Shown in pieces: positions 1 through 64,000 of a DNA stretch of 64,000 bases. A program made the translations under genes and the position numbers. This DNA comes from Ruegeria arenilitoris (GTDB taxonomy: Bacteria; Pseudomonadota; Alphaproteobacteria; Rhodobacterales; Rhodobacteraceae), in contig NZ_WQHP01000003.1 in NCBI RefSeq assembly GCF_013035315.1, positions 62,001 through 126,000 of the forward strand. Direction: 5' to 3'. Under the pieces are notes generated by a model that saw nothing but the letters and a program-made list of their open reading frames with translations, had not been told where the DNA came from and searched no databases. Positions within the stretch are counted from its first letter, which is position 1; each line of letters starts with the position of its first letter.

Positions 1-72
1 GACCATGCAGACAAGCACGGTGTCGACTTCCCCCGCAGAAACCTGTGTTTTTAGATGCTCCAGTGTCAGCAT
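1..72 (-). CDS. Glutamine synthetase family protein, N-terminal fragment
   Basis: Only the first 24 codons lie in the window; the gene continues off the left edge. The translation begins MLTLEHLKTQVSAGEVDT and then VLVCMV. This resembles the N-terminus of the glutamine-synthetase-like (gamma-glutamyl ligase) proteins found in alphaproteobacterial amine-utilisation clusters. An AGAGGTAA ribosome-binding site precedes the ATG. The gene lies downstream of the TRAP transporter genes in the same direction, so it probably belongs to the same catabolic cluster. The family call rests on a short stretch and is tentative. Confidence 0.6.
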   Translation of the reverse strand, partial: MLTLEHLKTQVSAGEVDTVLVCMV

Positions 73-128
73 GAGTTACCTCTGGCAAGTGCAAGAATTT
101 TCATCGAAAACTCTAAATCCGTGTAGGG

Positions 129-155
129 ACCGGCCCGCCAAAAAGACGGGCCGGT
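129..155 (-). terminator. Hairpin between TRAP operon and GS-like gene
   Basis: Two 9-bp arms (ACCGGCCCG at 129-137 and its complement at 147-155) form a GC-rich stem with a 9-nt loop, just after the stop codon of the DctP gene. No clear U-tract follows on the - strand. It may be a partial terminator or an mRNA-stabilising hairpin that sets binding-protein levels relative to the next gene. Confidence 0.5.
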
Positions 156-165
156 TCTAATTGTA

Positions 166-1200
166 TTAGCCGTAGCGATAAGGCCGTCCGGCCTTGAGCA
201 TATCGGCGTTGTAGCGCTTGAAGATTTCAACAACTTTCGCCTTGGTTTCGGACTCGGCTGCGATCTCGTCCCAGAACACCACGGCGGCCTCTTCAACCTG
301 TGCCCATTCTTCATCCGGGATGGAGGTCAGCTGCATCTTGTCACCGTTAACGCGCAGGCTGGCTTCACCGCCCCAATACCACCACTGACGATAGTAGTGC
401 GACTGGTCGCAGCAGACGCGGAACAAGGTTTGCAGGTCTTCGGGCAGCTCGTTCCAACGGTCCATATTGGCAAAGAACGACCCGGCCCATGCGCCCGAGA
501 TGTTGTTGGTCAGGAAGTAATTCGTCACATCCGCCCAACCGACGGTATAGTCTTCGGTGATACCGGACCACGCGATACCGTCCAGTTCGCCGGTTTGAAC
601 TGCAACCTCGATGTCTTCCCACGGCAGGGTCACTGGAACAACGCCGAACTGCGTCAGGAAACGGCCCGCGGTTGGGAAGGTGAAGACGCGCTTGCCTTGC
701 AAGTCCGCCAGGCTGTTGATCGGGTCTTTGGTGGCAAAATGGCAGGGGTCCCATGCACCGGCGCTGATATGCTTGACGCCAACCTTCGAGTATTCTTCGT
801 CCCAGATCTCGTTCAGGCCGTATTGGTTGAACAGAACCGGCACATCCAGCGAATAGCGTGACGCAAACGGGAAGTATCCGCCAAACACGGTGACTTCGGT
901 CGGCGACGCCATCGAGTCATCATCCGATTGCACCGCGTCGATCGTGCCCTTCTGCATGGCCCGGAACAGTTCACCAGTGGGAACAAGCTGGTCAGCATAG
1001 AAAAGTTCGATCTGCATGCGGTCGCCTGCGATCTGGTTGAACATCTTGATCGCGGGATCAATCACGTGCTCTGCCAGCGCCGGGCCCGCATAAGTCTGCA
1101 TCCGCCACGTGATCGTGTTTTGCGCCAGCGCGGGCGTTGCCAGCGGGGCCGCCGCAACGCCAACCCCGGCGGTTTTCAGAAACTTACGTCTTGTTGTCAT
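166..1200 (-). CDS. TRAP transporter solute-binding protein, DctP family
   Basis: This 344-aa periplasmic protein captures a carboxylate-type substrate and delivers it to the DctQ/DctM membrane pair encoded just upstream. Residues 1-26 form a Tat signal (TTRRKFLK followed by an alanine-rich stretch ending PALAQ), so the protein is probably exported folded. The mature part has the DctP fold pattern, including TGELFRAMQKGTIDAVQ early on and LADLQGKRVF near the middle, and its length is normal. It is the last TRAP gene transcribed in the operon. The presence of Asp/Glu-rich and aromatic segments does not allow the ligand to be named. The nearby N-formylglutamate amidohydrolase and glutamine-synthetase-like genes suggest an amino-acid-derived or formylated substrate, which is inference. 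Confidence 0.93.
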   Translation of the reverse strand: MTTRRKFLKTAGVGVAAAPLATPALAQNTITWRMQTYAGPALAEHVIDPAIKMFNQIAGDRMQIELFYADQLVPTGELFRAMQKGTIDAVQSDDDSMASPTEVTVFGGYFPFASRYSLDVPVLFNQYGLNEIWDEEYSKVGVKHISAGAWDPCHFATKDPINSLADLQGKRVFTFPTAGRFLTQFGVVPVTLPWEDIEVAVQTGELDGIAWSGITEDYTVGWADVTNYFLTNNISGAWAGSFFANMDRWNELPEDLQTLFRVCCDQSHYYRQWWYWGGEASLRVNGDKMQLTSIPDEEWAQVEEAAVVFWDEIAAESETKAKVVEIFKRYNADMLKAGRPYRYG

Positions 1201-1251
1201 GTCAATTTCCTCTCCGTTAAAGTTTTGGTGCCCGTTCGCCGGACATTCTTG

Positions 1252-2571
1252 TTAATTTCCATAGACATATCCAGGCAGCCACAGGGCGATTTCCGGGAAA
1301 ATCATGACGATCGTCAGCGCCAGCACCATCACCGCGACAAAGGGGAAGATCGAGGTGTAGATGTCCTTCAGCCCGATCTCAGGCGGTGCCATCGCGCGCA
1401 TCAGGAACAGGTTATAGCCGAACGGCGGGGTCATATAGGCGATCTGGGTCGTGATCGTATACAGCACACCATACCAGATCAGATCAAAGCCCAACTCACC
1501 CACCAAGGGGACATACAGCGGGGCCACGATCACCAGCATGGCGGTGTCGTCCAGAAACGTGCCCATGACGATAAAGCTGAGCTGCATGAGTATCAGGATC
1601 ATCCAGGGCGACAGGCCGAGTTGATCCGTGAACAGGTTCTCGATGGCCTTCACAGCGCCCAACCCGTCAAACACGGCCCCAAAGCCCAGCGCGGCCAGAA
1701 TTATCCACATGAACATGCATGAGATCATCAGCGTCTGTTTGGTGCAGTCCTCAAAGATCTTCCACGTCATCCGCCGCTTTACGACCGAGACGAACAAGGC
1801 GGTCAAGGCTCCGATAGCCGAGCTTTCCACGAGCGAGGTCCAGCCGTTCACAAAAGGCACCATCATGGCCGCAAAGATGATCAGCGGCAGTACCCCTGCC
1901 CCCAACAGACGGATTTTCTCGGCCCGTGGCACTTCGTGTGCGTCTTCCATGGCGGGACCAAGCTGGGGCTGAATGCGGCAGCGGATCCAGATATAGAGGA
2001 TGAACAAAGCGGCCATCATCAAACCCGGAACGATACCGGCCAACCAGAGCTGTCCCACAGGCTGACGCGCGATCATCGCGTATAGCACGAGAACCACGGA
2101 CGGCGGCACAAGGATTCCCAGACTGGACCCGGCCTGAATGACGCCAGTCACCATGGTTTTGTCATAGCCACGACGCAGCAGTTCGGGCAGAGCAATGGTT
2201 GCACCGATGGCCATGCCCGCAACGCTGAGGCCATTCATCGCGGACACAAGCACCATCAGCCCGATCGTACCGATGGCCAGCCCGCCATTGATCGGCCCCA
2301 TCCAGACGTGGAACATCCGATAAAGGTCATCTGCAAGGCGGCTCTCGCTGAGGACGTATCCCATGAAAATGAACATCGGCAGCGTCAGCAACGGATACCA
2401 TTTCATCAGCTTCATCGCGGCCGAGAACGTGATGTCCTGTCCTCCTGTGCCCCACAGCGCCAACGCGGCAATTGTGGCCACAGCACCGATCGCGCCAAAG
2501 ACGCGCTGACCTGTAAACAGCATCAGCATCATCAGTGCGAACATGAAGATGGCGATATATTCCTGGCTCAT
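1252..2571 (-). CDS. TRAP transporter large permease, DctM family
   Basis: This 439-aa multi-pass inner-membrane protein is the Na+-coupled transport subunit of the tripartite transporter. The translation is almost entirely hydrophobic segments with short loops, as expected for about 12 helices. It contains DctM-type stretches such as ESRLADDLYRMF and GIFLDDTAMLVI-like sequence (here GTFLDDTAMLVIVAPLYVP). Its start overlaps the end of the DctQ gene by 4 bases, so translation is probably coupled. The DctP gene follows 51 bases downstream. The length is typical of the family and no defect is seen. Confidence 0.95.
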   Translation of the reverse strand: MSQEYIAIFMFALMMLMLFTGQRVFGAIGAVATIAALALWGTGGQDITFSAAMKLMKWYPLLTLPMFIFMGYVLSESRLADDLYRMFHVWMGPINGGLAIGTIGLMVLVSAMNGLSVAGMAIGATIALPELLRRGYDKTMVTGVIQAGSSLGILVPPSVVLVLYAMIARQPVGQLWLAGIVPGLMMAALFILYIWIRCRIQPQLGPAMEDAHEVPRAEKIRLLGAGVLPLIIFAAMMVPFVNGWTSLVESSAIGALTALFVSVVKRRMTWKIFEDCTKQTLMISCMFMWIILAALGFGAVFDGLGAVKAIENLFTDQLGLSPWMILILMQLSFIVMGTFLDDTAMLVIVAPLYVPLVGELGFDLIWYGVLYTITTQIAYMTPPFGYNLFLMRAMAPPEIGLKDIYTSIFPFVAVMVLALTIVMIFPEIALWLPGYVYGN

Positions 2572-3152
2572 GCCCGTGAGACCCCGATTTCCTGCCCGTT
2601 GATCCGGGCTATGTCTTTGAAGAATTCCGATATCGCCTGCAGCAGCATCAGGAAAAAGCCGAACACCATGATGGCCTTGATCGGCCAGATGTAGGGCCTC
2701 CAGGCTGTCGACGAACGTTCAAGCCGGCCAATCTCTTCGCTGCCGGTCAGAATGCCGACGAAGTAGGAAACCGGCTCGTCCCCCCAATAGCCAAGGCTAT
2801 AGGCCGTCGACCCAAGGCCTCCGTAGAACAGTACGCCCAGATAGAAGATCAGCAGCAGAACCGTGATCGCATCGAACCAGGCTTTCCGGTGCGGGCTCCA
2901 GTTGTGATAGAACAGGTCCATCCGCACGCTTTCCCCTGCCTGTACCGAGTACGGGCCGCCCAGGATGTAATAGGTCACCATCGCGAACTGCGCCATTTCC
3001 AGCGTCCAGAGCGAAGGGAGAAAGAAGGTTTTCGAGATCGAGGACCACAGCAGGATGCCCATCATCACGAACAAGCCCCACATCATGACCCGGCCAATCC
3101 GGTAGTTGACCGCGTCGACGATCCGAACATATGCCGCCATTGCTTTGATCAC
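2568..3152 (-). CDS. TRAP transporter small permease, DctQ family
   Basis: This is the four-helix membrane subunit that partners DctM. It has hydrophobic helices near residues 15-35, 50-70, 90-115 and 155-180. The start chosen is GTG at 3152. This overlaps the TGA of the upstream amidohydrolase gene as GTGA and has an AAGGGGG ribosome-binding site. A longer in-frame start exists inside the upstream gene but looks unlikely; ATG at 3140 is the other option. The 194-aa length suits DctQ. An insertion of about 20 residues (WGDEPVSYFVGILTGSEEIG) in the third loop is longer than I would expect for the family. Confidence 0.88.
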   Translation of the reverse strand: MIKAMAAYVRIVDAVNYRIGRVMMWGLFVMMGILLWSSISKTFFLPSLWTLEMAQFAMVTYYILGGPYSVQAGESVRMDLFYHNWSPHRKAWFDAITVLLLIFYLGVLFYGGLGSTAYSLGYWGDEPVSYFVGILTGSEEIGRLERSSTAWRPYIWPIKAIMVFGFFLMLLQAISEFFKDIARINGQEIGVSRA

Positions 3153-3904
3153 GCCGCGCCCCCTTTTTGAAACTCTACGAGGCTTTGCTGGATCCACGGC
3201 ACCAAGTAGTCGGCCATCGCCTCTTGCTGTTGGGGCGTCTGGATCAGGTCGTTGCGTATCTCGATCATGACGTTCGGCAGTTTCTGGGATACGGCCTGTG
3301 CGTCCAGAGTGTGGGCGACTCCATCTGCTGCCGAATACGGCTCGTTCAAACGGATCACAAAGGGCTGATCCAGTGGCGCCGCCGCCATCATGGCCCGCGC
3401 GAACTGGTCATCGGCACCGTGCAGCACGCCCAGTTCAACCTCGCGCTTTTGGCCATGATACACAGGCGTGAAGCTGTGAATCGTTACCATAAGGTCCAGA
3501 GCCGCACGGTTTTCGGCAATCAAATCAGATAGCGTTTTGGTGAAAGGCCGGTAGATACCCTCGATCCTCTGCCGACGATCCTGTTCGGACAGCCCGATGT
3601 TGGCGGGAATCCGATAGTCCTCGCTGCGTTCTGGCATTGCTCCGGGGGCCTCGGGTGGGCGGTTGCAGTCATAGACCAGCCGCGACACACCGCCATGTAC
3701 CAACGGGGCCGACAGTCGTTTGGCCATACCCTGCGCCACGGCCAGCGCCCCCGGATCCCACGCGATGTGGCTGCGCAGCGCATCCTCGGACAGCCCCATA
3801 TCCCCTAGAAATTCGGGGACGCGATTGGACGCGTGCTCGCAGACCAGCACCACCGAAAATGGGCCATCCGTCATGTCCGTGTGAACGACTGTTCCAAAGT
3901 CCAA
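3149..3904 (-). CDS. N-formylglutamate amidohydrolase family protein
   Basis: This 251-aa protein has the signature of the FGase family, which hydrolyses N-formylglutamate to formate and glutamate. The motifs seen are VLVCEHASNRVP at the N-terminus, RLVYDCNRPPEAPGAMPE in the middle, VTIHSFTPVY and a C-terminal NVMIEIRNDLI. The His and Glu residues in these motifs are the expected zinc ligands. It is the first gene of the TRAP operon and overlaps dctQ by 4 bases. The operon therefore appears to import a compound and process an amide or formyl group. No other histidine-degradation (hut) genes are visible nearby, so the substrate may not be histidine-derived N-formylglutamate. Confidence 0.85.
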   Translation of the reverse strand: MDFGTVVHTDMTDGPFSVVLVCEHASNRVPEFLGDMGLSEDALRSHIAWDPGALAVAQGMAKRLSAPLVHGGVSRLVYDCNRPPEAPGAMPERSEDYRIPANIGLSEQDRRQRIEGIYRPFTKTLSDLIAENRAALDLMVTIHSFTPVYHGQKREVELGVLHGADDQFARAMMAAAPLDQPFVIRLNEPYSAADGVAHTLDAQAVSQKLPNVMIEIRNDLIQTPQQQEAMADYLVPWIQQSLVEFQKGGAA

Positions 3905-3936
3905 GTTACTGCCCTGCGATTCCTAGTAAGACCGAG

Positions 3937-3954
3937 TGTGGAAAAATTTCCACA
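3937..3954. promoter_or_regulatory. Palindrome, candidate RpiR operator
   Basis: TGTGGAAA and TTTCCACA are perfect 8-bp arms separated by AA, in the 155-base space between the divergent FGase/TRAP operon and the rpiR gene. RpiR-family regulators bind palindromes of this GAAA...TTTC type. A related weaker palindrome (TGAAAAATTATTCA, 12 of 14 positions symmetric) lies at 4012-4025. Either or both could regulate the operon and the regulator itself. Confidence 0.6.
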
Positions 3955-4011
3955 TGAGACCTTAACCTGTCAATAATTTTCCTGTACAAAATTCACCACT
4001 CTTGAAATTGC

Positions 4012-4025
4012 TGAAAAATTATTCA
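4012..4025. promoter_or_regulatory. Second imperfect palindrome upstream of rpiR-type gene
   Basis: TGAAAAATTATTCA is symmetric at 12 of 14 positions and shares the GAAAAATT core with the palindrome at 3937-3954. It ends 34 bases before the favoured GTG start of the RpiR-type regulator, where an autoregulatory operator or promoter element would be expected. The assignment is inference from position and symmetry. Confidence 0.4.
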
Positions 4026-4059
4026 CACTAGGCCGTAAAGAATGCAGGAGGAGCACCGC

Positions 4060-4929
4060 GTGCGGGTGACAGACAGGCTTCTGGCCCACAAAGACAAGAT
4101 GACCCCATCCGAGCGGCAATTGGTTAGTGTCCTGCTGGACGACTACCCAATGGCTGGCCTGGGTAGCATCACGGAACTGGCCAGCACGGCCTCGGTCTCG
4201 ACCACGACCGTCGCGAGAATGCTTCAGAAAACCGGTTTTGATGGCTATCCCCAGTTTCAGTCCGCCTTGCGCGGCGAGGTGAAAGAGATGATCTCGGGGC
4301 CGGTCGCCAAACGCGACCTTTGGCAGAACGACCTGCCCGAAGAGCATATCCTGAACCGCTATTCTCAGCAAACGCTCGCCAACCAAAAGCGCACGATTGA
4401 TGAGGTCGACCCGGAAGAATTCGACAGTTTCTGCAACCTGCTCTGCGACCCCGAACGGCGCATCTTTATAACCGGTGGCCGCATAACCGGCACGTTGGCG
4501 CAGTATCTGTACCTGCATCTGCAGATGATCCGCCCTGACGTGCGCCTGCTGCCCGTTGCGGCATCCTGGACACACGATCTGTTGGACGTCCGCAAAGGGG
4601 ATGTCCTGGTGGCACTGGATGTTCGCCGATACGAGAACGCGTCGCTATTGATCGGCCAGCTCTGCCACGAGCGCGAGGCCGAGATCATTCTGTTCACGGA
4701 TCAATGGCGATCGCCCATTCACAGGCTGGCCAAACATACTTTTGCCGCCCGGATCGCGGTGCCCTCGGCCTGGGATTCCATGGCTGCTATCCTGGTCCTG
4801 ATGGAATGCGTCATTGCCGAGGTGCAAGAGCGTCTGTGGGATTCGGTCAAAGAAAGAACTGACGAGCTGGAACAAGCCTTCGACCGTACCAAGCTGTTCC
4901 GAAAGTTCGGCCAAAGCGCCGGTTCATAA
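4060..4929 (+). CDS. MurR/RpiR family transcriptional regulator
   Basis: The protein has an N-terminal helix-turn-helix of the HTH_6 type (SITELASTASVSTTTVARML), with a following FDGYPQFQSALR segment. The C-terminal half resembles an SIS sugar-isomerase-type effector domain (FITGGRITGTLAQYLYLHL, then GDVLVALDVRRY). The start chosen is GTG at 4060 because AGGAGG at 4046-4051 sits 8 bases before it; the upstream ATG at 4042 lacks a good ribosome-binding site and contains that motif. It is divergent from the TRAP operon and probably controls it. The usual SIS phosphosugar serines are not obvious, so the effector may not be a sugar phosphate. Confidence 0.9.
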   Translation: MRVTDRLLAHKDKMTPSERQLVSVLLDDYPMAGLGSITELASTASVSTTTVARMLQKTGFDGYPQFQSALRGEVKEMISGPVAKRDLWQNDLPEEHILNRYSQQTLANQKRTIDEVDPEEFDSFCNLLCDPERRIFITGGRITGTLAQYLYLHLQMIRPDVRLLPVAASWTHDLLDVRKGDVLVALDVRRYENASLLIGQLCHEREAEIILFTDQWRSPIHRLAKHTFAARIAVPSAWDSMAAILVLMECVIAEVQERLWDSVKERTDELEQAFDRTKLFRKFGQSAGS

Positions 4930-5006
4930 CGCCTTTTCCCTTTCAACCGGAACAACTGCGCGTGATGAGTGTTGCCAGCCGAAGGGCGGGCGGTCACTTT
5001 GAAGTC

Positions 5007-5885
5007 ATGAGTTTCGTGACCGACAACCAATTGCCGCTGCTGATCCTGTTCTTTCTGATCGGATCGATTGGTACGGCATTTCTGTTCCGCAAACCCGCCG
5101 GGCATCGGGCCTGGAAACTGGCCGATCTGGTCTGGGTCGTGCTGGGCGGGGTTGGTGCGCTGGTAGCGGTTCTGGCGGGGCTTTATTCCTCAGACAGTTC
5201 GCGACTGGACCGGCAAATCGACGTGGCCTATGCCGCCACGCTGGCCTTTGACCGGGATGCCGCGCGGTTCCGGCTGCGCTTTTGCGATCCGGCCTTCGAC
5301 CCCGATACCGCTGTTTTGTGCGACCGGGTCGAGTTCCTGTCTGCCTCAACCGCCAGCAACGCCGACCTGCCCTTGTTCATCGCTGTCACGAACGAAGTCG
5401 CGCCGTTGCAGGGGCTGCATTTCCTGTTCGGGCGGCAGGAAAAGGATGAGATGGACGAGATGGCCGCCAAGGCTGATGCGTTCGACATCGACCAGTTCCT
5501 TGTCTTCACGACACTGGACGACGCAACGCAGACCGCCATCGACAACATGCGCCGCAAGGTGCCCGCGATAGCCGGGGATTATCTGATCCTGGCGCAGAGT
5601 TACGACGATCTGGTGGAACAGGTGGGCAAACTAAAGGATGAGTGGGAGTACCTGCAGGCCAACGCGCATATTCTGGTCCTGCAGATCGTCGCCCTGTGCC
5701 TCGTCAGCTTCGCAGCCCCCTTCCGCCTTGGAAAATCCATCGTCGAGCTGCGCGCCACCGTCAACGACGATACGCCTGAGCCAGCCGTTCCGGTTCTGCC
5801 CCCAGAAAATACCGCGTCAGAGTCCACAAGTTCCGCGCCCCTCGACGCAGCCATCCCGCCCTCTGATAGCGGTCCGCGCTCGTAA
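5007..5885 (+). CDS. Hypothetical membrane protein with C-terminal Pro-rich tail
   Basis: I do not recognise a named family. From ATG 5007 the protein (about 292 aa) has two N-terminal membrane helices (LPLLILFFLIGSIGTAFLF, then VWVVLGGVGALVAVLAGLY). A soluble segment with several cysteines follows. A third helix near residues 225-245 (ILVLQIVALCLVSFAAP) is followed by a proline- and serine-rich cytoplasmic tail. An earlier in-frame ATG at 4962 is possible; neither start has a strong ribosome-binding site. The last 125 bases overlap the convergent glycosyltransferase gene, so the low-complexity tail may be partly a by-product of that overlap. Confidence 0.7.
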   Translation: MSFVTDNQLPLLILFFLIGSIGTAFLFRKPAGHRAWKLADLVWVVLGGVGALVAVLAGLYSSDSSRLDRQIDVAYAATLAFDRDAARFRLRFCDPAFDPDTAVLCDRVEFLSASTASNADLPLFIAVTNEVAPLQGLHFLFGRQEKDEMDEMAAKADAFDIDQFLVFTTLDDATQTAIDNMRRKVPAIAGDYLILAQSYDDLVEQVGKLKDEWEYLQANAHILVLQIVALCLVSFAAPFRLGKSIVELRATVNDDTPEPAVPVLPPENTASESTSSAPLDAAIPPSDSGPRS

Positions 5886-6435
5886 AAGCTCGGCTGGGCA
5901 GCAAGGTGATGCCGCGCAGGCGGCGCACAAGCGCGACGTCCTCCATCAATGGTTGATCGCGGTAACCACCGACCTTTTGATACATCGCGCGCGGGATCAG
6001 CAGGCCTTGATCCCCATAGGGCAAACCGAACAAACGGCTGCGCAGATTGGCCCAGCCCGCAACCCATGTCGGCGCAAAGCCCGAAGCCCTGAATGCCAAT
6101 CGGAATGCAGCCGGTGCCCTGGTACTCAGATGATCGCCCACAGATTTACTCCAGCCTTCCTGCAACACTGTGTCGGCGTGCAGAACCAGCAGCCACTCAC
6201 CCTTGGCCGCCGCACATCCTCGCGCCAATTGCCCGCCGCGCGAAGGCAGTCCCGTCACGATCTCGGCCCCGGCCTCGTCCGCAATCTCAACGGTTTGATC
6301 AGTCGATCCGCCATCCGAGACGATCAGCTCGCGGATCAGCCCTGCATGCAGCCCTTCAATCAACGCCCCAAGGGTCGCCGGAAGGCTATCGCCAGCGTTC
6401 AGGGTCGGGATAACGATGCTGATCGGTGCAGGCAC
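5761..6435 (-). CDS. Family 2 glycosyltransferase
   Basis: This 224-aa protein has the GT-A nucleotide-sugar binding start (ISIVIPTLNAGDSLPATL), the DGGSTDQT motif near residue 40, LLVLHADT as the DxD-like metal site and LMEDVALVRRLR further on. It resembles the short TIGR04283-type glycosyltransferases. There is no membrane anchor, so it probably acts on the cytoplasmic face of the membrane. The donor and acceptor cannot be told from sequence. Its 3' end runs 125 bases into the convergent hypothetical gene. It is divergent from the ygfZ-like gene, with 74 bases between starts. Confidence 0.88.
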   Translation of the reverse strand: MPAPISIVIPTLNAGDSLPATLGALIEGLHAGLIRELIVSDGGSTDQTVEIADEAGAEIVTGLPSRGGQLARGCAAAKGEWLLVLHADTVLQEGWSKSVGDHLSTRAPAAFRLAFRASGFAPTWVAGWANLRSRLFGLPYGDQGLLIPRAMYQKVGGYRDQPLMEDVALVRRLRGITLLPSRAFTSADRYQRAGWLRRGARNLWTLTRYFLGAEPERLAQAYRR

Positions 6436-6509
6436 AGCGGAAACCCTCTGGTCATGACGGCGGAAACTCCTATATCACGAGGCCCGAGGAAAAGACGAGG
6501 ACAACTCAG

Positions 6510-7247
6510 ATGCCCAACCGCCGTATTTTGCGCCTCAGCGGCTCGGACACCGACAGCTTTCTGCAAGGACTGGTGACCAATGATATCGCGGGGATGGATT
6601 CCGGGCTGGTCTATACCGCCCTGCTGACGCCTCAGGGCAAGTATCTGGCCGATTTTTTCCTGAAACGCGACGGTGAAGCTGTGTTGCTGGACGTGGCCGA
6701 AGACCTTGCCGACGGTTTGGTCAAACGGTTGGGCATGTACAAGCTGCGCGCGGATGTCGCGATCGAGGACAGCGGTCTGAACCTGCAACGCGGTACCGGA
6801 CCGGCACCGGATGGTGCCCTGCCCGATCCACGCCACCCGGACATGGGCTGGCGGGCCTATACCGCGCAGGAAGAAAGCGACGACGGCACCGACTGGGACG
6901 CGATCCGCGTGGGCCATTGCATCCCCGAAACCGGGATCGAACTGACCCCCGACAGTTACATCCTGGAGGCAGGGTTCGAAGTGCTCAACGGCGTGGATTT
7001 CAAAAAGGGCTGCTATGTCGGGCAGGAAGTCACCGCACGGATGAAGCACAAGACCGAGTTGCGCAAAGGCCTGCGCAGTGTTGCTGTCGATGGGGCCGCT
7101 CCGGTTGGGACGGCCATCACATCGGGTGGAAAACCGGCGGGGACACTGTTCACCCAATCCAATGGCCGAGGGATCGCCTACCTGCGCCTCGACCGCGTTG
7201 GGGATGATATGCAGGCCGATGGGGCCATCGTTCGGCTAATCCCCTAA
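6510..7247 (+). CDS. ygfZ: Folate-binding YgfZ/GcvT-like protein
   Basis: This 245-aa protein has the family signature KGCYVGQEVTARM near residues 168-180. It also has the N-terminal SDTDSFLQGLVTNDI and LLTPQGKYLADFFL stretches of the tetrahydrofolate-binding GcvT-like fold. Family members help maintain or repair certain Fe-S enzymes. The start at ATG 6510 follows GAGG at the right spacing; the longer frame from 6426 has no support. It appears to be a stand-alone gene divergent from the glycosyltransferase. Confidence 0.88.
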   Translation: MPNRRILRLSGSDTDSFLQGLVTNDIAGMDSGLVYTALLTPQGKYLADFFLKRDGEAVLLDVAEDLADGLVKRLGMYKLRADVAIEDSGLNLQRGTGPAPDGALPDPRHPDMGWRAYTAQEESDDGTDWDAIRVGHCIPETGIELTPDSYILEAGFEVLNGVDFKKGCYVGQEVTARMKHKTELRKGLRSVAVDGAAPVGTAITSGGKPAGTLFTQSNGRGIAYLRLDRVGDDMQADGAIVRLIP

Positions 7248-7354
7248 ATTTGTTGCCAAACCGGCACGGCGGTGCCGTCGCCCTGCCCCGTCAGGTTTGA
7301 ACAAAGCGACGCGCCCTGTCACACTGGGTTGAGTTCAGCAATCCGGATTGACTC

Positions 7355-8299
7355 ATGTTCCAGTTATACAGAGCGATTTGGCGCGCCAGCGCCGGCCGGC
7401 AGATCATTCTCATTGTTTTGTCCATTGCCATTGCGGGTCTGGCTGCGGTCCCGCTTGAGTTTCAGCGCGATATCATCAACCACCTGACCTCGGATGACGT
7501 CAGCACTGACAAGCTGATCTACCTTGGCACAGGCATGATGTCCGTCATCCTGCTGAGCCTTGCCCTGAAGTGGTTGCTGGGATACCGCGCCGGGACTTTG
7601 GGCGAGGACCTGATCCGCATGATCCGCCAAAGGTTGCTGCGCAGGGCCGAAGATTTGAATGGTTCTGGCGAAACAGTGCGCCAAGGCACGATGACCACGG
7701 CGATCTCGGCCGAAGCGGAAGAACTGGGAAAATTCGCAGGAGGCGCGTTTTCAGACCCGGTCGTCCAGATTGGCACCTTGATCAGCGTCATCGGCTATAT
7801 TTCGTCCACCCAACCCGGATTGGGCATGATCGCGTTCTCGATGATCGTGCCACAGATTATCATTGTCCTGATATCACAGCGCAAAGTGAACGTTTTCGTC
7901 GCCGAACGCGTGCGAATTCTGCGCGGCGCCACCGATAAACTGAACGTTGAACAGATCAATGACATCGCGCGCGAAGTCGAAGCACAGTTCGATGACATCT
8001 ACGAAACCCGGCGCAAAATGTTCATCTGGAAGCTGTCGGCCAAGTTTCTGCTGAGCGTGATCAACGGCGCCGGAACCGTGGGTGTTCTGATGCTGGGCGG
8101 TTACCTTGTTCTGAACGGAAAAACGGATGTCGGCACGGTTGTCGCGGCCACCAGCGGGCTTAGCCGGATTCAGGGCCCCACAGCCTTCCTGATCGCCTTT
8201 TACCGGCAGGTCAGCGCAAATCGCATCAAATACGAGCTCATGCTTGAGCTATTCGGCCCAAACCCCGAACAGTATCGGCACATCAAACGCAGACAATAA
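7355..8299 (+). CDS. ABC-transporter transmembrane-domain protein without ATPase domain
   Basis: The 314-aa protein looks like the membrane half of an ABC exporter. It has about six hydrophobic segments (IILIVLSIAIAGLAAVPLEF, MMSVILLSLALKWLLGY, IGTLISVIGYISS, MIVPQIIIVLIS and two more) and a coupling-type loop (LGEDLIRMIRQRLLRR). There is no Walker A, signature or Walker B motif, and the frame ends cleanly just before a strong hairpin, so this is not an obvious frameshift. No separate nucleotide-binding gene lies beside it. It may have lost its ATPase or borrow one in trans. Confidence 0.75.
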   Translation: MFQLYRAIWRASAGRQIILIVLSIAIAGLAAVPLEFQRDIINHLTSDDVSTDKLIYLGTGMMSVILLSLALKWLLGYRAGTLGEDLIRMIRQRLLRRAEDLNGSGETVRQGTMTTAISAEAEELGKFAGGAFSDPVVQIGTLISVIGYISSTQPGLGMIAFSMIVPQIIIVLISQRKVNVFVAERVRILRGATDKLNVEQINDIAREVEAQFDDIYETRRKMFIWKLSAKFLLSVINGAGTVGVLMLGGYLVLNGKTDVGTVVAATSGLSRIQGPTAFLIAFYRQVSANRIKYELMLELFGPNPEQYRHIKRRQ

Positions 8300-8332
8300 A
8301 AAACCGCGCGGCACCTGTCCGCACGGCTTTTC
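8299..8332. terminator. Bidirectional terminator between ABC-TMD gene and efp
   Basis: An A-tract followed by CCGCGCGG, a short loop, CCGCACGG and a T-tract forms a hairpin with 11 of 13 pairs. It lies exactly between the convergent stop codons at 8299 and 8354. It has U-runs on both strands, so it can terminate both genes. Confidence 0.8.
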
Positions 8333-8353
8333 AATGTTCCAGTGAGCGCGGGT

Positions 8354-8917
8354 TTATGCGCGCTCGGAATATTCCATGGATTCGGTGTTCACGACGATCA
8401 TCTCATCCTGCCCGATGAACGGCGGCACCATAACTTTGACGCCGTTGTCCAGAACGGCTGGTTTGAACGAATTCGCCGCGGTCTGGCCTTTGACCACCGG
8501 CTCGGTCTCAACGATCTTGCAGGTGACCTTTTGGGGCAGCGTGGCATTCAGCGCTTCGCTTTCGTAAAACTCGACGACAATTGTCATGCCGTCCTGCAGA
8601 AACGGGCGACGGTCACCCAACAACTCTGCGGGCAGTTCGATCTGCTCGTATGTCTCAGAGTCCATGAACACCAACATGCCGTCGGATTCGTACAGGAACT
8701 GCTGATCTTTCTGTTCCAGGCGCACGCGCTCAACTTTGTCCGCAGACCGGAAGCGTTCGTTCAGCTTCGATCCGTTCCGCAGGTTGCGCAGCTCGACCTG
8801 CGCAAAAGCGCCGCCTTTACCGGGCTTTACGTGGTCGACCTTGACCGCCGCCCACAGCCCGTCGTTATGCTCAAGCACGTTGCCGGGGCGAATTTCGTTC
8901 CCATTTATCTTGGGCAT
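8354..8917 (-). CDS. efp: Elongation factor P
   Basis: This 187-aa cytoplasmic translation factor rescues ribosomes stalled at polyproline. It starts [20 protein letters not shown], has [15 protein letters not shown] with Lys34 at the tip of the first domain loop (the residue modified in many bacteria), and contains the OB-fold domain ending [19 protein letters not shown]. The length is exactly that expected for EF-P. It is a single gene ending at a shared bidirectional terminator. Proline-rich proteins in the window, such as the PopZ-like one, are plausible clients. Confidence 0.97.
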
Positions 8918-9135
8918 GACATAAATCCTTCACAAACGGTTGATGCGTCAGTTCCCGTCCCTATATCTGGCGGGATCACACCTGACAAGATAACGAAACC
9001 TAGTGCTGCACTTGCAGCAAGCTATGCGAGTGACGCAACGCAACTATGCATTTTAGCTGTATCCGAATCGCACCTAATAGGTCATAAGGACCCTCACGCC
9101 GAAAATGCAAGAGCAAGAACAACAAGGAAGACGAG

Positions 9136-9456
9136 ATGAGAGATTTCGTTGACGGCACTGCCTTTAACAATGAGCAAGGCAATCGTGCACGCAAACTTTT
9201 CGCGGCCGTTGTGTTGGCTGCACTGGATGACGCTATCGCCGATGACAAGAAATACGGCAATGGCCCCGAACAAATCGCCCGTTGGGCACGCTCGCGCGAT
9301 GGCCGCGAAGTGCTGTCCTGCGCCGGTATCGACCCGAACGAACGGGTTGTCAGCGGTCTGATGGAATTCGTTGGTCGTGGTGTCCGCACCTCGGTCGCGC
9401 TGTCGCGTGAAGAAAGCGAACGCCGCAACGCCGCTCAGCAAGCTGAAGCCGCCTGA
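9136..9456 (+). CDS. Small conserved Rhodobacterales protein (DUF6280-like)
   Basis: This is a 106-aa soluble, alanine- and charge-rich protein beginning MRDFVDGTAFNNEQGNRARK. I associate this pattern with a conserved small family of Rhodobacteraceae (DUF6280), but cannot check. It contains no membrane segment and no catalytic motif I can name. It has its own promoter region, divergent from efp across 218 bases, and a perfect terminator downstream, which indicates a monocistronic, well-expressed gene. The function is unknown. Confidence 0.82.
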   Translation: MRDFVDGTAFNNEQGNRARKLFAAVVLAALDDAIADDKKYGNGPEQIARWARSRDGREVLSCAGIDPNERVVSGLMEFVGRGVRTSVALSREESERRNAAQQAEAA

Positions 9457-9477
9457 TCCAACGCGACTCTCGCATGA

Positions 9478-9515
9478 AAAAGCGCGCTCCCATAACTGGG
9501 GCGCGCTTTTCTTTT
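9478..9515 (+). terminator. Strong rho-independent terminator
   Basis: AAAAGCGCGC (9478-9487) pairs perfectly with GCGCGCTTTT (9501-9510), followed by CTTTT. It sits 21 bases after the DUF6280-like stop and 9 bases before the convergent membrane-protein stop. With A-runs on the other side it may work in both directions. Confidence 0.9.
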
Positions 9516-9523
9516 GGCGGGTA

Positions 9524-10117
9524 TCAAAAGAACAAAAACCATTGCCGCGCGACCCACAACTCGGCCATCAGCAACGCGCCAAAGAACAGTTTGGCAAGAA
9601 TCGGCATACCGCGACGCCAAAGCACCACATAGCACGCGATACAGATCGCAGCAGACACAGGCGCGACCCATAGGGCGTGGTGATTGCTGTCCCAATAGCT
9701 GACCGGGCTATGAAACACCCAATCGCTGATCGGCCAGAACTGAGGCCGGCCGTCCCCGGCATGAAGCAGGAAATCCATCGCCAGGTGCAGCAACCCGGCG
9801 GATGCCGCAACTGTCAGGACCTGCCACTTTCTCCACATCCCGACAAAAAGAGCGATTCCCCAAATGACAAAGGAATTGTCGATCGCAAACACTGTCTGCC
9901 AACTGTCCGAGAAATAGAGCTGGTCGAAAACAACGCTTGGCGGAATACCCAGGATAAAAAGCGATGTTCCCGCCATTACATAAAGCGACAGATCCGGTAG
10001 CAATGAGCCCAGAAGGGCTGCCCAAAGGATACGCCCATGGGGCGGGCGGGCAAAGGCGGCAGCTCCGATCAAAAGATGCGCGGGCGTATTCAACTGGGGC
10101 TTTTCCTTTGCCTGCAA
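9524..10117 (-). CDS. Hypothetical multi-pass membrane protein (DUF457/YdjM-like)
   Basis: This 197-aa protein has an early [15 protein letters not shown] stretch and [14 protein letters not shown]. Later it has [19 protein letters not shown], the spaced His/Asp pattern of the membrane-bound hydrolase-like DUF457 group. About five hydrophobic segments are visible. It is divergent from cobQ with only 36 bases between start codons. That position can attract a 'cobalamin' label, but nothing in the sequence links it to B12. It may be a metal-dependent membrane hydrolase, possibly of phospholipids. Confidence 0.75.
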
Positions 10118-10153
10118 ATCAGGTCATCTGCGCCAGAGCATAGGAGACAGGCC

Positions 10154-11611
10154 ATGGTTCGGTCCATCATGATTCAGGGCACCGGCAGCAATGTCGGGAA
10201 ATCGGTTCTCGTGGCCGGTCTGGCGCGGGCCTTTACCCGGCGCGGACTGCGCGTCGCGCCGTTCAAACCGCAGAACATGTCGAACAATGCAGCTGTCACC
10301 GAAAACGGCGGCGAGATTGGTCGCGCACAAGCCCTGCAGGCGCGGGCGGCTCGACGCGCGACCCATACGGACATGAACCCGATCCTGTTGAAGCCGGAAA
10401 CCGATACCGGTGCGCAGATCATCGTGCAGGGCCAGCGGGCGGGCACCATGAAGGCGGGCGACTACCGCAAAGACAAATCCAAACTGCTGGGCGCAGCGCT
10501 GGAGAGCTTTGAACGCCTGTGCAGCGACGCGGATCTTGTGCTGATCGAAGGCGCTGGCAGCCCGGCCGAAACCAACCTGCGCAAGGGCGACATAGCCAAT
10601 ATGGGCTTTGCCTGCGCCGCTGGTGTGCCGGTCGTTCTAGTGGGCGACATCCACCGCGGCGGTGTGATTGCGCAGATCGTCGGAACTCAGGCGGTTCTGG
10701 ATGCGGAGGACCTGAGGATGATCCGGGGATTTGCCGTCAACCGGTTCAAGGGGGACGTATCCTTGTTTGACGAAGGTCGCGACGACATTGCCGCGCGCAC
10801 CGGGTGGCCTTGTTTGGGCGTTGTTCCGTGGTTTAACGACGCGTGGAAGCTTCCGGCGGAGGATATGATGGATATCCGTTCGCATTCCGGCGGTGCCTGC
10901 AAGGTGGTCGTGCCGCAGCTTGAGCGGATGGCGAATTTCGACGACTTGGACCCTCTGTCTGCCGAACCGGGCGTCACGGTCGAGATTGTCCCGGCAGGTC
11001 GCGCCCTGCCCGGCGATGCGGATCTGGTTCTGCTGCCGGGCAGCAAGTCAACGATCGGCGATCTGACCTATTTCCGCACCCAAGGTTGGGATGTCGATCT
11101 GTATGCGCATGTTCGGCGTGGCGGCCACGTTTTGGGCCTGTGCGGCGGCTATCAGATGCTGGGAAAAACCATCGCCGACCCCGAGGGTGTCGATGGTCGT
11201 CCCGGCACCGTCGAAGGGCTGGGGCTGTTGGACGTGGAAACTGTCATGGGTGGGCAAAAACATGTAACTCTCACCTCGGCGCGCGCGCTGGAGGGCGGAG
11301 AGCCGGTCTCGGGCTATGAGATTCACATGGGACGGACGCAAGGCCCCGACTGCGACCGTGCTTGGCTTGAGATTGACGGGCGTCCTGAAGGTGCGACCGA
11401 TGCCACGGGGCGTGTCCGGGGCAGTTACCTGCATGGAATATTCACTTCGGACGCCTTCCGCGCCAGTTATCTGTCGAAGCTGGGTGTAACGTCCGATCTG
11501 TCTTATGAAGACGGTGTCGAACAGACGCTGGACGCGCTGGCCGATCATCTGGAACAGACCATGGACCTGGACCGTCTGCTCGCACTGGCTGAAACGCCCA
11601 AAAGGGCCTGA
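10154..11611 (+). CDS. cobQ: Cobyric acid synthase
   Basis: This 485-aa amidotransferase adds four amide groups to adenosylcobyrinate a,c-diamide, using glutamine and ATP. The N-terminal P-loop-like [19 protein letters not shown] and [10 protein letters not shown] are typical of CobQ. The C-terminal glutaminase domain has [11 protein letters not shown] with the nucleophilic Cys, and [10 protein letters not shown] near the end. AGGAG at 10142-10146 supports ATG 10154; an in-frame extension to 10037 overlaps the divergent gene and is rejected. It lies 24 kb from the large cob operon in this window, so it is unlinked to that riboswitch. Confidence 0.95.
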
Positions 11612-11614
11612 GTT

Positions 11615-12382
11615 TTACTCGAGCTCTTGTTCGGCCAGGGCTTTGTAGATTTCGCGACGCACCATTTTGCGGACATTGCGAGTGATGCGTTCCCCAAGAA
11701 CGCCCTGCAATTCCTCGCGGACAACCTGTGCGATCATCTCGCGCAGCGCGTCTTCACCCATAGTTACAGCGTCATCCCGTTCGACTACGCCTTCAATATT
11801 TTGACCGGCGGGGTCAGCCGTAACCTGCGGGTCGCGCACAAAGGTGGCCTTGGTGGTGGCAACCGCCTCTTCCGGCTTTGGCTGAGGGGCCTCAGACGGG
11901 TCCGGTGCGGAATCGGCGAATTCTTTCTGGGCGCTGAATTCCAACGCCTTCGCCGGTGTGCCCGAGTAATCGTCTTCGCTGTCGCCATCCGGCTCCCATT
12001 GATCCTCGGTTCTGGCAATGGCTGCTTCCAGCGCTTCTATTTTGGCGCTCAGACTGTTGGTGGCATCCTTGGAGGGCTCGGGCGCTTCTGGTTCTTTATT
12101 GGCTGGGTCTTCACGATTCACGATGTCGCAGGCGCGCAGCAACATCGGTTTGACCGACGCATCAGCAGTATAGGTCTTTTCGGCTTCGGCCTCGTTTTCC
12201 GGCCCGTCCTGAATGCTTGACGTTCCGCCAACACGCAGCGCCTCGGTCAGGACCAATCGCCCGGGCTTGCGGGCGATTGACGGTGGCATCACGTCGGAGT
12301 TGTTCTGACCTTTTTCACCGACCAGCCGTTTGATCGAGGACAACACGTCCTCTACTCTGCCGTTCACGACTTTATCCGTCAT
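11615..12382 (-). CDS. PopZ-like (DUF2497-type) acidic protein
   Basis: The 255-aa protein has a short conserved N-terminal helix (RVEDVLSSIKRLV), a long acidic, proline-rich low-complexity middle, and a helical C-terminal block (LREMIAQVVREELQGVLGE then ITRNVRKMVRREIYKAL). This N-helix, disordered linker and C-terminal oligomerisation helix layout is that of PopZ, the polar organising protein of Alphaproteobacteria. The RLVLTEALRV motif after residue 40 is also seen in related roseobacter proteins, as far as I recall. The assignment is by architecture only. It lies immediately before tolC in the same direction's downstream side and converges on cobQ with a 3-base gap. Confidence 0.6.
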   Translation of the reverse strand: MTDKVVNGRVEDVLSSIKRLVGEKGQNNSDVMPPSIARKPGRLVLTEALRVGGTSSIQDGPENEAEAEKTYTADASVKPMLLRACDIVNREDPANKEPEAPEPSKDATNSLSAKIEALEAAIARTEDQWEPDGDSEDDYSGTPAKALEFSAQKEFADSAPDPSEAPQPKPEEAVATTKATFVRDPQVTADPAGQNIEGVVERDDAVTMGEDALREMIAQVVREELQGVLGERITRNVRKMVRREIYKALAEQELE

Positions 12383-12456
12383 TGTTCTCTACCGCTCTAT
12401 CCTCAGGATTGAGTGTAGCCAAACAAACCGGGTGTCACAACAGGTAGTATTGGCCG

Positions 12457-13875
12457 TTAGTCGCGGCGCAACGCTTTGAGAACACGATCCAGGTCCCGGC
12501 TTTGTCTGCTGACCTGAGCTGGCGCTTTCTTGACCAGGTTGTAGTACAGCGTCGGGTCATAGATCTGAACCGCCAGCCCCAAACGTTCAGCCGTCAGCAA
12601 ACCTTGTGCCTGCAACAGCTGATAGGCTGCGCGCGACCGCTCGATGCGCGAGGCAACCAGTGCCAGCTGCGCGTCCAGCAAGTCTTGCTGCGCATTCAGC
12701 ACGTCCAGCGTGGTCCGTGCGCCCAGCGTGGCCTCTTCGCGGATACCGTCAAACGCAACCTGCGATGCACGTACTCGTTCGGTCGACGCCCGCAAGCTGG
12801 CTGTCGCCGCCTGGAACCGGGCATATGCTTCGGTCACACCCTGCGTGATGTCTTTCTGTACGTTCAACAGGTTGGCCCGGGATGCGTCCCGCGTTGCCAT
12901 CGCCCGACGCACGTTCGCAGCCAGTCGGCCACCAGCGTAGATCGGCTGGTTGAAGTTCAGCGAGACCGATGCGTCTTCGATGTTGTCATCGTTGTCATAG
13001 CTTTCCGTGATGCCCGCATCTGCGTTCAGGCTGACGTTTGGCCCCAGGTTGGCGCGCTGCTGCGCAACGATCAGATCAAACGCACGCACCTGATGCTGCG
13101 CCGACAGGATGGCCGGGTGATTGCGCTGCGCCAGACTTACAGCCTGCGCCTCCGAGCTTGGCAAATTCGGCAGGCTCGGTTGACCCGCAGTGCGGCCCGG
13201 TGATTTGCCGACAGCGTTCACATATTCGGCCTGCGCTGTATCCAGGTTACCCCGTGCAACAGCCAGATCCGCCTGCGAGCTTGCAAGCTGAGCTTGCGAC
13301 AGTGCGACGTCAGTCCGTGTTACCTCACCCACATCAAACCTGTCCTGCGATGCGCGCAGTTCTTCGGCTGACACGTCGACGTTGTTCAGACGAATCTGTA
13401 CGGTTTCTTCCTGAAGAAGAACCTCAAGATAGGCGTTTGCACCGCGGAACAGCACCTGTTGCTCAATGTCCAGCAGGGTTTGCCGCGTCGAAAGCACAGT
13501 TTCCTGTGCGGATTGTTTGCCCAATATCGCCGCGCCGCCGTCGTACAGCAGCTGGCTTAGTGTCAAGCCGGTGAAAAAGTTATTTGGTTCGGTGCGTGTC
13601 ACCACGTTGTCGATGTTACGGCGGTTGTAGTCACTGCTGATCGCAACCGTCCAGTTGATGATCGGCCGCAGCGCCGACAGTGCGATTGCGACGTCTTCGT
13701 CCGCTGCCCGCAACAATGCCCGGTTCTGCTCTAGCAAACCACTTGTGTTATACGCGCCGATGAAGGCGTCGGTAATATTGTCGGCCCATGCCGCACGACC
13801 TGGTACGAAGCTGAGTGCGACCCCTGCAGTCAGCGCCAGCGCCTTGACCAGCTTTCCTCCCGCCATAGAACTCAT
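12457..13875 (-). CDS. tolC: TolC family outer-membrane efflux protein
   Basis: This 472-aa protein has a signal peptide (hydrophobic stretch ending FVPGRAAWA). The mature part is made of two copies of the TolC coiled-coil/strand repeat: DVALSQAQLASSQADLAVARGN in the first half and TLDVLNAQQDLLDAQLALVASR in the second. These form the outer-membrane channel and periplasmic tunnel for type I secretion or RND efflux. Length and repeat spacing are normal. It is followed by the PopZ-like gene 74 bases downstream and preceded by the pcm-like gene, all on the - strand. Confidence 0.93.
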   Translation of the reverse strand: MSSMAGGKLVKALALTAGVALSFVPGRAAWADNITDAFIGAYNTSGLLEQNRALLRAADEDVAIALSALRPIINWTVAISSDYNRRNIDNVVTRTEPNNFFTGLTLSQLLYDGGAAILGKQSAQETVLSTRQTLLDIEQQVLFRGANAYLEVLLQEETVQIRLNNVDVSAEELRASQDRFDVGEVTRTDVALSQAQLASSQADLAVARGNLDTAQAEYVNAVGKSPGRTAGQPSLPNLPSSEAQAVSLAQRNHPAILSAQHQVRAFDLIVAQQRANLGPNVSLNADAGITESYDNDDNIEDASVSLNFNQPIYAGGRLAANVRRAMATRDASRANLLNVQKDITQGVTEAYARFQAATASLRASTERVRASQVAFDGIREEATLGARTTLDVLNAQQDLLDAQLALVASRIERSRAAYQLLQAQGLLTAERLGLAVQIYDPTLYYNLVKKAPAQVSRQSRDLDRVLKALRRD

Positions 13876-13970
13876 AACGAAATCCTCTCAAATCAAAATT
13901 ACGCTGCCCTGCCGACAGTTTGCGTGTTTATGTTCAACTAATCAAGGCAGCAGCGCAAACTGCCGTCAAA

Positions 13971-14636
13971 CTATAGCGAAAATACACGGTTTGTGGAAAA
14001 TGCCTGTAAAATCGGTGCATTGGCGTTAAACGCGTCCCGCCATGTTACCCGATCGCCAGATTTGTGGCCGATGCGAACCGTTCCAAGCGCACCTTCGACG
14101 AAGAGGCACGCAATACGGCCGTGATCTTTGAGCTGCGCGATCAGCGTCTCGGGCGCATGCTCGACCCCGCCCTGGATCATTATGACGTCATACGGCCCAT
14201 GCTCTGCCGCGCCCTCTTCGAACGGGCCTACATGGACAATCGCGTTGTCCGCTTCGGCCTCCATCAGGACGTTCTGCGCCTCGGCGGCAAGGCTTTCGTC
14301 CTGCTCAACGGCAACAACCAGCTGCGCCATACGCGCGGCTACGGCGGTTGAATACCCCAAAGCCGGGGCGATATCCAAAACCGCCTCATCGTTCGATATG
14401 TTCAATATATCCAACATCTTGGCCAGTGTCCGCGGCTCAAGAAGGCACCGCCCATCGCCCAGATCCAGAACACCTTCGACATAAGCCGCCTCACGCTGTG
14501 CATCCGGCACAAAGTTCTCGCGCTTGACGGTTAGCATCGCGTCAATGATGGGAAATTTGGTAACGTCAGAAGGCCGTATCTGCGTATCGACCATCGTCCG
14601 GCGGCGGGCTGCGAAATCTGTCATTGGATCGCTCAT
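13971..14636 (-). CDS. Protein-L-isoaspartate O-methyltransferase family protein
   Basis: This 221-aa SAM-dependent methyltransferase-like protein starts MSDPMTDFAARRRTMVDTQI, a typical PCMT opening (methylated repair of isoaspartyl residues). The SAM-binding motif I is AVLDIAPALGYSTAVAARM; the usual GTGSGY core is altered to APALGY, which may affect activity. An AAGGGAAC ribosome-binding site supports ATG 14636 over the longer frame to 14711. Roseobacter PCMT-like genes are often beside tolC, which fits here. Specificity for isoaspartate is uncertain given the altered motif. Confidence 0.82.
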   Translation of the reverse strand: MSDPMTDFAARRRTMVDTQIRPSDVTKFPIIDAMLTVKRENFVPDAQREAAYVEGVLDLGDGRCLLEPRTLAKMLDILNISNDEAVLDIAPALGYSTAVAARMAQLVVAVEQDESLAAEAQNVLMEAEADNAIVHVGPFEEGAAEHGPYDVIMIQGGVEHAPETLIAQLKDHGRIACLFVEGALGTVRIGHKSGDRVTWRDAFNANAPILQAFSTNRVFSL

Positions 14637-14851
14637 TCTGTTCCCTTGGGTGATCAGGTTTTGCCACATCCTTGAAAAACCGGCAACGGCCCTGATGCGG
14701 AAACTTTTCAATCATCTCAGGATACAACGTCGCAACCAAAGCCGAAGTTGAAAACTGACCCGGAAATTTGCGCTCCCCCCTCTGGACGCCCCTGCCGAAA
14801 GCTGTTAAAACGCCTGTCACACCACAGCAAGTATTTGATTTTACTTGAAAA

Positions 14852-14925
14852 GGCGAGTTGGCGGAGTGGTGACGCAGCGGATTGCAAATCCGTGTACACC
14901 GGTTCGATTCCGGTACTCGCCTCCA
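14852..14925 (+). tRNA. tRNA-Cys (GCA)
   Basis: The acceptor arms GGCGAGT (14852-14858) and ACTCGCC (14915-14921) pair perfectly. The anticodon loop ATTGCAAAT places GCA at 14884-14886, and the T-arm GGTTCGATTCC is standard. The discriminator is T and an encoded CCA follows at 14923-14925. The 3' half from 14882 is duplicated at 32451-32494, so this tRNA is the attachment site of the island to its right, yet remains intact. Confidence 0.96.
14882..14925 (+). repeat. attL: 44-bp tRNA-Cys 3' half, left copy
   Basis: This segment runs from the anticodon loop to the encoded CCA. It is identical base for base to 32451-32494 and identity stops at both edges. With an integrase gene 236 bases away, this is the left junction of a site-specific integration event. 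Confidence 0.93.
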
Positions 14926-15161
14926 AATCTTTTTCCCCTTAAAAACAAGCGTTTTTCTGCAACAGTTGGGCGGAAAAGGTTAGGACAAACGGAGAACAGA
15001 GTTTTCGTCTGTGACCGCCGAAAACCGTCTGTAACCGCCCCTGTCGCGGAAAGTTTGCGGAATGAACTGGCACAATTGTTCCCAATCAATACGTTGGATG
15101 GACCCGGATGCAAAAACGTCTTTGCCCCAATAGCAGTTGACCATTTGACAGGACACTAGCC

Positions 15162-16553
15162 GTGAACAGACCCACGAGTACACTGAAGGCCGAGGCCCTT
15201 GCACTCATCGAAGCAGCCCTCGACGTGAAGTTCCGGGACGATGCCCTTCGCTCCGCGCTTCAGGCAGCGGCCGCCTTGGCCCAACCTCAGAGCGCAGCCG
15301 GTAGAAGCCATCTAGAGTATGAGAAACTTGCCCCAGGCGGGAAGTTGACTTGCAAGGCCAACCCGGGGCTTCTGATGCGTCATGGTCGCCGGGACGGGCG
15401 AGTCTGGTTCTTCCGCTACCGCAACGATGTTGGGTTGGAGAAAGAATTGAAGCTGGGCGCATTCCCCCGCGACCTCTCTGTAGCTGAAGCCCGAGTAGAA
15501 GCACAACGCCTACGGGAACTTCACAAATCCGGGCAGTCCCTGACCCTGACGGAACCTGAAATCACTTATACGATGATGGATCTCTGCGATCAGTACATCG
15601 CAGAATATGCACTGGGTGTTAATGCCCATACCGGGGAGCCAATCAAGCGGTCGGGCAAGGAAGACGCCCGACTCCTGCGACGTCACATTATCCCACATCA
15701 CGGCCAGACCCCTGCTACCGAGTTTGATGGCGACACCATTCGTAGCATTCTGGCGGCGCTTTCAAATAGCGCACCGCGCGAGGCCCAGAAGGTCCGGGCG
15801 GTTCTGTCGACAATGTTTAACGTCGCCTGCGGTCGAACGGCAAAGATCGCCTACCCCAACGGAGCATGGCTTCCGCAAGACCACCACAACCCAACCGATG
15901 GCGCGATGGCGCCCGCACACACGGCCAAGACCTTCCGCCCCGAAGCAGTCCAAATGAAGACCTTCTTGGAAGGATTGGAAAAAGAAGTTTACGGCGACGC
16001 CCTGCGCCTGCAACTCCTGACGATGACTCGCGTGGGCGAAGCTGCGCAAGCGGCATGGGCGGAAATCGATCTAAACAATGCCCTCTGGCATCTGCCGAGT
16101 GCGCGGGCCAAAAACAAACACGGATATACGATCCAACTTTCCAATCAAGCTGTGGCCCTCCTGAAGCGCATCAAGGATGCCCAGCCGGAAGGAACCGAGT
16201 TCGTATTCCCAGCCCCACATGATCACACCCGTCCCGTCGCCAAAGCCAATGCCATTCGCGGGGCATCACGCATCCGCAAGAACGCCCACCTTCCCGATGG
16301 CTTCTCCACTCACGCGTTGAGACATGCTGGGCTCACATGGCTGAAAGAGAACCTCTGCCCACTCGACGTGCGGAACGCGATCACCAACCACCGAACCAAA
16401 GCACAGAACGAAGTGGTCGATGGTGGCTACACCAAAACCGCAGACTTTAGTGATCTCTCTCGAGATTGGTTACAACGCTGGGCACACCATATCGACGCCC
16501 TGCAAGGTCAGAACGTTGTCAAATTGAACCCGACTCGGCTCTCGAGCAACTGA
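15162..16553 (+). CDS. int: Tyrosine-type site-specific integrase
   Basis: This 463-aa recombinase integrates and excises the island at tRNA-Cys. The N-terminal part (ARLRELHKSGQSLTL-like, PGGKLTCKANPGLLMRHGR) has the arm-binding features of the DUF4102/P4-type integrases. The catalytic residues are all visible: Arg290 (TMTRVGEAA), His384-x2-Arg387 (HALRHAGLTWL), His410 (ITNHR) and Tyr423 (DGGYTK). Hence it looks active. The start is a GTG at 15162. It is transcribed away from the tRNA into the island, the usual layout. Confidence 0.94.
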   Translation: MNRPTSTLKAEALALIEAALDVKFRDDALRSALQAAAALAQPQSAAGRSHLEYEKLAPGGKLTCKANPGLLMRHGRRDGRVWFFRYRNDVGLEKELKLGAFPRDLSVAEARVEAQRLRELHKSGQSLTLTEPEITYTMMDLCDQYIAEYALGVNAHTGEPIKRSGKEDARLLRRHIIPHHGQTPATEFDGDTIRSILAALSNSAPREAQKVRAVLSTMFNVACGRTAKIAYPNGAWLPQDHHNPTDGAMAPAHTAKTFRPEAVQMKTFLEGLEKEVYGDALRLQLLTMTRVGEAAQAAWAEIDLNNALWHLPSARAKNKHGYTIQLSNQAVALLKRIKDAQPEGTEFVFPAPHDHTRPVAKANAIRGASRIRKNAHLPDGFSTHALRHAGLTWLKENLCPLDVRNAITNHRTKAQNEVVDGGYTKTADFSDLSRDWLQRWAHHIDALQGQNVVKLNPTRLSSN

Positions 16554-16872
16554 CAGCGTTTTGATACCGATCTCTGATATGACTTCGCTCCTGTCACAGA
16601 GGTAACAGATTGTAACCATCTGCCAATTATATACTTTTCCCTTGTGCGCGCCGGCGAACGTTGCAATACTCCGGTCACGAATTTTGTGATTTGGGCGGCG
16701 GTACTAGCGCACCGACCAATGAAAAAAGAGCCATTATGGTGATCCCGAACAAGCCCGCCGGGGGTGACGAGATAGGACAGGAAGTCCGAACTGCATACTG
16801 ACAGGCAAGCGCGTCAGTCCCTGCCGAAGCGTATCGCAAATCCTTAAACCTAGTCTGTGAGGGGATTTCGCT
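16554..16872. other. 319-bp gap after int
   Basis: No convincing coding frame is present. The segment contains a short AT-rich stretch (16625-16640) that may be the promoter region of the excisionase/replication module starting at 16873. Control of excision could act here, but I see no clear operator. Confidence 0.4.
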
Positions 16873-17103
16873 ATGGATGCGATACACAAACACGACACCA
16901 CACCTTTCTTTGACGCTGCGCGCGATGAGTTCCTGCGCGACGCAACGGTAGCCGAAGCCCGCAAAATTATGGGCTGTGGCGCTACGGTATTGTACGCGAT
17001 GATCAATCGCAAAGAACTCAGTGCGTATAAGATCGGCAGCGCGACCCGCATCCGCAGAGCGTCGCTGAATGCGTTGCGCAATGTTCCTTTTGGGTCGGAA
17101 TGA
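16873..17103 (+). CDS. AlpA/excisionase-like helix-turn-helix protein
   Basis: This is a 76-aa DNA-binding protein. Its C-terminal half (TVAEARKIMGCGATVLYAMI, then a basic stretch and ATRIRRASLNAL) follows the winged-helix pattern of MerR-like excisionases and AlpA regulators. These direct integrase toward excision or activate it. A GAGGGG ribosome-binding site lies just upstream of ATG 16873. It is followed 6 bases later by the methyltransferase gene, forming an early operon. The long N-terminal charged extension is unusual for AlpA (about 65 aa). Confidence 0.82.
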   Translation: MDAIHKHDTTPFFDAARDEFLRDATVAEARKIMGCGATVLYAMINRKELSAYKIGSATRIRRASLNALRNVPFGSE

Positions 17104-17109
17104 ATAGAT

Positions 17110-17769
17110 ATGGACATCATCGACTTCAACCCGCAGCGCAACTGCACAGACAGTCCTGTCACCAGCCAAAAACGACCTGGCGGAACCCGCTTTGACCAAC
17201 AGTTCACACGCAGACCTGCCGATTTGTATCCGACCTATGACGCTTGCCATGTGGTCCATGCTCTCAAAGATTATCAGTGGCTTCCGCCACGGCTCTGGGA
17301 GCCACACTCAGGCGAAGGCCATCTGACCGACGCTTTGCGGTCCTACGGCCACGAGGTGTTTGAGTCCGACCTTTATCCCCGTCGCATAGGAACCAAGCAA
17401 CAAGACTTCCTGAAGGCGGCAGAGCCGCCGGAAGGCATCGGTGCGATTGTAATGAATCCTCCGTTCAATGCGATTGACGCCCACCTGACGCATGCGCTGT
17501 CGCTAATGATGCCCTTGGGCGGTGTCGTTTGCCTTCTCTGCCGATCTGACTGGGCATTTGCCGCTAAGCGCGAAGAGTTTTTGACCCGAGAAGATCATGC
17601 GGGAGAGATTTAGTTGCTATGGCGCCCGCGATGGGTGCCGGTAGACCAGACTAAGCATCAGGGTCGTTACAATTACTGCGTACAGCTTTGGGACGCATCC
17701 CCATTCGCCCCTCCCACCGGAACGAAGATAATCGGTACGGGACGCAAGCAGAGGGAGCCGAAAGAATGA
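17110..17769 (+). pseudogene. DNA adenine methyltransferase-like gene split by an in-frame amber codon
   Basis: The frame starts at 17110 and encodes a phage-type DNA methyltransferase. It has motif I-like sequence (LWEPHSGEGHLTDALRSYGH), and the catalytic motif IV MNPPF near residue 118. At 17611-17613 a TAG interrupts at residue 168 (HAGEI then stop). The same frame then continues with no shift through LLWRPRWVPVDQTKHQGRYN and NYCVQLWD, typical of the C-terminus of this family, to TGA at 17767-17769. So a single nonsense change, not a frameshift, breaks the gene; the truncated 167-aa product keeps motif IV but loses the end. Amber suppression or a sequencing error are alternatives. Confidence 0.75.
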
Positions 17770-18014
17770 GATACCTTACACATAGCCTGCGCATTAAATC
17801 GCAGCTTTCAAACGCCAGAGCCTTTGGACGAATTTTGGAGTGTGCAACAATCGCTGCGATTGAAGGCGCTGCTTCGCATGGATGGAGCGAAATGGGCTCA
17901 CGGTCGGACAGCCCAAGCCTTAGATCGCGGTCGAACACCACAACCCCTACGCAAACCTCATTTCAATCGGCTGATTTGCCGAAACCCGAATTCTCAGTAG
18001 GTGTAGTCACATGA
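17766..18014 (+). CDS. Small hypothetical protein coupled to methyltransferase and helicase genes
   Basis: The ATG at 17766 overlaps the TGA of the methyltransferase frame (ATGA), and its own TGA at 18012-18014 overlaps the ATG of the helicase at 18011 (ATGA again). This chain of coupled starts supports a real 82-aa gene (MRYLTHSLRIKSQLSNARAF at the start, a serine/threonine-rich end). I see no known domain. If the amber codon upstream blocks ribosomes, coupling to this gene would be lost too, unless it has its own initiation signal. Confidence 0.55.
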   Translation: MRYLTHSLRIKSQLSNARAFGRILECATIAAIEGAASHGWSEMGSRSDSPSLRSRSNTTTPTQTSFQSADLPKPEFSVGVVT

Positions 18015-20770
18015 CCGACCAGAACGAGAAAATGCCGTCGAATCCGGGCGCTCGCAAAATTCTTGACCACCGCGGCATCGAATTGGTCGTGCTGGAAAAG
18101 ACGGATGGTCTACCTTTCACCAAAACAATCCGGCGGGAAAATTCCGGGGGAGACTGGCAGTCCGAGCAAGCCCCGAAAGCACTATCTTATATCAACGCCA
18201 AGCGCGTGAAGCTGTCTGAGACGGATACGCTTGCCGACGCCGCGCGCATCATCAAGGGCCTGAACAAGTTTCAGGCTCTGTCGATGGGGCGGCTTCCAAA
18301 GGGTGTGCCTGATGACACAGACGTGCCTGTCGTTCTTCAGGGGACGCAAGGGACTGGGGAACACGGTCGGGACTACGTCCACCGCACGGCGGAGGATTTC
18401 GCCTACGCAACGGGTGTACCGGCGCTTCAACCTTTCGACTTCGACGAAAAGTCATACCCGAGGCACATAAGGGACCGGGTGAAGGCGCTGGGTGGGCCGT
18501 GGGAGGCCGTCTGCCATGCCGTGCCAGAACTAAAGGACGTGGAGGTTTTGCGCCGCCCCAGCACGTCTTCCGGTATCATCGACAACCGGGATGGTGAGAC
18601 TTACCCCGGCGGCGGTGAGCATGCATACGTGGTCCTGTCCGACGGTCAAGACGCAGAGCATTTTATGAAGACTGTTCGGGACCGACTTTGGGAGGCGGGA
18701 CTTGGGTATGCCCGGGTTGTTGGCGGTGGTCGCGCTTTGAAGTGGTCCATTATTGACCATACAATATGGATGCCGCAGCAACCGATTTATGAGGCCCCGC
18801 CGACATTGGATCCTGCGGAGCATCTGAAACAGACCGGACGCATGGGACAGCTTCAGCGTGGCGCGGTGAAAGTCTTCGACGTGAAGACCCAACTAAAAGA
18901 AGCTGCGGCGGGCAAGGTCGCGCAACTTTGGGACGCGGCGGTGGCTTCATCAGAGATTCAGGCCGAGATTACGCGCCGCAAAGATAAATGGGTCGCGGAA
19001 CGCGCCCAGAGCCACGGCGTGACCATTGCACAAGCACAGGCATCGCTGGCTTTCATCATGGAGTACCGCAAGCTGGACTTGGCGGAACAACTGATACCGC
19101 TGAACGACAGCAAACTGGGTAAGCCGACAGTTCTGGACGTGCTGGAAAACCTAACTTCGTGGGATGGAGTCCCGATTGCCGATCCGATTGAGGGACCGGG
19201 CTACGGACGCCAGACTGCCAAGATATATGCAAATGCCGCTGTCGGTCGTCCCAAGATCAATTCCAAAGCCCACGGCGGCATTCTTTACGACATGAACGAC
19301 TACGCAGCGGAGGACATTGCGCGGGCCGTTCAGGGCGGACTGGACCTCGACCGTGTGGTTCGTGTGCTGGGAGTGCCGCAGGGGGTCGTGACAGAGGCTC
19401 TGGCGCTACTGGTCGGACGCGGTGTGTCCGTGAATGCCCGGGCCAAGGAGCAGGCTCTGCGGCGCTCACAGGTGGAAACCATTGCACGCGCGGCGCAAGC
19501 CGTTGTGGAGTTCGGCGAACAGCCTTTGCCGGGATTCGATGCGCCTGACCCCGCGCATCTGGACGGGTTGCGCAAGATTGCGGCGAAGCAAGAGCCCGAA
19601 GGTGCGCCGCTTTCTGTGGGCGAGTGGCTGGGGGCGCAGAAAGCGCGGCTGGCCGAGGCAAACCGGGCATTGGTTGCTTTAGGGACCGGTACTGCGGATG
19701 GATTGTCCAGCACAGACAAAGGCGCGTATGGCCCGCTGGGCGTCCAGAGCATGGCGGATTTCATAGACAGCGTTAAGCCCCGCAAATCGGTGGTGAAGCC
19801 GTTAGGCTGGTATTGCCAGACCGTGAACGCGGTGACTGCCAACCCAAATGGCGGCAAGACGGCCATTGCGTTGGAAGTGGCGTTTGCAGTGGCACTGGGC
19901 GAAGTGTTTCACGGGCGGCAGTTGGAACCGATGCCCGTCTTGTATTTCGCGGGGGAGAATTACTCGGACGTGCGTGCGCGGATTGTGCTGATGTGCCTCG
20001 AACGCGGGATCGACCCGAGGAACGTCCCAATTGATATTCGTAAAGGCGGTTTCAGTTTCGCAGACCACGCCGAAAAGGTTCTGTTCTACACCAGCCAGAA
20101 AAACTACGGGCTAATTGTGGTGGACACGCTGGCAGCGCATTTCAGCGGTGAAAGCGAAAACGACAACACACAGATGCAGCGGTACTTCGACAGCTTCGGC
20201 AGGGTCGCCAACGGCCCGGGCAATCCTGCGGTGGTGGTGCTGGCCCATCCCTCTGCTGAATGTGCCAAGTTGGAACCGCAGCGGCGGCTTCGGGAAATGC
20301 GTCCGCGTGGTGCGTCTTCCTCTTGGGGCGCGATTGACAGCAACCTGAATGTTGCAGTGCTGCCGGGCGGTATCGTTCAGGCGCATCTCAGCAAGCGCCG
20401 GTCCAAACCCGTGCCGGACGTATATTTTCGCCTGAAGCCTTTGTCCGACCCATCCGTGATTGATGGGGACGGGGATGTTGAAGAAAGCGTCCGGGCGGAA
20501 CCTATGACGCGAGGTCATGCACAGTTCGCCGCTGATGATCTAGGAACGCGCATTTTGAAAGAAATTCAGAAAGACGCGGCGGTGTCTGTCAGAGGGCTCA
20601 CGGATGCCCTTGCGGCGGATGGACAGAACGTTGCGCGCGGGACAATGCAGAACAAGTTGAACGATCTGCGAGAGGACGGACTGATTGATGTGACCGGCAA
20701 GAACCGCACCGTCCGCCGGTTCTTGACGCAGGCCGGTCAGGCGCGGTTGGACGAAGTAGACGAGTTTTGA
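18011..20770 (+). CDS. Primase-helicase-like replication ATPase (RepA-like AAA)
   Basis: This 919-aa protein probably replicates the excised element. The N-terminal third (around residues 180-265: STSSGIIDNRDG, GGGEHAYVVLSDG, then VVGGGRALKWSIID) resembles archaeo-eukaryotic primase-type domains of mobile elements. The C-terminal part is a RecA/RepA-like hexameric helicase ATPase: Walker A NPNGGKTA with Lys616, and Walker B YGLIVVDT with Asp705. The extreme C-terminus (ISVRGLTDALAADGQN-like, TMQNKLNDLREDGLI) reads as a winged helix. It overlaps the preceding small gene by 4 bases. The primase call is by motif memory and less secure than the ATPase. Confidence 0.82.
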   Translation: MTDQNEKMPSNPGARKILDHRGIELVVLEKTDGLPFTKTIRRENSGGDWQSEQAPKALSYINAKRVKLSETDTLADAARIIKGLNKFQALSMGRLPKGVPDDTDVPVVLQGTQGTGEHGRDYVHRTAEDFAYATGVPALQPFDFDEKSYPRHIRDRVKALGGPWEAVCHAVPELKDVEVLRRPSTSSGIIDNRDGETYPGGGEHAYVVLSDGQDAEHFMKTVRDRLWEAGLGYARVVGGGRALKWSIIDHTIWMPQQPIYEAPPTLDPAEHLKQTGRMGQLQRGAVKVFDVKTQLKEAAAGKVAQLWDAAVASSEIQAEITRRKDKWVAERAQSHGVTIAQAQASLAFIMEYRKLDLAEQLIPLNDSKLGKPTVLDVLENLTSWDGVPIADPIEGPGYGRQTAKIYANAAVGRPKINSKAHGGILYDMNDYAAEDIARAVQGGLDLDRVVRVLGVPQGVVTEALALLVGRGVSVNARAKEQALRRSQVETIARAAQAVVEFGEQPLPGFDAPDPAHLDGLRKIAAKQEPEGAPLSVGEWLGAQKARLAEANRALVALGTGTADGLSSTDKGAYGPLGVQSMADFIDSVKPRKSVVKPLGWYCQTVNAVTANPNGGKTAIALEVAFAVALGEVFHGRQLEPMPVLYFAGENYSDVRARIVLMCLERGIDPRNVPIDIRKGGFSFADHAEKVLFYTSQKNYGLIVVDTLAAHFSGESENDNTQMQRYFDSFGRVANGPGNPAVVVLAHPSAECAKLEPQRRLREMRPRGASSSWGAIDSNLNVAVLPGGIVQAHLSKRRSKPVPDVYFRLKPLSDPSVIDGDGDVEESVRAEPMTRGHAQFAADDLGTRILKEIQKDAAVSVRGLTDALAADGQNVARGTMQNKLNDLREDGLIDVTGKNRTVRRFLTQAGQARLDEVDEF

Positions 20771-20796
20771 TGCCTGGCCTTACCTGCAAAACACGG

Positions 20797-21005
20797 ACTG
20801 TTCAAATTCCAATACTACATCCTTCGAATTTTTGGACAGTCCACCTAGGGGAGGAAACTTTAGGTTTCCCTCTAGGGACACTGTCCATGCGTGAACACCA
20901 TATTTTTATGGCTCAAATGGGTAGAACCCGGCATTTGGACAGTCTTTTGGACAGAACACGAACAGCGCTTCTCAAAGTCAGCAAGAAGAAAGCCGTTTGG
21001 ACAGT
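20797..21005 (+). repeat. Iteron-like TTTGGACAGT repeats with long hairpin; candidate origin
   Basis: Immediately downstream of the helicase gene, TTTGGACAGT occurs exactly at 20831-20840, 20934-20943 and 20996-21005, and with one change at 20946-20955. On the other strand it occurs at 20797-20806 (one change) and 20880-20887 (core TGGACAGT only). The copies at 20831 and 20880 form the ends of a 54-base imperfect hairpin whose arms contain CCTAGGGGAGG and CCCTCTAGGG. Beside a replication ATPase, this arrangement fits an origin with initiator binding sites, or a set of operators. It does not encode an obvious protein. Confidence 0.6.
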
Positions 21006-21269
21006 CGGAGACACTAACCTTAGGTTGGCTACAGTTCAGTCGCAGATCAGATACACAAAGTTCCTTGGTCATAGACGGCTGCCAACTGAAAACTGACAGC
21101 TCCGAACAGACTGGACGATCTATAGTATCCTGAAGTCCCGTAAACCGATCAGAATACTTGAAATTTCCAATCCCTCCTCCGGCACATGCAATGGCGCTTC
21201 GACCCCGCAATGTGGCATACTCCAAACAACAGGCAATCACACATAGCGACGCCATAAACAGAGAAAGGG

Positions 21270-21740
21270 ATGAGTGAGGCAATAACGGTGTCTAAGAACC
21301 CCACAGCCGCCCCCAAGCGGACCCCGCATCCCAACACCCTGCGGGCCTTGGAAGAAAACCGGCGCAGGACCCAATTCGGCGGGCCTGACTCGCCAGCGAC
21401 CTGTGCCCGCGACACCTGTGGCAGAGCCGCATGGGGCAAATCTCCGGGCGGTTTCTGCTGGTATCACTCAGGCAACGTCAAAGAAAAACGGGAACCGCGC
21501 ACCTCCGAAAACGGAAAGAAGAAGCGCGAACTGAATCGATCCCGCAAGATGGCCCGCAGAGACCTTGACCATGAGCCACCGACTCCTCAAGAACTGCGCT
21601 TTGCGGCAAACATGGTCCCGAAGCTGAATGACCCTTACGACAGGCCCAGACTGGAAATGATTGTGCGTGATGTTTTTCGAAACCGCATCGACCACAGGTC
21701 CTACCGCGCCCATCTAGAGTTGCTGTTGAACCGATCCTAG
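21270..21740 (+). CDS. Hypothetical basic protein with Cys/His cluster
   Basis: This 156-aa, strongly basic protein has a CARDTCGRAAWGKSPGGFCW cluster followed by YHSG. Three Cys and one His are suitably spaced for a small zinc site. A Lys/Arg-rich segment follows (TSENGKKKRELNRSRKMARR), then a helical C-terminus. Such proteins occur in phages and satellites, sometimes next to terminase genes, but I do not recognise a named family. GAGAAAGGG precedes the ATG. It is the last + strand gene of the element's left module. Confidence 0.65.
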   Translation: MSEAITVSKNPTAAPKRTPHPNTLRALEENRRRTQFGGPDSPATCARDTCGRAAWGKSPGGFCWYHSGNVKEKREPRTSENGKKKRELNRSRKMARRDLDHEPPTPQELRFAANMVPKLNDPYDRPRLEMIVRDVFRNRIDHRSYRAHLELLLNRS

Positions 21741-22352
21741 CTTCAAATACACATTATTCAGGTCATGGACCCTAGAGCGACATTGGAGGGCATTTCACCA
21801 AGACTTTTCTAGGCTGAAGCGCCCGGTAAGCACTGTGAAACGACCTTTTCTGCGGAATCTGCTCTAGAACTCAAATCACACCAGTGTAATTGATAATAAG
21901 ATTCAGTGGCTTATTCGCCTAAACACCCAGATTGCTCACGGACTTCATCTCCGTGCACATATCGAACCATGCGCAGAGCTGCATATCGGCACCCGTCCCC
22001 TGGCCACCCCCTGATCACCACAATCGGATGCGAGCACCAAAGCCGCACAAAATATGACTCCGAATTTTCACGTAACAGATTGTGACCTGGTAACTTCAAG
22101 TCGCCCAGCTGCGGCTTTGAGCTGGAAAGTCTGTTTCTTAACGCAATCAGAGTCTTGGTAAGATGGCAAATCTGTCCGAGTTGCGTGACGAAGGCGACCA
22201 ATGCGGGTACGGCGAACATCATGACTCCAGGTTGGCCTAGTCGCTCAACATTATGCGGCGCTGCGGCACGATTTCCCGAAAGCGGTCGTTCAGAATAGTC
22301 AAAATGGCCGAAATTCAATCCATACAGCGACTGGAAAAGAAAGTTCCGAGCC
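21741..22352. other. 612-bp gap between the two halves of the island
   Basis: The only frame of any length, on the - strand (21911-22594), overlaps the neighbouring gene and lacks coding character, domain signal and a start with a ribosome-binding site. The sequence has lower GC than the core genome. It is the boundary between the + strand replication half and the - strand cargo half. Confidence 0.4.
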
Positions 22353-22925
22353 CTAAGCCTTGAGATTGAAGGAGCTGCCCATTTCAGTCTGTCCAATGGG
22401 ACGGCCTGTAATCCGAGGGGTTTTAATAGGACGAACCGGCATTCCTTCGTTCTCAGCAGCTTGGACAGCGAAAGTATACCGAGAACCGTTTCCGCATCCT
22501 CGCGGTAGGGCTCGTTGATCTGATGATATGTCGTCTGCCTCAGAGATGAGCGACTCCGAGTAGAGGTGCCGAAGTTGAGTCTCTGAAACGCCATCCGCTT
22601 CCATAATCAATTGCACCATGGGATCGGCCAAAAGTTGGTCGAGCAAGAACTGCGACAACTGCTTTGAAGACAATTTATCCTTTGCGCGGGCTCTCTCCAA
22701 ATCAGTAAGAGAAACGGTCAAGGTACGCGCCAGACCGGGGTAAGATTTCCGTGGATGCAGACAGATTAACACCGAGGCCTTCCAGGCTTCTGGGTCCGAA
22801 TAATCTGGTGGTGCGGAAAGCTCAGTTTCTATGTCGTACTCGCCTGCCGGGAGTAATTCGTCGAAGCCAGGGAAAGTAAACGGCCTGGAAAAGACTGCGA
22901 TTGTCTTGCTGATTATCTGGTTCAT
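22353..22925 (-). CDS. LPAGEYD-motif hypothetical protein (long paralog)
   Basis: From ATG 22925 the 190-aa protein begins with FSRPFTFPGFDELLPAGEYD, matching the N-terminus of the gene at 26916-27224 (FSNPFSLSGYPDVLPAGEYE). These small proteins form a widespread alphaproteobacterial family of unknown function. This copy has a much longer C-terminal region of about 110 residues with no domain I recognise, including a helical stretch (SSKQLSQFLLDQLLADP). The in-frame extension to 22988 lacks support. Two members within one island suggest duplication or functional pairing. Confidence 0.72.
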   Translation of the reverse strand: MNQIISKTIAVFSRPFTFPGFDELLPAGEYDIETELSAPPDYSDPEAWKASVLICLHPRKSYPGLARTLTVSLTDLERARAKDKLSSKQLSQFLLDQLLADPMVQLIMEADGVSETQLRHLYSESLISEADDISSDQRALPRGCGNGSRYTFAVQAAENEGMPVRPIKTPRITGRPIGQTEMGSSFNLKA

Positions 22926-23011
22926 TTGGGTAATTCTCCTTTGCTGATACCGCTCGCTCGGAGATGCAGACAAGAACAAGCCACCCACTCCCGGCAGGGT
23001 ATTATCAGTTT

Positions 23012-23143
23012 TTAAGGTTTAGGCTTTGGTTTTTCGGGGACGACGTCAGGCGCTTCAGACGTAACTTCTTTTTTCGGCGCGTCCGCATCGTTTTCCTTCA
23101 GTGCGGCAGCCGCTCTGGTCGTCAGGTCTTTGAAAGACATCAT
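23012..23143 (-). CDS. Small hypothetical protein, 43 aa
   Basis: From ATG 23143, with AAGGATC as ribosome-binding site, this encodes MMSFKDLTTRAAAALKENDA followed by a lysine/proline-rich tail (VVPEKPKPKP). Similar short alanine-rich, proline-tailed proteins are common in roseobacters, though uncharacterised. A longer frame to 23236 exists but has no start signal. It lies downstream of the racemase gene and upstream of the LPAGEYD gene, on the same strand. Confidence 0.6.
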   Translation of the reverse strand: MMSFKDLTTRAAAALKENDADAPKKEVTSEAPDVVPEKPKPKP

Positions 23144-23304
23144 TTTGATCCTTTGATTGTCCGCAACACCCACGAGCCCAGATAGGGTGTGAAAAGTGAA
23201 TGCGGCTACGTCCAATATAGGGATTGGGTGCCTCATTTACTACGTAAAGCCGTAGAATAAGACGGATGGCTGAAGCAGAACCGAGGCGGCGGCACCTTGG
23301 CGCG

Positions 23305-24426
23305 CTATTTTCGATTCGAGTATGGGCGATCAGTGTTCGCTGCGTTGCAGTCAACCAAAGCGCTATCACCATGGAAGACTTTTGCTACATCGGGTGCAGC
23401 CATGCCGCGCGAGAGCGCGCCATACTTCATTCTCAGCTTCACCTCGCCACCAGGGCGAAGCAGCCAATTGGTGTTTTCTACAACGATATGATCACTGGTG
23501 GCTCCGACGAACGTGACGCCAGCAGGGAATATTAGACCCGCCGCATCAGTGTCCTGGAGTCCGATCGCAAGGATCGACCGAGTATTCGAAGGACTGTCTA
23601 AAGTCACACACTGCATTGAAGGTATAGGATAATTCATTTGCAAGGGATTTGGATTTGATTTGGTCTTCGTTTCGATCACTTCCGCCCAAAGCGTAAAAAC
23701 ATCTGTGTAAAGCCCGTCGATCGCGTATCCCGAAACGGGATCGGTACCCAGCAGGATGGCCTCACCCAGACGCAGGTTGTTGATCTTTCCGGTCGCCCCC
23801 TTGCCAAGCGCCCATGGCAAACTGGCAGAGCCGCCGCCTGACACTGTTTCCAGAGCGGGTCCACTTGCAAGTTCGGTGTCGGCGGCAAGCGACGAAAGCA
23901 ATTCCATTGCCCCTGCAGAGGGTGCCACATGACCCAGACAGGCAAAATTTGCGCCAATCCCCTTCAGAGAAATCCCTTCCATTCTAAGAATTTGAGACAC
24001 AGTGCTTTCAAGGTGTTCAGGCAAGATGCCATCCCGCATATCCCCCATTTCCACCATCAGGATAATATTGTGAGTAATGTTCTTCCCCAGCGCCTCGATG
24101 GCCAGGCTGGCGATAATGTCCATCTCAGTGTTGAAGCTGACATCGCAGTTATCAAGGACTTGCGCGACCTGGCTCAGCATGGGCGTTCGGATCAAGGATA
24201 TGGAGCACGAGATTCCAGCATCGCGCATACGCATGATATTGCTGATCCGCGCGTCCGCCAGCCCTGTCACGCCACCTTCAAGCATAGCATTCGCAATCTC
24301 AGGATGACCGCAAACGGCTTTTGTCACACCTGTCACCGATATTCCGCGGGGTCTAAGGTGGTCGACCAGGAACCGTGTGTTGTACCGAATTTTGTCCAGA
24401 TCAACGTCGATACGCAGCTTGCTCAT
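23305..24426 (-). CDS. Alanine racemase-like PLP-dependent enzyme
   Basis: This 373-aa protein has the fold-type III PLP barrel: RIDVDLDKIRYNTRFL, then TGVTKAVCGHPEIA with the presumed PLP-lysine (Lys in VTKA). VEMGDMRDGILPEHL and GGGSASLPWAL, for phosphate binding, follow. It belongs to the YhfX/ornithine-alanine racemase group rather than classical Alr. It overlaps the DUF1611 gene by 4 bases (ATGA), so the two are made together. This suggests work on a D-amino acid, but which one is unclear. Confidence 0.85.
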   Translation of the reverse strand: MSKLRIDVDLDKIRYNTRFLVDHLRPRGISVTGVTKAVCGHPEIANAMLEGGVTGLADARISNIMRMRDAGISCSISLIRTPMLSQVAQVLDNCDVSFNTEMDIIASLAIEALGKNITHNIILMVEMGDMRDGILPEHLESTVSQILRMEGISLKGIGANFACLGHVAPSAGAMELLSSLAADTELASGPALETVSGGGSASLPWALGKGATGKINNLRLGEAILLGTDPVSGYAIDGLYTDVFTLWAEVIETKTKSNPNPLQMNYPIPSMQCVTLDSPSNTRSILAIGLQDTDAAGLIFPAGVTFVGATSDHIVVENTNWLLRPGGEVKLRMKYGALSRGMAAPDVAKVFHGDSALVDCNAANTDRPYSNRK

Positions 24427-25622
24427 TCAATCGTCGTAACACGTACGGGTTGCAGGCGCGGAAAGGCAGATAGAACCATATTCACCAAGTTTTTTGGAGG
24501 ACGGTTCAATGCGTCAGTGACCGGGAGATACAATTTGCAGTTGTAGTCTGTGATGGCCTTTGAAATCTCAACATCATTCATTCCTTCATGGTTGATCGTC
24601 ATGCCAATTACCTCTGTGTTCGCAAATGCCTCGATCAGGGTGATTTCATCGCAAGGGGCGGGCATAGTCATGTTGGGGAAATCACATCGACGTTTTCGTT
24701 TAGGCGCGTGTTGAAGAATAACTGCATGTGGCTGACTGCCTCGCAGAATGAAGGCTGATGTGCAAAAAGCCGGATGGCTTAGCGCGCCCTGGCCCTCGAT
24801 CACTATTACATCCGGGTGCTCACCCTCGGATGCCGCAACGACAGCGCGCTCAAGTTCGCCACAACAAAATTGCGGCGGCACCGAATCCATCGCGACACCA
24901 TACTTGGCGCCCTGCATCAAGCCAGTTTGGCCGGTGCTGACCAAAACTGTTTTGATCCCATGCGCGTTAAGTGCGCCGGTCAGGATTGTCGCGGTTGTAC
25001 GCTTTCCAATTGCACAATCGGTGCCGAACACCGCGATGCGGATCGCCTGGACGTCTCCAATACTGCCATCTAACAGGCGCAGGTCGGGATTTGGCCGCGG
25101 CTTGCGAATGTCGCGTATCGTGACATCGTGAATTTTGGCAAATCCGGCGAGCTCCTTGTCATCGCTAAGAAATTCATGCAGCCCACTGACGATGTTCATT
25201 CCGAGCGTTATCGCATCCAAAACAACTTCGCGATCCTCAAGGGACATTCTGCCGCTGGCCGGCGCCATTCCGTAAATAAAAGTGTCGGGGATCGTAGCTT
25301 CATTAGCGACGGCGGCATCAAGATCATCGAAGATGGGAACCTGATTTGCGATATTATCAAGCACTTTGCCACTGTCACAACCGCCATACGTGCTGTCGAT
25401 CACCGAAAGAACGCGATAGGCCTGTGAATGTCGAACGAGACCATTAGCCGTCTTGCCATCGATCTTTGCGAAGTTTCCTTCGCAATACACAATTGCAGTC
25501 GGTGTATCTGTCACGAGTGTCTTGCGGTGAAGCTCTGGAAAAACTGCTTGTTCAGGCGCCAGCTTTTGCGCGTCGCTGGCAATGAACTGCTTGGCATCCG
25601 ACGCAATGGGTACGGGTTTCAT
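24423..25622 (-). CDS. DUF1611 (DgcN-like) protein
   Basis: This 399-aa protein has the DUF1611 layout. Its Walker-type loop is VFGTDCAIGKRTTATIL near residue 198, followed by LVSTGQTGLMQGAKYGVAMD and IVIEGQGALSHPAF. DUF1611 proteins include DgcN, which acts in D-glutamate catabolism with a racemase partner, as I recall. The immediate overlap with a racemase-type gene fits a D-amino acid pathway. An AAAAAGGAAC ribosome-binding site precedes ATG 25622. It is island cargo, not core. Confidence 0.82.
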   Translation of the reverse strand: MKPVPIASDAKQFIASDAQKLAPEQAVFPELHRKTLVTDTPTAIVYCEGNFAKIDGKTANGLVRHSQAYRVLSVIDSTYGGCDSGKVLDNIANQVPIFDDLDAAVANEATIPDTFIYGMAPASGRMSLEDREVVLDAITLGMNIVSGLHEFLSDDKELAGFAKIHDVTIRDIRKPRPNPDLRLLDGSIGDVQAIRIAVFGTDCAIGKRTTATILTGALNAHGIKTVLVSTGQTGLMQGAKYGVAMDSVPPQFCCGELERAVVAASEGEHPDVIVIEGQGALSHPAFCTSAFILRGSQPHAVILQHAPKRKRRCDFPNMTMPAPCDEITLIEAFANTEVIGMTINHEGMNDVEISKAITDYNCKLYLPVTDALNRPPKNLVNMVLSAFPRLQPVRVTTIE

Positions 25623-25714
25623 ATTTGTTCCTTTTTAGAGTGTGAAACGCGCGTCCTTGGTAAGGACGGGCAAAAATTGTGAAGTTTGGGAAAGTGGGCT
25701 TTCTGTCTGAATTC

Positions 25715-26569
25715 TCACTGGTTCAGAACACACAGCCCTTCTGATCGATGATAGTTTTTGTGGCATTGCCACCCATTGCCGGATCGGTCGATATGGGCAT
25801 TTGCCGGTAGCTCGATTGCATTGCAGCGATCACCGGACGCCTCGTAGCCACGTTCGCATTTCCATCCAACTCCATGGATCGCGTCATCGTAGAAAGCATT
25901 TTCAGGCACAAAGACGGCATCGCACCGTCCGTCGCGCTCAAAATACCCACGCTCGCACGTCCAGGGACGCCCGCTGGTTGATGCGTTCAGAAAAGCGTTT
26001 TCCGGCACCGCTACTGCCACGCATGCTTCTCCGTCTTTTTCGTAGCCACGGTTGCAACGCCATGCAGATCCATAAGTGCTATTCGTCAGGTAAGCATTAT
26101 CCGGCACCACGATTTTCTGGCAGCTATCGTCTACTCTTGTGTATCCACGCAGGCACCGCCACCTCTCACCTGATGGATCGAGATATCCACCCTCAGGCAC
26201 AATCACTTCAGTGCATGAGGTGCCGCCAACTTCAACAAAGCCATGCATACATGCCCACCCTGAGCCATAGGTTCTGTTTGTGGGGTAGGCATTTCCCGGC
26301 ACGACAATGGCCACGCATTCTTCGCCTTTCAACCGATAGGACAAATCGCATTTCCAACCGTCGCCATACTTTTTGGGATGCGCGTTATCCGGGATCGAAT
26401 TTGTTTCGGCCGATGCGGGACTTGATGAGATAAAGGAGCCCGCCAAACTGCTGAAGACGACAACAAACAACGCAGCCATTAAGTGAGCGCAAAACCGGTA
26501 CTGATTTTTTCGATTTGCCCTGATGCAAACGGCGTTGTCCGAATGTTGAGTGATTGAGTTACGATCCAT
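25715..26569 (-). CDS. Secreted protein of seven Cys/Trp repeats
   Basis: After a hydrophobic export segment (residues about 29-55, ending SSPASAE), the whole 284-aa protein is seven tandem repeats of about 30-34 residues. The pattern is VPxNAY, a short spacer with YG, then WxCxRGY and a second Cys. Examples of the core are DGWKCDLSYRLKGEEC, SGWACMHGFVEVGGTSC, ERWRCLRGYTRVDDSC and SAWRCNRGYEKDGEAC. Each repeat has two Cys, so one disulfide per repeat is likely in the periplasm. I do not recognise a named function; an adhesion or carbohydrate-contact role is only a guess. Its start overlaps the end of the upstream small membrane protein gene by 11 bases. Confidence 0.8.
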   Translation of the reverse strand: MDRNSITQHSDNAVCIRANRKNQYRFCAHLMAALFVVVFSSLAGSFISSSPASAETNSIPDNAHPKKYGDGWKCDLSYRLKGEECVAIVVPGNAYPTNRTYGSGWACMHGFVEVGGTSCTEVIVPEGGYLDPSGERWRCLRGYTRVDDSCQKIVVPDNAYLTNSTYGSAWRCNRGYEKDGEACVAVAVPENAFLNASTSGRPWTCERGYFERDGRCDAVFVPENAFYDDAIHGVGWKCERGYEASGDRCNAIELPANAHIDRSGNGWQCHKNYHRSEGLCVLNQ

Positions 26570-26912
26570 CCAGGTTCAGCCCCTCGATACAGGCCTGCGC
26601 CAGGTCTTTGTTAGGAGTTTGGGATCCCGGCACCGTTGCCCAGCCAGCCGCCATGACGGCATCCTTCTGCTTGAAAGAAGAAGCCTCTTTGATCGTCGTT
26701 ATTTTTTCGGCGCGTTGGGCGTCAGTTCTCGCCATGTCGACGCAGACCGGAACCAACGCAGCGATTACATTGTCGCGGGACATGGCGTTGGCCATCTTGT
26801 CCGCGCTACCGCCGGTCATCCATCCACCCCATGAAAATCCAACGACGCCTACGAAAACCCCGCCGATCAGAGCACCGTAGATTCCGGGTTTAAGCCATTC
26901 GGGCGTGTTCAT
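26559..26912 (-). CDS. Small membrane-anchored hypothetical protein
   Basis: This 117-aa protein has one N-terminal helix (KPGIYGALIGGVFVGVVGFS) and then GGWMTGGSADKMANAMS, followed by a soluble domain with two Cys (VPVCVDMAR and LAQACIEGL) and KDAVMAAGWATVPGS. The pattern is common in Alphaproteobacteria as small hypothetical membrane proteins, often beside LPAGEYE genes. It is downstream of the 26916 gene (3-base gap) and overlaps the repeat-protein gene, so the three form a small operon. The function is unknown. Confidence 0.82.
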   Translation of the reverse strand: MNTPEWLKPGIYGALIGGVFVGVVGFSWGGWMTGGSADKMANAMSRDNVIAALVPVCVDMARTDAQRAEKITTIKEASSFKQKDAVMAAGWATVPGSQTPNKDLAQACIEGLNLDGS

Positions 26913-26915
26913 AAT

Positions 26916-27224
26916 CTATTCCTCCTGCGGGGAAAGCGCCGCATCGCTGTCATTGTTAGATGTGGCCAAGGTCTGGTCGTGCTTAAGCGCCAGTTCAAAA
27001 TCTTCTGGGTCAATTGGGCGCATTTCCGTGCGGCCTGGCTTGCTGCCTTTGCCCCGAACTGTCAGGTAGGTTCCGGTTCTGCGATAGGCTTCGAAACTCA
27101 GGCCCTGCAGTAGCTCTTCTTCGACAACTACTTCATACTCGCCTGCAGGAAGTACATCCGGGTAGCCGGACAAAGAGAACGGATTTGAAAACGTCACCAA
27201 AGAACTGGACGATCTTGTGCTCAC
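26916..27224 (-). CDS. LPAGEYE-motif hypothetical protein (short paralog)
   Basis: The 102-aa protein begins STRSSSSLVTFSNPFSLSGY and continues DVLPAGEYEVVVEEELLQGL, then SFEAYRRTGTYLTV. This is the standard form of a widespread small alphaproteobacterial family without known function. A GGAGG ribosome-binding site with 6 bases spacing supports a GTG start at 27224. It is the first gene of a three-gene operon with the membrane protein and the Cys/Trp repeat protein. A longer relative lies at 22353-22925. Confidence 0.82.
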   Translation of the reverse strand: MSTRSSSSLVTFSNPFSLSGYPDVLPAGEYEVVVEEELLQGLSFEAYRRTGTYLTVRGKGSKPGRTEMRPIDPEDFELALKHDQTLATSNNDSDAALSPQEE

Positions 27225-27671
27225 CTTTGTCCTCCATTTAGTTTGTTGGATCTTCCCCGCGCAGTCTGCCGCGGTACACGCTCGTAAGCGCCGCGGTAGT
27301 ACTGGCGTTGTAATTTAGAATAATGTGCAAATGTCAGGCGCGCGCTGATCGATGTTAGTCGGCGGCCAATGACCTGAGATTTTATTGGAATCTCAAATGC
27401 ATTTGGTGCCCGAGGATCAGGCACACTGCCAAAAATTGACTAACCTGCGTCAGTGCAACGATGTTTGGATTCCGGCAACGTGATGTGTGTTGGCGGGATA
27501 TTTGCTGGCGTGTTCTTAACGAGTAATTGAGAAGCGCAGGAAATCCAGTACCGCAATCGGACTGTATTTATCTTGCGCTTCTTTTTCAGTGAAATCCCAA
27601 ATCTGCCGAAGCGAATTCCGTCTCTAACAGGCAACGATCATCAAAATCCCGGCATCGCTGTAGGGGTGAAC
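27225..27671. other. 447-bp gap with a small inverted repeat
   Basis: No convincing gene is present. TGAGATT (27375-27381) and AATCTCA (27389-27395) form a 7-bp inverted repeat with a 7-nt loop. It lies upstream of the LPAGEYE operon and downstream of the Crp-like gene, so it could be an operator or a weak terminator. The rest of the segment shows no structure I can name. Confidence 0.4.
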
Positions 27672-28424
27672 TTATTGCTTCAACAGTGGCCCGGCCTGAT
27701 CCAGATAAGTGGGGTCAAAACCGGCCAACGTCACCAGTCCTTCATAATCATCAAATACCACTTGCCCGGATTGAAAAGTAACCAGCCCCTTCTCCCGCAG
27801 TTGCCGTAGGACACGATTAACATGTACGGCACTCAGTCCCAGTGCATCGGCAAGGTGGTATTGTGTCAGTGGGCAGGCGTATCCCGTCTTGCTTGCCATC
27901 CCGACCTGAGACAGCCTCACACCAAGTTCCAATAGAAAATGCGCCATGCGCTCACCCGCATCTCGCCGTCCTATGTTGACCAGGTGCTCAACCACCATCG
28001 CTTCATCTCGAGAGACCGCCCAAAGAATTGCTGTCGCCAGCCGGGGCGTTTGCGCAAATGCGTCCAGGAGATCATCCACTACTACTTCAATGGCTTGGAT
28101 TTCCATGATTGGTTCTATGCTGTGATCCGAGGTGTGCAGCAGAACGCTTCGCAAGCCCAGAAAGTCACCCGGTATTTGGAAATCGACGATCTGACGCGAC
28201 CCGTTAGTCTGGGTTTTGTAGGAACAAACCCAGCCCGAGGCCAGAATGTAGGCAGCCTGCTCTGATTGCCCTTGATGCACAAGGTCACGTCCGGCTTCAA
28301 AGGTTCTGCGACGCTTGTGCAGGCGTGCCAATGCCGCAAGTTCAACCTCAGTAAGAGCGACGAAGTTTGAAAGCTTTCGGGTGAGTGGACTGTTTTTGAT
28401 AGTGCGCAAGTGTTCTTCCTTCAT
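27672..28424 (-). CDS. Crp/Fnr family transcriptional regulator
   Basis: From ATG 28424 the protein is about 250 aa. It has a cyclic-nucleotide-binding-type beta roll (FEAGRDLVHQGQSEQAAYIL, IVDFQIPGDFLGLRSVL) and a C-terminal winged helix (YHLADALGLSAVHVNRVLRQL). The recognition helix SAVHVNRVLRQLRE is clear. There is no cysteine cluster for an Fe-S centre at the N-terminus, so it is not an Fnr-type oxygen sensor. A TTG start at 28457 is possible. It is divergent from the small gene at 28560 and may control the nearby cargo. Confidence 0.86.
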   Translation of the reverse strand: MKEEHLRTIKNSPLTRKLSNFVALTEVELAALARLHKRRRTFEAGRDLVHQGQSEQAAYILASGWVCSYKTQTNGSRQIVDFQIPGDFLGLRSVLLHTSDHSIEPIMEIQAIEVVVDDLLDAFAQTPRLATAILWAVSRDEAMVVEHLVNIGRRDAGERMAHFLLELGVRLSQVGMASKTGYACPLTQYHLADALGLSAVHVNRVLRQLREKGLVTFQSGQVVFDDYEGLVTLAGFDPTYLDQAGPLLKQ

Positions 28425-28559
28425 CGATGAGCAGCCCGCGAAACTATCCGACGCCAAGACTGCTTTCGATCAGTTAAGTATACAGCAATCTATGCCAGTA
28501 TGATGCAATTCATTGTGGCGCTTCCTTGCTTGGACGCCTGTTAAAAAAGGACGTCTACC

Positions 28560-28793
28560 ATGGCTGACCGGCAAGACCACTCTGGAATGGCCGCACTCTC
28601 AATTTGTGAAGCGCTTTTGCTTGCAATCAAAGATCGTGAGCTCCTGCCCGAACATGAAATTGTGGGAGTTCTGCGTGACGCAGCCGCTGCCCACGAAACA
28701 GCGGTCGGCAATAACGATGAAAAGGATATGCACCAGGCCGTCGCCTTTCTCATTAACCGGATCATTGCTTCCGGCTATCGGGTTCGGCAGTAG
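28560..28793 (+). CDS. Small hypothetical protein, 77 aa
   Basis: The 77-aa protein starts MADRQDHSGMAALSICEALL and is a short helical protein with no membrane segment or catalytic motif. Similar small proteins are common in Alphaproteobacteria near cold-shock or stress genes, which I cannot verify. AAGGACG gives a good ribosome-binding site. It is divergent from the Crp-like regulator and may be its target. Confidence 0.65.
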   Translation: MADRQDHSGMAALSICEALLLAIKDRELLPEHEIVGVLRDAAAAHETAVGNNDEKDMHQAVAFLINRIIASGYRVRQ

Positions 28794-28796
28794 CAT

Positions 28797-29512
28797 AAAG
28801 TCCCGTATCGGAAAAACAAGATTATGCTCGTCAAAAAAAGCTTAACAGCAAGAAGACACAAAATTGGCGTCTCGTTTCTAATCAGTTCAAACACGAAGCA
28901 AAAACCAATGTTTCAATACTTGCCATATCCCGCGTCTTGCTCGTCCGACCGAGCCGCGGCGAAGGTACGGTTCCCGTTAACGCAAATACAACGGCTGCGA
29001 ATGACCTGATTGGTGACACTTGCCGCGACGCAACAATAAGTATGCCGCGACCGCGAGCAAGTGCTGCTTTAGCGAAGGCTCCAGATCGAAAGACGGCAAA
29101 GCCAGCTTACCGTGAGTTCACCAAAGCCCAGATTTCGCTTGCGCAGCGAACGGCAGGAACGCAGGCAGCAGCAGCATCCGAGGGGTGCACTGGATGTCTC
29201 CTTTGGGCCGTCCGTGATGTATCCTCTCGCCATGCGACAGCTGATACTGCGTTGCCTCTGATGTCGGCAGGGAGCCCTTTTTGACCAATGCCGCGCGGTG
29301 TTCTAACCGGAGCAATCGGTGCATTTCGGCCATTGAACTTTGTTTGCTCGGAATGGATGTTGGAGTTCGTGTGAATTCCGCAGATGCAAGCCGGCCTAAC
29401 AAATTCTCTGCACCGTTCTACGCATCTCCGTATAGTGTAGTTGTTGTGAAGTCGCAGGGGTTCGTATCGGCGGATAGCCACCCCGAAAGCGCAGTCAAGG
29501 AGAGGCGTTGCC
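28797..29512. other. 715-bp gap in the island
   Basis: Several short overlapping frames exist on both strands, but none has a ribosome-binding site together with a coherent protein. The sequence looks like decayed accessory DNA. I see no direct or inverted repeat long enough to suggest an insertion-sequence remnant. Confidence 0.4.
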
Positions 29513-29746
29513 ATGAGATCGCGTAGTGACATTACCGCTCTGAAAACCCTGGTTATATCAGGCGGACACACGTTGTCGCTGGTCAGTGGCGATGTCGAAG
29601 ACCGAGTTACATTTCAGCTCGAACGCTTAGTTTCGGAAGGACTGGCTACGCGAGATTCACCAAAATCCGGACAAGGTACAACATACCGCATCACCGCGTT
29701 GGGTAAAAAAGTATTGCAGGAATTTGAAGATGATCAAAAAGGGTGA
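29513..29746 (+). CDS. Small winged-helix-like protein, 77 aa
   Basis: The protein (MRSRSDITALKTLVISGGHT, then RVTFQLERLVSEGLATRDSP, GQGTTYRITALGKKVLQEFE) has the helix-helix-wing pattern of small DNA-binding proteins. The wing ends TYRITALGKKVL. A strong AAGGAGAGG ribosome-binding site precedes ATG 29513. It is followed 4 bases later by a 41-aa gene, so the two are probably co-expressed. Confidence 0.65.
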   Translation: MRSRSDITALKTLVISGGHTLSLVSGDVEDRVTFQLERLVSEGLATRDSPKSGQGTTYRITALGKKVLQEFEDDQKG

Positions 29747-29750
29747 CGGT

Positions 29751-29876
29751 ATGAAGCGGATTTTTTGCAGGATATTTGGGCACAAGTGGCGCGTTCGCTG
29801 GGCATCGACCTACCCCTTTCATCATTGTCTTCGCTGCGGGGTGGGTGGAGATATCCACTGCAATGAAGTTCACTAA
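29751..29876 (+). CDS. Zinc-ribbon micropeptide (DUF1660-like), 41 aa
   Basis: This gene reads MKRIFCRIFGHKWRVRWAST, then YPFHHCLRCGVG, and ends CNEVH. The C-x4-H-K-W opening and a later C-x2-C pair are the layout of the phage-type DUF1660 zinc-binding proteins. It starts 4 bases after the preceding stop, on the same strand. The molecule is too short for usual gene-calling limits. Function in the family is not known. Confidence 0.6.
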   Translation: MKRIFCRIFGHKWRVRWASTYPFHHCLRCGVGGDIHCNEVH

Positions 29877-29956
29877 AGGGGGGTAGGAAACACAGATCCA
29901 ATCGCGCCATTGCTTCGAAAAGCAGCGAAAGACAGTGTTTGCGATTTCAGGATCTA

Positions 29957-29987
29957 CCACTCAGCGGCCAATATGGCCGCTGAGTGG
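29957..29987 (-). terminator. Perfect 13-bp inverted repeat downstream of cold-shock gene
   Basis: CCACTCAGCGGCC (29957-29969) and its exact complement (29975-29987) form a 13-bp stem with a 5-nt loop, 17 bases after the stop codon of the cold-shock gene. No poly-U follows, so it may stabilise the mRNA or terminate weakly. Confidence 0.6.
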
Positions 29988-30004
29988 AGTTGCTTAAAAG
30001 CAAT

Positions 30005-30214
30005 TTACTGCAATTGCAGATTTTCGGCGGACGTCTTGCCGCGCATCCGGTCTTCTTTCAGATCGAAGCCGACCTTTGCGCCTTCTTTCAGGCTGTCGAG
30101 GCCGGAGCGCTGAACCGCGCTGATGTGCACGAATGCGTCGCCGCTACCGTTATCCAATTCGATGAAGCCGTAGCCTTTAGTTTCGTTGAACCATTTTACT
30201 GTTCCGGTCGTCAT
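30005..30214 (-). CDS. cspA: Cold-shock protein, CspA family
   Basis: This 69-aa single-stranded nucleic acid binding protein has the full cold-shock domain: [15 protein letters not shown] with the RNP1-type GYGFIE, and [10 protein letters not shown] as RNP2. It unwinds RNA structure in the cold and acts as an antiterminator. It is downstream of the DEAD-box helicase gene on the same strand, with 59 bases between; the pair are known partners in cold RNA remodelling. Being inside the island, it is probably an extra copy. Confidence 0.95.
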
Positions 30215-30273
30215 GAGATTATCCTTTCAATGACATGTGCGCCCGCCGGGATTGGCCGGGGCTGTTTGCTGCG

Positions 30274-31626
30274 TTAGGCAGCAGGTTGGGTGAACTCACC
30301 AATATTGGAGAGCATTCGCATAAGACCGTCCTGCGCTTGGGCGGGGTCGATCTTGTGTTTTTGGTGCCCGTTCCGCTGACGCGTTGCGTGACCAACCGTT
30401 CGCGGTTTTGGCGACGGCGCAATTTTGGCAGCACAGGGCTTTTGCGGTTGTGCAACCCGACTGCGTTTCGCAGGCTCGGCTTGCGTTTCATCGCCATTTG
30501 GCAGCCTGTTGCCGATCAGCTTTTCGATATCCCGCAGGAGGGGCATCTCTTCGCGATCACACAGTGAAATTGCGGTGCCGGTTCTGCCTGCGCGAGCGGT
30601 CCTGCCGATGCGATGCACGTAGGATTCCGGCACATTCGGAAGCTCATAATTCACCACATGAGACACATCGTCGAAGTCGATGCCCCGTGCCGCAATATCG
30701 GTTGCCACAAGGACGGTGGTCGCCCCTGTCCGGAACCCCGCCATGGCGCGTTCGCGCTGAGGCTGGCTTTTGTTCCCGTGAATGGATGCTGAGTTGATCC
30801 CGGCGGCAAACAAATACTTGCAGACGTTGTCAGCCCCGCGTTTGGTGCGCGTGAAAACAACGGCGCGATGCACGTCCTTGTCCGACAGAATGTCTGCCAA
30901 TACACGGCGTTTGTCCTGCTTGGCCACATGCCGGACGCTCTGCGCGATCCGTTCAATCGGCTTTGAAACAGTCGCCACCTGAACCTCTGCCGGATCGTTC
31001 AGGAAGTCATCAGCGAGTTTTCTGATCTGCCCCGGCATTGTTGCCGAAAGCAGTGCCGTCAGGCGAGCCTCGGGCAGTTTTGCCATGATCTTGCGAATGC
31101 TGGGCAGAAAGCCCAGATCCAGCATCTGATCAGCCTCATCCACCACAATGGCTTTGGTTGCGGACAGGTTGATAACGCCTGTGCCAAGGTGGCCGAGCAG
31201 GCGTCCGGGTGTTGCCACCACAATGTCCACACCGCCGCTGAGAGCCTTGATCTGCCCGCCGGGGCGTACGCCACCGACAACAAGTGTCGCCGTGATCTGG
31301 CTGAACTTGCTGTAAGCGCGGATGTTGTCCACGATCTGCGCCGCAAGCTCGCGCGTCGGCGTCAGGATCAATGTCGTGCACTGTTTCGGAGCGGGTTTTG
31401 ATCTCTCACGCTCAATCCGATGCAACAGTGGCAATACAAATGAGGCGGTTTTTCCTGTGCCGGTCTGGGCAATGCCGATCACGTCGCGCTCAGATTGCAG
31501 CAGCGGAATGACCTTGGCCTGAATGGGCGTAGGGGTCGAATATCCTTGAGCCTTGATGGCCTTCAGGATGGGCTCGGCAAGGCCGAGGGTGTCAAATGTC
31601 GTCAAAAGCGTTTGGTCTCGTGCCAT
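30274..31626 (-). CDS. rhlE: DEAD-box ATP-dependent RNA helicase, RhlE-like
   Basis: This 450-aa helicase has motif I AQTGTGKT, motif Ia PTRELAAQI, motif II DEAD (VVDEADQML), motif III SAT, and motif VI HRIGRTARAG. The Q motif region (FDTLGLAEPILKAIKAQGYS) is present. A basic C-terminal tail (AKIAPSPKPRTVGHATRQRN) probably binds RNA. It unwinds structured RNA in cold or stress and pairs functionally with the cold-shock gene just downstream. It is cargo at the right end of the island. Confidence 0.94.
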   Translation of the reverse strand: MARDQTLLTTFDTLGLAEPILKAIKAQGYSTPTPIQAKVIPLLQSERDVIGIAQTGTGKTASFVLPLLHRIERERSKPAPKQCTTLILTPTRELAAQIVDNIRAYSKFSQITATLVVGGVRPGGQIKALSGGVDIVVATPGRLLGHLGTGVINLSATKAIVVDEADQMLDLGFLPSIRKIMAKLPEARLTALLSATMPGQIRKLADDFLNDPAEVQVATVSKPIERIAQSVRHVAKQDKRRVLADILSDKDVHRAVVFTRTKRGADNVCKYLFAAGINSASIHGNKSQPQRERAMAGFRTGATTVLVATDIAARGIDFDDVSHVVNYELPNVPESYVHRIGRTARAGRTGTAISLCDREEMPLLRDIEKLIGNRLPNGDETQAEPAKRSRVAQPQKPCAAKIAPSPKPRTVGHATRQRNGHQKHKIDPAQAQDGLMRMLSNIGEFTQPAA

Positions 31627-32450
31627 AAACGCGGTTCACCGCTATCGGCACTTGGTCTCTCTAATCTACTGGGAAGCTCGTATGAAATAGCCGCCGTCGT
31701 TTCGTTGCTCTCAAGGAGCTATTCAAGACAACGATCTGGGAATCACGGGCGAGAATACTTTGCCGCTGATTTGGTCATCCACACGCGGCGTTGCGACTCA
31801 CCTACAGGGCAAAGGTTAAGAAAGCAACAACTCATTTAAGAGCAGACATTTGCCAAGGTTACGTTTGTCCGCAAGGCCGGAATAGCAAAGTCTTGGATTG
31901 AATGTCCGGTTTGCTGATTGCCGCCATGTCCTCGGCGAACGGAGTGGCGGATTTGTCCGCAACTCAAACATTGCTTCCACAAAATTTGCTGCGCTTTGCA
32001 TGAACGACCGCTGTTTCTTCTGCGGCGAAGCTGGAAAACTTGGTCGACTGCGTCGCTGCATCCACGAACTTTTTGCGCAGATCGCTCGCGGCATGGGCTC
32101 AAGGCAGTCGCCTGAGGTTTTCGGCTAGATGTCAGCTAAGCGGCGTTCAGAAATCACTCAGCAATAGACCAGAACAAGCCAGCGTCAGTCTAGGATCTAA
32201 CCGTCCCCCCTTTAAGAACCAGACGTTGATCCACAACCCTTAGCAACGGAATTTGGAACGAGGGCACTACTTGCAAAATCCATATTTTGATTCGTCTTAG
32301 GCGCGCAATCGCCGCTCTCTGCGGAAATTGGTCCATAAGAAACGCTAAAGTCCCATTCTGCGGAAAGTATTTTGTTCTTCGCGCGCCGGTACGTTGCAAA
32401 ACCCCGGAAACAAAGGCATTTGTAACAATATGTGAATAAAGGCTCACCGC
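31627..32450. other. 824-bp gap at right end of island
   Basis: No gene is convincing here. The sequence before the right attachment site has short frames in all directions and some AT-rich stretches. It is likely decayed accessory DNA, or carries sites for island excision that I cannot recognise. It is followed directly by the right copy of the attachment repeat. Confidence 0.4.
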
Positions 32451-32494
32451 TTGCAAATCCGTGTACACCGGTTCGATTCCGGTACTCGCCTCCA
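32451..32494 (+). repeat. attR: 44-bp tRNA-Cys 3' half, right copy
   Basis: This segment is identical to 14882-14925 (the anticodon loop to CCA of tRNA-Cys). The flanking bases differ at each edge. It lacks the 5' half of the tRNA, so it is a remnant and not a second tRNA gene. It marks the right end of the integrated element. Confidence 0.93.
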
Positions 32495-32537
32495 CTCCCT
32501 TGCAAAATCGTGTCAGTCGGCCCCGGTTCTCTGTGCG

Positions 32538-33494
32538 TCACACGGCCTCACGTCCCCGCGGAACAACTTCGTATCCGGCTTCTTCGGGTTCGTCGTCCTG
32601 CATTTCGGGCGGAAAGCCCGGCGCGCGGATGTCGAGGCCTGTAGCCTCTTCCAGACGTCGGATGATATTGGGAGACAGTTCACGTTCGCCAAAGCGTGCG
32701 ATGCCATCTTCGAAAATCTTGATCATCAGAGGGTTGATCTCCAATGGCACACCTGCGCGGTCGGCGACTTCTTGGAATAGGCCGATATCCTTCTTTACCA
32801 AGTCCATTGTAAACGAGATATCGCGCGATCCATTCAGGATGACTTGGCTTTCCGTTTCGTGAACAAAGGACGTACCGGATGAGATTTTGATCGCCTCATA
32901 GGTCGTGTTTAGGTCCATACCTGCCGCCTTGGCCGTCACCAGTGCTTCGGCGCAGGTGATCAGGTTTGCGGTGGCCAGATAGTTCGTCAAAACCTTCAAA
33001 ACTGATGCCGAACCCAGCTCACCCGTATGCAAGATGCGCCGCCCCATCGTGGTCAGAAATGGCAAAATCCGGTCGAAGGTCTCTCGGTCACAGCCGGCAA
33101 AGATCGAGATATTCCCCGTTGCGGCCCGGTGGCAACCGCCAGAGACCGGGCAATCCACCGCAGCACCGCCGCGTTCAATCACCATTGCCCCCAGTCGTTT
33201 GACCTCGGCCTCGTCGGTCGTGGACATCTCCATCCAGATTTTGCCCGGCCCGACCTCGGGCAGCATCTCTTGCATCACAGCGTCGGAAGCGGCGGGAGAA
33301 GGCAGGCAAGTGATGACCGCATCGCAATCGCGCATAAGCTGCGCTGGGTTTTCGGCTGCTTTGGCCCCCTTGGCCACAAAGTCCTGCACAAGGTCCGCGC
33401 TCAGGTCATGTACGGTCAGATCAACCCCATTGCGCAGCAGCGACCCCGATAGCTTTGCTCCGACGTTTCCCAACCCGATAAAGCCAACTTTCAT
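32538..33494 (-). CDS. NAD(P)-dependent oxidoreductase, 3-hydroxyisobutyrate dehydrogenase family
   Basis: From ATG 33494 (GGAGGG ribosome-binding site) the 318-aa protein begins MKVGFIGLGNVGAKLSGSLL, a Rossmann motif for NAD(P). VDCPVSGGCHRAATGNISIF is the substrate loop of the beta-hydroxyacid dehydrogenases, and the catalytic lysine region is SVLKVLTNYLATANL. It oxidises a 3-hydroxy acid, or reduces a semialdehyde; the substrate is not clear. It is divergent from the LysR gene, which is probably its regulator. Confidence 0.9.
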   Translation of the reverse strand: MKVGFIGLGNVGAKLSGSLLRNGVDLTVHDLSADLVQDFVAKGAKAAENPAQLMRDCDAVITCLPSPAASDAVMQEMLPEVGPGKIWMEMSTTDEAEVKRLGAMVIERGGAAVDCPVSGGCHRAATGNISIFAGCDRETFDRILPFLTTMGRRILHTGELGSASVLKVLTNYLATANLITCAEALVTAKAAGMDLNTTYEAIKISSGTSFVHETESQVILNGSRDISFTMDLVKKDIGLFQEVADRAGVPLEINPLMIKIFEDGIARFGERELSPNIIRRLEEATGLDIRAPGFPPEMQDDEPEEAGYEVVPRGREAV

Positions 33495-33602
33495 AATACC
33501 CTCCGGCGGCTGTGCATTGATTTGTTCGCAAGTATCCACATTGCGTTTTCAAAAATGAAACGAATAATAATCGAAATAATGACCAAAAATTATTGGTGAT
33601 AA

Positions 33603-34487
33603 ATGGATCGACTTCCCAACCCCGCATGGCTGCGCAGCTTTGAATCTGCCGCACGGCATCTGAACTTTACCACCACCGCGAAAGAGCTTGGCCTAACCCA
33701 GACTGCAGTGTCGCTACATATCCGATCTCTTGAGGCTGATCTGGGCCAGAAGCTATTCACTCGAAACGCGCGGCGGCTGGAACTAACCGAACTGGGCCAA
33801 TCCTATGCTTTGACCGTGCGACGTGCGTTGGGTGACATCGCCCTGTCCACCAACAGCTTGTTCGGCCCCGCCTCGCGTCAAACCCTGACGGTGAGGGCCG
33901 CGATATCTACAGCGACCTATTGGATTGCGGCTGAATTGCCAGATTTCATGGCGCGACACCCAGACATTCCCGTGCGTCTTGTGTCACACATCTGGAACGA
34001 CACAATCGCGCCCAAGGACGTGGATGTCGAAATTCGAATGGGCTACGGCGACTGGCCGGGCGTGACCTCGGAAAAGCTGACCGACGAAACGCTGGTTCCA
34101 GTTTGCCGATCCGGATCGCCTATTCCAGACCTGCAAGCGCTTCATGGCAGCCCACTGATTCACATCCTGGGCTACGAGGACAACTGGGCGCGCTACTTTG
34201 AAGCTCATGGATTGCCCCCGGCAGAGCGCGCGCCGCTGTGCTCGGTCGATACGTCCGTGGCAGCGCTGCAGCTGGTTATGGCAGGCGCTGGGTGTGCAAC
34301 GATCGTCGAGCGGTTCGCACGCAACGCTATTGCTAAGGGCGCTCCGATCCGGATCGCGGGCCCTGCGATTCCATTTGCGCAATCGCACTACCTGATTGCA
34401 GCTCCGGGAACCGGTCAGCCCTCGGCTGCAGCTGGGTTGTTTTGCGCTTGGCTGCGGGAACGGCTGACCTTGGATGCCGCTGGCTGA
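33603..34487 (+). CDS. LysR-type transcriptional regulator, GcvA-like
   Basis: This 294-aa protein has an N-terminal winged helix (RSFESAARHLNFTTTAKELG, LTQTAVSLHIRSLEADLG) and a type-2 periplasmic-binding-like effector domain. It resembles the GcvA/DsdC subgroup of LysR regulators. It is divergent from the dehydrogenase gene, with 108 bases between start codons, where it probably binds. The effector cannot be told from sequence. Confidence 0.9.
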   Translation: MDRLPNPAWLRSFESAARHLNFTTTAKELGLTQTAVSLHIRSLEADLGQKLFTRNARRLELTELGQSYALTVRRALGDIALSTNSLFGPASRQTLTVRAAISTATYWIAAELPDFMARHPDIPVRLVSHIWNDTIAPKDVDVEIRMGYGDWPGVTSEKLTDETLVPVCRSGSPIPDLQALHGSPLIHILGYEDNWARYFEAHGLPPAERAPLCSVDTSVAALQLVMAGAGCATIVERFARNAIAKGAPIRIAGPAIPFAQSHYLIAAPGTGQPSAAAGLFCAWLRERLTLDAAG

Positions 34488-34574
34488 CACTGGCTGGTCG
34501 CTTTTCCGACGTCATCCCTGTCCAAGCCCGGCTCGTGCTTGACAACCCCCCTGCCCGTGCCGCATGTCGCTTGC
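34488..34574. other. Leader start of cobalamin operon
   Basis: The 87 bases between the LysR stop and the riboswitch must hold the operon promoter, since the gene upstream is convergent with none. I see no confident -35/-10 pair in the GC-rich sequence. Confidence 0.4.
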
Positions 34575-34753
34575 GTTGGTGTCCATTTTCGGATGGATGA
34601 AAAGGGAATGTGCCAGCGGATGATCCGTCAAGCACAGCCGCCCCCGCGACCGTGACCGGAGAGGTTGCCCAAAGCCACTGGCCTAAAAGGCCGGGAAGGC
34701 GGGACATCCGACAGGGCCAAAGGCTCTGACATCCGCAAGCCGGGAGACCTGCC
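34575..34753 (+). promoter_or_regulatory. Cobalamin (AdoCbl) riboswitch
   Basis: Conserved elements are present in order: GGTGTCC at 34578, GGGAATGTG at 34604, CAGCCGCCCCCGCGACCGTG, GCCACTGG (34675-34682), CGGGAAGGC and finally the B12 box GCCGGGAGACCTGCC at 34739-34753. The AdoCbl-bound form should lower expression of the biosynthetic operon that begins at 34854. This is the clearest RNA regulatory element in the window. Confidence 0.95.
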
Positions 34754-34756
34754 AGC

Positions 34757-34796
34757 ACCCGAAGTTGAAACCGGACGGGGTGATCCGGTGTCGGGT
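34757..34796 (+). promoter_or_regulatory. Nested hairpin after riboswitch, candidate expression platform
   Basis: ACCCGA (34757-34762) pairs with TCGGGT (34791-34796), and inside them ACCGGA (34770-34775) pairs with TCCGGT (34784-34789). It lies directly downstream of the aptamer. No U-tract follows and the start codon is 58 bases away, so it may act by Rho-dependent termination or a longer-range fold. Confidence 0.5.
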
Positions 34797-34853
34797 CCAT
34801 GCACAGACGTGGCCCGCATGAAACCCCGTCCCCCGCGAAGAGGATTTGGGGGG

Positions 34854-35237
34854 ATGAGAGACGTGACCGAGACCACACCAGTCGAGCTGCTGGTCTGTAC
34901 GACCTGCCGTCGTGGCTTGCCCATTGAAGATGATGCCCAGCGGCCCGGTACTTTGCTGCATAAGGCATTGGAGAAGGCAGAACTGCCAGACGGTATCCAG
35001 CTGAAGCCGGTTGAATGCCTGTCGAACTGCGATCAGGGCTGTTCCATTGTACTGCGCGGTGGCCCATCCCGCTGGACCTTCGTTTACGAAAACCTCAACG
35101 AGGTCGATCATGTCGAGACCATCGTTGACGGCGTCACCAAGTATCTGGCTGCCGAAGACGGTCTGGTGAAATGGCGCGAACGCCCCGAGCATTTCCGCAA
35201 AAACTGTGCGGCCCGAATTCCCCCGATTGGAGCCTGA
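34854..35237 (+). CDS. DUF1636 small metal/Fe-S-binding protein
   Basis: This 127-aa protein has CTTCRRG near the N-terminus and ECLSNCDQGCS in the middle. These five cysteines resemble the thioredoxin-like [2Fe-2S] ferredoxin layout. DUF1636 genes commonly sit with cobW and cobN in Rhodobacterales and rhizobia. Possible roles are electron delivery to the cobaltochelatase step or metal handling. GTG at 34863 is a rival start. It is the first gene of the riboswitch-controlled operon, and cobW follows after one base. Confidence 0.8.
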   Translation: MRDVTETTPVELLVCTTCRRGLPIEDDAQRPGTLLHKALEKAELPDGIQLKPVECLSNCDQGCSIVLRGGPSRWTFVYENLNEVDHVETIVDGVTKYLAAEDGLVKWRERPEHFRKNCAARIPPIGA

Positions 35238-35238
35238 T

Positions 35239-36294
35239 ATGTCGAACCTTGAGAAACTCCCCGTCACTGTGATCACCGGCTTTCTGGGCTCGGGCAAAAC
35301 CACTCTGGTGAAACACCTGATGCAAAACCCGCAGGGCAAGCGTCTGGCTGTTGTCGTTAATGAGTTCGGCGATGTTGGCGTTGATGGCGATATCCTGAAA
35401 TCCTGCGCCATCCCTGACTGCCCTGCGGAGAACATCATGGAGCTGGCAAACGGCTGCATCTGCTGCACCGTAGCCGACGATTTCATTCCGACCATCGAAG
35501 CCCTGATGGCGCTGGAGCCGCGTCCTGAGCATATCCTGATCGAAACCTCTGGTCTGGCGTTGCCCAAGCCGCTGCTGAAAGCGTTCGACTGGCCCGATAT
35601 CCGCTCGAAAATCACCGTGGACGGCGTGATCGCCCTTGCGGATGCCGAAGCCGTTGCCGCAGGTCGGTTCGCCCCGAATGTCGAAGCGGTTGACGCACAG
35701 CGTCTAGCCGATGACTCGATCGACCACGAAACACCTCTGTCCGAGGTGTTCGAGGACCAGATCTCCTGCGCCGATATCATCCTGCTGACCAAGCCTGATC
35801 TGGCCGGTCCCGAAGGTGTCGCGAAGGCCAAAGAGGTCATCGCAGCCGAGGCCCCGCGGCCCCTGCCCGTGGTCGAAGTGGCCGAGGGTGTGGTCGATGT
35901 ACGCGTCGTTCTGGGTCTGGAAGCCGCAGCCGAAGATGACATGAACGCACGCCCGTCGCATCACGACGGCCACCACGATCATGAGCACGACGATTTCGAA
36001 AGCATCATCGTCGAACTGCCCGAACAAACCGATCCCTCCGATCTAGTCGCCAAGATCGAACGTCTGGCCTCTGAACTGAACATCCTGCGCGTCAAAGGCT
36101 ATGCGGCCGTTCAGAGCAAACCGATGCGCCTGCTGGTACAAGCCGTGGGTGCCCGTGTGCGTCACCAATATGATCGCCCTTGGGAACCCGGCGAAGAACG
36201 CCGCTCGCGTTTGGTGGTGATTGCCGAGCATGACGACATCAAAGAGGCCGAAATCCGCGAGATCCTCGTGGGTGTGCGCGAGGCTGCCGAGTAA
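35239..36294 (+). CDS. cobW: CobW, COG0523 G3E GTPase metal chaperone
   Basis: The 351-aa GTPase has Walker A ITGFLGSGKTTLVKHL, the metal site GCICC (CxCC type), and LTKPDLAG as the GTP specificity region. A His/Asp-rich stretch near residue 240 (HHDGHHDHEHDDFE) suggests metal storage. In cobalamin operons CobW is proposed to deliver cobalt to the chelatase, which follows as cobN. It starts one base after the DUF1636 stop. The in-frame extension to 35206 lies inside that gene and is rejected. Confidence 0.93.
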   Translation: MSNLEKLPVTVITGFLGSGKTTLVKHLMQNPQGKRLAVVVNEFGDVGVDGDILKSCAIPDCPAENIMELANGCICCTVADDFIPTIEALMALEPRPEHILIETSGLALPKPLLKAFDWPDIRSKITVDGVIALADAEAVAAGRFAPNVEAVDAQRLADDSIDHETPLSEVFEDQISCADIILLTKPDLAGPEGVAKAKEVIAAEAPRPLPVVEVAEGVVDVRVVLGLEAAAEDDMNARPSHHDGHHDHEHDDFESIIVELPEQTDPSDLVAKIERLASELNILRVKGYAAVQSKPMRLLVQAVGARVRHQYDRPWEPGEERRSRLVVIAEHDDIKEAEIREILVGVREAAE

Positions 36295-36299
36295 GTCCC

Positions 36300-39200
36300 A
36301 TGCACGTCGTCTTTCGCGAAAGCCACGGGTTAGAGGAAACGGAAACCCCAACCGATCTGGGTCAGAGCCCAGCGGATTTGGTGGTGCTGTCGTTCTCGGA
36401 CAGCGACCTTGGCGCTTTCGCGGCGGGCTGGCATCGTGGTGGTGGCCCAGAGGGGCGGATGCCGACCCTGCGGCTGGCCAACCTGACGGCGCTGAAACAT
36501 CCCCTGTCGGTCGACACATATGTTGAACAGACGTTGGAGGGAGCGAAGGGCATCCTGATCCGCCTAATCGGCGGGGTACCCTACTGGTCATACGGTCTGC
36601 AGCAGGTGCTGGCGCTGGCGCAGTCGAAAGGGATCGCGTTGGCGGTTCTGCCGGCGGACGGGCGCGAGGACACGCGGCTGGACGACTACTCCACCCTGCC
36701 CGTTTCGACCCTGCGACGGCTTGCCCATCTGTGTGACACCGGCGGGGAGGTTGCAGCGCAGGCTGCGCTGGCTCAGATGGCTTTGGCGGCGGGGCTGTAT
36801 GCCGGGCCGGTGATGGGGGCCAAGACGATCCCCGAATGCGGCGCATGGTGCCCGGATCGGGGCGTGATTTCGGTCGAAAAGGCATTCGCAGGCGACAATA
36901 AACGAATCCTCGTCACCTTCTACCGCGCCTATCTGACCTCGGCCGACACGGCCCCGGTCGCGGCGCTGATCCGCAGTCTGCGTGCGCGTGGACTGGACGC
37001 CGTTGGCCTGTTTGCCCCATCTCTCAAAGCACCCGCAGCTGCAGATTGGCTGCGTGAGCAGGTAACGGCGCTTGCCCCGTCAGCAATTATCAACGCCACG
37101 TCATTCTCGGGCAAAGGCGCGTCCGGCACGTCGCCATTGGATGCAGCCAATGTTCCCGTGTTTCAGGTCGCCCTCGCCACCTCGCGCCGCAAAGCCTGGG
37201 CCGAGGCGGAACGTGGCCTGTCCCCTGCAGACCTGGCGATGCATGTGGTCCTACCCGAAGTGGACGGCCGCATCTCGGCTGGTATCGCGTCGTTCAAGGA
37301 ACCGGGCAAACGCGATCCGCATCTGGAATATTCGCGCTTTGCTCACCGCGCCGAAGCGGAACGGATCGAAGCCATCATCGACCGCGTTACAGGCTGGCTG
37401 ACCCTGAACGACAAACCCAAGGCGGATCAGGTTCCTGCGCTGGTGCTGTCCACCTACCCCGGCAAAGACTGGCAGATGGCCCACGCTGTAGGCTTGGATG
37501 CGCTGGCCTCGGCTGAGGCAATGCTGTCCGATCTGCAGACTGAGGGCTATGACACAGCCCCCGCTGAACCGATCGCCGAAACGCTCCTGAACGCCCGGAT
37601 TTCGTGGTCTCTGGTGGACTACCAAAACGCGCTGGACGAATTGCCTCAGCAGCTTCGCAAGGACCTAACCATGGTCTGGGGTGTTCCCGAAGATGACCCA
37701 TCCTGCACTGACGGCGCGTTCCATTTTACCGCGCTGCGCCGGGGCAAGACGCTGGTGGCGTTGCAGCCCGAACGCGGCACGCCTGAGGCGCGCGACGACG
37801 ATTACCATGACCTCTCGCGCACCCCGCGCCACGGCTATGTTGCCTTCTATCTTTGGCTGCGCAAAGACCTTCAGGCTGATGCGCTGATTCATATCGGCGC
37901 TCATGGCACGTTGGAGTGGTTGCCGGGCAAATCAGTCGCCTTGTCGGCAGACTGCTGGCCCGAAGCATTGATCCGCGATTTGCCGGTGATTTATCCCTTC
38001 ATCGTCAACGACCCAGGTGAGGCTGCCCAAGCCAAGCGCCGGATCGGGGCAGTCACTTTGGGCCATATCCCGCCCCCGATGAAGGAAAGCGGAACACCGG
38101 ATCGGATGGTGCGGCTGGAATCACTGCTGGACGAGTTCTCAAACGCCGACGGGCTCGACCCAAAACGCCGCGACCGTCTGCAGGAGGATATCCGGGATGA
38201 GGCGCAGGCCATCGGGTTGGAGAGCGATCTGGGTCTGGATCAGGCCACCTGCACCGCCGAGGCAATCACACGCATCGACCGCTTTGTCTGCGATATCAAA
38301 GAAAGCCAATTCGGTGACGGTCTGCACATCTTTGGCCGGGTTCCGGATGTCACCGGTAACTTTGATCCTGCGCCGTCAGCTAATTCCGAACGCAACGCCC
38401 TGATCGACGCGCTTGCGGGCAAGCGGATCGAGGCTGGCCCGTCTGGCTCCCCCTATCGCGGGCGCTCTGATGTGCTGCCCACCGGGCGGAACCTGTATAC
38501 CACCGACCCGCGCTCGGTCCCGACCCGCGCGGCGTATGCGCAAGGCGTAAAGCTCGCCGAGGAGTTGGTCCGGCGCCACCTGCAAGAAGAAGGCGATTAT
38601 CCCAAAGGGCTGATCGTGGATCTTTGGGGCTCGGCCACGATGCGCACCGCGGGCGAGGAATTCGCAATGGCTTTGCACCTTTTGGGTGTAAAGCCCGTCT
38701 GGGACAAAGGGTCCGAGCGGGTGTCGGGTATCGAGGTTCTGCCGATCACAGACCTCAGCCGCCCGCGTCTGGATGTGACCTTGCGCGTATCAGGTCTGTT
38801 CCGCGATGTTTTCCCGACCCTCTCGGCGCTTTATGGACAGGCCGTTCGGGCGTTGGCGGATCGCGATGAGGCATCGGATTGGAACCCCTATGCCGGTCAG
38901 AAACCCTCGGCCCGCGTCTATGGCCCTGCGCCCGGCAGCTATGGCGTGAATATGACGCAGCTGTCTGAAATCTACACGGATGAAGCGCGGACGCAGGCGG
39001 GTGAGGCGTGGCTGGAAGCCAGTTCCTTCGCGTTGGAAGGCGAGCATATTGCACAGGACAAAGACGGCATCACCCAACGGGTCGCCAACGCCGACAGCTT
39101 TGTGCACCTGCAGGACCTGACTGAAACCGATCTGTTGCTGGCCAATGACTATGCTACGCACGAGGCCGGATTTGCCGCTGCCAAAAAGGTAACCGGTGGC

Positions 39201-39593
39201 GCGGCGCAGCTGTACCATCTGGACAATACCAATCCGGAAAACCCGCGCGCCCGCACACTGCCCGAGGAAATCAGCCGCGTGGTTCACGCCCGTGCGGCCA
39301 ACCCGGGTTGGATCGCGGGGATGCAACGGCATGGTTTCAGGGGCGCGGCCGAGATCGCAGCGACCCTGGATCACATGGCCTCGTTTGCGCACCTGTCCGG
39401 CACGGTCGCACCGCACCTGTTCGACCTCTACCACGACGCCACTCTTGGCGATGCCGAAGTTGACGCGTTCCTGCAAGAGGCCAACCCGCGCGCGCATCAG
39501 GCGATGCAGGACCGTTTCCGGGCGCTGTTGGAGGCCGGTCTCTGGAATACCCGCCGGAACTCGATCCGCGCCGATCTGGAGGGGTTGGGATGA
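36300..39593 (+). CDS. cobN: Cobaltochelatase subunit CobN
   Basis: This 1097-aa ATP-dependent magnesium-chelatase-like subunit inserts cobalt into hydrogenobyrinic acid a,c-diamide in the aerobic pathway, with CobS and CobT, which are not in this window. The conserved HIGAHGTLEWLPGKSVALS stretch and the C-terminal ATHEAGFAAAKK are typical of the CobN/BchH family. It starts 6 bases after cobW and ends overlapping cobG by 4 bases. The length is at the lower end of the family's range. Confidence 0.95.
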   Translation: MHVVFRESHGLEETETPTDLGQSPADLVVLSFSDSDLGAFAAGWHRGGGPEGRMPTLRLANLTALKHPLSVDTYVEQTLEGAKGILIRLIGGVPYWSYGLQQVLALAQSKGIALAVLPADGREDTRLDDYSTLPVSTLRRLAHLCDTGGEVAAQAALAQMALAAGLYAGPVMGAKTIPECGAWCPDRGVISVEKAFAGDNKRILVTFYRAYLTSADTAPVAALIRSLRARGLDAVGLFAPSLKAPAAADWLREQVTALAPSAIINATSFSGKGASGTSPLDAANVPVFQVALATSRRKAWAEAERGLSPADLAMHVVLPEVDGRISAGIASFKEPGKRDPHLEYSRFAHRAEAERIEAIIDRVTGWLTLNDKPKADQVPALVLSTYPGKDWQMAHAVGLDALASAEAMLSDLQTEGYDTAPAEPIAETLLNARISWSLVDYQNALDELPQQLRKDLTMVWGVPEDDPSCTDGAFHFTALRRGKTLVALQPERGTPEARDDDYHDLSRTPRHGYVAFYLWLRKDLQADALIHIGAHGTLEWLPGKSVALSADCWPEALIRDLPVIYPFIVNDPGEAAQAKRRIGAVTLGHIPPPMKESGTPDRMVRLESLLDEFSNADGLDPKRRDRLQEDIRDEAQAIGLESDLGLDQATCTAEAITRIDRFVCDIKESQFGDGLHIFGRVPDVTGNFDPAPSANSERNALIDALAGKRIEAGPSGSPYRGRSDVLPTGRNLYTTDPRSVPTRAAYAQGVKLAEELVRRHLQEEGDYPKGLIVDLWGSATMRTAGEEFAMALHLLGVKPVWDKGSERVSGIEVLPITDLSRPRLDVTLRVSGLFRDVFPTLSALYGQAVRALADRDEASDWNPYAGQKPSARVYGPAPGSYGVNMTQLSEIYTDEARTQAGEAWLEASSFALEGEHIAQDKDGITQRVANADSFVHLQDLTETDLLLANDYATHEAGFAAAKKVTGGAAQLYHLDNTNPENPRARTLPEEISRVVHARAANPGWIAGMQRHGFRGAAEIAATLDHMASFAHLSGTVAPHLFDLYHDATLGDAEVDAFLQEANPRAHQAMQDRFRALLEAGLWNTRRNSIRADLEGLG

Positions 39594-40711
39594 GCGCCCC
39601 CATCGTTCAGGGCTGGTGCCCCGGCGCGCATCGCCCGATGATGTCGGGCGACGGTCTGGTGGTTCGCGTGCGCCCACGGCTGGCACGTTTGGATGCGGAC
39701 CAGGCGCTGGGTTTGTGTGACCTTGCGGATCGTTTTGGCAACTGCTCGATCGATTTGACCAATCGCGCAAACTTGCAGCTGCGGGGGGTCGAAGAATATG
39801 ACCACCAGGCTCTGCTGAAAGAGCTTGCAGCCCTGAACCTTCTGGATGCCGAACCCGGTATCGAAGTGCGCCGCAACATTCTTGTTACGCCGCTCTATCA
39901 GGCAGGAGATCTGACCGCGCGCCTGACGCAGGAATTGATCAACAGACTGGCCGAGCTTCCGGCGCTGCCTGCCAAATTCGGCTTTGCAATCGACACTGGG
40001 CCAGAACGTCTACTGACCCTTGATTCTGCGGATATTCGCCTTGAGACAGGTGCCGATGGTCTGATCCTGCGCGCCGATGGTTGCGAAACGGGCCAGAGCG
40101 TGACCGAAGCCGATGCGATTGACCGCGTGATGGCTTTGGCAACTTGGTTTTCTAAGAACTATACGCCCGAGGCGCGCCGCATGGCGCGGGTCGTCAAAGC
40201 GCTGCCGCAAGAGTGGCAAGGATCCCCGCCCGGCCCCGTTGGCGCAAAACCACAACCCGGCCCCTGTGAAATCGGAGCGCTGTATGGCGCGGCTTTTGGG
40301 TCGCTGCCGGCGCGCAAACTTTACGATCTGATTAACGACAGTGATGCTACTGCCCTGCGTGTCACGCCTTGGCGGATGATCCTGCTGGAAGGCGGGGCGG
40401 CGATACCCGCCCCGGAGTTTGTCACAGATGGCTCTGATCCGCTGATGACAACCGACGCCTGCCCCGGCGCACCGTTCTGCCCGCAGGCGCAGTTGGAAAC
40501 GCGCGACATAGCGCGCGCGCTGGCATCCCGCGTACCCGGCAGCCTGCACGTTTCAGGCTGCGCAAAGGGGTGCGCCCGGATGGGGGCGGCGGATGTTACA
40601 TTGATCGGCCACAACGGGCGATTTGATCTTGTCAAACAAGGCCGCGCAGGGGATGAGCCCAGCCAGACCGGCCTGACCGAAGAAACACTTTTGACCATGG
40701 ACTTCACCTGA
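39590..40711 (+). CDS. cobG: Precorrin-3B synthase CobG
   Basis: This 373-aa Fe-S/siroheme-type oxygenase makes precorrin-3B using O2, which marks the aerobic pathway. The N-terminus (VQGWCPGAHRPMMSGDGLVV) and the sulfite-reductase-like cluster site (CPGAPFCPQAQ with HVSGCAKGCAR) give the four cysteine ligands. It overlaps cobN and cobH by a few bases (TGATG), so translation is probably coupled. Confidence 0.95.
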   Translation: MSAPIVQGWCPGAHRPMMSGDGLVVRVRPRLARLDADQALGLCDLADRFGNCSIDLTNRANLQLRGVEEYDHQALLKELAALNLLDAEPGIEVRRNILVTPLYQAGDLTARLTQELINRLAELPALPAKFGFAIDTGPERLLTLDSADIRLETGADGLILRADGCETGQSVTEADAIDRVMALATWFSKNYTPEARRMARVVKALPQEWQGSPPGPVGAKPQPGPCEIGALYGAAFGSLPARKLYDLINDSDATALRVTPWRMILLEGGAAIPAPEFVTDGSDPLMTTDACPGAPFCPQAQLETRDIARALASRVPGSLHVSGCAKGCARMGAADVTLIGHNGRFDLVKQGRAGDEPSQTGLTEETLLTMDFT

Positions 40712-41340
40712 TGCCCTATGAATACGAAACCGACGGAGCGGCGATCTACAAGGAGAGCTTTGCCACGATCCGGTCCGAAGCTGACCTCGCGCGTTTTGAT
40801 GCCGATGAAGAGCAGGTCGCCGTGCGCATGATCCACGCCGCCGGGATGGTCGGGTTGGAAGAGTTCGTGCATTTCTCGCCCGGTTTCGTCTCGGCTGCGC
40901 GTTCTGCGCTGGAAGGCGGCGCTCCGATCCTCTGCGATGCGCGCATGGTCAGCGAAGGCGTGACACGGTTCCGCCTGCCCGCCGATAACGAAGTGATCTG
41001 CACCCTGCATGACGAGCGCGTGCGCCCCCTGGCGGCAGAGATGAGCAACACGCGCTCGGCCGCGGCGCTGGAGCTGTGGCGCCCGCACCTTGAGGGCGCT
41101 GTAGTTGCTATCGGCAACGCGCCGACTGCCCTGTTCCATATGCTGAACATGCTGGAAGACCCCGCCTGCCCACGTCCGGCCGCCATCATCGGCTGCCCGG
41201 TTGGCTTTGTCGGCGCGGTGGAATCCAAAGATGCTTTGTGGGAGGCGCAGCCTGTGCCGTCCTGCATTGTCAAAGGCCGTCTGGGCGGCAGCGCCATTAC
41301 AGTGGCCGCCGTAAACGCCATCGCGAGCCGCGCTGAATGA
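40711..41340 (+). CDS. cobH: Precorrin-8X methylmutase CobH
   Basis: This 209-aa enzyme moves a methyl group from C11 to C12 to make hydrogenobyrinate. It has the CobH/CbiC features IYKESFATIRSEADLARF, RMIHAAGMVG with the catalytic His, and GAPILCDARMV, then AAIIGCPVGFVGAVESK. ATG 40711 shares a base with the cobG TGA. The length is typical. Confidence 0.96.
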   Translation: MPYEYETDGAAIYKESFATIRSEADLARFDADEEQVAVRMIHAAGMVGLEEFVHFSPGFVSAARSALEGGAPILCDARMVSEGVTRFRLPADNEVICTLHDERVRPLAAEMSNTRSAAALELWRPHLEGAVVAIGNAPTALFHMLNMLEDPACPRPAAIIGCPVGFVGAVESKDALWEAQPVPSCIVKGRLGGSAITVAAVNAIASRAE

Positions 41341-42065
41341 GCGCGGGCAAAATATATGGCGTGGGCCTTGGCCCCGGCGATCCGGACCTGATGAGCGTGC
41401 GGGCCGACCGTTTGCTGCGCAATGCGCGCCACGTGGCTTTTTTCCGCAAACCGGGCCGCAGCGGCCAGGCGCGCAAAATCGTAAACGGCATGATCCCCGG
41501 AGATGCGGTGGAGTTTCCGATGGAATACCCCGTAACCACCGAAATCCCATTGACCGACCCGCGCTATAACGAACTGCTGTCGACCTTCTATCAGGACTGC
41601 GCAGCGCATTTGAAAACGCTGTCGGATCAGGGTGAGGACGTGGTGGTTTTGTGTGAAGGCGATCCGTTCTTTTATGGATCGTTCATGCATCTTTACAGTC
41701 GCTTACGCGATCAGGCTGAGGTCGAAGTTGTTCCGGCCATCACTGGCATGTCCGGCGCTTGGACCGCGACCGGCGACCCGATCACCTGGGGCGATGACGT
41801 GCTCACAGTGTTGGTCGGCACCCTGCCCGAAGAGGACTTAGCGCGTCGGATGGCGCAAACCGACGCCCTAGTCGTGATGAAGATCGGGCGTAACATCGAC
41901 AAGGTGAAGAGCGCGCTGAAAACGGCGGGGCTGTATGACCGCGCGTGGATTGTGGAATTTGCGCAAATGCCGAACCAGACCGTCACGAAACTGTCTGAGG
42001 CATGCGAGAAGGTCACCCCCTATTTCTCGATCATCATCGTGCATGGGCAGGGCCGTCGACCATGA
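41337..42065 (+). CDS. cobI: Precorrin-2 C20-methyltransferase CobI
   Basis: This 242-aa SAM-dependent methyltransferase has the start KIYGVGLGPGDPDLMSVRAD and VVLCEGDPFFYGSFMHLY, typical of the tetrapyrrole methylases with C20 specificity. ATGAG overlaps the cobH stop. It ends 4 bases inside the next start, so coupling with cobJ is likely. Confidence 0.95.
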   Translation: MSAGKIYGVGLGPGDPDLMSVRADRLLRNARHVAFFRKPGRSGQARKIVNGMIPGDAVEFPMEYPVTTEIPLTDPRYNELLSTFYQDCAAHLKTLSDQGEDVVVLCEGDPFFYGSFMHLYSRLRDQAEVEVVPAITGMSGAWTATGDPITWGDDVLTVLVGTLPEEDLARRMAQTDALVVMKIGRNIDKVKSALKTAGLYDRAWIVEFAQMPNQTVTKLSEACEKVTPYFSIIIVHGQGRRP

Positions 42066-42814
42066 GCGGCTGGGTCAAGATCGCGGGCCTCGGGCCCGGA
42101 AATGAACAGTTGGTCACGCCCGAAGTTTCAGCAGCGTTGGCCGAAGCTACCGATGTGGTTGGATACATCCCGTACGTCGCACGCGTGGCAGAGCGCCCCG
42201 GCCTGACGCTGCACGCCAGCGACAACAGGGTTGAGATTGACCGGTCCCAACACGCCTTGCAGATGGCGGCCGAAGGCAAGCGGGTCGTCGTGGTGTCGTC
42301 CGGCGATCCGGGCGTCTTCGCCATGGCGGCTGCAGTGTTTGAGGCGCTGGAAAGCGGCCCTGCCGAGTGGCGCAATATCCCCATCGACGTGCTGCCAGGC
42401 ATCACTGCAATGTTGGCAGCCTCAGCACGCGCAGGTGCGCCACTGGGGCATGATTTCTGCGCGATCAACCTCAGCGACAACCTGAAACCATGGTCTTTGA
42501 TTGAAAAACGCCTGCGCCTGGCAGCGCAGGGCGATTTTGCGATGGCGTTCTACAACCCGCGCTCAAAGTCCCGCCCGGAAGGCTTTGTGAAAACGCTGGA
42601 AATCCTGCGCGAGGAGTGTGAATCAGAGCGCCTGATCCTGTTCGCTCGCGCCATATCGCGCCCCGATGAGGCGATCCGGATTTCCACACTGGCCGAGGCG
42701 ACGCCGGATATGGCCGACATGCAGACGGTTGTCATCGTCGGATCATCGCTGACCCGCGTGATTGAGCGCGACAGCAGCCCGATCGTTTACACCCCGAGGT
42801 TCACGCCTGAATGA
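42062..42814 (+). CDS. cobJ: Precorrin-3B C17-methyltransferase CobJ
   Basis: The 250-aa enzyme contracts the ring and methylates C17. The N-terminus MSGWVKIAGLGPGNEQLVTP and VVVVSSGDPGVFAMAAAVFE match CobJ/CbiH. FYNPRSKSRPEG is also seen in this subgroup. The start at 42062 (ATGA overlap with cobI) replaces the longer frame from 42002. Its last 28 bases overlap the antisense cobK gene. Confidence 0.95.
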   Translation: MSGWVKIAGLGPGNEQLVTPEVSAALAEATDVVGYIPYVARVAERPGLTLHASDNRVEIDRSQHALQMAAEGKRVVVVSSGDPGVFAMAAAVFEALESGPAEWRNIPIDVLPGITAMLAASARAGAPLGHDFCAINLSDNLKPWSLIEKRLRLAAQGDFAMAFYNPRSKSRPEGFVKTLEILREECESERLILFARAISRPDEAIRISTLAEATPDMADMQTVVIVGSSLTRVIERDSSPIVYTPRFTPE

Positions 42815-43536
42815 GCCAGCCAGTCCAGAACTTGTGCGACATTCGACAGTTCGGTCCTTTGCGGAAGGCTCGGGCGGTCGATCATCAGCACCGGCACGCC
42901 CAGCGCGCGCGCGACGTCCAGTTTGGCACGCGCGCCACTGCCACCCGAGTTCTTGGACACCACAACCTCAATCCGGTGACTTTCCATCAGCGCCCGGTCC
43001 TCTGCCTCTGTAAACGGTCCGCGCGACACAACGACATCGCAATGGGGCAGCGGCAGCGCATCGGGTTCGTCCACCAATCTCAGCAGGTATTGATGCTGGG
43101 GTTGCGCCGAAAACTCCTCAAGATGCAGGCGCCCGACGGCCAGAAAAACGCGGCGTTTCGGCCCGGTCAAGGCTGCGACTGCTGCGTCGATGTCGGCAAC
43201 GTGCTGCCAGCGGTCGCCGTCTTGTTTGCGCCACGCCGGGCGGGCCAACGCGACCAAAGGTACGTTGGCCGCTTTGCTCGCGGCAACCGCGTTCGTGCTC
43301 ATCTGCGCGGCGAAGGGATGGGTGGCGTCGACCACATGCGTTATTCCGTGGTCGCGCAGGTAGCTGGCCAGCCCCTCAACACCGCCAAACCCGCCAACAC
43401 GCACCGGCAACGGCTGCGGCCTTGGATTATCGACACGACCGGCATAGGAATAGGTCGCCGGGATGCCCCGCTCGGCCAGAGTTTTGGCCAGCGCGTTGGC
43501 CTCGGTCGTGCCACCAAGGATCAGGAGGTTGGTCAT
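42787..43536 (-). CDS. cobK: Precorrin-6A reductase CobK, antisense within the cob operon
   Basis: This 249-aa NADPH-dependent reductase reduces precorrin-6A to 6B. MTNLLILGGTTEANALAKTL and VDATHPFAAQMSTNAVAASK are CobK signatures. It lies on the - strand between cobJ and cobL, tail-to-tail with cobJ (28-base overlap) and head-to-head with cobL, whose ATG overlaps its own by 2 bases. It therefore needs its own promoter, which would lie inside cobL. Operon transcription runs across it in antisense. Confidence 0.95.
   Translation of the reverse strand: MTNLLILGGTTEANALAKTLAERGIPATYSYAGRVDNPRPQPLPVRVGGFGGVEGLASYLRDHGITHVVDATHPFAAQMSTNAVAASKAANVPLVALARPAWRKQDGDRWQHVADIDAAVAALTGPKRRVFLAVGRLHLEEFSAQPQHQYLLRLVDEPDALPLPHCDVVVSRGPFTEAEDRALMESHRIEVVVSKNSGGSGARAKLDVARALGVPVLMIDRPSLPQRTELSNVAQVLDWLAHSGVNLGV
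43523..43528 (+). promoter_or_regulatory. cobL ribosome-binding site inside cobK
   Basis: AGGAGG lies 6 bases before ATG 43535 of cobL. It sits within the antisense cobK coding region, 8-13 bases inside its start. This fixes the cobL start at 43535 rather than the longer in-frame start at 43463. Confidence 0.8.
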
Positions 43537-44734
43537 GCATGAGGCTCCGTGGCTGAGCGTTCTGGGCTTGGGCGAAGATGGACTGGATGGCCTGCCGCCC
43601 GCAAGCCGTCAAGTGCTGGAACGCGCCGAAATCATCATGGGTCCGCCGCGCCACCTGTCACTTATCCCTGACACAGGCGCTGAACGGGTTGAATGGCCCG
43701 TGCCATTTGCCGACGGGCTGCCGGTTCTGACCGGGTACCGGGGGCGACTAACGGTTGTTCTCGCCTCTGGCGATCCGTTCTGGTTCGGGGCCGGTTCGGT
43801 GATCGCGCGCAATTTTGATGCGGGTGAGTGGGTCGCCCTGCCCGGACAGTCCACCTTTTCGCTCGCAGCCGCCCGTCTGGGCTGGCCGCTGGAAAGCACC
43901 CAGACGTTCGGCTTGCACGCGGCACCGCTTACGCGGCTGCGCCCGCACCTGTCACCGGGTTTGCGCGCCATTCTGCTGCTGCGCAACGGGGCTGCGGTGG
44001 CCGAGCTTGCCACGTATCTTAGTGAAACGGGCTTTGCCGATACGCAGCTGCACGTGATGGAAGCGCTTGGCGGCCCCCGCGAACGGTCGCGAAGCGTCAC
44101 GCTGACCGAGGCCCTGCTGGGCGGGTTTGATCACCCGGTTTGCGTGGGGTTGGAGGTTGCCGGCGAAGGTGAAGCTCTCCCCAAGTCCTCGGGCAAGCCA
44201 GACGAAATTTTCGAAAACGACGGCCAGATCACCAAACGCCCCGTGCGTGCATTGACCCTGTCGGCCTTGGCTCCCAAACGGGGCGAGCATTTGTGGGACA
44301 TCGGCGGCGGCACAGGTTCGATCAGTATCGAGTGGCTGATGTGTGATCCAACCCTGACCGCAACCACGATCGAACCCCGCGAAGACCGGGCCGAGCGAAT
44401 ACGGCGCAACGCGGATTCTCTGGGTCAGGATCGACTGAACGTTGTGCATGGTACGGCCCCCGACGCGTTGGATGGTCTTGCCCTGCCAGACGTCGTTTTC
44501 ATCGGCGGCGGGCTCAGCGCTGACCTTCTGGCTTGGCTGCGGAATACCCTGCCAAAGGGCACCCGGCTGGTCGCCAATGCGGTTACGCTGGAAAGCGAAG
44601 CGCTGTTGGCCCAATGGCACGATCAGGTTGGCGGAGAGCTTCTGCGCATCGAACTTGCGCATGCCTCGGCACTCGGCCCACGACGCGGCTGGAAATCCGC
44701 CTATCCGGTGGTGCAGTGGAGCGTGACCCTATGA
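43535..44734 (+). CDS. cobL: Precorrin-6Y C5,15-methyltransferase (decarboxylating) CobL
   Basis: This 399-aa fusion has an N-terminal CbiE-type methylase (MHEAPWLSVLGLGEDGLDGL, ASGDPFWFGAGSV) and a C-terminal CbiT-type domain (GEHLWDIGGGTGSISIEW, the SAM site). It methylates C5 and C15 and decarboxylates the acetate side chain of precorrin-6B. The start overlaps the divergent cobK start. It ends ATGA-coupled to cobE. Confidence 0.95.
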   Translation: MHEAPWLSVLGLGEDGLDGLPPASRQVLERAEIIMGPPRHLSLIPDTGAERVEWPVPFADGLPVLTGYRGRLTVVLASGDPFWFGAGSVIARNFDAGEWVALPGQSTFSLAAARLGWPLESTQTFGLHAAPLTRLRPHLSPGLRAILLLRNGAAVAELATYLSETGFADTQLHVMEALGGPRERSRSVTLTEALLGGFDHPVCVGLEVAGEGEALPKSSGKPDEIFENDGQITKRPVRALTLSALAPKRGEHLWDIGGGTGSISIEWLMCDPTLTATTIEPREDRAERIRRNADSLGQDRLNVVHGTAPDALDGLALPDVVFIGGGLSADLLAWLRNTLPKGTRLVANAVTLESEALLAQWHDQVGGELLRIELAHASALGPRRGWKSAYPVVQWSVTL

Positions 44735-45099
44735 TCGTCGCAGGGCTTGGGTTTTCGTCGGCGGCAACCGTTAACAGCCTGCGCGCAGCCTTTGAACGGG
44801 CCAGCGCCGGGCAGGTTGTGGACGCTTTGGCCACTGTTGCCGACAAGGAAGGCCATGCGGCGCTGGCGGATTTCGCATCTGCGACCGCCTTGCCCGTGCA
44901 TTTCATCGCGCCCGCCGATCTTGCGGAACAGCGAACCCTCACCTGCTCGAACCGCAGTCGTGCCACTTATGGCACCGGCAGCGTTGCCGAAGCATCCGCC
45001 CTTGCCGCCGCCGGAGCTGGCGCGCGGCTGACCTCACCCAGACAGATTTCTGACGACCGGCTTGCCACATGCGCCGTCGCCATCGGAGGACACATATGA
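44731..45099 (+). CDS. cobE: CobE/CbiG C-terminal-like cobalamin protein
   Basis: This 122-aa protein ([55 protein letters not shown]) matches the CobE family, which resembles the C-terminal domain of CbiG and binds corrin intermediates. Its catalytic role is unsettled. It overlaps cobL and cobM by 4 bases each. The longer frame from 44533 lies inside cobL and is not used. Confidence 0.9.
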
Positions 45100-45890
45100 C
45101 CGTTCATTTTATCGGTGCCGGACCCGGCGCCGCCGACCTTCTGACCCTGCGCGGGCGCGATATCATCGCCTCATGCCCGGTATGCCTGTACGCAGGCTCG
45201 CTGGTGCCTGAGGAAATCCTTAGTCATTGCCCCGAGGGCGCAAAGATCGTGAACACTGCGCCGATGGATCTGGGTCAGATCATGGCCGAGATTGAAGCAG
45301 CCCATCAGGCCGGTCAGGATGTGGCGCGCCTGCATTCCGGTGACCTTTCGGTCTGGTCGGCGATGGGTGAACAGATCCGGCGGCTGAAAGAGATGGGCAT
45401 TCCCGTCAGCGTCACGCCGGGTGTTCCATCGTTCGCAGCCGCTGCGGCAGCGTTGGGCACAGAACTGACCTTACCCGGTCTTGCGCAATCCGTGATTCTG
45501 ACCCGGACACCTGGCCGTGCATCCTCGATGCCCGAAGGTGAGACGCTTGAGAACTTTGCCCGCACCGGTGCAACGCTGGCCATTCACCTGTCGATCGGCA
45601 ATCTGGACAAGGTGATCGCGGACCTGACCCCGGCTTATGGGGCAGATTGCCCGGTAGCCGTGGTCTACCGCGCCAGCTGGCCGGACGAGCGGATCATTCG
45701 CGCCACGTTGGCGACCCTGAAAGAGGCGTTGGACGAAAGCATCTCACGCACCGCTCTGATCATGGTCGGCCCAGCGTTGGCAGGCGAAGGGTTTGACGAA
45801 AGCTGCCTGTATTCAAAAGATTATGACCGCCGCTATCGTCCGCAAAGCGCGGACAGCCCATGGTCCAGCTGGAGCCATGGTGATGACTAA
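45096..45890 (+). CDS. cobM: Precorrin-4 C11-methyltransferase CobM
   Basis: This 264-aa methylase begins [20 protein letters not shown] and has [19 protein letters not shown], typical of CobM/CbiF. It methylates C11 of precorrin-4. ATG 45096 overlaps the cobE stop. Its 3' end overlaps cobB by 8 bases. Confidence 0.95.
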
Positions 45891-47199
45891 CCCTCCGGGC
45901 CTTTTGATTTCTGCCCCGTCTTCTGGCACGGGGAAGACCACCGTCATGCTGGGCCTGCTGCGGGCCTTGGCCGAGGACGGTCTGACCGTGCAACCGTTTA
46001 AAAGCGGGCCGGACTATATTGACCCGGCCTTTCACCGAGCAGCTGCGGGGCGGGCATCGTTCAACCTAGACAGCTGGGCGATGGCCGATCCGCTGCTAAG
46101 CGCCATTTCCGCACAAGCCGAAGGTGCCGACATCGTTGTAGCCGAAGGGTCCATGGGGCTGTTCGACGGCGTGGCCAAACCCGGAGAGCTGGGCCATGGC
46201 TCCAGTGCTGAGACAGCACAGCGCATGGGATGGCCCGTGGTGCTGGTTCTGGATGTGGGCGGTCAGGCGCAATCGGCGGCTGCCACCGCGTTGGGGTTCC
46301 GGATGTATAACCCCGATCTGCCCTTTGCCGGTGTTATCCTGAACCGTTGTGCGAGCCCTCGTCACGAACGCCTGACCCGGCTGGGAATGGAGCGCGCAGG
46401 CCTGCCGGTTCTGGGCGTTCTACCCAGACGCGGAGACCTGACGCTGCCCGAGCGGCACCTCGGTCTGATCCAGGCTGTTGAGCATCCCGATCTGGAAAGC
46501 GCGATAGCCGGCTATGCGGCCTTCCTGCGCGAACATGTGGATCTTGCGGCGATCAAGGCGGCGGCTTCCTCAGGCCCCAATGGGCCATCGTCAGCCGCGC
46601 TGCCGCGGCCTCCGGCCCAGCGGATCGCGCTGGCACGGGACGCGGCGTTTTCGTTCACCTATCCGCATTTGCTAGAAGGATGGCGTGCGGCAGGAGCAGA
46701 AATCATGCCGTTTTCCCCGTTGGCGGATGAGGCCCCTGCGCCGGATGCCGATTTGGTTTGGTTGCCCGGAGGGTATCCCGAGTTGCACGCGGGCACTTTG
46801 GCCGCGGCCACCACATTCCTGAGCGGCCTGCGCGCGCATGCTGAAACAAAGCCCGTACATGGCGAGTGCGGCGGGTACATGGCGTTGGGTGAGGCGCTGG
46901 TCGACAAGGAAGGTGTCCGACATCAGATGGCGGGTTTGCTTGGCCTTGTAACATCCTATGAAAAAAGGAAATTCAACCTTGGTTACCGCAAGGCACGGTT
47001 GCTAGAGCCAATGCCGGGTATTGCGGTTGATACGACTCTTCGGGGGCATGAGTTCCACTATTCGTCGATCCTTGAGCAGCCCGATGCACCTTTGGCCCGG
47101 GTGTTCGATGCCGAAGGCGTTGAAGGCCCACAAACCGGATCGGTGCGCGGTAACGTAACCGGAACCTTCTTTCATCTGATCGCCGAGGCACAGGCATGA
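45883..47199 (+). CDS. cobB: Hydrogenobyrinic acid a,c-diamide synthase CobB
   Basis: This 438-aa amidotransferase amidates the a and c side chains of hydrogenobyrinate using glutamine. It has [20 protein letters not shown] (ATP site) and a C-terminal glutaminase with [20 protein letters not shown] at 45871-45874 favours ATG 45883 over ATG 45877. It overlaps cobM and is followed by cobA with a 4-base overlap. Confidence 0.95.
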
Positions 47200-47924
47200 G
47201 CGGTTTTGTTTCGTTCATTGGCTCAGGCCCAGGTGACCCGGAGTTGCTGACGCTGAAGGCCGTAGACCGGATGCAAAAGGCGGATGCGGTGTTGTTTGAT
47301 GACCTCAGCAGCGGCCCGATCCTGAGCCACGCGCATCAGGACGCGGACCTTGTGGGTGTCGGCAAGCGCGCCGGTCGACCCTCGCCCAAGCAAGACCATG
47401 TCAGCCGTTTGCTGGTGGATTATGCCAAGACGGGTGCCCGGGTGGTGCGGTTGAAGTCCGGCGACGGCGGATTGTTTGGTCGACTGGAAGAGGAACTGGT
47501 GGCGCTGCGTGCAGCCGGGATCGAGTATGAGATCATCCCGGGCATTCCCTCGGCAGTTGCAGCGGCGGCAGCGGCCGGAATTCCCCTGACCCGACGGCTG
47601 ACCGCCCGGCGAGTGCAGTTCGTGACGGGTCACGACGTCAGCGGCAAGCTGCCGGAGGATCTGAACCTGACGGCCCTGGCTGACCCGGATGCCACGACGG
47701 TCGTATTCATGGGCAAACGCACGTTTCCTTTGCTGGTCGAGGCGCTGAGTGAACATGGCTTACCGCTGGATACGCCAGCGCTAATGGCTGAATCCGTATC
47801 CACCCCGGATCAAGTACTGCACCGCTCAACCGTCGGCGGATTGGCCGAGAAACTAGGGGCCGAGATCGGAACGGCCCCCGCCCTGATCCTGTATGGCCCG
47901 CTGGCTGAGGCCGAAAATGTTTGA
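47196..47924 (+). CDS. cobA: Uroporphyrinogen-III C-methyltransferase CobA
   Basis: This 242-aa enzyme makes precorrin-2, the entry point to corrins and siroheme. SFIGSGPGDPELLTLKAVDR and VRLKSGDGGLFGRLEEELVA are the SUMT signatures. No CysG fusion (dehydrogenase/ferrochelatase) is present, so it serves cobalamin. It overlaps cobB at the start and cobF by 8 bases at the end. Confidence 0.94.
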   Translation: MSGFVSFIGSGPGDPELLTLKAVDRMQKADAVLFDDLSSGPILSHAHQDADLVGVGKRAGRPSPKQDHVSRLLVDYAKTGARVVRLKSGDGGLFGRLEEELVALRAAGIEYEIIPGIPSAVAAAAAAGIPLTRRLTARRVQFVTGHDVSGKLPEDLNLTALADPDATTVVFMGKRTFPLLVEALSEHGLPLDTPALMAESVSTPDQVLHRSTVGGLAEKLGAEIGTAPALILYGPLAEAENV

Positions 47925-48660
47925 TCTGACTCTGATCGGTATCGGCACCGGCAACCCCGACCACGTGACCTTTCAGGGCGCACAAGCCATTCGCAACGCA
48001 GACCTGATCCTGATCCCTCGAAAGGGTGAGAACAAGGCCGATCTGGCCGGTCTGCGCGAAGAGATCATTGCTCAGGTTGCCCAGACCCCTCCTAGAATTG
48101 CATACTTTGACATCCCAAAACGCCGGGCAGATGACGGGTATCTGCGCGGCGTGGATGAATGGCACGATGCCATCGCACTTCGGTGGCAAGAGGCGATCCG
48201 GGCTTATCCCGATGCGCAACAGGTCGCTCTGCTGATCTGGGGGGATCCGTCGCTCTATGACAGTTCCCTGCGCATCGCGTCCCGACTGAACCCGCAACCC
48301 AGGACCCGCGTGATCCCCGGTATTACCGCGCTGCAGGCGCTTACGGCGGCCCATGCAATCCCGATCAACGATCTGGGCGCGCCTTACGTGGTCACCACAG
48401 GGCGCCGCATTCGGGATGAGGGATGGCCACAGGACGCATCGAAAGTTGCGGTCATGCTGGATGGGGAGTGTTCGTTCCAAAGCCTTGAGATGGCAGACTA
48501 TGACATCTGGTGGGGCGCTTACGTGGGCATGAAAGAACAGATTTTGGTCAGTGGGGCCTTGGCCGATGTCGCTGTACAGATCGTGGAAACCCGCGCACAG
48601 GCGCGTGAAAATCACGGCTGGATCATGGACATTTACTTACTGCGGAAACGTGGCGTCTGA
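47917..48660 (+). CDS. cobF: Precorrin-6A synthase (deacetylating) CobF
   Basis: This 247-aa methylase (MFDLTLIGIGTGNPDHVTFQ, LLIWGDPSLYDSSLRIASRL) methylates C1 with loss of acetate, the step that marks the aerobic pathway. It is the last gene of the operon. CobS, CobT, CobO, CobP, CobU, CobV, CobC and CobD are absent from the window and must be elsewhere. The longer frame from 47893 lies inside cobA. Confidence 0.94.
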   Translation: MFDLTLIGIGTGNPDHVTFQGAQAIRNADLILIPRKGENKADLAGLREEIIAQVAQTPPRIAYFDIPKRRADDGYLRGVDEWHDAIALRWQEAIRAYPDAQQVALLIWGDPSLYDSSLRIASRLNPQPRTRVIPGITALQALTAAHAIPINDLGAPYVVTTGRRIRDEGWPQDASKVAVMLDGECSFQSLEMADYDIWWGAYVGMKEQILVSGALADVAVQIVETRAQARENHGWIMDIYLLRKRGV

Positions 48661-48775
48661 AGCTTCACCCAGCTGAACGCGCGCTTGCTACAGCCTGAAA
48701 CCCCACGGGATTGTGAGTGCGCGAAACATCGGTTTCTGGCATCAATCCCGCATTCGCACCGATGAGGATAGCACG

Positions 48776-49234
48776 ATGAAGGCTTTTGTAACCCTATTGT
48801 CCATGCTGGCCCTGCCCGCCTTGGCGCAGGAACCGCCTGTAGGTTGGGCCGTTCATCCGACCGGCAAAAGCTATGAGGCACTGGTTGCAGATACCAAATC
48901 AGCCGTGAAGGAAAACGGCTTGATCGTGGTCACGCAAGCCGGGCCTACAAAGGCGGCAGCTGCGCGCGGGATCACCATTCCGGGCAATCTGGTCATCGGC
49001 GCCTTCAACAACGATTACGCCGTGCGCGTTCTGGAAACGTCAGTCAGCGCTATGATTGAGGCACCTATCAGGTTTTATGTGACCGAGAACGAGGACGGAA
49101 CAGCCTCGCTGTCCTACAAAACGCCCAGCTTCGTGTTCTCGCCTTACGTTCACGAAGGTGGCGAGCCGTTGCGCGAGATTGCCAAAGAACTGGACGCAAA
49201 GTTTCAGGCAGTGGCGGAATCCGCCGTCAAATAG
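48776..49234 (+). CDS. DUF302 domain protein with signal peptide
   Basis: This 152-aa protein has a cleavable signal (MKAFVTLLSMLALPALAQ) and then a DUF302-type fold (SYEALVADTKSAVKENGLIV, GNLVIGAFNNDYAVRVLETS, EAPIRFYVTE). It is probably periplasmic; the family function is unknown. ATG 48776 replaces the longer frame from 48713. It follows the cob operon on the same strand but 115 bases away, so it is probably separately expressed. Confidence 0.85.
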   Translation: MKAFVTLLSMLALPALAQEPPVGWAVHPTGKSYEALVADTKSAVKENGLIVVTQAGPTKAAAARGITIPGNLVIGAFNNDYAVRVLETSVSAMIEAPIRFYVTENEDGTASLSYKTPSFVFSPYVHEGGEPLREIAKELDAKFQAVAESAVK

Positions 49235-49312
49235 TCACACTGACGTGAACCTGCTTGCGTCCGGGCGCGTCCTCCGCAATCTGCAGTGATGTATTATTTC
49301 GGAGCATGACTG

Positions 49313-50932
49313 ATGCAGGACCTCTCGCCGCGCGCCGCGGACCTTTTGGCCCAACGACTCTATGAGGCCGGATGCCGCCATGCCTTTGGCATGCCCGGTG
49401 GTGAAGTTCTGACTTTGGTGGATGCACTGGAACAGGCCGGGATCACCTTTCACCTGACCAAGCACGAAAACGCTGCCGGTTTCATGGCCGAGGCCGTGCA
49501 TCACCGCGACGGCGCGCCCGCCATTCTGGTGGCCACGCTCGGCCCCGGCGCGATGAACGGAATCAATGTGGTCGCCAACGCGCTGCAAGATCGCGTGCCC
49601 ATGATCGTGCTGACCGGCTGTGTCGATGCGGATGAGGCGCTGACCTATACCCATCAGGTTATGGATCATGCGCAGGTGTACCGCTCGATCACCAAGGGGA
49701 CGTTCACGCTGACGGCGCAGGGGGCGGACATCGTGGCGGATAAAGCCGTGTCTCTGGCCAATCAGCCGCGCCCCGGCCCCGTCCATATCGACGTTCCGAT
49801 CTCGGTCGCGGACACGCGGGTATCCGGTGTCAAGAAGCGGCGGCTTGCCAAGGCAGCAGCTGTCGCGCCCGAAGGCAACTGTGTTGAAAAAGCGCGTCGC
49901 TGGGTGGCGGATGCCGAGCGGCCTATCGCGATTGTCGGCCTGGACGTCCTGTATGACGGGTCGCGCAATGTGGTGCAGGCCTTCCTTGAACACTTCGGCA
50001 TTCCCTTTGTCACCACCTACAAGGCCAAGGGCGTTGTGCCTGAAGATCACCCCCTATGTCTTGGTGGAGCCGGGTTGTCGCCTCTGGCGGACAAACACCT
50101 TCTGCCATTAGTTGAACAGGCCGATCTGGTGTTGTGCCTGGGCTACGACCCGATCGAAATGCGCCCCGGTTGGCGAGAAGTCTGGGACCCCGATGACACA
50201 CGTGTCATCGACATATCTGCCGTGGTCAACGATCACTATATGCATCAGGCGGGGCTGAACCTTGTTGCCGATACAGGGGCCACATTGGAGGCCATCGCCA
50301 AGGGCAACCCCGCGCGCGAAACATGGCCCGGTGGCGAACCTGCGAAGGTCAAAGCGGCGCTGGCGCAGGCTTTCCCGACCGACGAAGACTGGGGCCCCGC
50401 TGCAGTTATTGCCGAAACCCGCGCCACTCTGCCCGCTGACACGCTGGCCACGGCCGACAGCGGCGCGCATCGCATCCTGCTCAGCCAGATGTGGAACTGC
50501 TCGGAAGAGCGTGGGCTGATACAGTCCTCGGCTTTGTGCACCATGGGCTGCGCGGTACCGATGGCGATTGGCCTGAAACTGGCCGAGCCGGACCGTCCGG
50601 TGATTAGCTTCTCGGGCGATGCCGGGTTCCTGATGGTCGCAGGAGAGCTGTCGACCGCGGCCGAGATGGGCGGAAACCCGATCTTTCTGGTCTTTGTCGA
50701 TGCCAGCCTTGCGCTGATCGAGTTGAAACAGCGCCAGCGCCAGATGGGTAACAAGGGCGTGGATTTTGACCGCCATGACTTCGCCGCTTTGGGCCGCGCC
50801 TTTGGCGGCAATGGCCATACGGTCCGTAACCGCGACGAACTGCGTGCGGCGCTGAATGACGCGATGAAGGCTGATACCTTCACTGTGATTGCCGCCGAGA
50901 TTGACCGCGGAGGTTACGATGGCCGGATCTGA
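49313..50932 (+). CDS. Thiamine-pyrophosphate-dependent enzyme, acetolactate-synthase-like
   Basis: This 539-aa protein has the three-domain layout of the ALS/oxalyl-CoA decarboxylase group: the catalytic Glu site (TKHENAAGFMAEAVHHRDG), the middle domain and the TPP site (FSGDAGFLMVAGELSTAAEM, then FVDASLALIELK). The usual second half of the TPP motif is NN; here it is VDAS, which occurs in some relatives. It is coupled (14-base overlap) to a CaiB-type CoA transferase. That pairing resembles oxalate degradation (oxc/frc), but other alpha-keto acid reactions are possible. Confidence 0.85.
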   Translation: MQDLSPRAADLLAQRLYEAGCRHAFGMPGGEVLTLVDALEQAGITFHLTKHENAAGFMAEAVHHRDGAPAILVATLGPGAMNGINVVANALQDRVPMIVLTGCVDADEALTYTHQVMDHAQVYRSITKGTFTLTAQGADIVADKAVSLANQPRPGPVHIDVPISVADTRVSGVKKRRLAKAAAVAPEGNCVEKARRWVADAERPIAIVGLDVLYDGSRNVVQAFLEHFGIPFVTTYKAKGVVPEDHPLCLGGAGLSPLADKHLLPLVEQADLVLCLGYDPIEMRPGWREVWDPDDTRVIDISAVVNDHYMHQAGLNLVADTGATLEAIAKGNPARETWPGGEPAKVKAALAQAFPTDEDWGPAAVIAETRATLPADTLATADSGAHRILLSQMWNCSEERGLIQSSALCTMGCAVPMAIGLKLAEPDRPVISFSGDAGFLMVAGELSTAAEMGGNPIFLVFVDASLALIELKQRQRQMGNKGVDFDRHDFAALGRAFGGNGHTVRNRDELRAALNDAMKADTFTVIAAEIDRGGYDGRI

Positions 50933-52103
50933 AGGACCGCTGAAGGGCGTCAAAATCCTGGACCTCAGCCGCATTCTGGCCGGGCCAACCTGCACGCAAC
51001 TGCTGGGGGATCTGGGTGCCAGCGTCATCAAGATCGAAAACCCCGCGACTGGTGGGGACGATACCCGCCAATGGGGCCCGCCATACGTCGAGGACGCCGA
51101 GGGCAACAGATCGGACCTGAGCGCTTATTTCATGGCGGCCAACCGCAACAAGAAATCTGTCGCCATCGATATCACAACATCCGAAGGTCAGGCCGAAATC
51201 AAACGTTTGGCGTCACATGCTGATATCCTGATCGAAAACTTCAAGCCCGGCGGTTTGGCAAAGTACGGTCTGGACTATGCGACGCTGTCGCACGACTTCC
51301 CCAGCCTCGTCTACTGCTCGATCTCGGGCTATGGGCAGACCGGACCCAATGCATCCAAACCCGGCTATGACCTGATGGCGCAGGGCTATGGCGGCGTCAT
51401 GTCCCTGACCGGCGCCCCCGAAGGTGCACCGATGAAGGTTGGTGTCGGCATCGCCGATGTGATGTGCGGCATGTACGCAAGCGTCGGAATTCTAGCGGCA
51501 CTGCGCCACCGTGATCTGACCGGCGAAGGCCAGCAGATTGATCTGGCATTGGTGGACGCGCAGATCGCATGGCTGATCAACGAAGGGGTGAACTATCTGA
51601 CCTCGGGCAACGTGCCCCAACGGCGCGGCAACGGACACCCAAATATCGTGCCTTATGATGTTTACGAAACCTCGGATGGGCACGTCATTCTGGCGGTCGG
51701 CAATGACAGCCAGTTCCGTCGGTTCTGCGAGTTCATTGGCCATGCGGAACTCGCCGACGATCCGCGTTTTGCCACCAACCCAGCCCGACTGGAACACCGC
51801 GACGCGCTGAACGCTATACTGCGCCCGGCGGTCAAATCGCACCCGACTGACACTGTTATTGCCGAACTTGAAGCTCGCAAGGTGCCGGTCGGCCCGGTGC
51901 AGACGTTGGATCAGGTTTTTGCCACCGATCAGGTCGAAGCACGCCAGATGCATATCGCGATGCAGGCCGATCCGGGTGAGGTAAAACTGATCGGAAATCC
52001 GCTGAAACTGTCGCGCACGCCTGTAACATATCGCGCCGCTCCGCCTGTTTGCGGGGCTGACACACAGGCTGTTCTGACCTCTAAAAACCCCTTTGAGGAT
52101 TGA
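50919..52103 (+). CDS. CaiB/BaiF family CoA transferase
   Basis: This 394-aa family III transferase (KGVKILDLSRILAGPTCTQL, NKKSVAIDITTSEGQAEIKR, SISGYGQTGPNASKPGYDLM with the catalytic Asp) moves CoA between carboxylic acids. The family includes formyl-CoA:oxalate, succinyl-CoA:malate and other transferases. ATG 50919 lies inside the TPP gene's end; the longer frame from 50889 is rejected. The acids cannot be told from sequence. Confidence 0.92.
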   Translation: MAGSEGPLKGVKILDLSRILAGPTCTQLLGDLGASVIKIENPATGGDDTRQWGPPYVEDAEGNRSDLSAYFMAANRNKKSVAIDITTSEGQAEIKRLASHADILIENFKPGGLAKYGLDYATLSHDFPSLVYCSISGYGQTGPNASKPGYDLMAQGYGGVMSLTGAPEGAPMKVGVGIADVMCGMYASVGILAALRHRDLTGEGQQIDLALVDAQIAWLINEGVNYLTSGNVPQRRGNGHPNIVPYDVYETSDGHVILAVGNDSQFRRFCEFIGHAELADDPRFATNPARLEHRDALNAILRPAVKSHPTDTVIAELEARKVPVGPVQTLDQVFATDQVEARQMHIAMQADPGEVKLIGNPLKLSRTPVTYRAAPPVCGADTQAVLTSKNPFED

Positions 52104-52278
52104 AACACTCTGCCTATTTCGGCGGCATGTTGCTGAAACATGCCCTTGAATCGGCGGTTTTTTTCAATTTTTGCCCACACGACCTTTCACCAATTCGAGA
52201 GCAGAGCCGATACTGATACGACCATCTCAGAGTCTCTGCTAAGTCATTTATTGTAGAAATTCTCGATTGGATCGGAAC

Positions 52279-53655
52279 ATGAACATGAAGCAAGACGTTT
52301 TCGGACAGATGAACACCCTGAGCCACCCGGCGAGCGTCGAGGCGTGGGATGGTGTTCTGCTTGGGTTCATGGCCCATGCCGCCGTTACGCCGCAGCATCT
52401 TGGCAAAGTTCTTGAGCTCGAGTCCGATTTTGCACTGGGCCACGCGGTCAAGGGATTGTTCATGGTTCTGCTGGGCCGTCGCGAAATGATGCCCGTCGCC
52501 GTCGAAGCGCTGGCGGCCGCCAATGCCGCAATGGAACGTCAGCCGGTGTCAGAGCGCGAGCGTTTGTACGTTGAAGCGCTGGCTTTGTATCTGGCGGACT
52601 TGCCCTCTCAGGCGATCCAGAAGTTTGAAGAGGTTCTGCGCGCTCATCCTCAGGACACACTGGCGATGAAGCTCAGCCACGCGACACGCTTTGTGCTGGG
52701 AGATTCAGCCGGGATGCGTCGGTCGATCGAACGCGTTCTGCCGACTTATGCGCCCGACCACGCTGGCCGCGGTTACTTGCTGGGCTGTCACTCTTTCGCG
52801 CTGGAAGAAACCGGTGCGTATGAAAAGGCCGAAATTGCGGGACGGCAGGCGCTATGGATGGTCTCGGACGATGCCTGGGGCCTGCATGCCGTCGCACATG
52901 TGCATGAAATGACCGGCAACGCGCAACTGGGTCTGGATTGGCTGGCTGGCCGGGAAGAGGCTTGGACCCACTGCAACAACTTCCGATATCACGTCTGGTG
53001 GCACAAGGCGCTGATGCATCTGGACCTGGGTCAGGTCGATCAGGTGATGGAACTGTATGACAACTACGTTCGCCAGGACAAAACCGACGATTACCGCGAC
53101 ATCTCGAACGCAACTTCGCTGCTGTCCCGACTGGAGCTTGAGGGCGTCGATGTCGGCAACCGCTGGGAAGAGTTGGCTGACCTGAGTGCCGCACGGACCG
53201 AAGATGGCTGCCTGATCTTTGCCGATCTGCACTATCTGCTGGCGTTGACCGGTGACAATCGCAACGACGCGACATCAAAGATGCTGCAGCGTATCCAAAA
53301 GGATGCGCAGCGTAACCAGGGGGATACCCCGATCCGCATGTCCGATCCGGGCATCGCGGCGGCCAAAGGGCTTGAGGCCTTTGGCGATGGCCTGTACGGC
53401 GAAGCTTTCGACTTTTTGTCGAACGCCCGTGCAGGTATGCAACTGGCAGGTGGAAGCCACGCCCAACGTGATGTTTTCGAGCGCATCACAATCGATTCCG
53501 GCCTGCGCGCCGGCCGTCTGGATGCTGTCGAGCGCATTCTGGATGACCGCCGCGCAAAACGCGCCGGGGGCGAAGACAATTACGCTCTCGCGCGCCGCGC
53601 ATTGATTGACGCGGCCCGCGACAACGGCGACGCACAAAGCGTCCCGGCTGAATAA
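52279..53655 (+). CDS. Tetratricopeptide-repeat protein (TTC38-like)
   Basis: This 458-aa soluble protein has helical repeats (LELESDFALGHAVKGLFMVL, ALYLADLPSQAIQKFEEVLR, and DDAWGLHAVAHVHEMTGNAQ, GLDWLAGREEAWTHCNNFRY). The VAHVHEM and NNFRYHVWWHKAL stretches match the TTC38-like group found in many proteobacteria. A TTG at 52267 is possible as an earlier start. It is a likely scaffold or binding protein with unknown partner, 32 bases before opgC on the same strand. Confidence 0.85.
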   Translation: MNMKQDVFGQMNTLSHPASVEAWDGVLLGFMAHAAVTPQHLGKVLELESDFALGHAVKGLFMVLLGRREMMPVAVEALAAANAAMERQPVSERERLYVEALALYLADLPSQAIQKFEEVLRAHPQDTLAMKLSHATRFVLGDSAGMRRSIERVLPTYAPDHAGRGYLLGCHSFALEETGAYEKAEIAGRQALWMVSDDAWGLHAVAHVHEMTGNAQLGLDWLAGREEAWTHCNNFRYHVWWHKALMHLDLGQVDQVMELYDNYVRQDKTDDYRDISNATSLLSRLELEGVDVGNRWEELADLSAARTEDGCLIFADLHYLLALTGDNRNDATSKMLQRIQKDAQRNQGDTPIRMSDPGIAAAKGLEAFGDGLYGEAFDFLSNARAGMQLAGGSHAQRDVFERITIDSGLRAGRLDAVERILDDRRAKRAGGEDNYALARRALIDAARDNGDAQSVPAE

Positions 53656-53687
53656 CAAAAACAAAGACCAAGAAGGACAGAATTCGC

Positions 53688-54905
53688 ATGGCGACAGTTT
53701 CGCCCGCTTCTGATTTTGCGCCGGTGGCCGCCTCTGCGGCAGCCCCTGCCCGCACGCGCGACCCGCGCCTGGATTTCTATCGCGGTATCGCGATGTTCAT
53801 CATCCTGATTGCCCATATCCCGAATGACCCATGGGCCAAGTGGATTCCTGCACGGTTCGGGTTTTCGGATGCTACAGAGATCTTCGTGTTCTGCTCAGGC
53901 ATGGCCTCCGCCATCGCCTTTGGTGGGGCTTTCCTGCGCAAGGGCTGGTGGATGGGCACCGCCCGCGTGTCCTTCCGTATCTGGCAGGTCTACTGGGCGC
54001 ATATCTGTCTGTTCTTCTTTGTTGCCATGTCCATGGCCGCGCTCGATCAGTCAGGTTTGTTCGAGAAAACATATGTTTATTCGCTGAACCTGCAGCACTT
54101 TTTCAACGACCCTGCGCCGCAGATGGTGGGTCTATTCACGCTGACCTACGTTCCGAACTACTTTGACATCCTGCCGATGTATCTGGTGGTTCTGGCGATG
54201 ATGCCGATCTTCATGGGTCTGTATCGCATCGGGTTCTGGGCGGTCGCAGCGACCTCGATCACGATCTGGCTGATCGCCCAGTTTGACGTTCTGGACTTGC
54301 CGGCCGAGCCGTGGTCCGAGCGTCAATGGTTCTTTAACCCCTTCGGCTGGCAGCTGCTGTTCTTCACTGGTTTTGCCTTCATGCGCGGTTGGATACCGGC
54401 CCCACCCGTATCGAAAACCCTGATCTGGGCAGCCGCGCTGTTTCTGATCTTCTCGATGCCCTTCGGGTCTTGGAAAGTGTTCACATGGATCAATGCCGCC
54501 GCCCCCGATCTGGCGGATGAAATTCGCAAGGTCTGGCCGGTCACTAAGGAATTCCGCGACAAGACCGATTTCGGCCTGTTCCGTTACCTGCACTTCCTGT
54601 CGCTTGCCTATCTGGGCTGGGTCGTCGCGGGTGAGCACGGCCACCGCCTGATCGCCACCGGACAAGGCGTAGCGGCCAAAGTGTGGCAATTCCTGCTGAC
54701 CGTCATCACGAAAGTCGGACAGCAATCGCTGGCGGTTTTCGTATTTTCCATGGCCGCCGCACGACTTATCGGTGTCGGTCTGGACCTGAGTGGGCGGGAT
54801 GTCGCCAGTGTTTTCGTCGCCAACATGATTGGCTTTGCGATGATCATCGGCGTGGCATACATGGCCGCTTGGTTTAAGTCTCAACCTTGGAAGTCTAAGA
54901 AATGA
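53688..54905 (+). CDS. opgC: OpgC membrane acyltransferase for periplasmic glucans
   Basis: This 405-aa protein has about ten hydrophobic segments and the OpgC start PRLDFYRGIAMFIILIAHIP, followed by ARFGFSDATEIFVFCSGMAS. OpgC succinylates osmoregulated periplasmic glucans from the inner membrane. It overlaps opgG by 4 bases. AAGGACAG provides the ribosome-binding site. The order opgC-opgG-opgH in one operon differs from the E. coli arrangement, where opgC is divergent. Confidence 0.92.
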   Translation: MATVSPASDFAPVAASAAAPARTRDPRLDFYRGIAMFIILIAHIPNDPWAKWIPARFGFSDATEIFVFCSGMASAIAFGGAFLRKGWWMGTARVSFRIWQVYWAHICLFFFVAMSMAALDQSGLFEKTYVYSLNLQHFFNDPAPQMVGLFTLTYVPNYFDILPMYLVVLAMMPIFMGLYRIGFWAVAATSITIWLIAQFDVLDLPAEPWSERQWFFNPFGWQLLFFTGFAFMRGWIPAPPVSKTLIWAAALFLIFSMPFGSWKVFTWINAAAPDLADEIRKVWPVTKEFRDKTDFGLFRYLHFLSLAYLGWVVAGEHGHRLIATGQGVAAKVWQFLLTVITKVGQQSLAVFVFSMAAARLIGVGLDLSGRDVASVFVANMIGFAMIIGVAYMAAWFKSQPWKSKK

Positions 54906-56401
54906 ATTTTACACGCCGCGCATTTCTGGCCTCGTCCACTGCTCTTGCCTTTGCTCCGGCAGCATTTGCCACCGGCGGCGAAGCCCCCTTTAGCCGCAAT
55001 GATGTGATTGAGCTGGCCCGAGACCTAGCAAGCCGCCCTTATGCCGAACGTGATATGGTTCCAAAGGCATGGCAGGACCTGACATATCAGCAATACCGGT
55101 CGATCCGGTTCAAGCTGGAAAAGGGCCTTTGGTACGACACAACAACCCCGTTCGAGGTCGATTTCTTTGCCCCCGGCCTGTACTTCCCCCGCGCTGTGCA
55201 AATCTCTACCGTTGACCACGGTCAGGTAGAGCCCGTGGCCTTCGATCTCGACATGTTCACCAAAAGCGAAGATGTGCCTGCCCTGCCAGCCGATGAAACG
55301 CTTGGCTTTTCGGGATTTCGCTTGCGGGCCGAGATGCACCGCCCCGGGCTGACTGATGAATTCTGTGTATTTCAGGGTGCCAGTTATTTCCGCGCAATCG
55401 GGCTGCACGAGGCTTACGGTCTGTCGGCGCGTGGGCTGGCTTTGAAAACCGGCGATCCGGACGGCGAAGAATTTCCAGAGTTCATACGCTTTTGGCTGGA
55501 ACGCCCTGCCCCCGCCCAAAGGAACATGGTTGTCCACGCCTTGATGGACAGCCCAAGCGTAAGTGGCGCGTACCGCTTTGAGGTCACCCCCGGCCAGGAC
55601 ACCATCATGGATGTCGAAGCGACGCTTTTCCCGCGCGAAGAGATGACGCATGTCGGGATCGCTCCGGGCACCTCGATGTTCCTGTTCGATCAGACCAACC
55701 ACAGCCGGTTTGACGATTTCCGCCCTGCTGTTCACGACAGTGATGGTCTGTTGGTCCGTAATGGCGCTGGCGAGGTTCTCTGGCGACCCCTGGCTAACCC
55801 GACCCGCCTGCAGATTTCGTCCTTTGTCGATACCAACCCACGCGGTTTCGGGCTGATGCAGCGGAAACGCGAATTTTCGGACTATGCCGACCTAGAGGCT
55901 AACTATCACAAGCGCCCCAGCCTGTGGGTCGAACCCGCAGGGGATTGGGGCAAAGGCTCGGTCACGCTGGTTGAAATCCCGGCGGATCAGGAGATCTACG
56001 ACAACATCGTCGCCTATTGGCGGCCTGCAGAGCCCTATGCACCGGGCAGTCAGGTCGATCTGTCCTATCGCCTCATCTGGGGTGAAGAACCCCAGCGCAC
56101 GCCAATGCCGCGTGTGATCAACACCGCCATGGGCGACAACACCTTTGGCGAAGGGCGTCTGGCCGTCATCGACTTTGAAGAAAGCGAACTGTTCGACGAC
56201 CCCGAGGCGATGACGATCTTTGTAGATTCACCCCACGCCGAAACATCCGAAGGTGTTCTGCAACGCAACCCTGACACAGGTGGACTTCGTCTGGCGTTTT
56301 CGTTCCAACCCGGTGACCGCGACCATGTCGAGTTGCGCGCGCAGTTGCTGAAAGACAAACAGCCGGCCTCAGAGGTCTGGCTTTACCGCTGGACCTCATG
56401 A
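54902..56401 (+). CDS. opgG: Periplasmic glucan biosynthesis protein OpgG/OpgD
   Basis: This 499-aa periplasmic protein shapes the glucan backbone. It has a Tat-type signal (NFTRRAFLASSTALAFAPAA). The body has YQQYRSIRFKLEKGLWYD and the long MdoG fold, including SYFRAIGLHEAYGLSARGLA. The twin-arginine signal suggests the OpgD-like branch, but the operon position favours OpgG. It overlaps opgC and opgH by 4 bases each. Confidence 0.93.
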   Translation: MNFTRRAFLASSTALAFAPAAFATGGEAPFSRNDVIELARDLASRPYAERDMVPKAWQDLTYQQYRSIRFKLEKGLWYDTTTPFEVDFFAPGLYFPRAVQISTVDHGQVEPVAFDLDMFTKSEDVPALPADETLGFSGFRLRAEMHRPGLTDEFCVFQGASYFRAIGLHEAYGLSARGLALKTGDPDGEEFPEFIRFWLERPAPAQRNMVVHALMDSPSVSGAYRFEVTPGQDTIMDVEATLFPREEMTHVGIAPGTSMFLFDQTNHSRFDDFRPAVHDSDGLLVRNGAGEVLWRPLANPTRLQISSFVDTNPRGFGLMQRKREFSDYADLEANYHKRPSLWVEPAGDWGKGSVTLVEIPADQEIYDNIVAYWRPAEPYAPGSQVDLSYRLIWGEEPQRTPMPRVINTAMGDNTFGEGRLAVIDFEESELFDDPEAMTIFVDSPHAETSEGVLQRNPDTGGLRLAFSFQPGDRDHVELRAQLLKDKQPASEVWLYRWTS

Positions 56402-58266
56402 GTAGCGATCTTCATATCATGCCACCAGAGGCCCCTCTGGAGATGCCCGCGCAGGATTTCAGCGCTGGATTCCGGGATGCGCAGGTGCCCGATGCCAAGC
56501 GCCCTTCGGCTGGGTTCTGGCGCGCGCTGGCGTTCTCGCCTGCGATGGCGGCCACATTGGGCCTGCTATGGGTCATGACGGATTGGTTCGGTGCTGAGGG
56601 TATCAACCTGATTGAAGCCATTCTGCTGGCGCTGATCTCGTTCAACTTCTTCTGGATTTCTTTCACGGTCTGCACCGTATTGCTGGGCATGGTCTCCCTG
56701 TCCCGGCAGGACCGTCCGGTACGGCAAGGGCGCGCCCAACCACTGCGCGTGGCGCTGCTGACCCCGGTCTATAACGAGTTTCCCTGGAACGTATTGGGCA
56801 ATGCCCGAACCATGCTTGAGGATTTGCAGGCGCGTGGTGGGCAGCATCACTACGCCATGTTCATCTTGTCCGACACCCGAGACCCCGAGATCGCCGCACA
56901 GGAACAAGCCAGTGTCGAAGCGCTGCGCACCACCCTCGCCCCCGGTCTTGAGCTCTATTACCGCCGCCGTCCGCAGAACACGGACCGCAAGGTCGGCAAC
57001 ATAGCCGATTGGGTCAACCGCTGGGGCGCGGATTGGGATGCGATGCTGGTGCTGGACGCCGACAGTCTGATGACGGGCCGCGCCATTTCACGGCTGACAG
57101 ACGCGCTGGCCCGCGATCCCGGTGCCGGGTTGATCCAAAGCTATCCGCAATTGATCGGAGCGCAATCCGTCTTTGCCCGGATGCAGCAGTTTGCGAACGG
57201 CGTCTATGGTATCGCCTTTGCCGAGGGACTGGCACGCTGGTGTGGGCAGGAAGGCAACTATTGGGGCCATAACGCCATCATCCGTACCCGAGCGTTCGCG
57301 ACCAGCGCAGGCCTACCGAAATTGCGGGCGATGAACGGTCAGGAAAAGCTGATCATGAGCCACGATTTCGTCGAGGCAGGCCTTTTGCGCCGGGCCGGAT
57401 GGGCCGTGCGGTTCCTGCCGCGTATCCGTGGATCATATGAAGAAACCCCGCCCACTCTGATCGACCACGCACTGCGCGACCGGCGCTGGTGTCAGGGTAA
57501 CCTGCAACATCTGAAACTGCTGGGCTCGGCCGGTTTCCAGCCTGTGTCACGGTTCCATATGTTCCACGGCGCGGTCGGCTATCTGATGTCGCCGCTGTGG
57601 TTTGCGCTGCTGGTGATGTGGGCGCTGATCGGTCAAGGCGAAGAAGCCTCGGTCCTGCATTACTTCAGCCCGGACAATCCGCTGTTCCCGCAATGGCCCG
57701 AGATGACCGAAACCCGCCATGTGCTGATCATTCTGGTCATGTACGCGATGCTGCTTGCGCCTAAAGTGCTGGGTGTTCTGGCCCTGCCTCTGAGCGGTGT
57801 GCGCTATTCCGAGTTCGGTGGCGGGCGCAAGTTCCTGACGTCGTTCCTGGCCGAGGTCGTGTTGTCGATCCTCTATGCGCCAATTCTGATGGTACAACAA
57901 ATGATCGCGGTCATTCGCACCGCACTTGGCATCCAAAAGGGCTGGTCCCCGCAGGCGCGCGACGGCGGGACTTACAGCCTCCGAACACTGATCCTGTGCC
58001 ATACGGTCGAAACGGTCAGTGGCGTGGCGCTCAGCGTCGGCATCCTGTCCGGCCTTGTTTCAGTCTGGTTGGCCCCCATCGCGATCAGCCTGGCGCTGGC
58101 GATTCCTCTATCCGCGCTCAGCGGCGTTTCTGCAGGGGCGGCACGTCGGATGGTTGGCATGAAAGAGGACTTCAACGAACCTGCCATCACCCGCTCTGCC
58201 CGTCGTTATCGGGATGAGTTGAAGAATGTGATCGAAGGCAAAGGTGTGATGACCCCTGCCGAGTGA
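56398..58266 (+). CDS. opgH: Glucans biosynthesis glucosyltransferase OpgH
   Basis: This 622-aa inner-membrane enzyme polymerises the glucan from UDP-glucose. It has two N-terminal helices, a large cytoplasmic GT2 domain (LLTPVYNEFPWNVLGNARTM, VLDADSLMTGRAI, NYWGHNAIIRTRAF, RRWCQGNLQHLKLL) and several C-terminal helices. The DADS and QRRW-type (here DRRWCQGN) motifs support catalysis. It is the last gene of the opg operon and its TGA abuts the convergent esterase stop. Confidence 0.95.
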   Translation: MSSDLHIMPPEAPLEMPAQDFSAGFRDAQVPDAKRPSAGFWRALAFSPAMAATLGLLWVMTDWFGAEGINLIEAILLALISFNFFWISFTVCTVLLGMVSLSRQDRPVRQGRAQPLRVALLTPVYNEFPWNVLGNARTMLEDLQARGGQHHYAMFILSDTRDPEIAAQEQASVEALRTTLAPGLELYYRRRPQNTDRKVGNIADWVNRWGADWDAMLVLDADSLMTGRAISRLTDALARDPGAGLIQSYPQLIGAQSVFARMQQFANGVYGIAFAEGLARWCGQEGNYWGHNAIIRTRAFATSAGLPKLRAMNGQEKLIMSHDFVEAGLLRRAGWAVRFLPRIRGSYEETPPTLIDHALRDRRWCQGNLQHLKLLGSAGFQPVSRFHMFHGAVGYLMSPLWFALLVMWALIGQGEEASVLHYFSPDNPLFPQWPEMTETRHVLIILVMYAMLLAPKVLGVLALPLSGVRYSEFGGGRKFLTSFLAEVVLSILYAPILMVQQMIAVIRTALGIQKGWSPQARDGGTYSLRTLILCHTVETVSGVALSVGILSGLVSVWLAPIAISLALAIPLSALSGVSAGAARRMVGMKEDFNEPAITRSARRYRDELKNVIEGKGVMTPAE

Positions 58267-59082
58267 TTAGCCGCCCGGCAGGCCTTCGTACCAATCCACC
58301 ATCATATCGGCCCAGCCCTTGGGCACCGAATGACCGCCTGGAAACAGCGCGAACTCCAGCGCGCTGCCATCGTCGCACCCGCTCCAATAGCGGCGCATGA
58401 ACTGGCCGGTGGTCGAAAACCCGCTGGGTTTCGTATCGACGCAGCCATTGGCGATGCGCCAGATCTCGAGCCCGGCAAAAATGTCCCCCTGATGGAAGCG
58501 GCCGCCACCCAGCAGGCGTCCTTCCAAAGGTACCACATTGTCCGTCCAGCCATGGGTGTGGAACATCCGTACCGGTCCGTCACAAGACTCTGGATCCGGC
58601 CGCCAGAAACCGCCCGAGACGGGCACATAGGCCGAGAACGTATCGGGCGCGGCGCAGGCAAGGTAGTAGACCATGAACGCCCCTGCCGAGAACCCGCCCA
58701 GCACAACGCGGTCTGCGTCAATGCCAAACCTGTCCGCTGCATCCTCGACCGCCTCAATCAAAAAGGCAGTTTCGTCGCGCCCTTCCCAACCGGGGAAAAA
58801 GTTCCAGCTTTGTCGGTCGTTGCGTACCGACCCCTCGGGTGCCATCACCGCGTAACCACGCGCCAGCAACGGGTCGACCATCCCTCGGTTCTTAAGTGTT
58901 CCTGTGGCGGTGCCGCCCCAGCCGTGCAGGAAAACCACCAATGGTGGGTTTTCGGCTTGCGGCAGTTCGATGTGATAGCCGCCCGAAGCGGTCTCACACA
59001 TTCCCTCCTGATCGGCGCAGGCAGCCAAGCCAGCTTGCCCGGTCAGCGCAAGGCCAGCGGCCAGGGTCAATTTGCGGATCAT
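58267..59082 (-). CDS. Secreted PHB-depolymerase-type alpha/beta esterase
   Basis: The 271-aa protein has a signal peptide (IRKLTLAAGLALTGQAGLAA), then NPPLVVFLHGWGGTATGTLK (oxyanion hole). The GGFSAGAFMVYYLACAAPDTF segment holds the GxSxG nucleophile and FHTHGWTDNVVP, with FPGGHSVP, the Asp and His. It belongs to the LpqC/polyhydroxybutyrate depolymerase group but may act on feruloyl or other esters. AGGAGA supports ATG 59082. It overlaps the rhodanese gene by 4 bases. Confidence 0.88.
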   Translation of the reverse strand: MIRKLTLAAGLALTGQAGLAACADQEGMCETASGGYHIELPQAENPPLVVFLHGWGGTATGTLKNRGMVDPLLARGYAVMAPEGSVRNDRQSWNFFPGWEGRDETAFLIEAVEDAADRFGIDADRVVLGGFSAGAFMVYYLACAAPDTFSAYVPVSGGFWRPDPESCDGPVRMFHTHGWTDNVVPLEGRLLGGGRFHQGDIFAGLEIWRIANGCVDTKPSGFSTTGQFMRRYWSGCDDGSALEFALFPGGHSVPKGWADMMVDWYEGLPGG

Positions 59083-59552
59083 CCTGTCTCTCCTGTATTG
59101 CGCTGGACCGGCAACCCGGCGCGCACCCATCCGGGCCCCGCAGCCGAGCCCAACATGCCTTCGGGCACATCAATGATTTTAGTGAAACCAGCCTCGGTCA
59201 GGCGGTTGCTGAGGCGCGCGGACCGGACGCCGCGCGCGCAGATTAGTGCAACTGGCACGCCCCGGTTCCCGTTGGTCAACTCTGTCAGAGCTTGTTCAAA
59301 GTCGTCACGGCGCATGTCCAGCGGATAGGCCCCCTCGCCAACCCCGGTCGCACGCCATTCTCGGGGCGTTCGGATGTCGACAAGCACGATGTCGCCGGAC
59401 ACCGCCTGCTGATGGGCGTCCTGCACACTCAGTTGACCGCCCGCATAATCCGGCGGGATCAAGCGGTATTCGCGAATAGCAAACCCTGCAGCGATAGCCG
59501 CGCCACCGCCCAGAAAAACCCACCTTCGGGTTCGGTTTACCTTACTTGCCAT
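59079..59552 (-). CDS. Membrane-anchored rhodanese-like protein
   Basis: This 157-aa protein has an N-terminal hydrophobic anchor (RWVFLGGGAAIAAGFAIREY), then a rhodanese domain with VLVDIRTPREWRATG, and active-site loop LICARGVRSARLSNRL. The Cys of ICARG should be the sulfur-carrying residue. ATG 59552 is chosen over the longer frame to 59570. It is probably periplasmic, coupled to the esterase gene. Confidence 0.88.
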   Translation of the reverse strand: MASKVNRTRRWVFLGGGAAIAAGFAIREYRLIPPDYAGGQLSVQDAHQQAVSGDIVLVDIRTPREWRATGVGEGAYPLDMRRDDFEQALTELTNGNRGVPVALICARGVRSARLSNRLTEAGFTKIIDVPEGMLGSAAGPGWVRAGLPVQRNTGETG

Positions 59553-59742
59553 TCGGCCCCCTCCTGACACTCAAAGCCGCTTGTATCACAGCTTGATCAG
59601 GGTCGCTGCGCCCAAATTGGGACTACGGATCAAGATCGCGTCATTATCGCGCAGGTAAATTGCATCCAATATGTTCCTTTTAGAACCTTTCAAAACCTTG
59701 CATTTTTTGAACAGTCATTAAATTATCCCTACTAAATCTGTC

Positions 59743-62643
59743 ATGTTGACCGCCCAGCTCGGAGTATCGCACTTGTCCCTATTCCTCATCGCGGCCCTTC
59801 CCTTTCTTGGCGCTGTTTTTCCAGCCCTTTTGATCCGGGCAGGACGAAATGCAGCCGCTTCCGCAGCTGGGTTGACCACCTATTTGGCGTTGATGGGGTT
59901 ATTGATTCACATCCCCTCCGTCATGCGCGGTGACGTCGTAACCGCCCGGTTCGATTGGATCCCGGCACTGGGACTGAACGCGAATTTCATGCTGGATGGG
60001 CTGGGTTTTCTGTTCGCTCTGCTGATCCTTGGGATCGGGTTGCTGATCATCCTCTACGCGCGTTTCTACCTGTCCCGCGAAGATCCGATGGGCCAGTTCT
60101 ACACCTATCTTCTGCTGTTTCAGGGCGCGATGGTCGGGATTGTTCTGTCCGACAACATCCTGCTTTTGCTTATCTTTTGGGAGCTTACGTCGCTCAGCTC
60201 ATTCCTGCTGATCGGGTATTGGAAGCACCTGCCCGAAGGGCGGCAAGGCGCGCGGATGGCTTTGGCTGTCACAGGATCGGGCGGTCTGGCCATGATCGCC
60301 GGGATGCTGATCCTCGGCAACATCGTCGGCTCGTATGACCTGAGCGTCATTCTGCAGAACAAAGAGCTTATCCAGGCCTCGCCCTATTACCTGCCTGCGC
60401 TGATCCTGATCCTGCTGGGATGCTTTACCAAGTCGGCGCAGTTCCCGTTCCATTTCTGGCTGCCGCACGCGATGGCCGCGCCGACGCCGGTTTCGGCCTA
60501 TCTGCACTCGGCAACCATGGTGAAGGCCGGGTTGTTCCTGATGGCGCGGATGTGGCCCGTTTTGGCCGGAACGGACGCTTGGTTCTACATTGTTGCCACA
60601 ACTGGACTGATCACCATGCTGATGGGCGCAGTGATCGCGCTGTTCAAAGATGACCTCAAGGCGCTGCTGGCTTTCTCCACGGTGTCGCATCTGGGGCTGG
60701 TGACCATGCTGCTGGGATTTGGCACCAAATTCGCCGCAGTCGCTGCCGTGTTCCACATCATCAACCACGCCACGTTCAAGGCGGCGTTGTTCATGACCGC
60801 AGGGATAGTCGACCACGAAACGGGGACGCGCGATATCAAGCGGCTGGGCGGTTTGCGCCACCTGATGCCGATCACCTTCACCATTGGCACGATTGCCGCG
60901 CTGTCGATGGCCGGTATTCCACCGCTCAACGGCTTCCTGTCCAAAGAAATGATGCTTGAGGAAACCGTCCACACAACGTGGTTGAACTCGCACTACCTTG
61001 TGCCGGGACTGGCGCTGCTGGCGGCATTGTTCTCGGCGGCGTATTCCTTCCGCTTCGTCAGCCATGTCTTTCTTGGCACCGAGCGTCACGACTATCCGGC
61101 CCATCCGCATGATCCGCCCGTCGGGCTGTGGCTGGCCCCGGCCTTCCTTGTCGTACTTGTGGTACTGATCGGCCTGTATTCCAACGCCATTGTCGGTCCG
61201 CTGGTCGCGGTCGTGTCCAGCGCGGTTATTGGCGGAGAGAAACTGCCCTATTACTCGCTGAAGCTCTGGCACGGGTTCACGCCCGCCCTCTACATGTCCG
61301 TTGTTGCAACTCTGGGCGGCCTGTTCCTCTTGAGCCTGCACAGGCATGAAGAAAGGTTCTGGAACGCCCTGCCCCGTCCCGAGGCAAAGGTGATCTTCGA
61401 GGCGGTGATCGCAGCGATGACAAAGGTCAGTCAGGCGGTTACCGATACGCTCCACAACGGAGTTCTTAGCCGCTATGCGATCATCCTAATCGCCTTCACG
61501 GTTGGTCTTGGATACTACGCCTATACCACCGGTACGATCGGGCCTGAGACCCGGACCGAGTTGCGCATTCAGATCATCCCGCTGATCGGTTGGATCTGTC
61601 TTGTGGGCGCAACACTGGCGATCATGTGGTTCCACCGCAACCGCCTGTTGTCGCTGGTCCTGATCGGAGTGGTCGGCCTGATTGTTTCGATGGCCTTTAA
61701 CTATCTGTCTGCTCCGGACCTGGCGCTGACGCAGATCTCGGTCGAAGTCGTGACGATGATCCTGCTGCTGCTGTCGCTGAACTTCCTGCCCACAGACACG
61801 CCATGGGACAGCAGCGCTGCCAGGCGGTGGCGCGATGCGGCCATTTCGGTTGTGGCAGGGATCGGTTCGGGTGCATTGATCTATGCGCTAATGCTGCGGG
61901 ATTTCGCGTTTCCGACGATCTCAGATTTCCACCTGGCGAACTCGTATAAAGGTGGCGGCGGCACCAACGTGGTGAACGTCATTCTGGTCGACTTCCGGGG
62001 CTTTGATACCTTTGGCGAGATCATCGTGCTGGGCATCGCCGCCCTGATCATCTTTGCCCTGACCGAGTCCGTTCTGGGCACGAATGTCCGCGCCTATTTG
62101 CTGAACCGCAAACCGCATTGGCCGCAATCTGGGGACTCGCATCCCCTGATGATGGTGGTTGTGACGCGGATGATGATGCCCATCGCCCTGATGGTCGGAG
62201 CCTACATCTTTTTCCGCGGCCACAACCAGCCGGGGGGTGGTTTCATCGCCGGTCTGGTGGTCGCGATTGCCTTCCTGATGCAATACATGGCCAGTGGCTA
62301 TACCTGGGCGATCGAACGACAAAGGTTCTATTACCACGGCACCATCGGCTGGGGCGTTTTGATCGCCGCTGCCACTGGTTTGGGCGCGTGGTTCAACGAA
62401 CGCCCCTTCCTGACAAGCGACTTCGGCTACATCAACTGGCCGCCTCTGGAAGAATTTGAATGGGCCACTGCGATGCTGTTTGACGTGGGCGTTTTCCTTG
62501 CTGTTCTGGGCGCGGTCATGCTGGCGCTGGACAGTCTGTCACGGTTCGCTTGGCAGCCGGGCATGGCGCAGGAGCATCCGATGGATATCAACCCGTTGCG
62601 GGATAATTCGCCGGAAGAAGACAAAGAGAAGGAGCAGGCCTGA
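59743..62643 (+). CDS. mrpA: Na+/H+ antiporter subunit A, MrpA-MrpB fusion
   Basis: This 966-aa membrane protein has NADH dehydrogenase subunit 5-like helices (LLLFQGAMVGIVLSDNILLL, FPFHFWLPHAMAAPTPVSAY, LKALLAFSTVSHLGLVTMLL). Its last third contains the MrpB domain (VVVTRMMMPIALMVGAYIFF, RGHNQPGGGFIAGLVVAIAF). Fused AB subunits mark the group 2 mrp/pha operons of Alphaproteobacteria. It exchanges Na+ or K+ for protons. TGATG links it to mrpC. Confidence 0.95.
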   Translation: MLTAQLGVSHLSLFLIAALPFLGAVFPALLIRAGRNAAASAAGLTTYLALMGLLIHIPSVMRGDVVTARFDWIPALGLNANFMLDGLGFLFALLILGIGLLIILYARFYLSREDPMGQFYTYLLLFQGAMVGIVLSDNILLLLIFWELTSLSSFLLIGYWKHLPEGRQGARMALAVTGSGGLAMIAGMLILGNIVGSYDLSVILQNKELIQASPYYLPALILILLGCFTKSAQFPFHFWLPHAMAAPTPVSAYLHSATMVKAGLFLMARMWPVLAGTDAWFYIVATTGLITMLMGAVIALFKDDLKALLAFSTVSHLGLVTMLLGFGTKFAAVAAVFHIINHATFKAALFMTAGIVDHETGTRDIKRLGGLRHLMPITFTIGTIAALSMAGIPPLNGFLSKEMMLEETVHTTWLNSHYLVPGLALLAALFSAAYSFRFVSHVFLGTERHDYPAHPHDPPVGLWLAPAFLVVLVVLIGLYSNAIVGPLVAVVSSAVIGGEKLPYYSLKLWHGFTPALYMSVVATLGGLFLLSLHRHEERFWNALPRPEAKVIFEAVIAAMTKVSQAVTDTLHNGVLSRYAIILIAFTVGLGYYAYTTGTIGPETRTELRIQIIPLIGWICLVGATLAIMWFHRNRLLSLVLIGVVGLIVSMAFNYLSAPDLALTQISVEVVTMILLLLSLNFLPTDTPWDSSAARRWRDAAISVVAGIGSGALIYALMLRDFAFPTISDFHLANSYKGGGGTNVVNVILVDFRGFDTFGEIIVLGIAALIIFALTESVLGTNVRAYLLNRKPHWPQSGDSHPLMMVVVTRMMMPIALMVGAYIFFRGHNQPGGGFIAGLVVAIAFLMQYMASGYTWAIERQRFYYHGTIGWGVLIAAATGLGAWFNERPFLTSDFGYINWPPLEEFEWATAMLFDVGVFLAVLGAVMLALDSLSRFAWQPGMAQEHPMDINPLRDNSPEEDKEKEQA

Positions 62644-63002
62644 TGGAAGCGCTCGTAGCCTCTGCGGTCGGCGTCATGACCGCTGCCGGTATTTTCCTGA
62701 TCCTGCGCCGCCGGACCTTTCCCGTCATTCTGGGTCTGTCCCTACTGACCTATGCGGTGAACGTATTCCTGTTCGCAACCGGGCGGCTCGCGCTGGATGC
62801 GCCCGCCGTTCTGAACAAGTACGAGGACGTACCTTATACCGATCCTCTACCGCAGGCGCTGGTACTGACGGCCATCGTGATCTCGTTCGGGATGACGGCG
62901 GTGATCGTGATGATCTCGCTTTCGGCCTATCTGTCCTCGAAGGATGACCATATCGATATGAACGCCCATGACAGCGTAGACGCGCCGGGAGAAGACGCAT
63001 GA
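62643..63002 (+). CDS. mrpC: Na+/H+ antiporter subunit C, MrpC
   Basis: This 119-aa NuoK-like membrane subunit has three helices (MEALVASAVGVMTAAGIFLI, PVILGLSLLTYAVNVFLF, PLPQALVLTAIVISFGMTAV). DPLPQALVLTAIVI is the MrpC signature. It overlaps mrpA by one base and mrpD by 4. The length is normal. Confidence 0.95.
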   Translation: MEALVASAVGVMTAAGIFLILRRRTFPVILGLSLLTYAVNVFLFATGRLALDAPAVLNKYEDVPYTDPLPQALVLTAIVISFGMTAVIVMISLSAYLSSKDDHIDMNAHDSVDAPGEDA

Positions 63003-64000
63003 ACCACTGGATCGTTGCGCCGATCGTCCTTCCCGCGATCCTGGCCCCGTTCATCATCATGGTCCTGCGCTTTCACCTGGACCTGCAACGCATCTTCTCG
63101 GTTGCCGGAGTCGTCGCCCTGCTGGGCATCGCCCTGACCATCACCGCACAGGCAGCAGGCGGCGATATTCAGGTCTATGAGCTGGGCAACTGGCCCGCGC
63201 CCTTTGGCATCGTGCTGGTGCTGGACCGCTTGTCCGCCATGATGGTCTTGCTGACCGCATTGCTTGCCCTGCCCATCGTGCTTTATGCCATCGCTTCCGG
63301 CTGGGACGATCGGGGCAAACACTTCCATGCGCTGTTCCACTTTCAGCTGATGGGGGTCTGTGGCGCGTTTCTGACCGGCGACGCCTTTAACCTGTTCGTT
63401 TTCTTCGAGGTTCTGCTGATCGCGTCCTACGGCCTGATGACCCATGGCGGGGGTTCCGTTCGCCTGAAGGCGGGTGTGCAATATGTGGCCTATAACCTTC
63501 TGGGATCGACGCTGTTCCTGTTTGCTTTGGGTACGCTCTATGCCATGACCGGAACGCTCAACATGGCCGACATGGCCGCGCGTGTGGCGGACCTTCCGGC
63601 TGACGACACTGCCCTGCTGCGGGTCGGAGCGGTCCTTTTGCTGCTGGTGTTCTGCATCAAGGCCGCCGTACTGCCCCTGCATTTCTGGTTGCCGGCCAGC
63701 TATGCTAGCGCACCCCTGCCCGTGGCCGCCCTGTTTGCCATTATGACCAAGGTCGGTGCCTATTCGATCTTGCGAATGTACACACTTGGCTTTGGCCCCG
63801 AGGTTGAGGCAACGCAGGGCCTTGTAGGAACCTGGCTGCAACCGGCTGCTTTGGTAACGCTGGCCGTTGGAGCCATCGGCATCCTTGGCTCACAACATAT
63901 CGCGCGCATGGTGGCGTTCTGCGCCATCACCTCGATGGGCACGCTCCTGATCGCAATCTCGCTGTTCACCGAAACGGCAACGGCCGCCGCGCTGTACTAT
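62999..64000 (+). CDS. mrpD: Na+/H+ antiporter subunit D, MrpD (partial)
   Basis: The ATG at 62999 overlaps the mrpC TGA. The 334 visible codons encode a NuoM/NuoN-like membrane subunit (MNHWIVAPIVLPAILAPFII, FQLMGVCGAFLTGDAFNLFV, LPLHFWLPASYASAPLPVAA) with the usual proton-path Glu and Lys region (FFEVLLIASYGLM, IMTKVGAYSILRMY). The gene runs off the right edge, and mrpE, mrpF and mrpG are expected to follow. Confidence 0.93.
   Translation, partial: MNHWIVAPIVLPAILAPFIIMVLRFHLDLQRIFSVAGVVALLGIALTITAQAAGGDIQVYELGNWPAPFGIVLVLDRLSAMMVLLTALLALPIVLYAIASGWDDRGKHFHALFHFQLMGVCGAFLTGDAFNLFVFFEVLLIASYGLMTHGGGSVRLKAGVQYVAYNLLGSTLFLFALGTLYAMTGTLNMADMAARVADLPADDTALLRVGAVLLLLVFCIKAAVLPLHFWLPASYASAPLPVAALFAIMTKVGAYSILRMYTLGFGPEVEATQGLVGTWLQPAALVTLAVGAIGILGSQHIARMVAFCAITSMGTLLIAISLFTETATAAALYY

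Follow-up and report, generated by a model that had tools for sequence, protein, structure and literature searches.

A cluster of six short repeats around a hairpin, at positions 20797-21005 of the 64-kb stretch of DNA analysed here (the window), is very probably the replication origin of an excised 17.6-kb island and would be used by an initiator encoded by the adjacent gene. Because the repeat motif and the hairpin apex of the window are without a close counterpart, the case for the window rests on position, clustering and family pattern. An origin with initiator sites had been the first option of the preliminary description, and it is supported by three points: where the cluster lies, the winged helix predicted at the C-terminus of the neighbouring protein, and the recurrence of this layout, with other motifs, in many helicase relatives.

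The cluster starts 26 bases past the stop codon of a 919-aa protein and contains the following features, with the individual iterons located by TTTGGACAGT search:

20797..21005, + strand: proposed origin, six iterons around a hairpin (TTTGGACAGT site search, hairpin arms, shuffle test)
20797..20806, - strand: iteron, 1 mismatch
20831..20840, + strand: iteron, exact; left end of the hairpin
20833..20887, + strand: 55-nt iteron-bounded hairpin, apex GGAAAC-TTTAG-GTTTCC (arm pairing, DNA folding)
20880..20889, - strand: iteron, 2 mismatches; right end of the hairpin
20934..20943, + strand: iteron, exact
20946..20955, + strand: iteron, 1 mismatch
20996..21005, + strand: iteron, exact

The orientation order from 20797 to 21005 is thus - + - + + +. 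Base for base, this agrees with the preliminary description, which had listed three exact and one near-exact + strand copies of TTTGGACAGT with two weaker inverted ones, and had seen two inverted copies as the ends of a hairpin, here placed at 20833-20887 with a length of 55 nt. An even spread of the motif over the chromosome, which the preliminary description had named as a finding against it, was not seen: 3 of its 10 exact copies in the 4.39-Mb genome lie in the cluster, and these are the only exact copies in the 64-kb window. Since TTTGGACAGT read backwards occurs 11 times in the same genome, the word itself is not rare, and it is the clustering here that is rare. The segment 20772-21271 holds 5 copies at ≤1 mismatch, a number that no 10-mer reached in 1000 dinucleotide shuffles of the segment (maximum 4); when 500-base segments were moved across the 64 kb in 100-base steps, 5 copies were reached by two segments over the cluster and by one at 2201. 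GC content over 20775-21024 is 0.40-0.52 with no single AT-rich core, and the hairpin is flanked by iterons on both sides. A blastn search of 20760-21280 against plasmids gave no match.

The hairpin has inverted arms of 19 nt that are 79% complementary. Folded as single-stranded DNA it reached -14.7 kcal/mol (z -4.46), and none of 200 shuffles was equally stable. Its energy was unremarkable beside the 3' ends of other island ORFs, 6 of 19 being as stable, in a comparison whose 50-nt test windows are too short for a 55-nt hairpin, and a 60-nt folding scan near the stop codon placed the most stable fold inside the gene and not at the iteron-bounded hairpin. The hairpin of the window was not picked up by a strict search that required arms ≥8 and a loop of 3-8; since 292 of 902 control windows did contain hairpins of this kind, the mere presence of a hairpin carries little weight. 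The exact 17-nt apex was found in 4 viral stretches, and the apex core was rejected as a shared sequence because none of the 4 carried a RepA-type ORF. The trinucleotide GTG occurs at 20891-20893, three bases past the hairpin base; at ssiA of RSF1010, the GTG proposed for priming likewise lies three bases past the hairpin. We take this match as a lead only, the chance of such a match within six bases being estimated at about one case in ten.

The island is 17.6 kb long and is inserted in a tRNA-Cys gene. The features needed to place the cluster within it are as follows:

14852..14925, + strand: tRNA-Cys(GCA), integration target (ARAGORN, Rfam RF00005)
14882..14925, + strand: attL, 44-bp exact direct repeat equal to the 3' part of tRNA-Cys (repeat search; empty site in 2 of 4 same-genus genomes)
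15162..16553, + strand: tyrosine integrase (Pfam PF00589, PF13356)
16894..17103, + strand: HTH_17 (AlpA/excisionase-like) small protein, segment tested (Pfam PF12728)
18011..20770, + strand: putative 919-aa replication protein (AAA_25; phrog_16593 primase; structure model; RSF1010 RepA match; winged-helix topology)
21270..21740, + strand: 156-aa basic protein, start 264 bases past the last repeat
32451..32494, + strand: attR, second copy of the 44-bp repeat (repeat search)

In two genomes (G022 and G009) the segments 11000-14925 and 32451-36000 of the window are contiguous over one 44-bp copy, which identifies the 17.6 kb as a precise insertion; the other two of the four same-genus genomes examined gave a right-side match only. 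In a search for kin of the island, the integrase was found at E ≤ 1e-80 in 1 of 54 genus genomes, namely that of the window. The gene order is integrase, HTH_17 protein, methyltransferase-like fragment, 919-aa protein, repeats, 156-aa protein and cargo-like genes. No relaxase was detected by Pfam among the scanned ORFs, which are part of the island's ORFs. The 156-aa protein had no match in Pfam, PHROG, NCBIfam or PADLOC at E ≤ 0.001 and none at E ≤ 1e-5 in 147 other genomes.

Several further genes of the island were recorded in passing. The frame of the methyltransferase-like fragment (17110-17613) appears to continue past an in-frame stop, and this gene may be broken. Two likely cargo genes at 23305-25622 encode a racemase-like protein and a DUF1611 protein, perhaps for amino-acid use; their best NCBIfam models, ornithine racemase and DgcN, respectively, were both below cut-off. 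A 284-aa protein encoded at 25715-26569 matched Pfam EGF_MSP1_1 above cut-off, which is odd in a bacterial island.

The ORF of the 919-aa protein is intact and joins a primase-like domain, a RepA-type helicase and a winged helix. Residues ~1-430 match the PHROG primase family phrog_16593 distantly and align with a protein (L053) that itself matches DNA_primase_S; across eight sequences, D143 and D145 do not vary. The domain had no Pfam or PDB profile match, and the label of archaeo-eukaryotic-type (AEP) primase is for that reason inferential; from the distant PHROG match and the conserved acidic positions we regard it as probable. Residues ~561-833 form a RecA-fold helicase (Pfam AAA_25). The HMM of the helicase family matched RSF1010 RepA (1g8y) at E 1.4e-23, with the next best match at 1.3e-9, and the helicase model (pLDDT 88.9) had its best fold match in the same structure (Z 22.7, rmsd 2.7 over 216 residues), followed closely by DnaB-type and Rad51-type folds (Z 21-22). 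By profile and predicted fold, RSF1010 RepA is the closest solved relative of the helicase domain. The last 85 or so residues (~834-919) were modelled as a winged helix of three helices, two strands and a helix, and the top Foldseek matches of this domain were weak matches to MarR/PadR winged helices (best E 4.8e-4, model pLDDT 71.6). Neither the whole protein nor the primase alignment had a match in PDB sequence searches. Searches of genome contigs and viral contigs returned no close relative of the 919-aa protein with which the motif and hairpin of the window could be compared for conservation.

More distant relatives were examined for repeats at the corresponding position. In this test, the commonest 10-mer (≤1 mismatch, both strands) was counted from -100 to +350 of the stop codon, with windows elsewhere in the same stretches, whose composition is only roughly shared, as controls. 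The first set came mostly from the same genus and family: 35 regions were fetched, two of which (L052 and L074) had no tblastn match, leaving 33 plus the window. With the window included, at least 4 copies were reached at 17 of 34 loci versus 51 of 902 control windows, and at least 5 copies at 12 of 34 versus 11 of 902. The phage and class sets were fetched after the first set and scored by the unchanged test. For the phage set, 14 loci were hand-picked among 60 listed of 804 records (L081 and L092 are near-duplicates); at least 4 copies were reached at 8 of 14 versus 8 of 154, and at least 5 at 7 of 14 versus 2 of 154. The class set, from other families, consisted of 20 of 50 places listed, the best outside the window's family with contig room, with G082 omitted as already used and the stop codon of L110 placed 6 bases too far downstream; here the counts were 8 of 20 versus 18 of 306 for at least 4 copies and 4 of 20 versus 2 of 306 for at least 5.

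The 57 RepA-type loci used below omit 11 of the 34 first-set loci (L048, L049, L050, L051, L053, L057, L058, L061, L062, L067 and L064): ten had their best match in the primase part, among them L058, which scored 4, and L064 has a short RepA-type ORF (262 aa) without iterons. Iterons were also absent at L049, L050, L061 and L062, where the best match lay in the primase part only. When each 50%-identity cluster was represented by a single RepA-type locus and the window was excluded, at least 4 copies were found at 23 of 45 loci versus 52 of 840 control windows, and at least 5 copies at 17 of 45 versus 10 of 840. That 28 of these 45 independent loci stay under 5 copies, and 22 under 4, counts against the reading as an origin. 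The repeat word is usually element-specific, and close pairs (L059/L060, L080/L082 and L081/L092) share theirs. A GGACA core with at least 5 copies, noticed after inspection of the data, occurred at 11 of 57 loci, one of them the window, versus 3 of 1086 windows. Relatives of the island that kept the gene and lost the repeats had been named in the preliminary description as a finding against it; relatives in fact often retain both the gene and the position of the repeats, though with a motif other than that of the window, and this fits element-specific initiator sites. As judged from these comparisons, many RepA-type helicase genes, those of phages included, are followed by the same layout of iterons plus a hairpin, built from other motifs.

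A second RepA-type helicase of 355 aa is encoded in the genome of the window (L076; G000:C19, about 395,989-397,044), with its own word CATCTCGCGC present five times around and after the stop codon; a long, nearly perfect hairpin lies beyond these copies.

Near-identical relatives differ in their sites in a concerted manner. The proteins of L055 and L065 are 94% identical, and 39 positions differ in the 170 bases past the stop codon. Each of the seven GATAC cores of L055, whatever its orientation and including those in the two hairpin arms, reads GAGAC in L065, whereas 18 bases at the hairpin centre are unchanged. When the two proteins were compared in blocks of 50 residues, the last two blocks were the least alike (82% and 87%; others 88-100%). 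A like motif shift around an unchanged hairpin centre separates L070 from L071, whose proteins are 74% identical. Both patterns are the trace that recognition by the C-terminal domain would be expected to leave, and they do not prove it. Closely related proteins with concertedly altered sites are also natural test cases of initiator-origin co-change. For the window, the C-terminal domain of the 919-aa protein is a more likely iteron binder than the 156-aa basic protein.

Iteron-bounded hairpins are common to some of the helicase relatives. Hairpin energy at the 57 RepA-type gene ends was lower than at 668 other ORF ends (p 3.6e-9; phages alone, p 0.02). A rule for the apex (CTNTAG or similar, with arms ≥5), chosen after inspection of the first set, was matched at 10 of 34 loci of that set versus 3 of 902 control windows (window included, one match inside a gene), at 5 of 14 versus 2 of 154 in phages and at only 3 of 20 versus 5 of 306 in the class set; the feature is not universal.

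We then searched viral contigs with DNA only, using three hairpin cores from L075, L070/L071 and L055/L065; the window's core was not among them. This gave 129 viral stretches, all of which were examined, and 108 carried a RepA-type helicase ORF. The core hairpin lay between -100 and +350 of a RepA-type stop codon in 103 of 129, and in 102 of these 103 it was 67-175 bases past the stop; the 103 proteins are not all independent and fall into 18 clusters at 50% identity. The remaining 26 stretches comprised 5 with the ORF at another distance and 21 with no RepA-type ORF, 8 of which were less than 500 bases from the stretch end. Among the rest of these 21, the hairpin might serve initiators of another type. 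Control searches with the same arms and altered loops returned 1 stretch for loop ATTT and 12 for GAAA, and none of these 13 hairpins was near a RepA-type stop, 5 of them lying within 500 bases of the stretch end, where a gene could be cut off.

Core A accounted for 79 of the 103, with 39 distinct arm pairs. The arms flanking core A vary yet remain complementary when offset by two bases: 157 of 266 cells were paired, whereas 1000 swaps of the arms gave 94.4 on average and never more than 122, and all four pair types occurred at the two inner positions; in the plain register there was no signal (120 of 468 cells paired versus 118.7 after swapping). The offset was spotted in the plain-register rows and then tested beside four others. 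As the arms of core A are also iterons, the pairing shows that inverted sites are kept in step and is by itself no proof of a DNA hairpin in the cell.

A search with the iteron pair of the window itself returned 31 stretches (2 viral and 29 genomic), one of which lay directly after a RepA-type helicase gene, with five copies. This is an Anaerolineae MAG (L142), in which an integrase, the RepA-type helicase, GGACAGT iterons and a DnaG-type primase follow in a row at 1220-4814; it is a possible replicative element far from the host of the window. The other 30 had no RepA-type gene by tblastn, and some were tandem repeats. Another of these 30 is an intergenic cluster in Alteromonas profundi (L150, 3566-3831), where seven GACTGTCC-like repeats run in both directions; none of the surrounding ORFs listed was recognised as a replication gene.

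The repeats could instead be an operator cluster, at which a repressor binds and controls the downstream genes; the replication protein, the HTH_17 protein and the 156-aa protein are candidates for it. Iteron initiators often autoregulate, which counts for such a role, as does the gene that starts 264 bases past the last repeat. Against it, a simple consensus scan found no sigma-70-like promoter in 20500-21400, and the stretch from 14 to 20.7 kb, which contains the starts of the integrase, HTH_17 and primase genes, has no TTTGGACAGT copy at ≤1 mismatch. Moreover, other RepA-type helicase genes are followed by like clusters, and the next genes differ among the phage records. On balance we hold an operator to be unlikely. 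A stable hairpin past a stop codon would also suit a transcription terminator or a 3'-end RNA element of the replication gene, with the repeats incidental; given that no T-run terminator and no Rfam match were found in the region, that four of the six repeats lie outside the hairpin and that relatives often have many direct copies, we hold this to be very unlikely. Packaging (pac/cos-like) and partition (centromere) sites can also consist of clustered repeats next to the gene for the protein that binds them, but the neighbour here is a primase-helicase and no terminase, capsid, ParA or ParB match was obtained among the scanned part of the island's ORFs, which makes such a site very unlikely.

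Under the preferred reading as an origin, the winged helix would bind the TTTGGACAGTC sites and load the helicase ring beside its own gene, and the ring would open the nearby duplex. The inverted iteron pair would then expose the hairpin as a single strand able to fold back, the primase domain would start a primer at or beside it, and host enzymes would extend the primers. RSF1010 divides comparable steps among RepC, RepA and RepB', which the island would unite in a single polypeptide.

The comparisons raise a broader proposal, which we consider evenly balanced between true and false: phages and islands with RepA-type helicases would form a widespread two-code class in which replication starts where the helicase gene ends, on its 3' side. 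The initiator's C-terminal domain would recognise an iteron that changes quickly, and this iteron would frame a hairpin whose core is near-constant in many members (e.g., ACACCCCTTTAGGGGTGT) and would be read by the primase or a common factor; the window would be a divergent member with its own core. We did not find such a class in print. If it is real, a change of iteron alone would give new incompatibility types with the hairpin staying shared. It also suggests where to look for the origins of phages and islands that are poorly known, namely just after the RepA-type helicase gene. The window itself offers a candidate small replicon for Rhodobacteraceae genetics, consisting of one gene and about 210 bases.

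Origins directly 3' of the initiator gene are already established for SaPI/PICI elements, as set out in parts of PMC6092414. For RepA-type helicases with an iteron-plus-hairpin layout, no report was found among the open PMC matches listed, most subscription papers being outside that search; the one match listed for the hairpin letters concerns condensin. In PICI/SaPI elements, the same parts of PMC6092414 describe an integrase, an AlpA-type regulator, a pri-rep gene and then an iteron origin, and the AlpA models used in a PICMI satellite search include HTH_17 (PF12728), according to a passage of PMC10803314. The island resembles them in its integrase, its AlpA-type regulator and an iteron cluster immediately 3' of a putative initiator gene. 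It differs in its RepA-type RecA-fold helicase, in the iteron-bounded hairpin and in the lack of a packaging gene among the scanned ORFs. The helicases of PICI/SaPI elements are of D5/AAA+ type, unlike the RepA-type helicase of the island.

For SCCmec, parts of PMC7581432 describe how the Cch2 helicase uses its C-terminal domain to bind direct repeats located downstream of the gene that encodes it, an origin at that place having been proposed from binding and unwinding data. Cch2, however, is a D5-family helicase, and its polymerase-type primase complex is separate. In the pRN1 replicon, as described in passages of PMC4234260, the single protein ORF904 carries an AEP primase, a helicase and, at its C-terminus, a winged helix, and an essential stem-loop of about 100 nt lies just 3' of the gene. 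The island has a comparable predicted one-protein domain set and a stem-loop ~60 bases past the stop codon, of 55 nt versus about 100 nt, whereas pRN1 has an SF3 helicase and no iterons in place of the AAA_25 RecA-fold RepA-type helicase and iterons of the island.

In RSF1010, passages of PMC4234260 and PMC4434180 report that RepC binds the iterons, RepA unwinds and RepB' primes at ssi stem-loops. The island shares with it a RepA-type, putatively hexameric helicase by profile and fold, iterons plus a hairpin, and probably a primase of the AEP class. RSF1010 is a plasmid with three separate proteins (RepA, RepB' and RepC) and two ssi sites, whereas the island is integrated, encodes a single 919-aa ORF, has one iteron-bounded hairpin and carries its proposed origin directly 3' of the gene.
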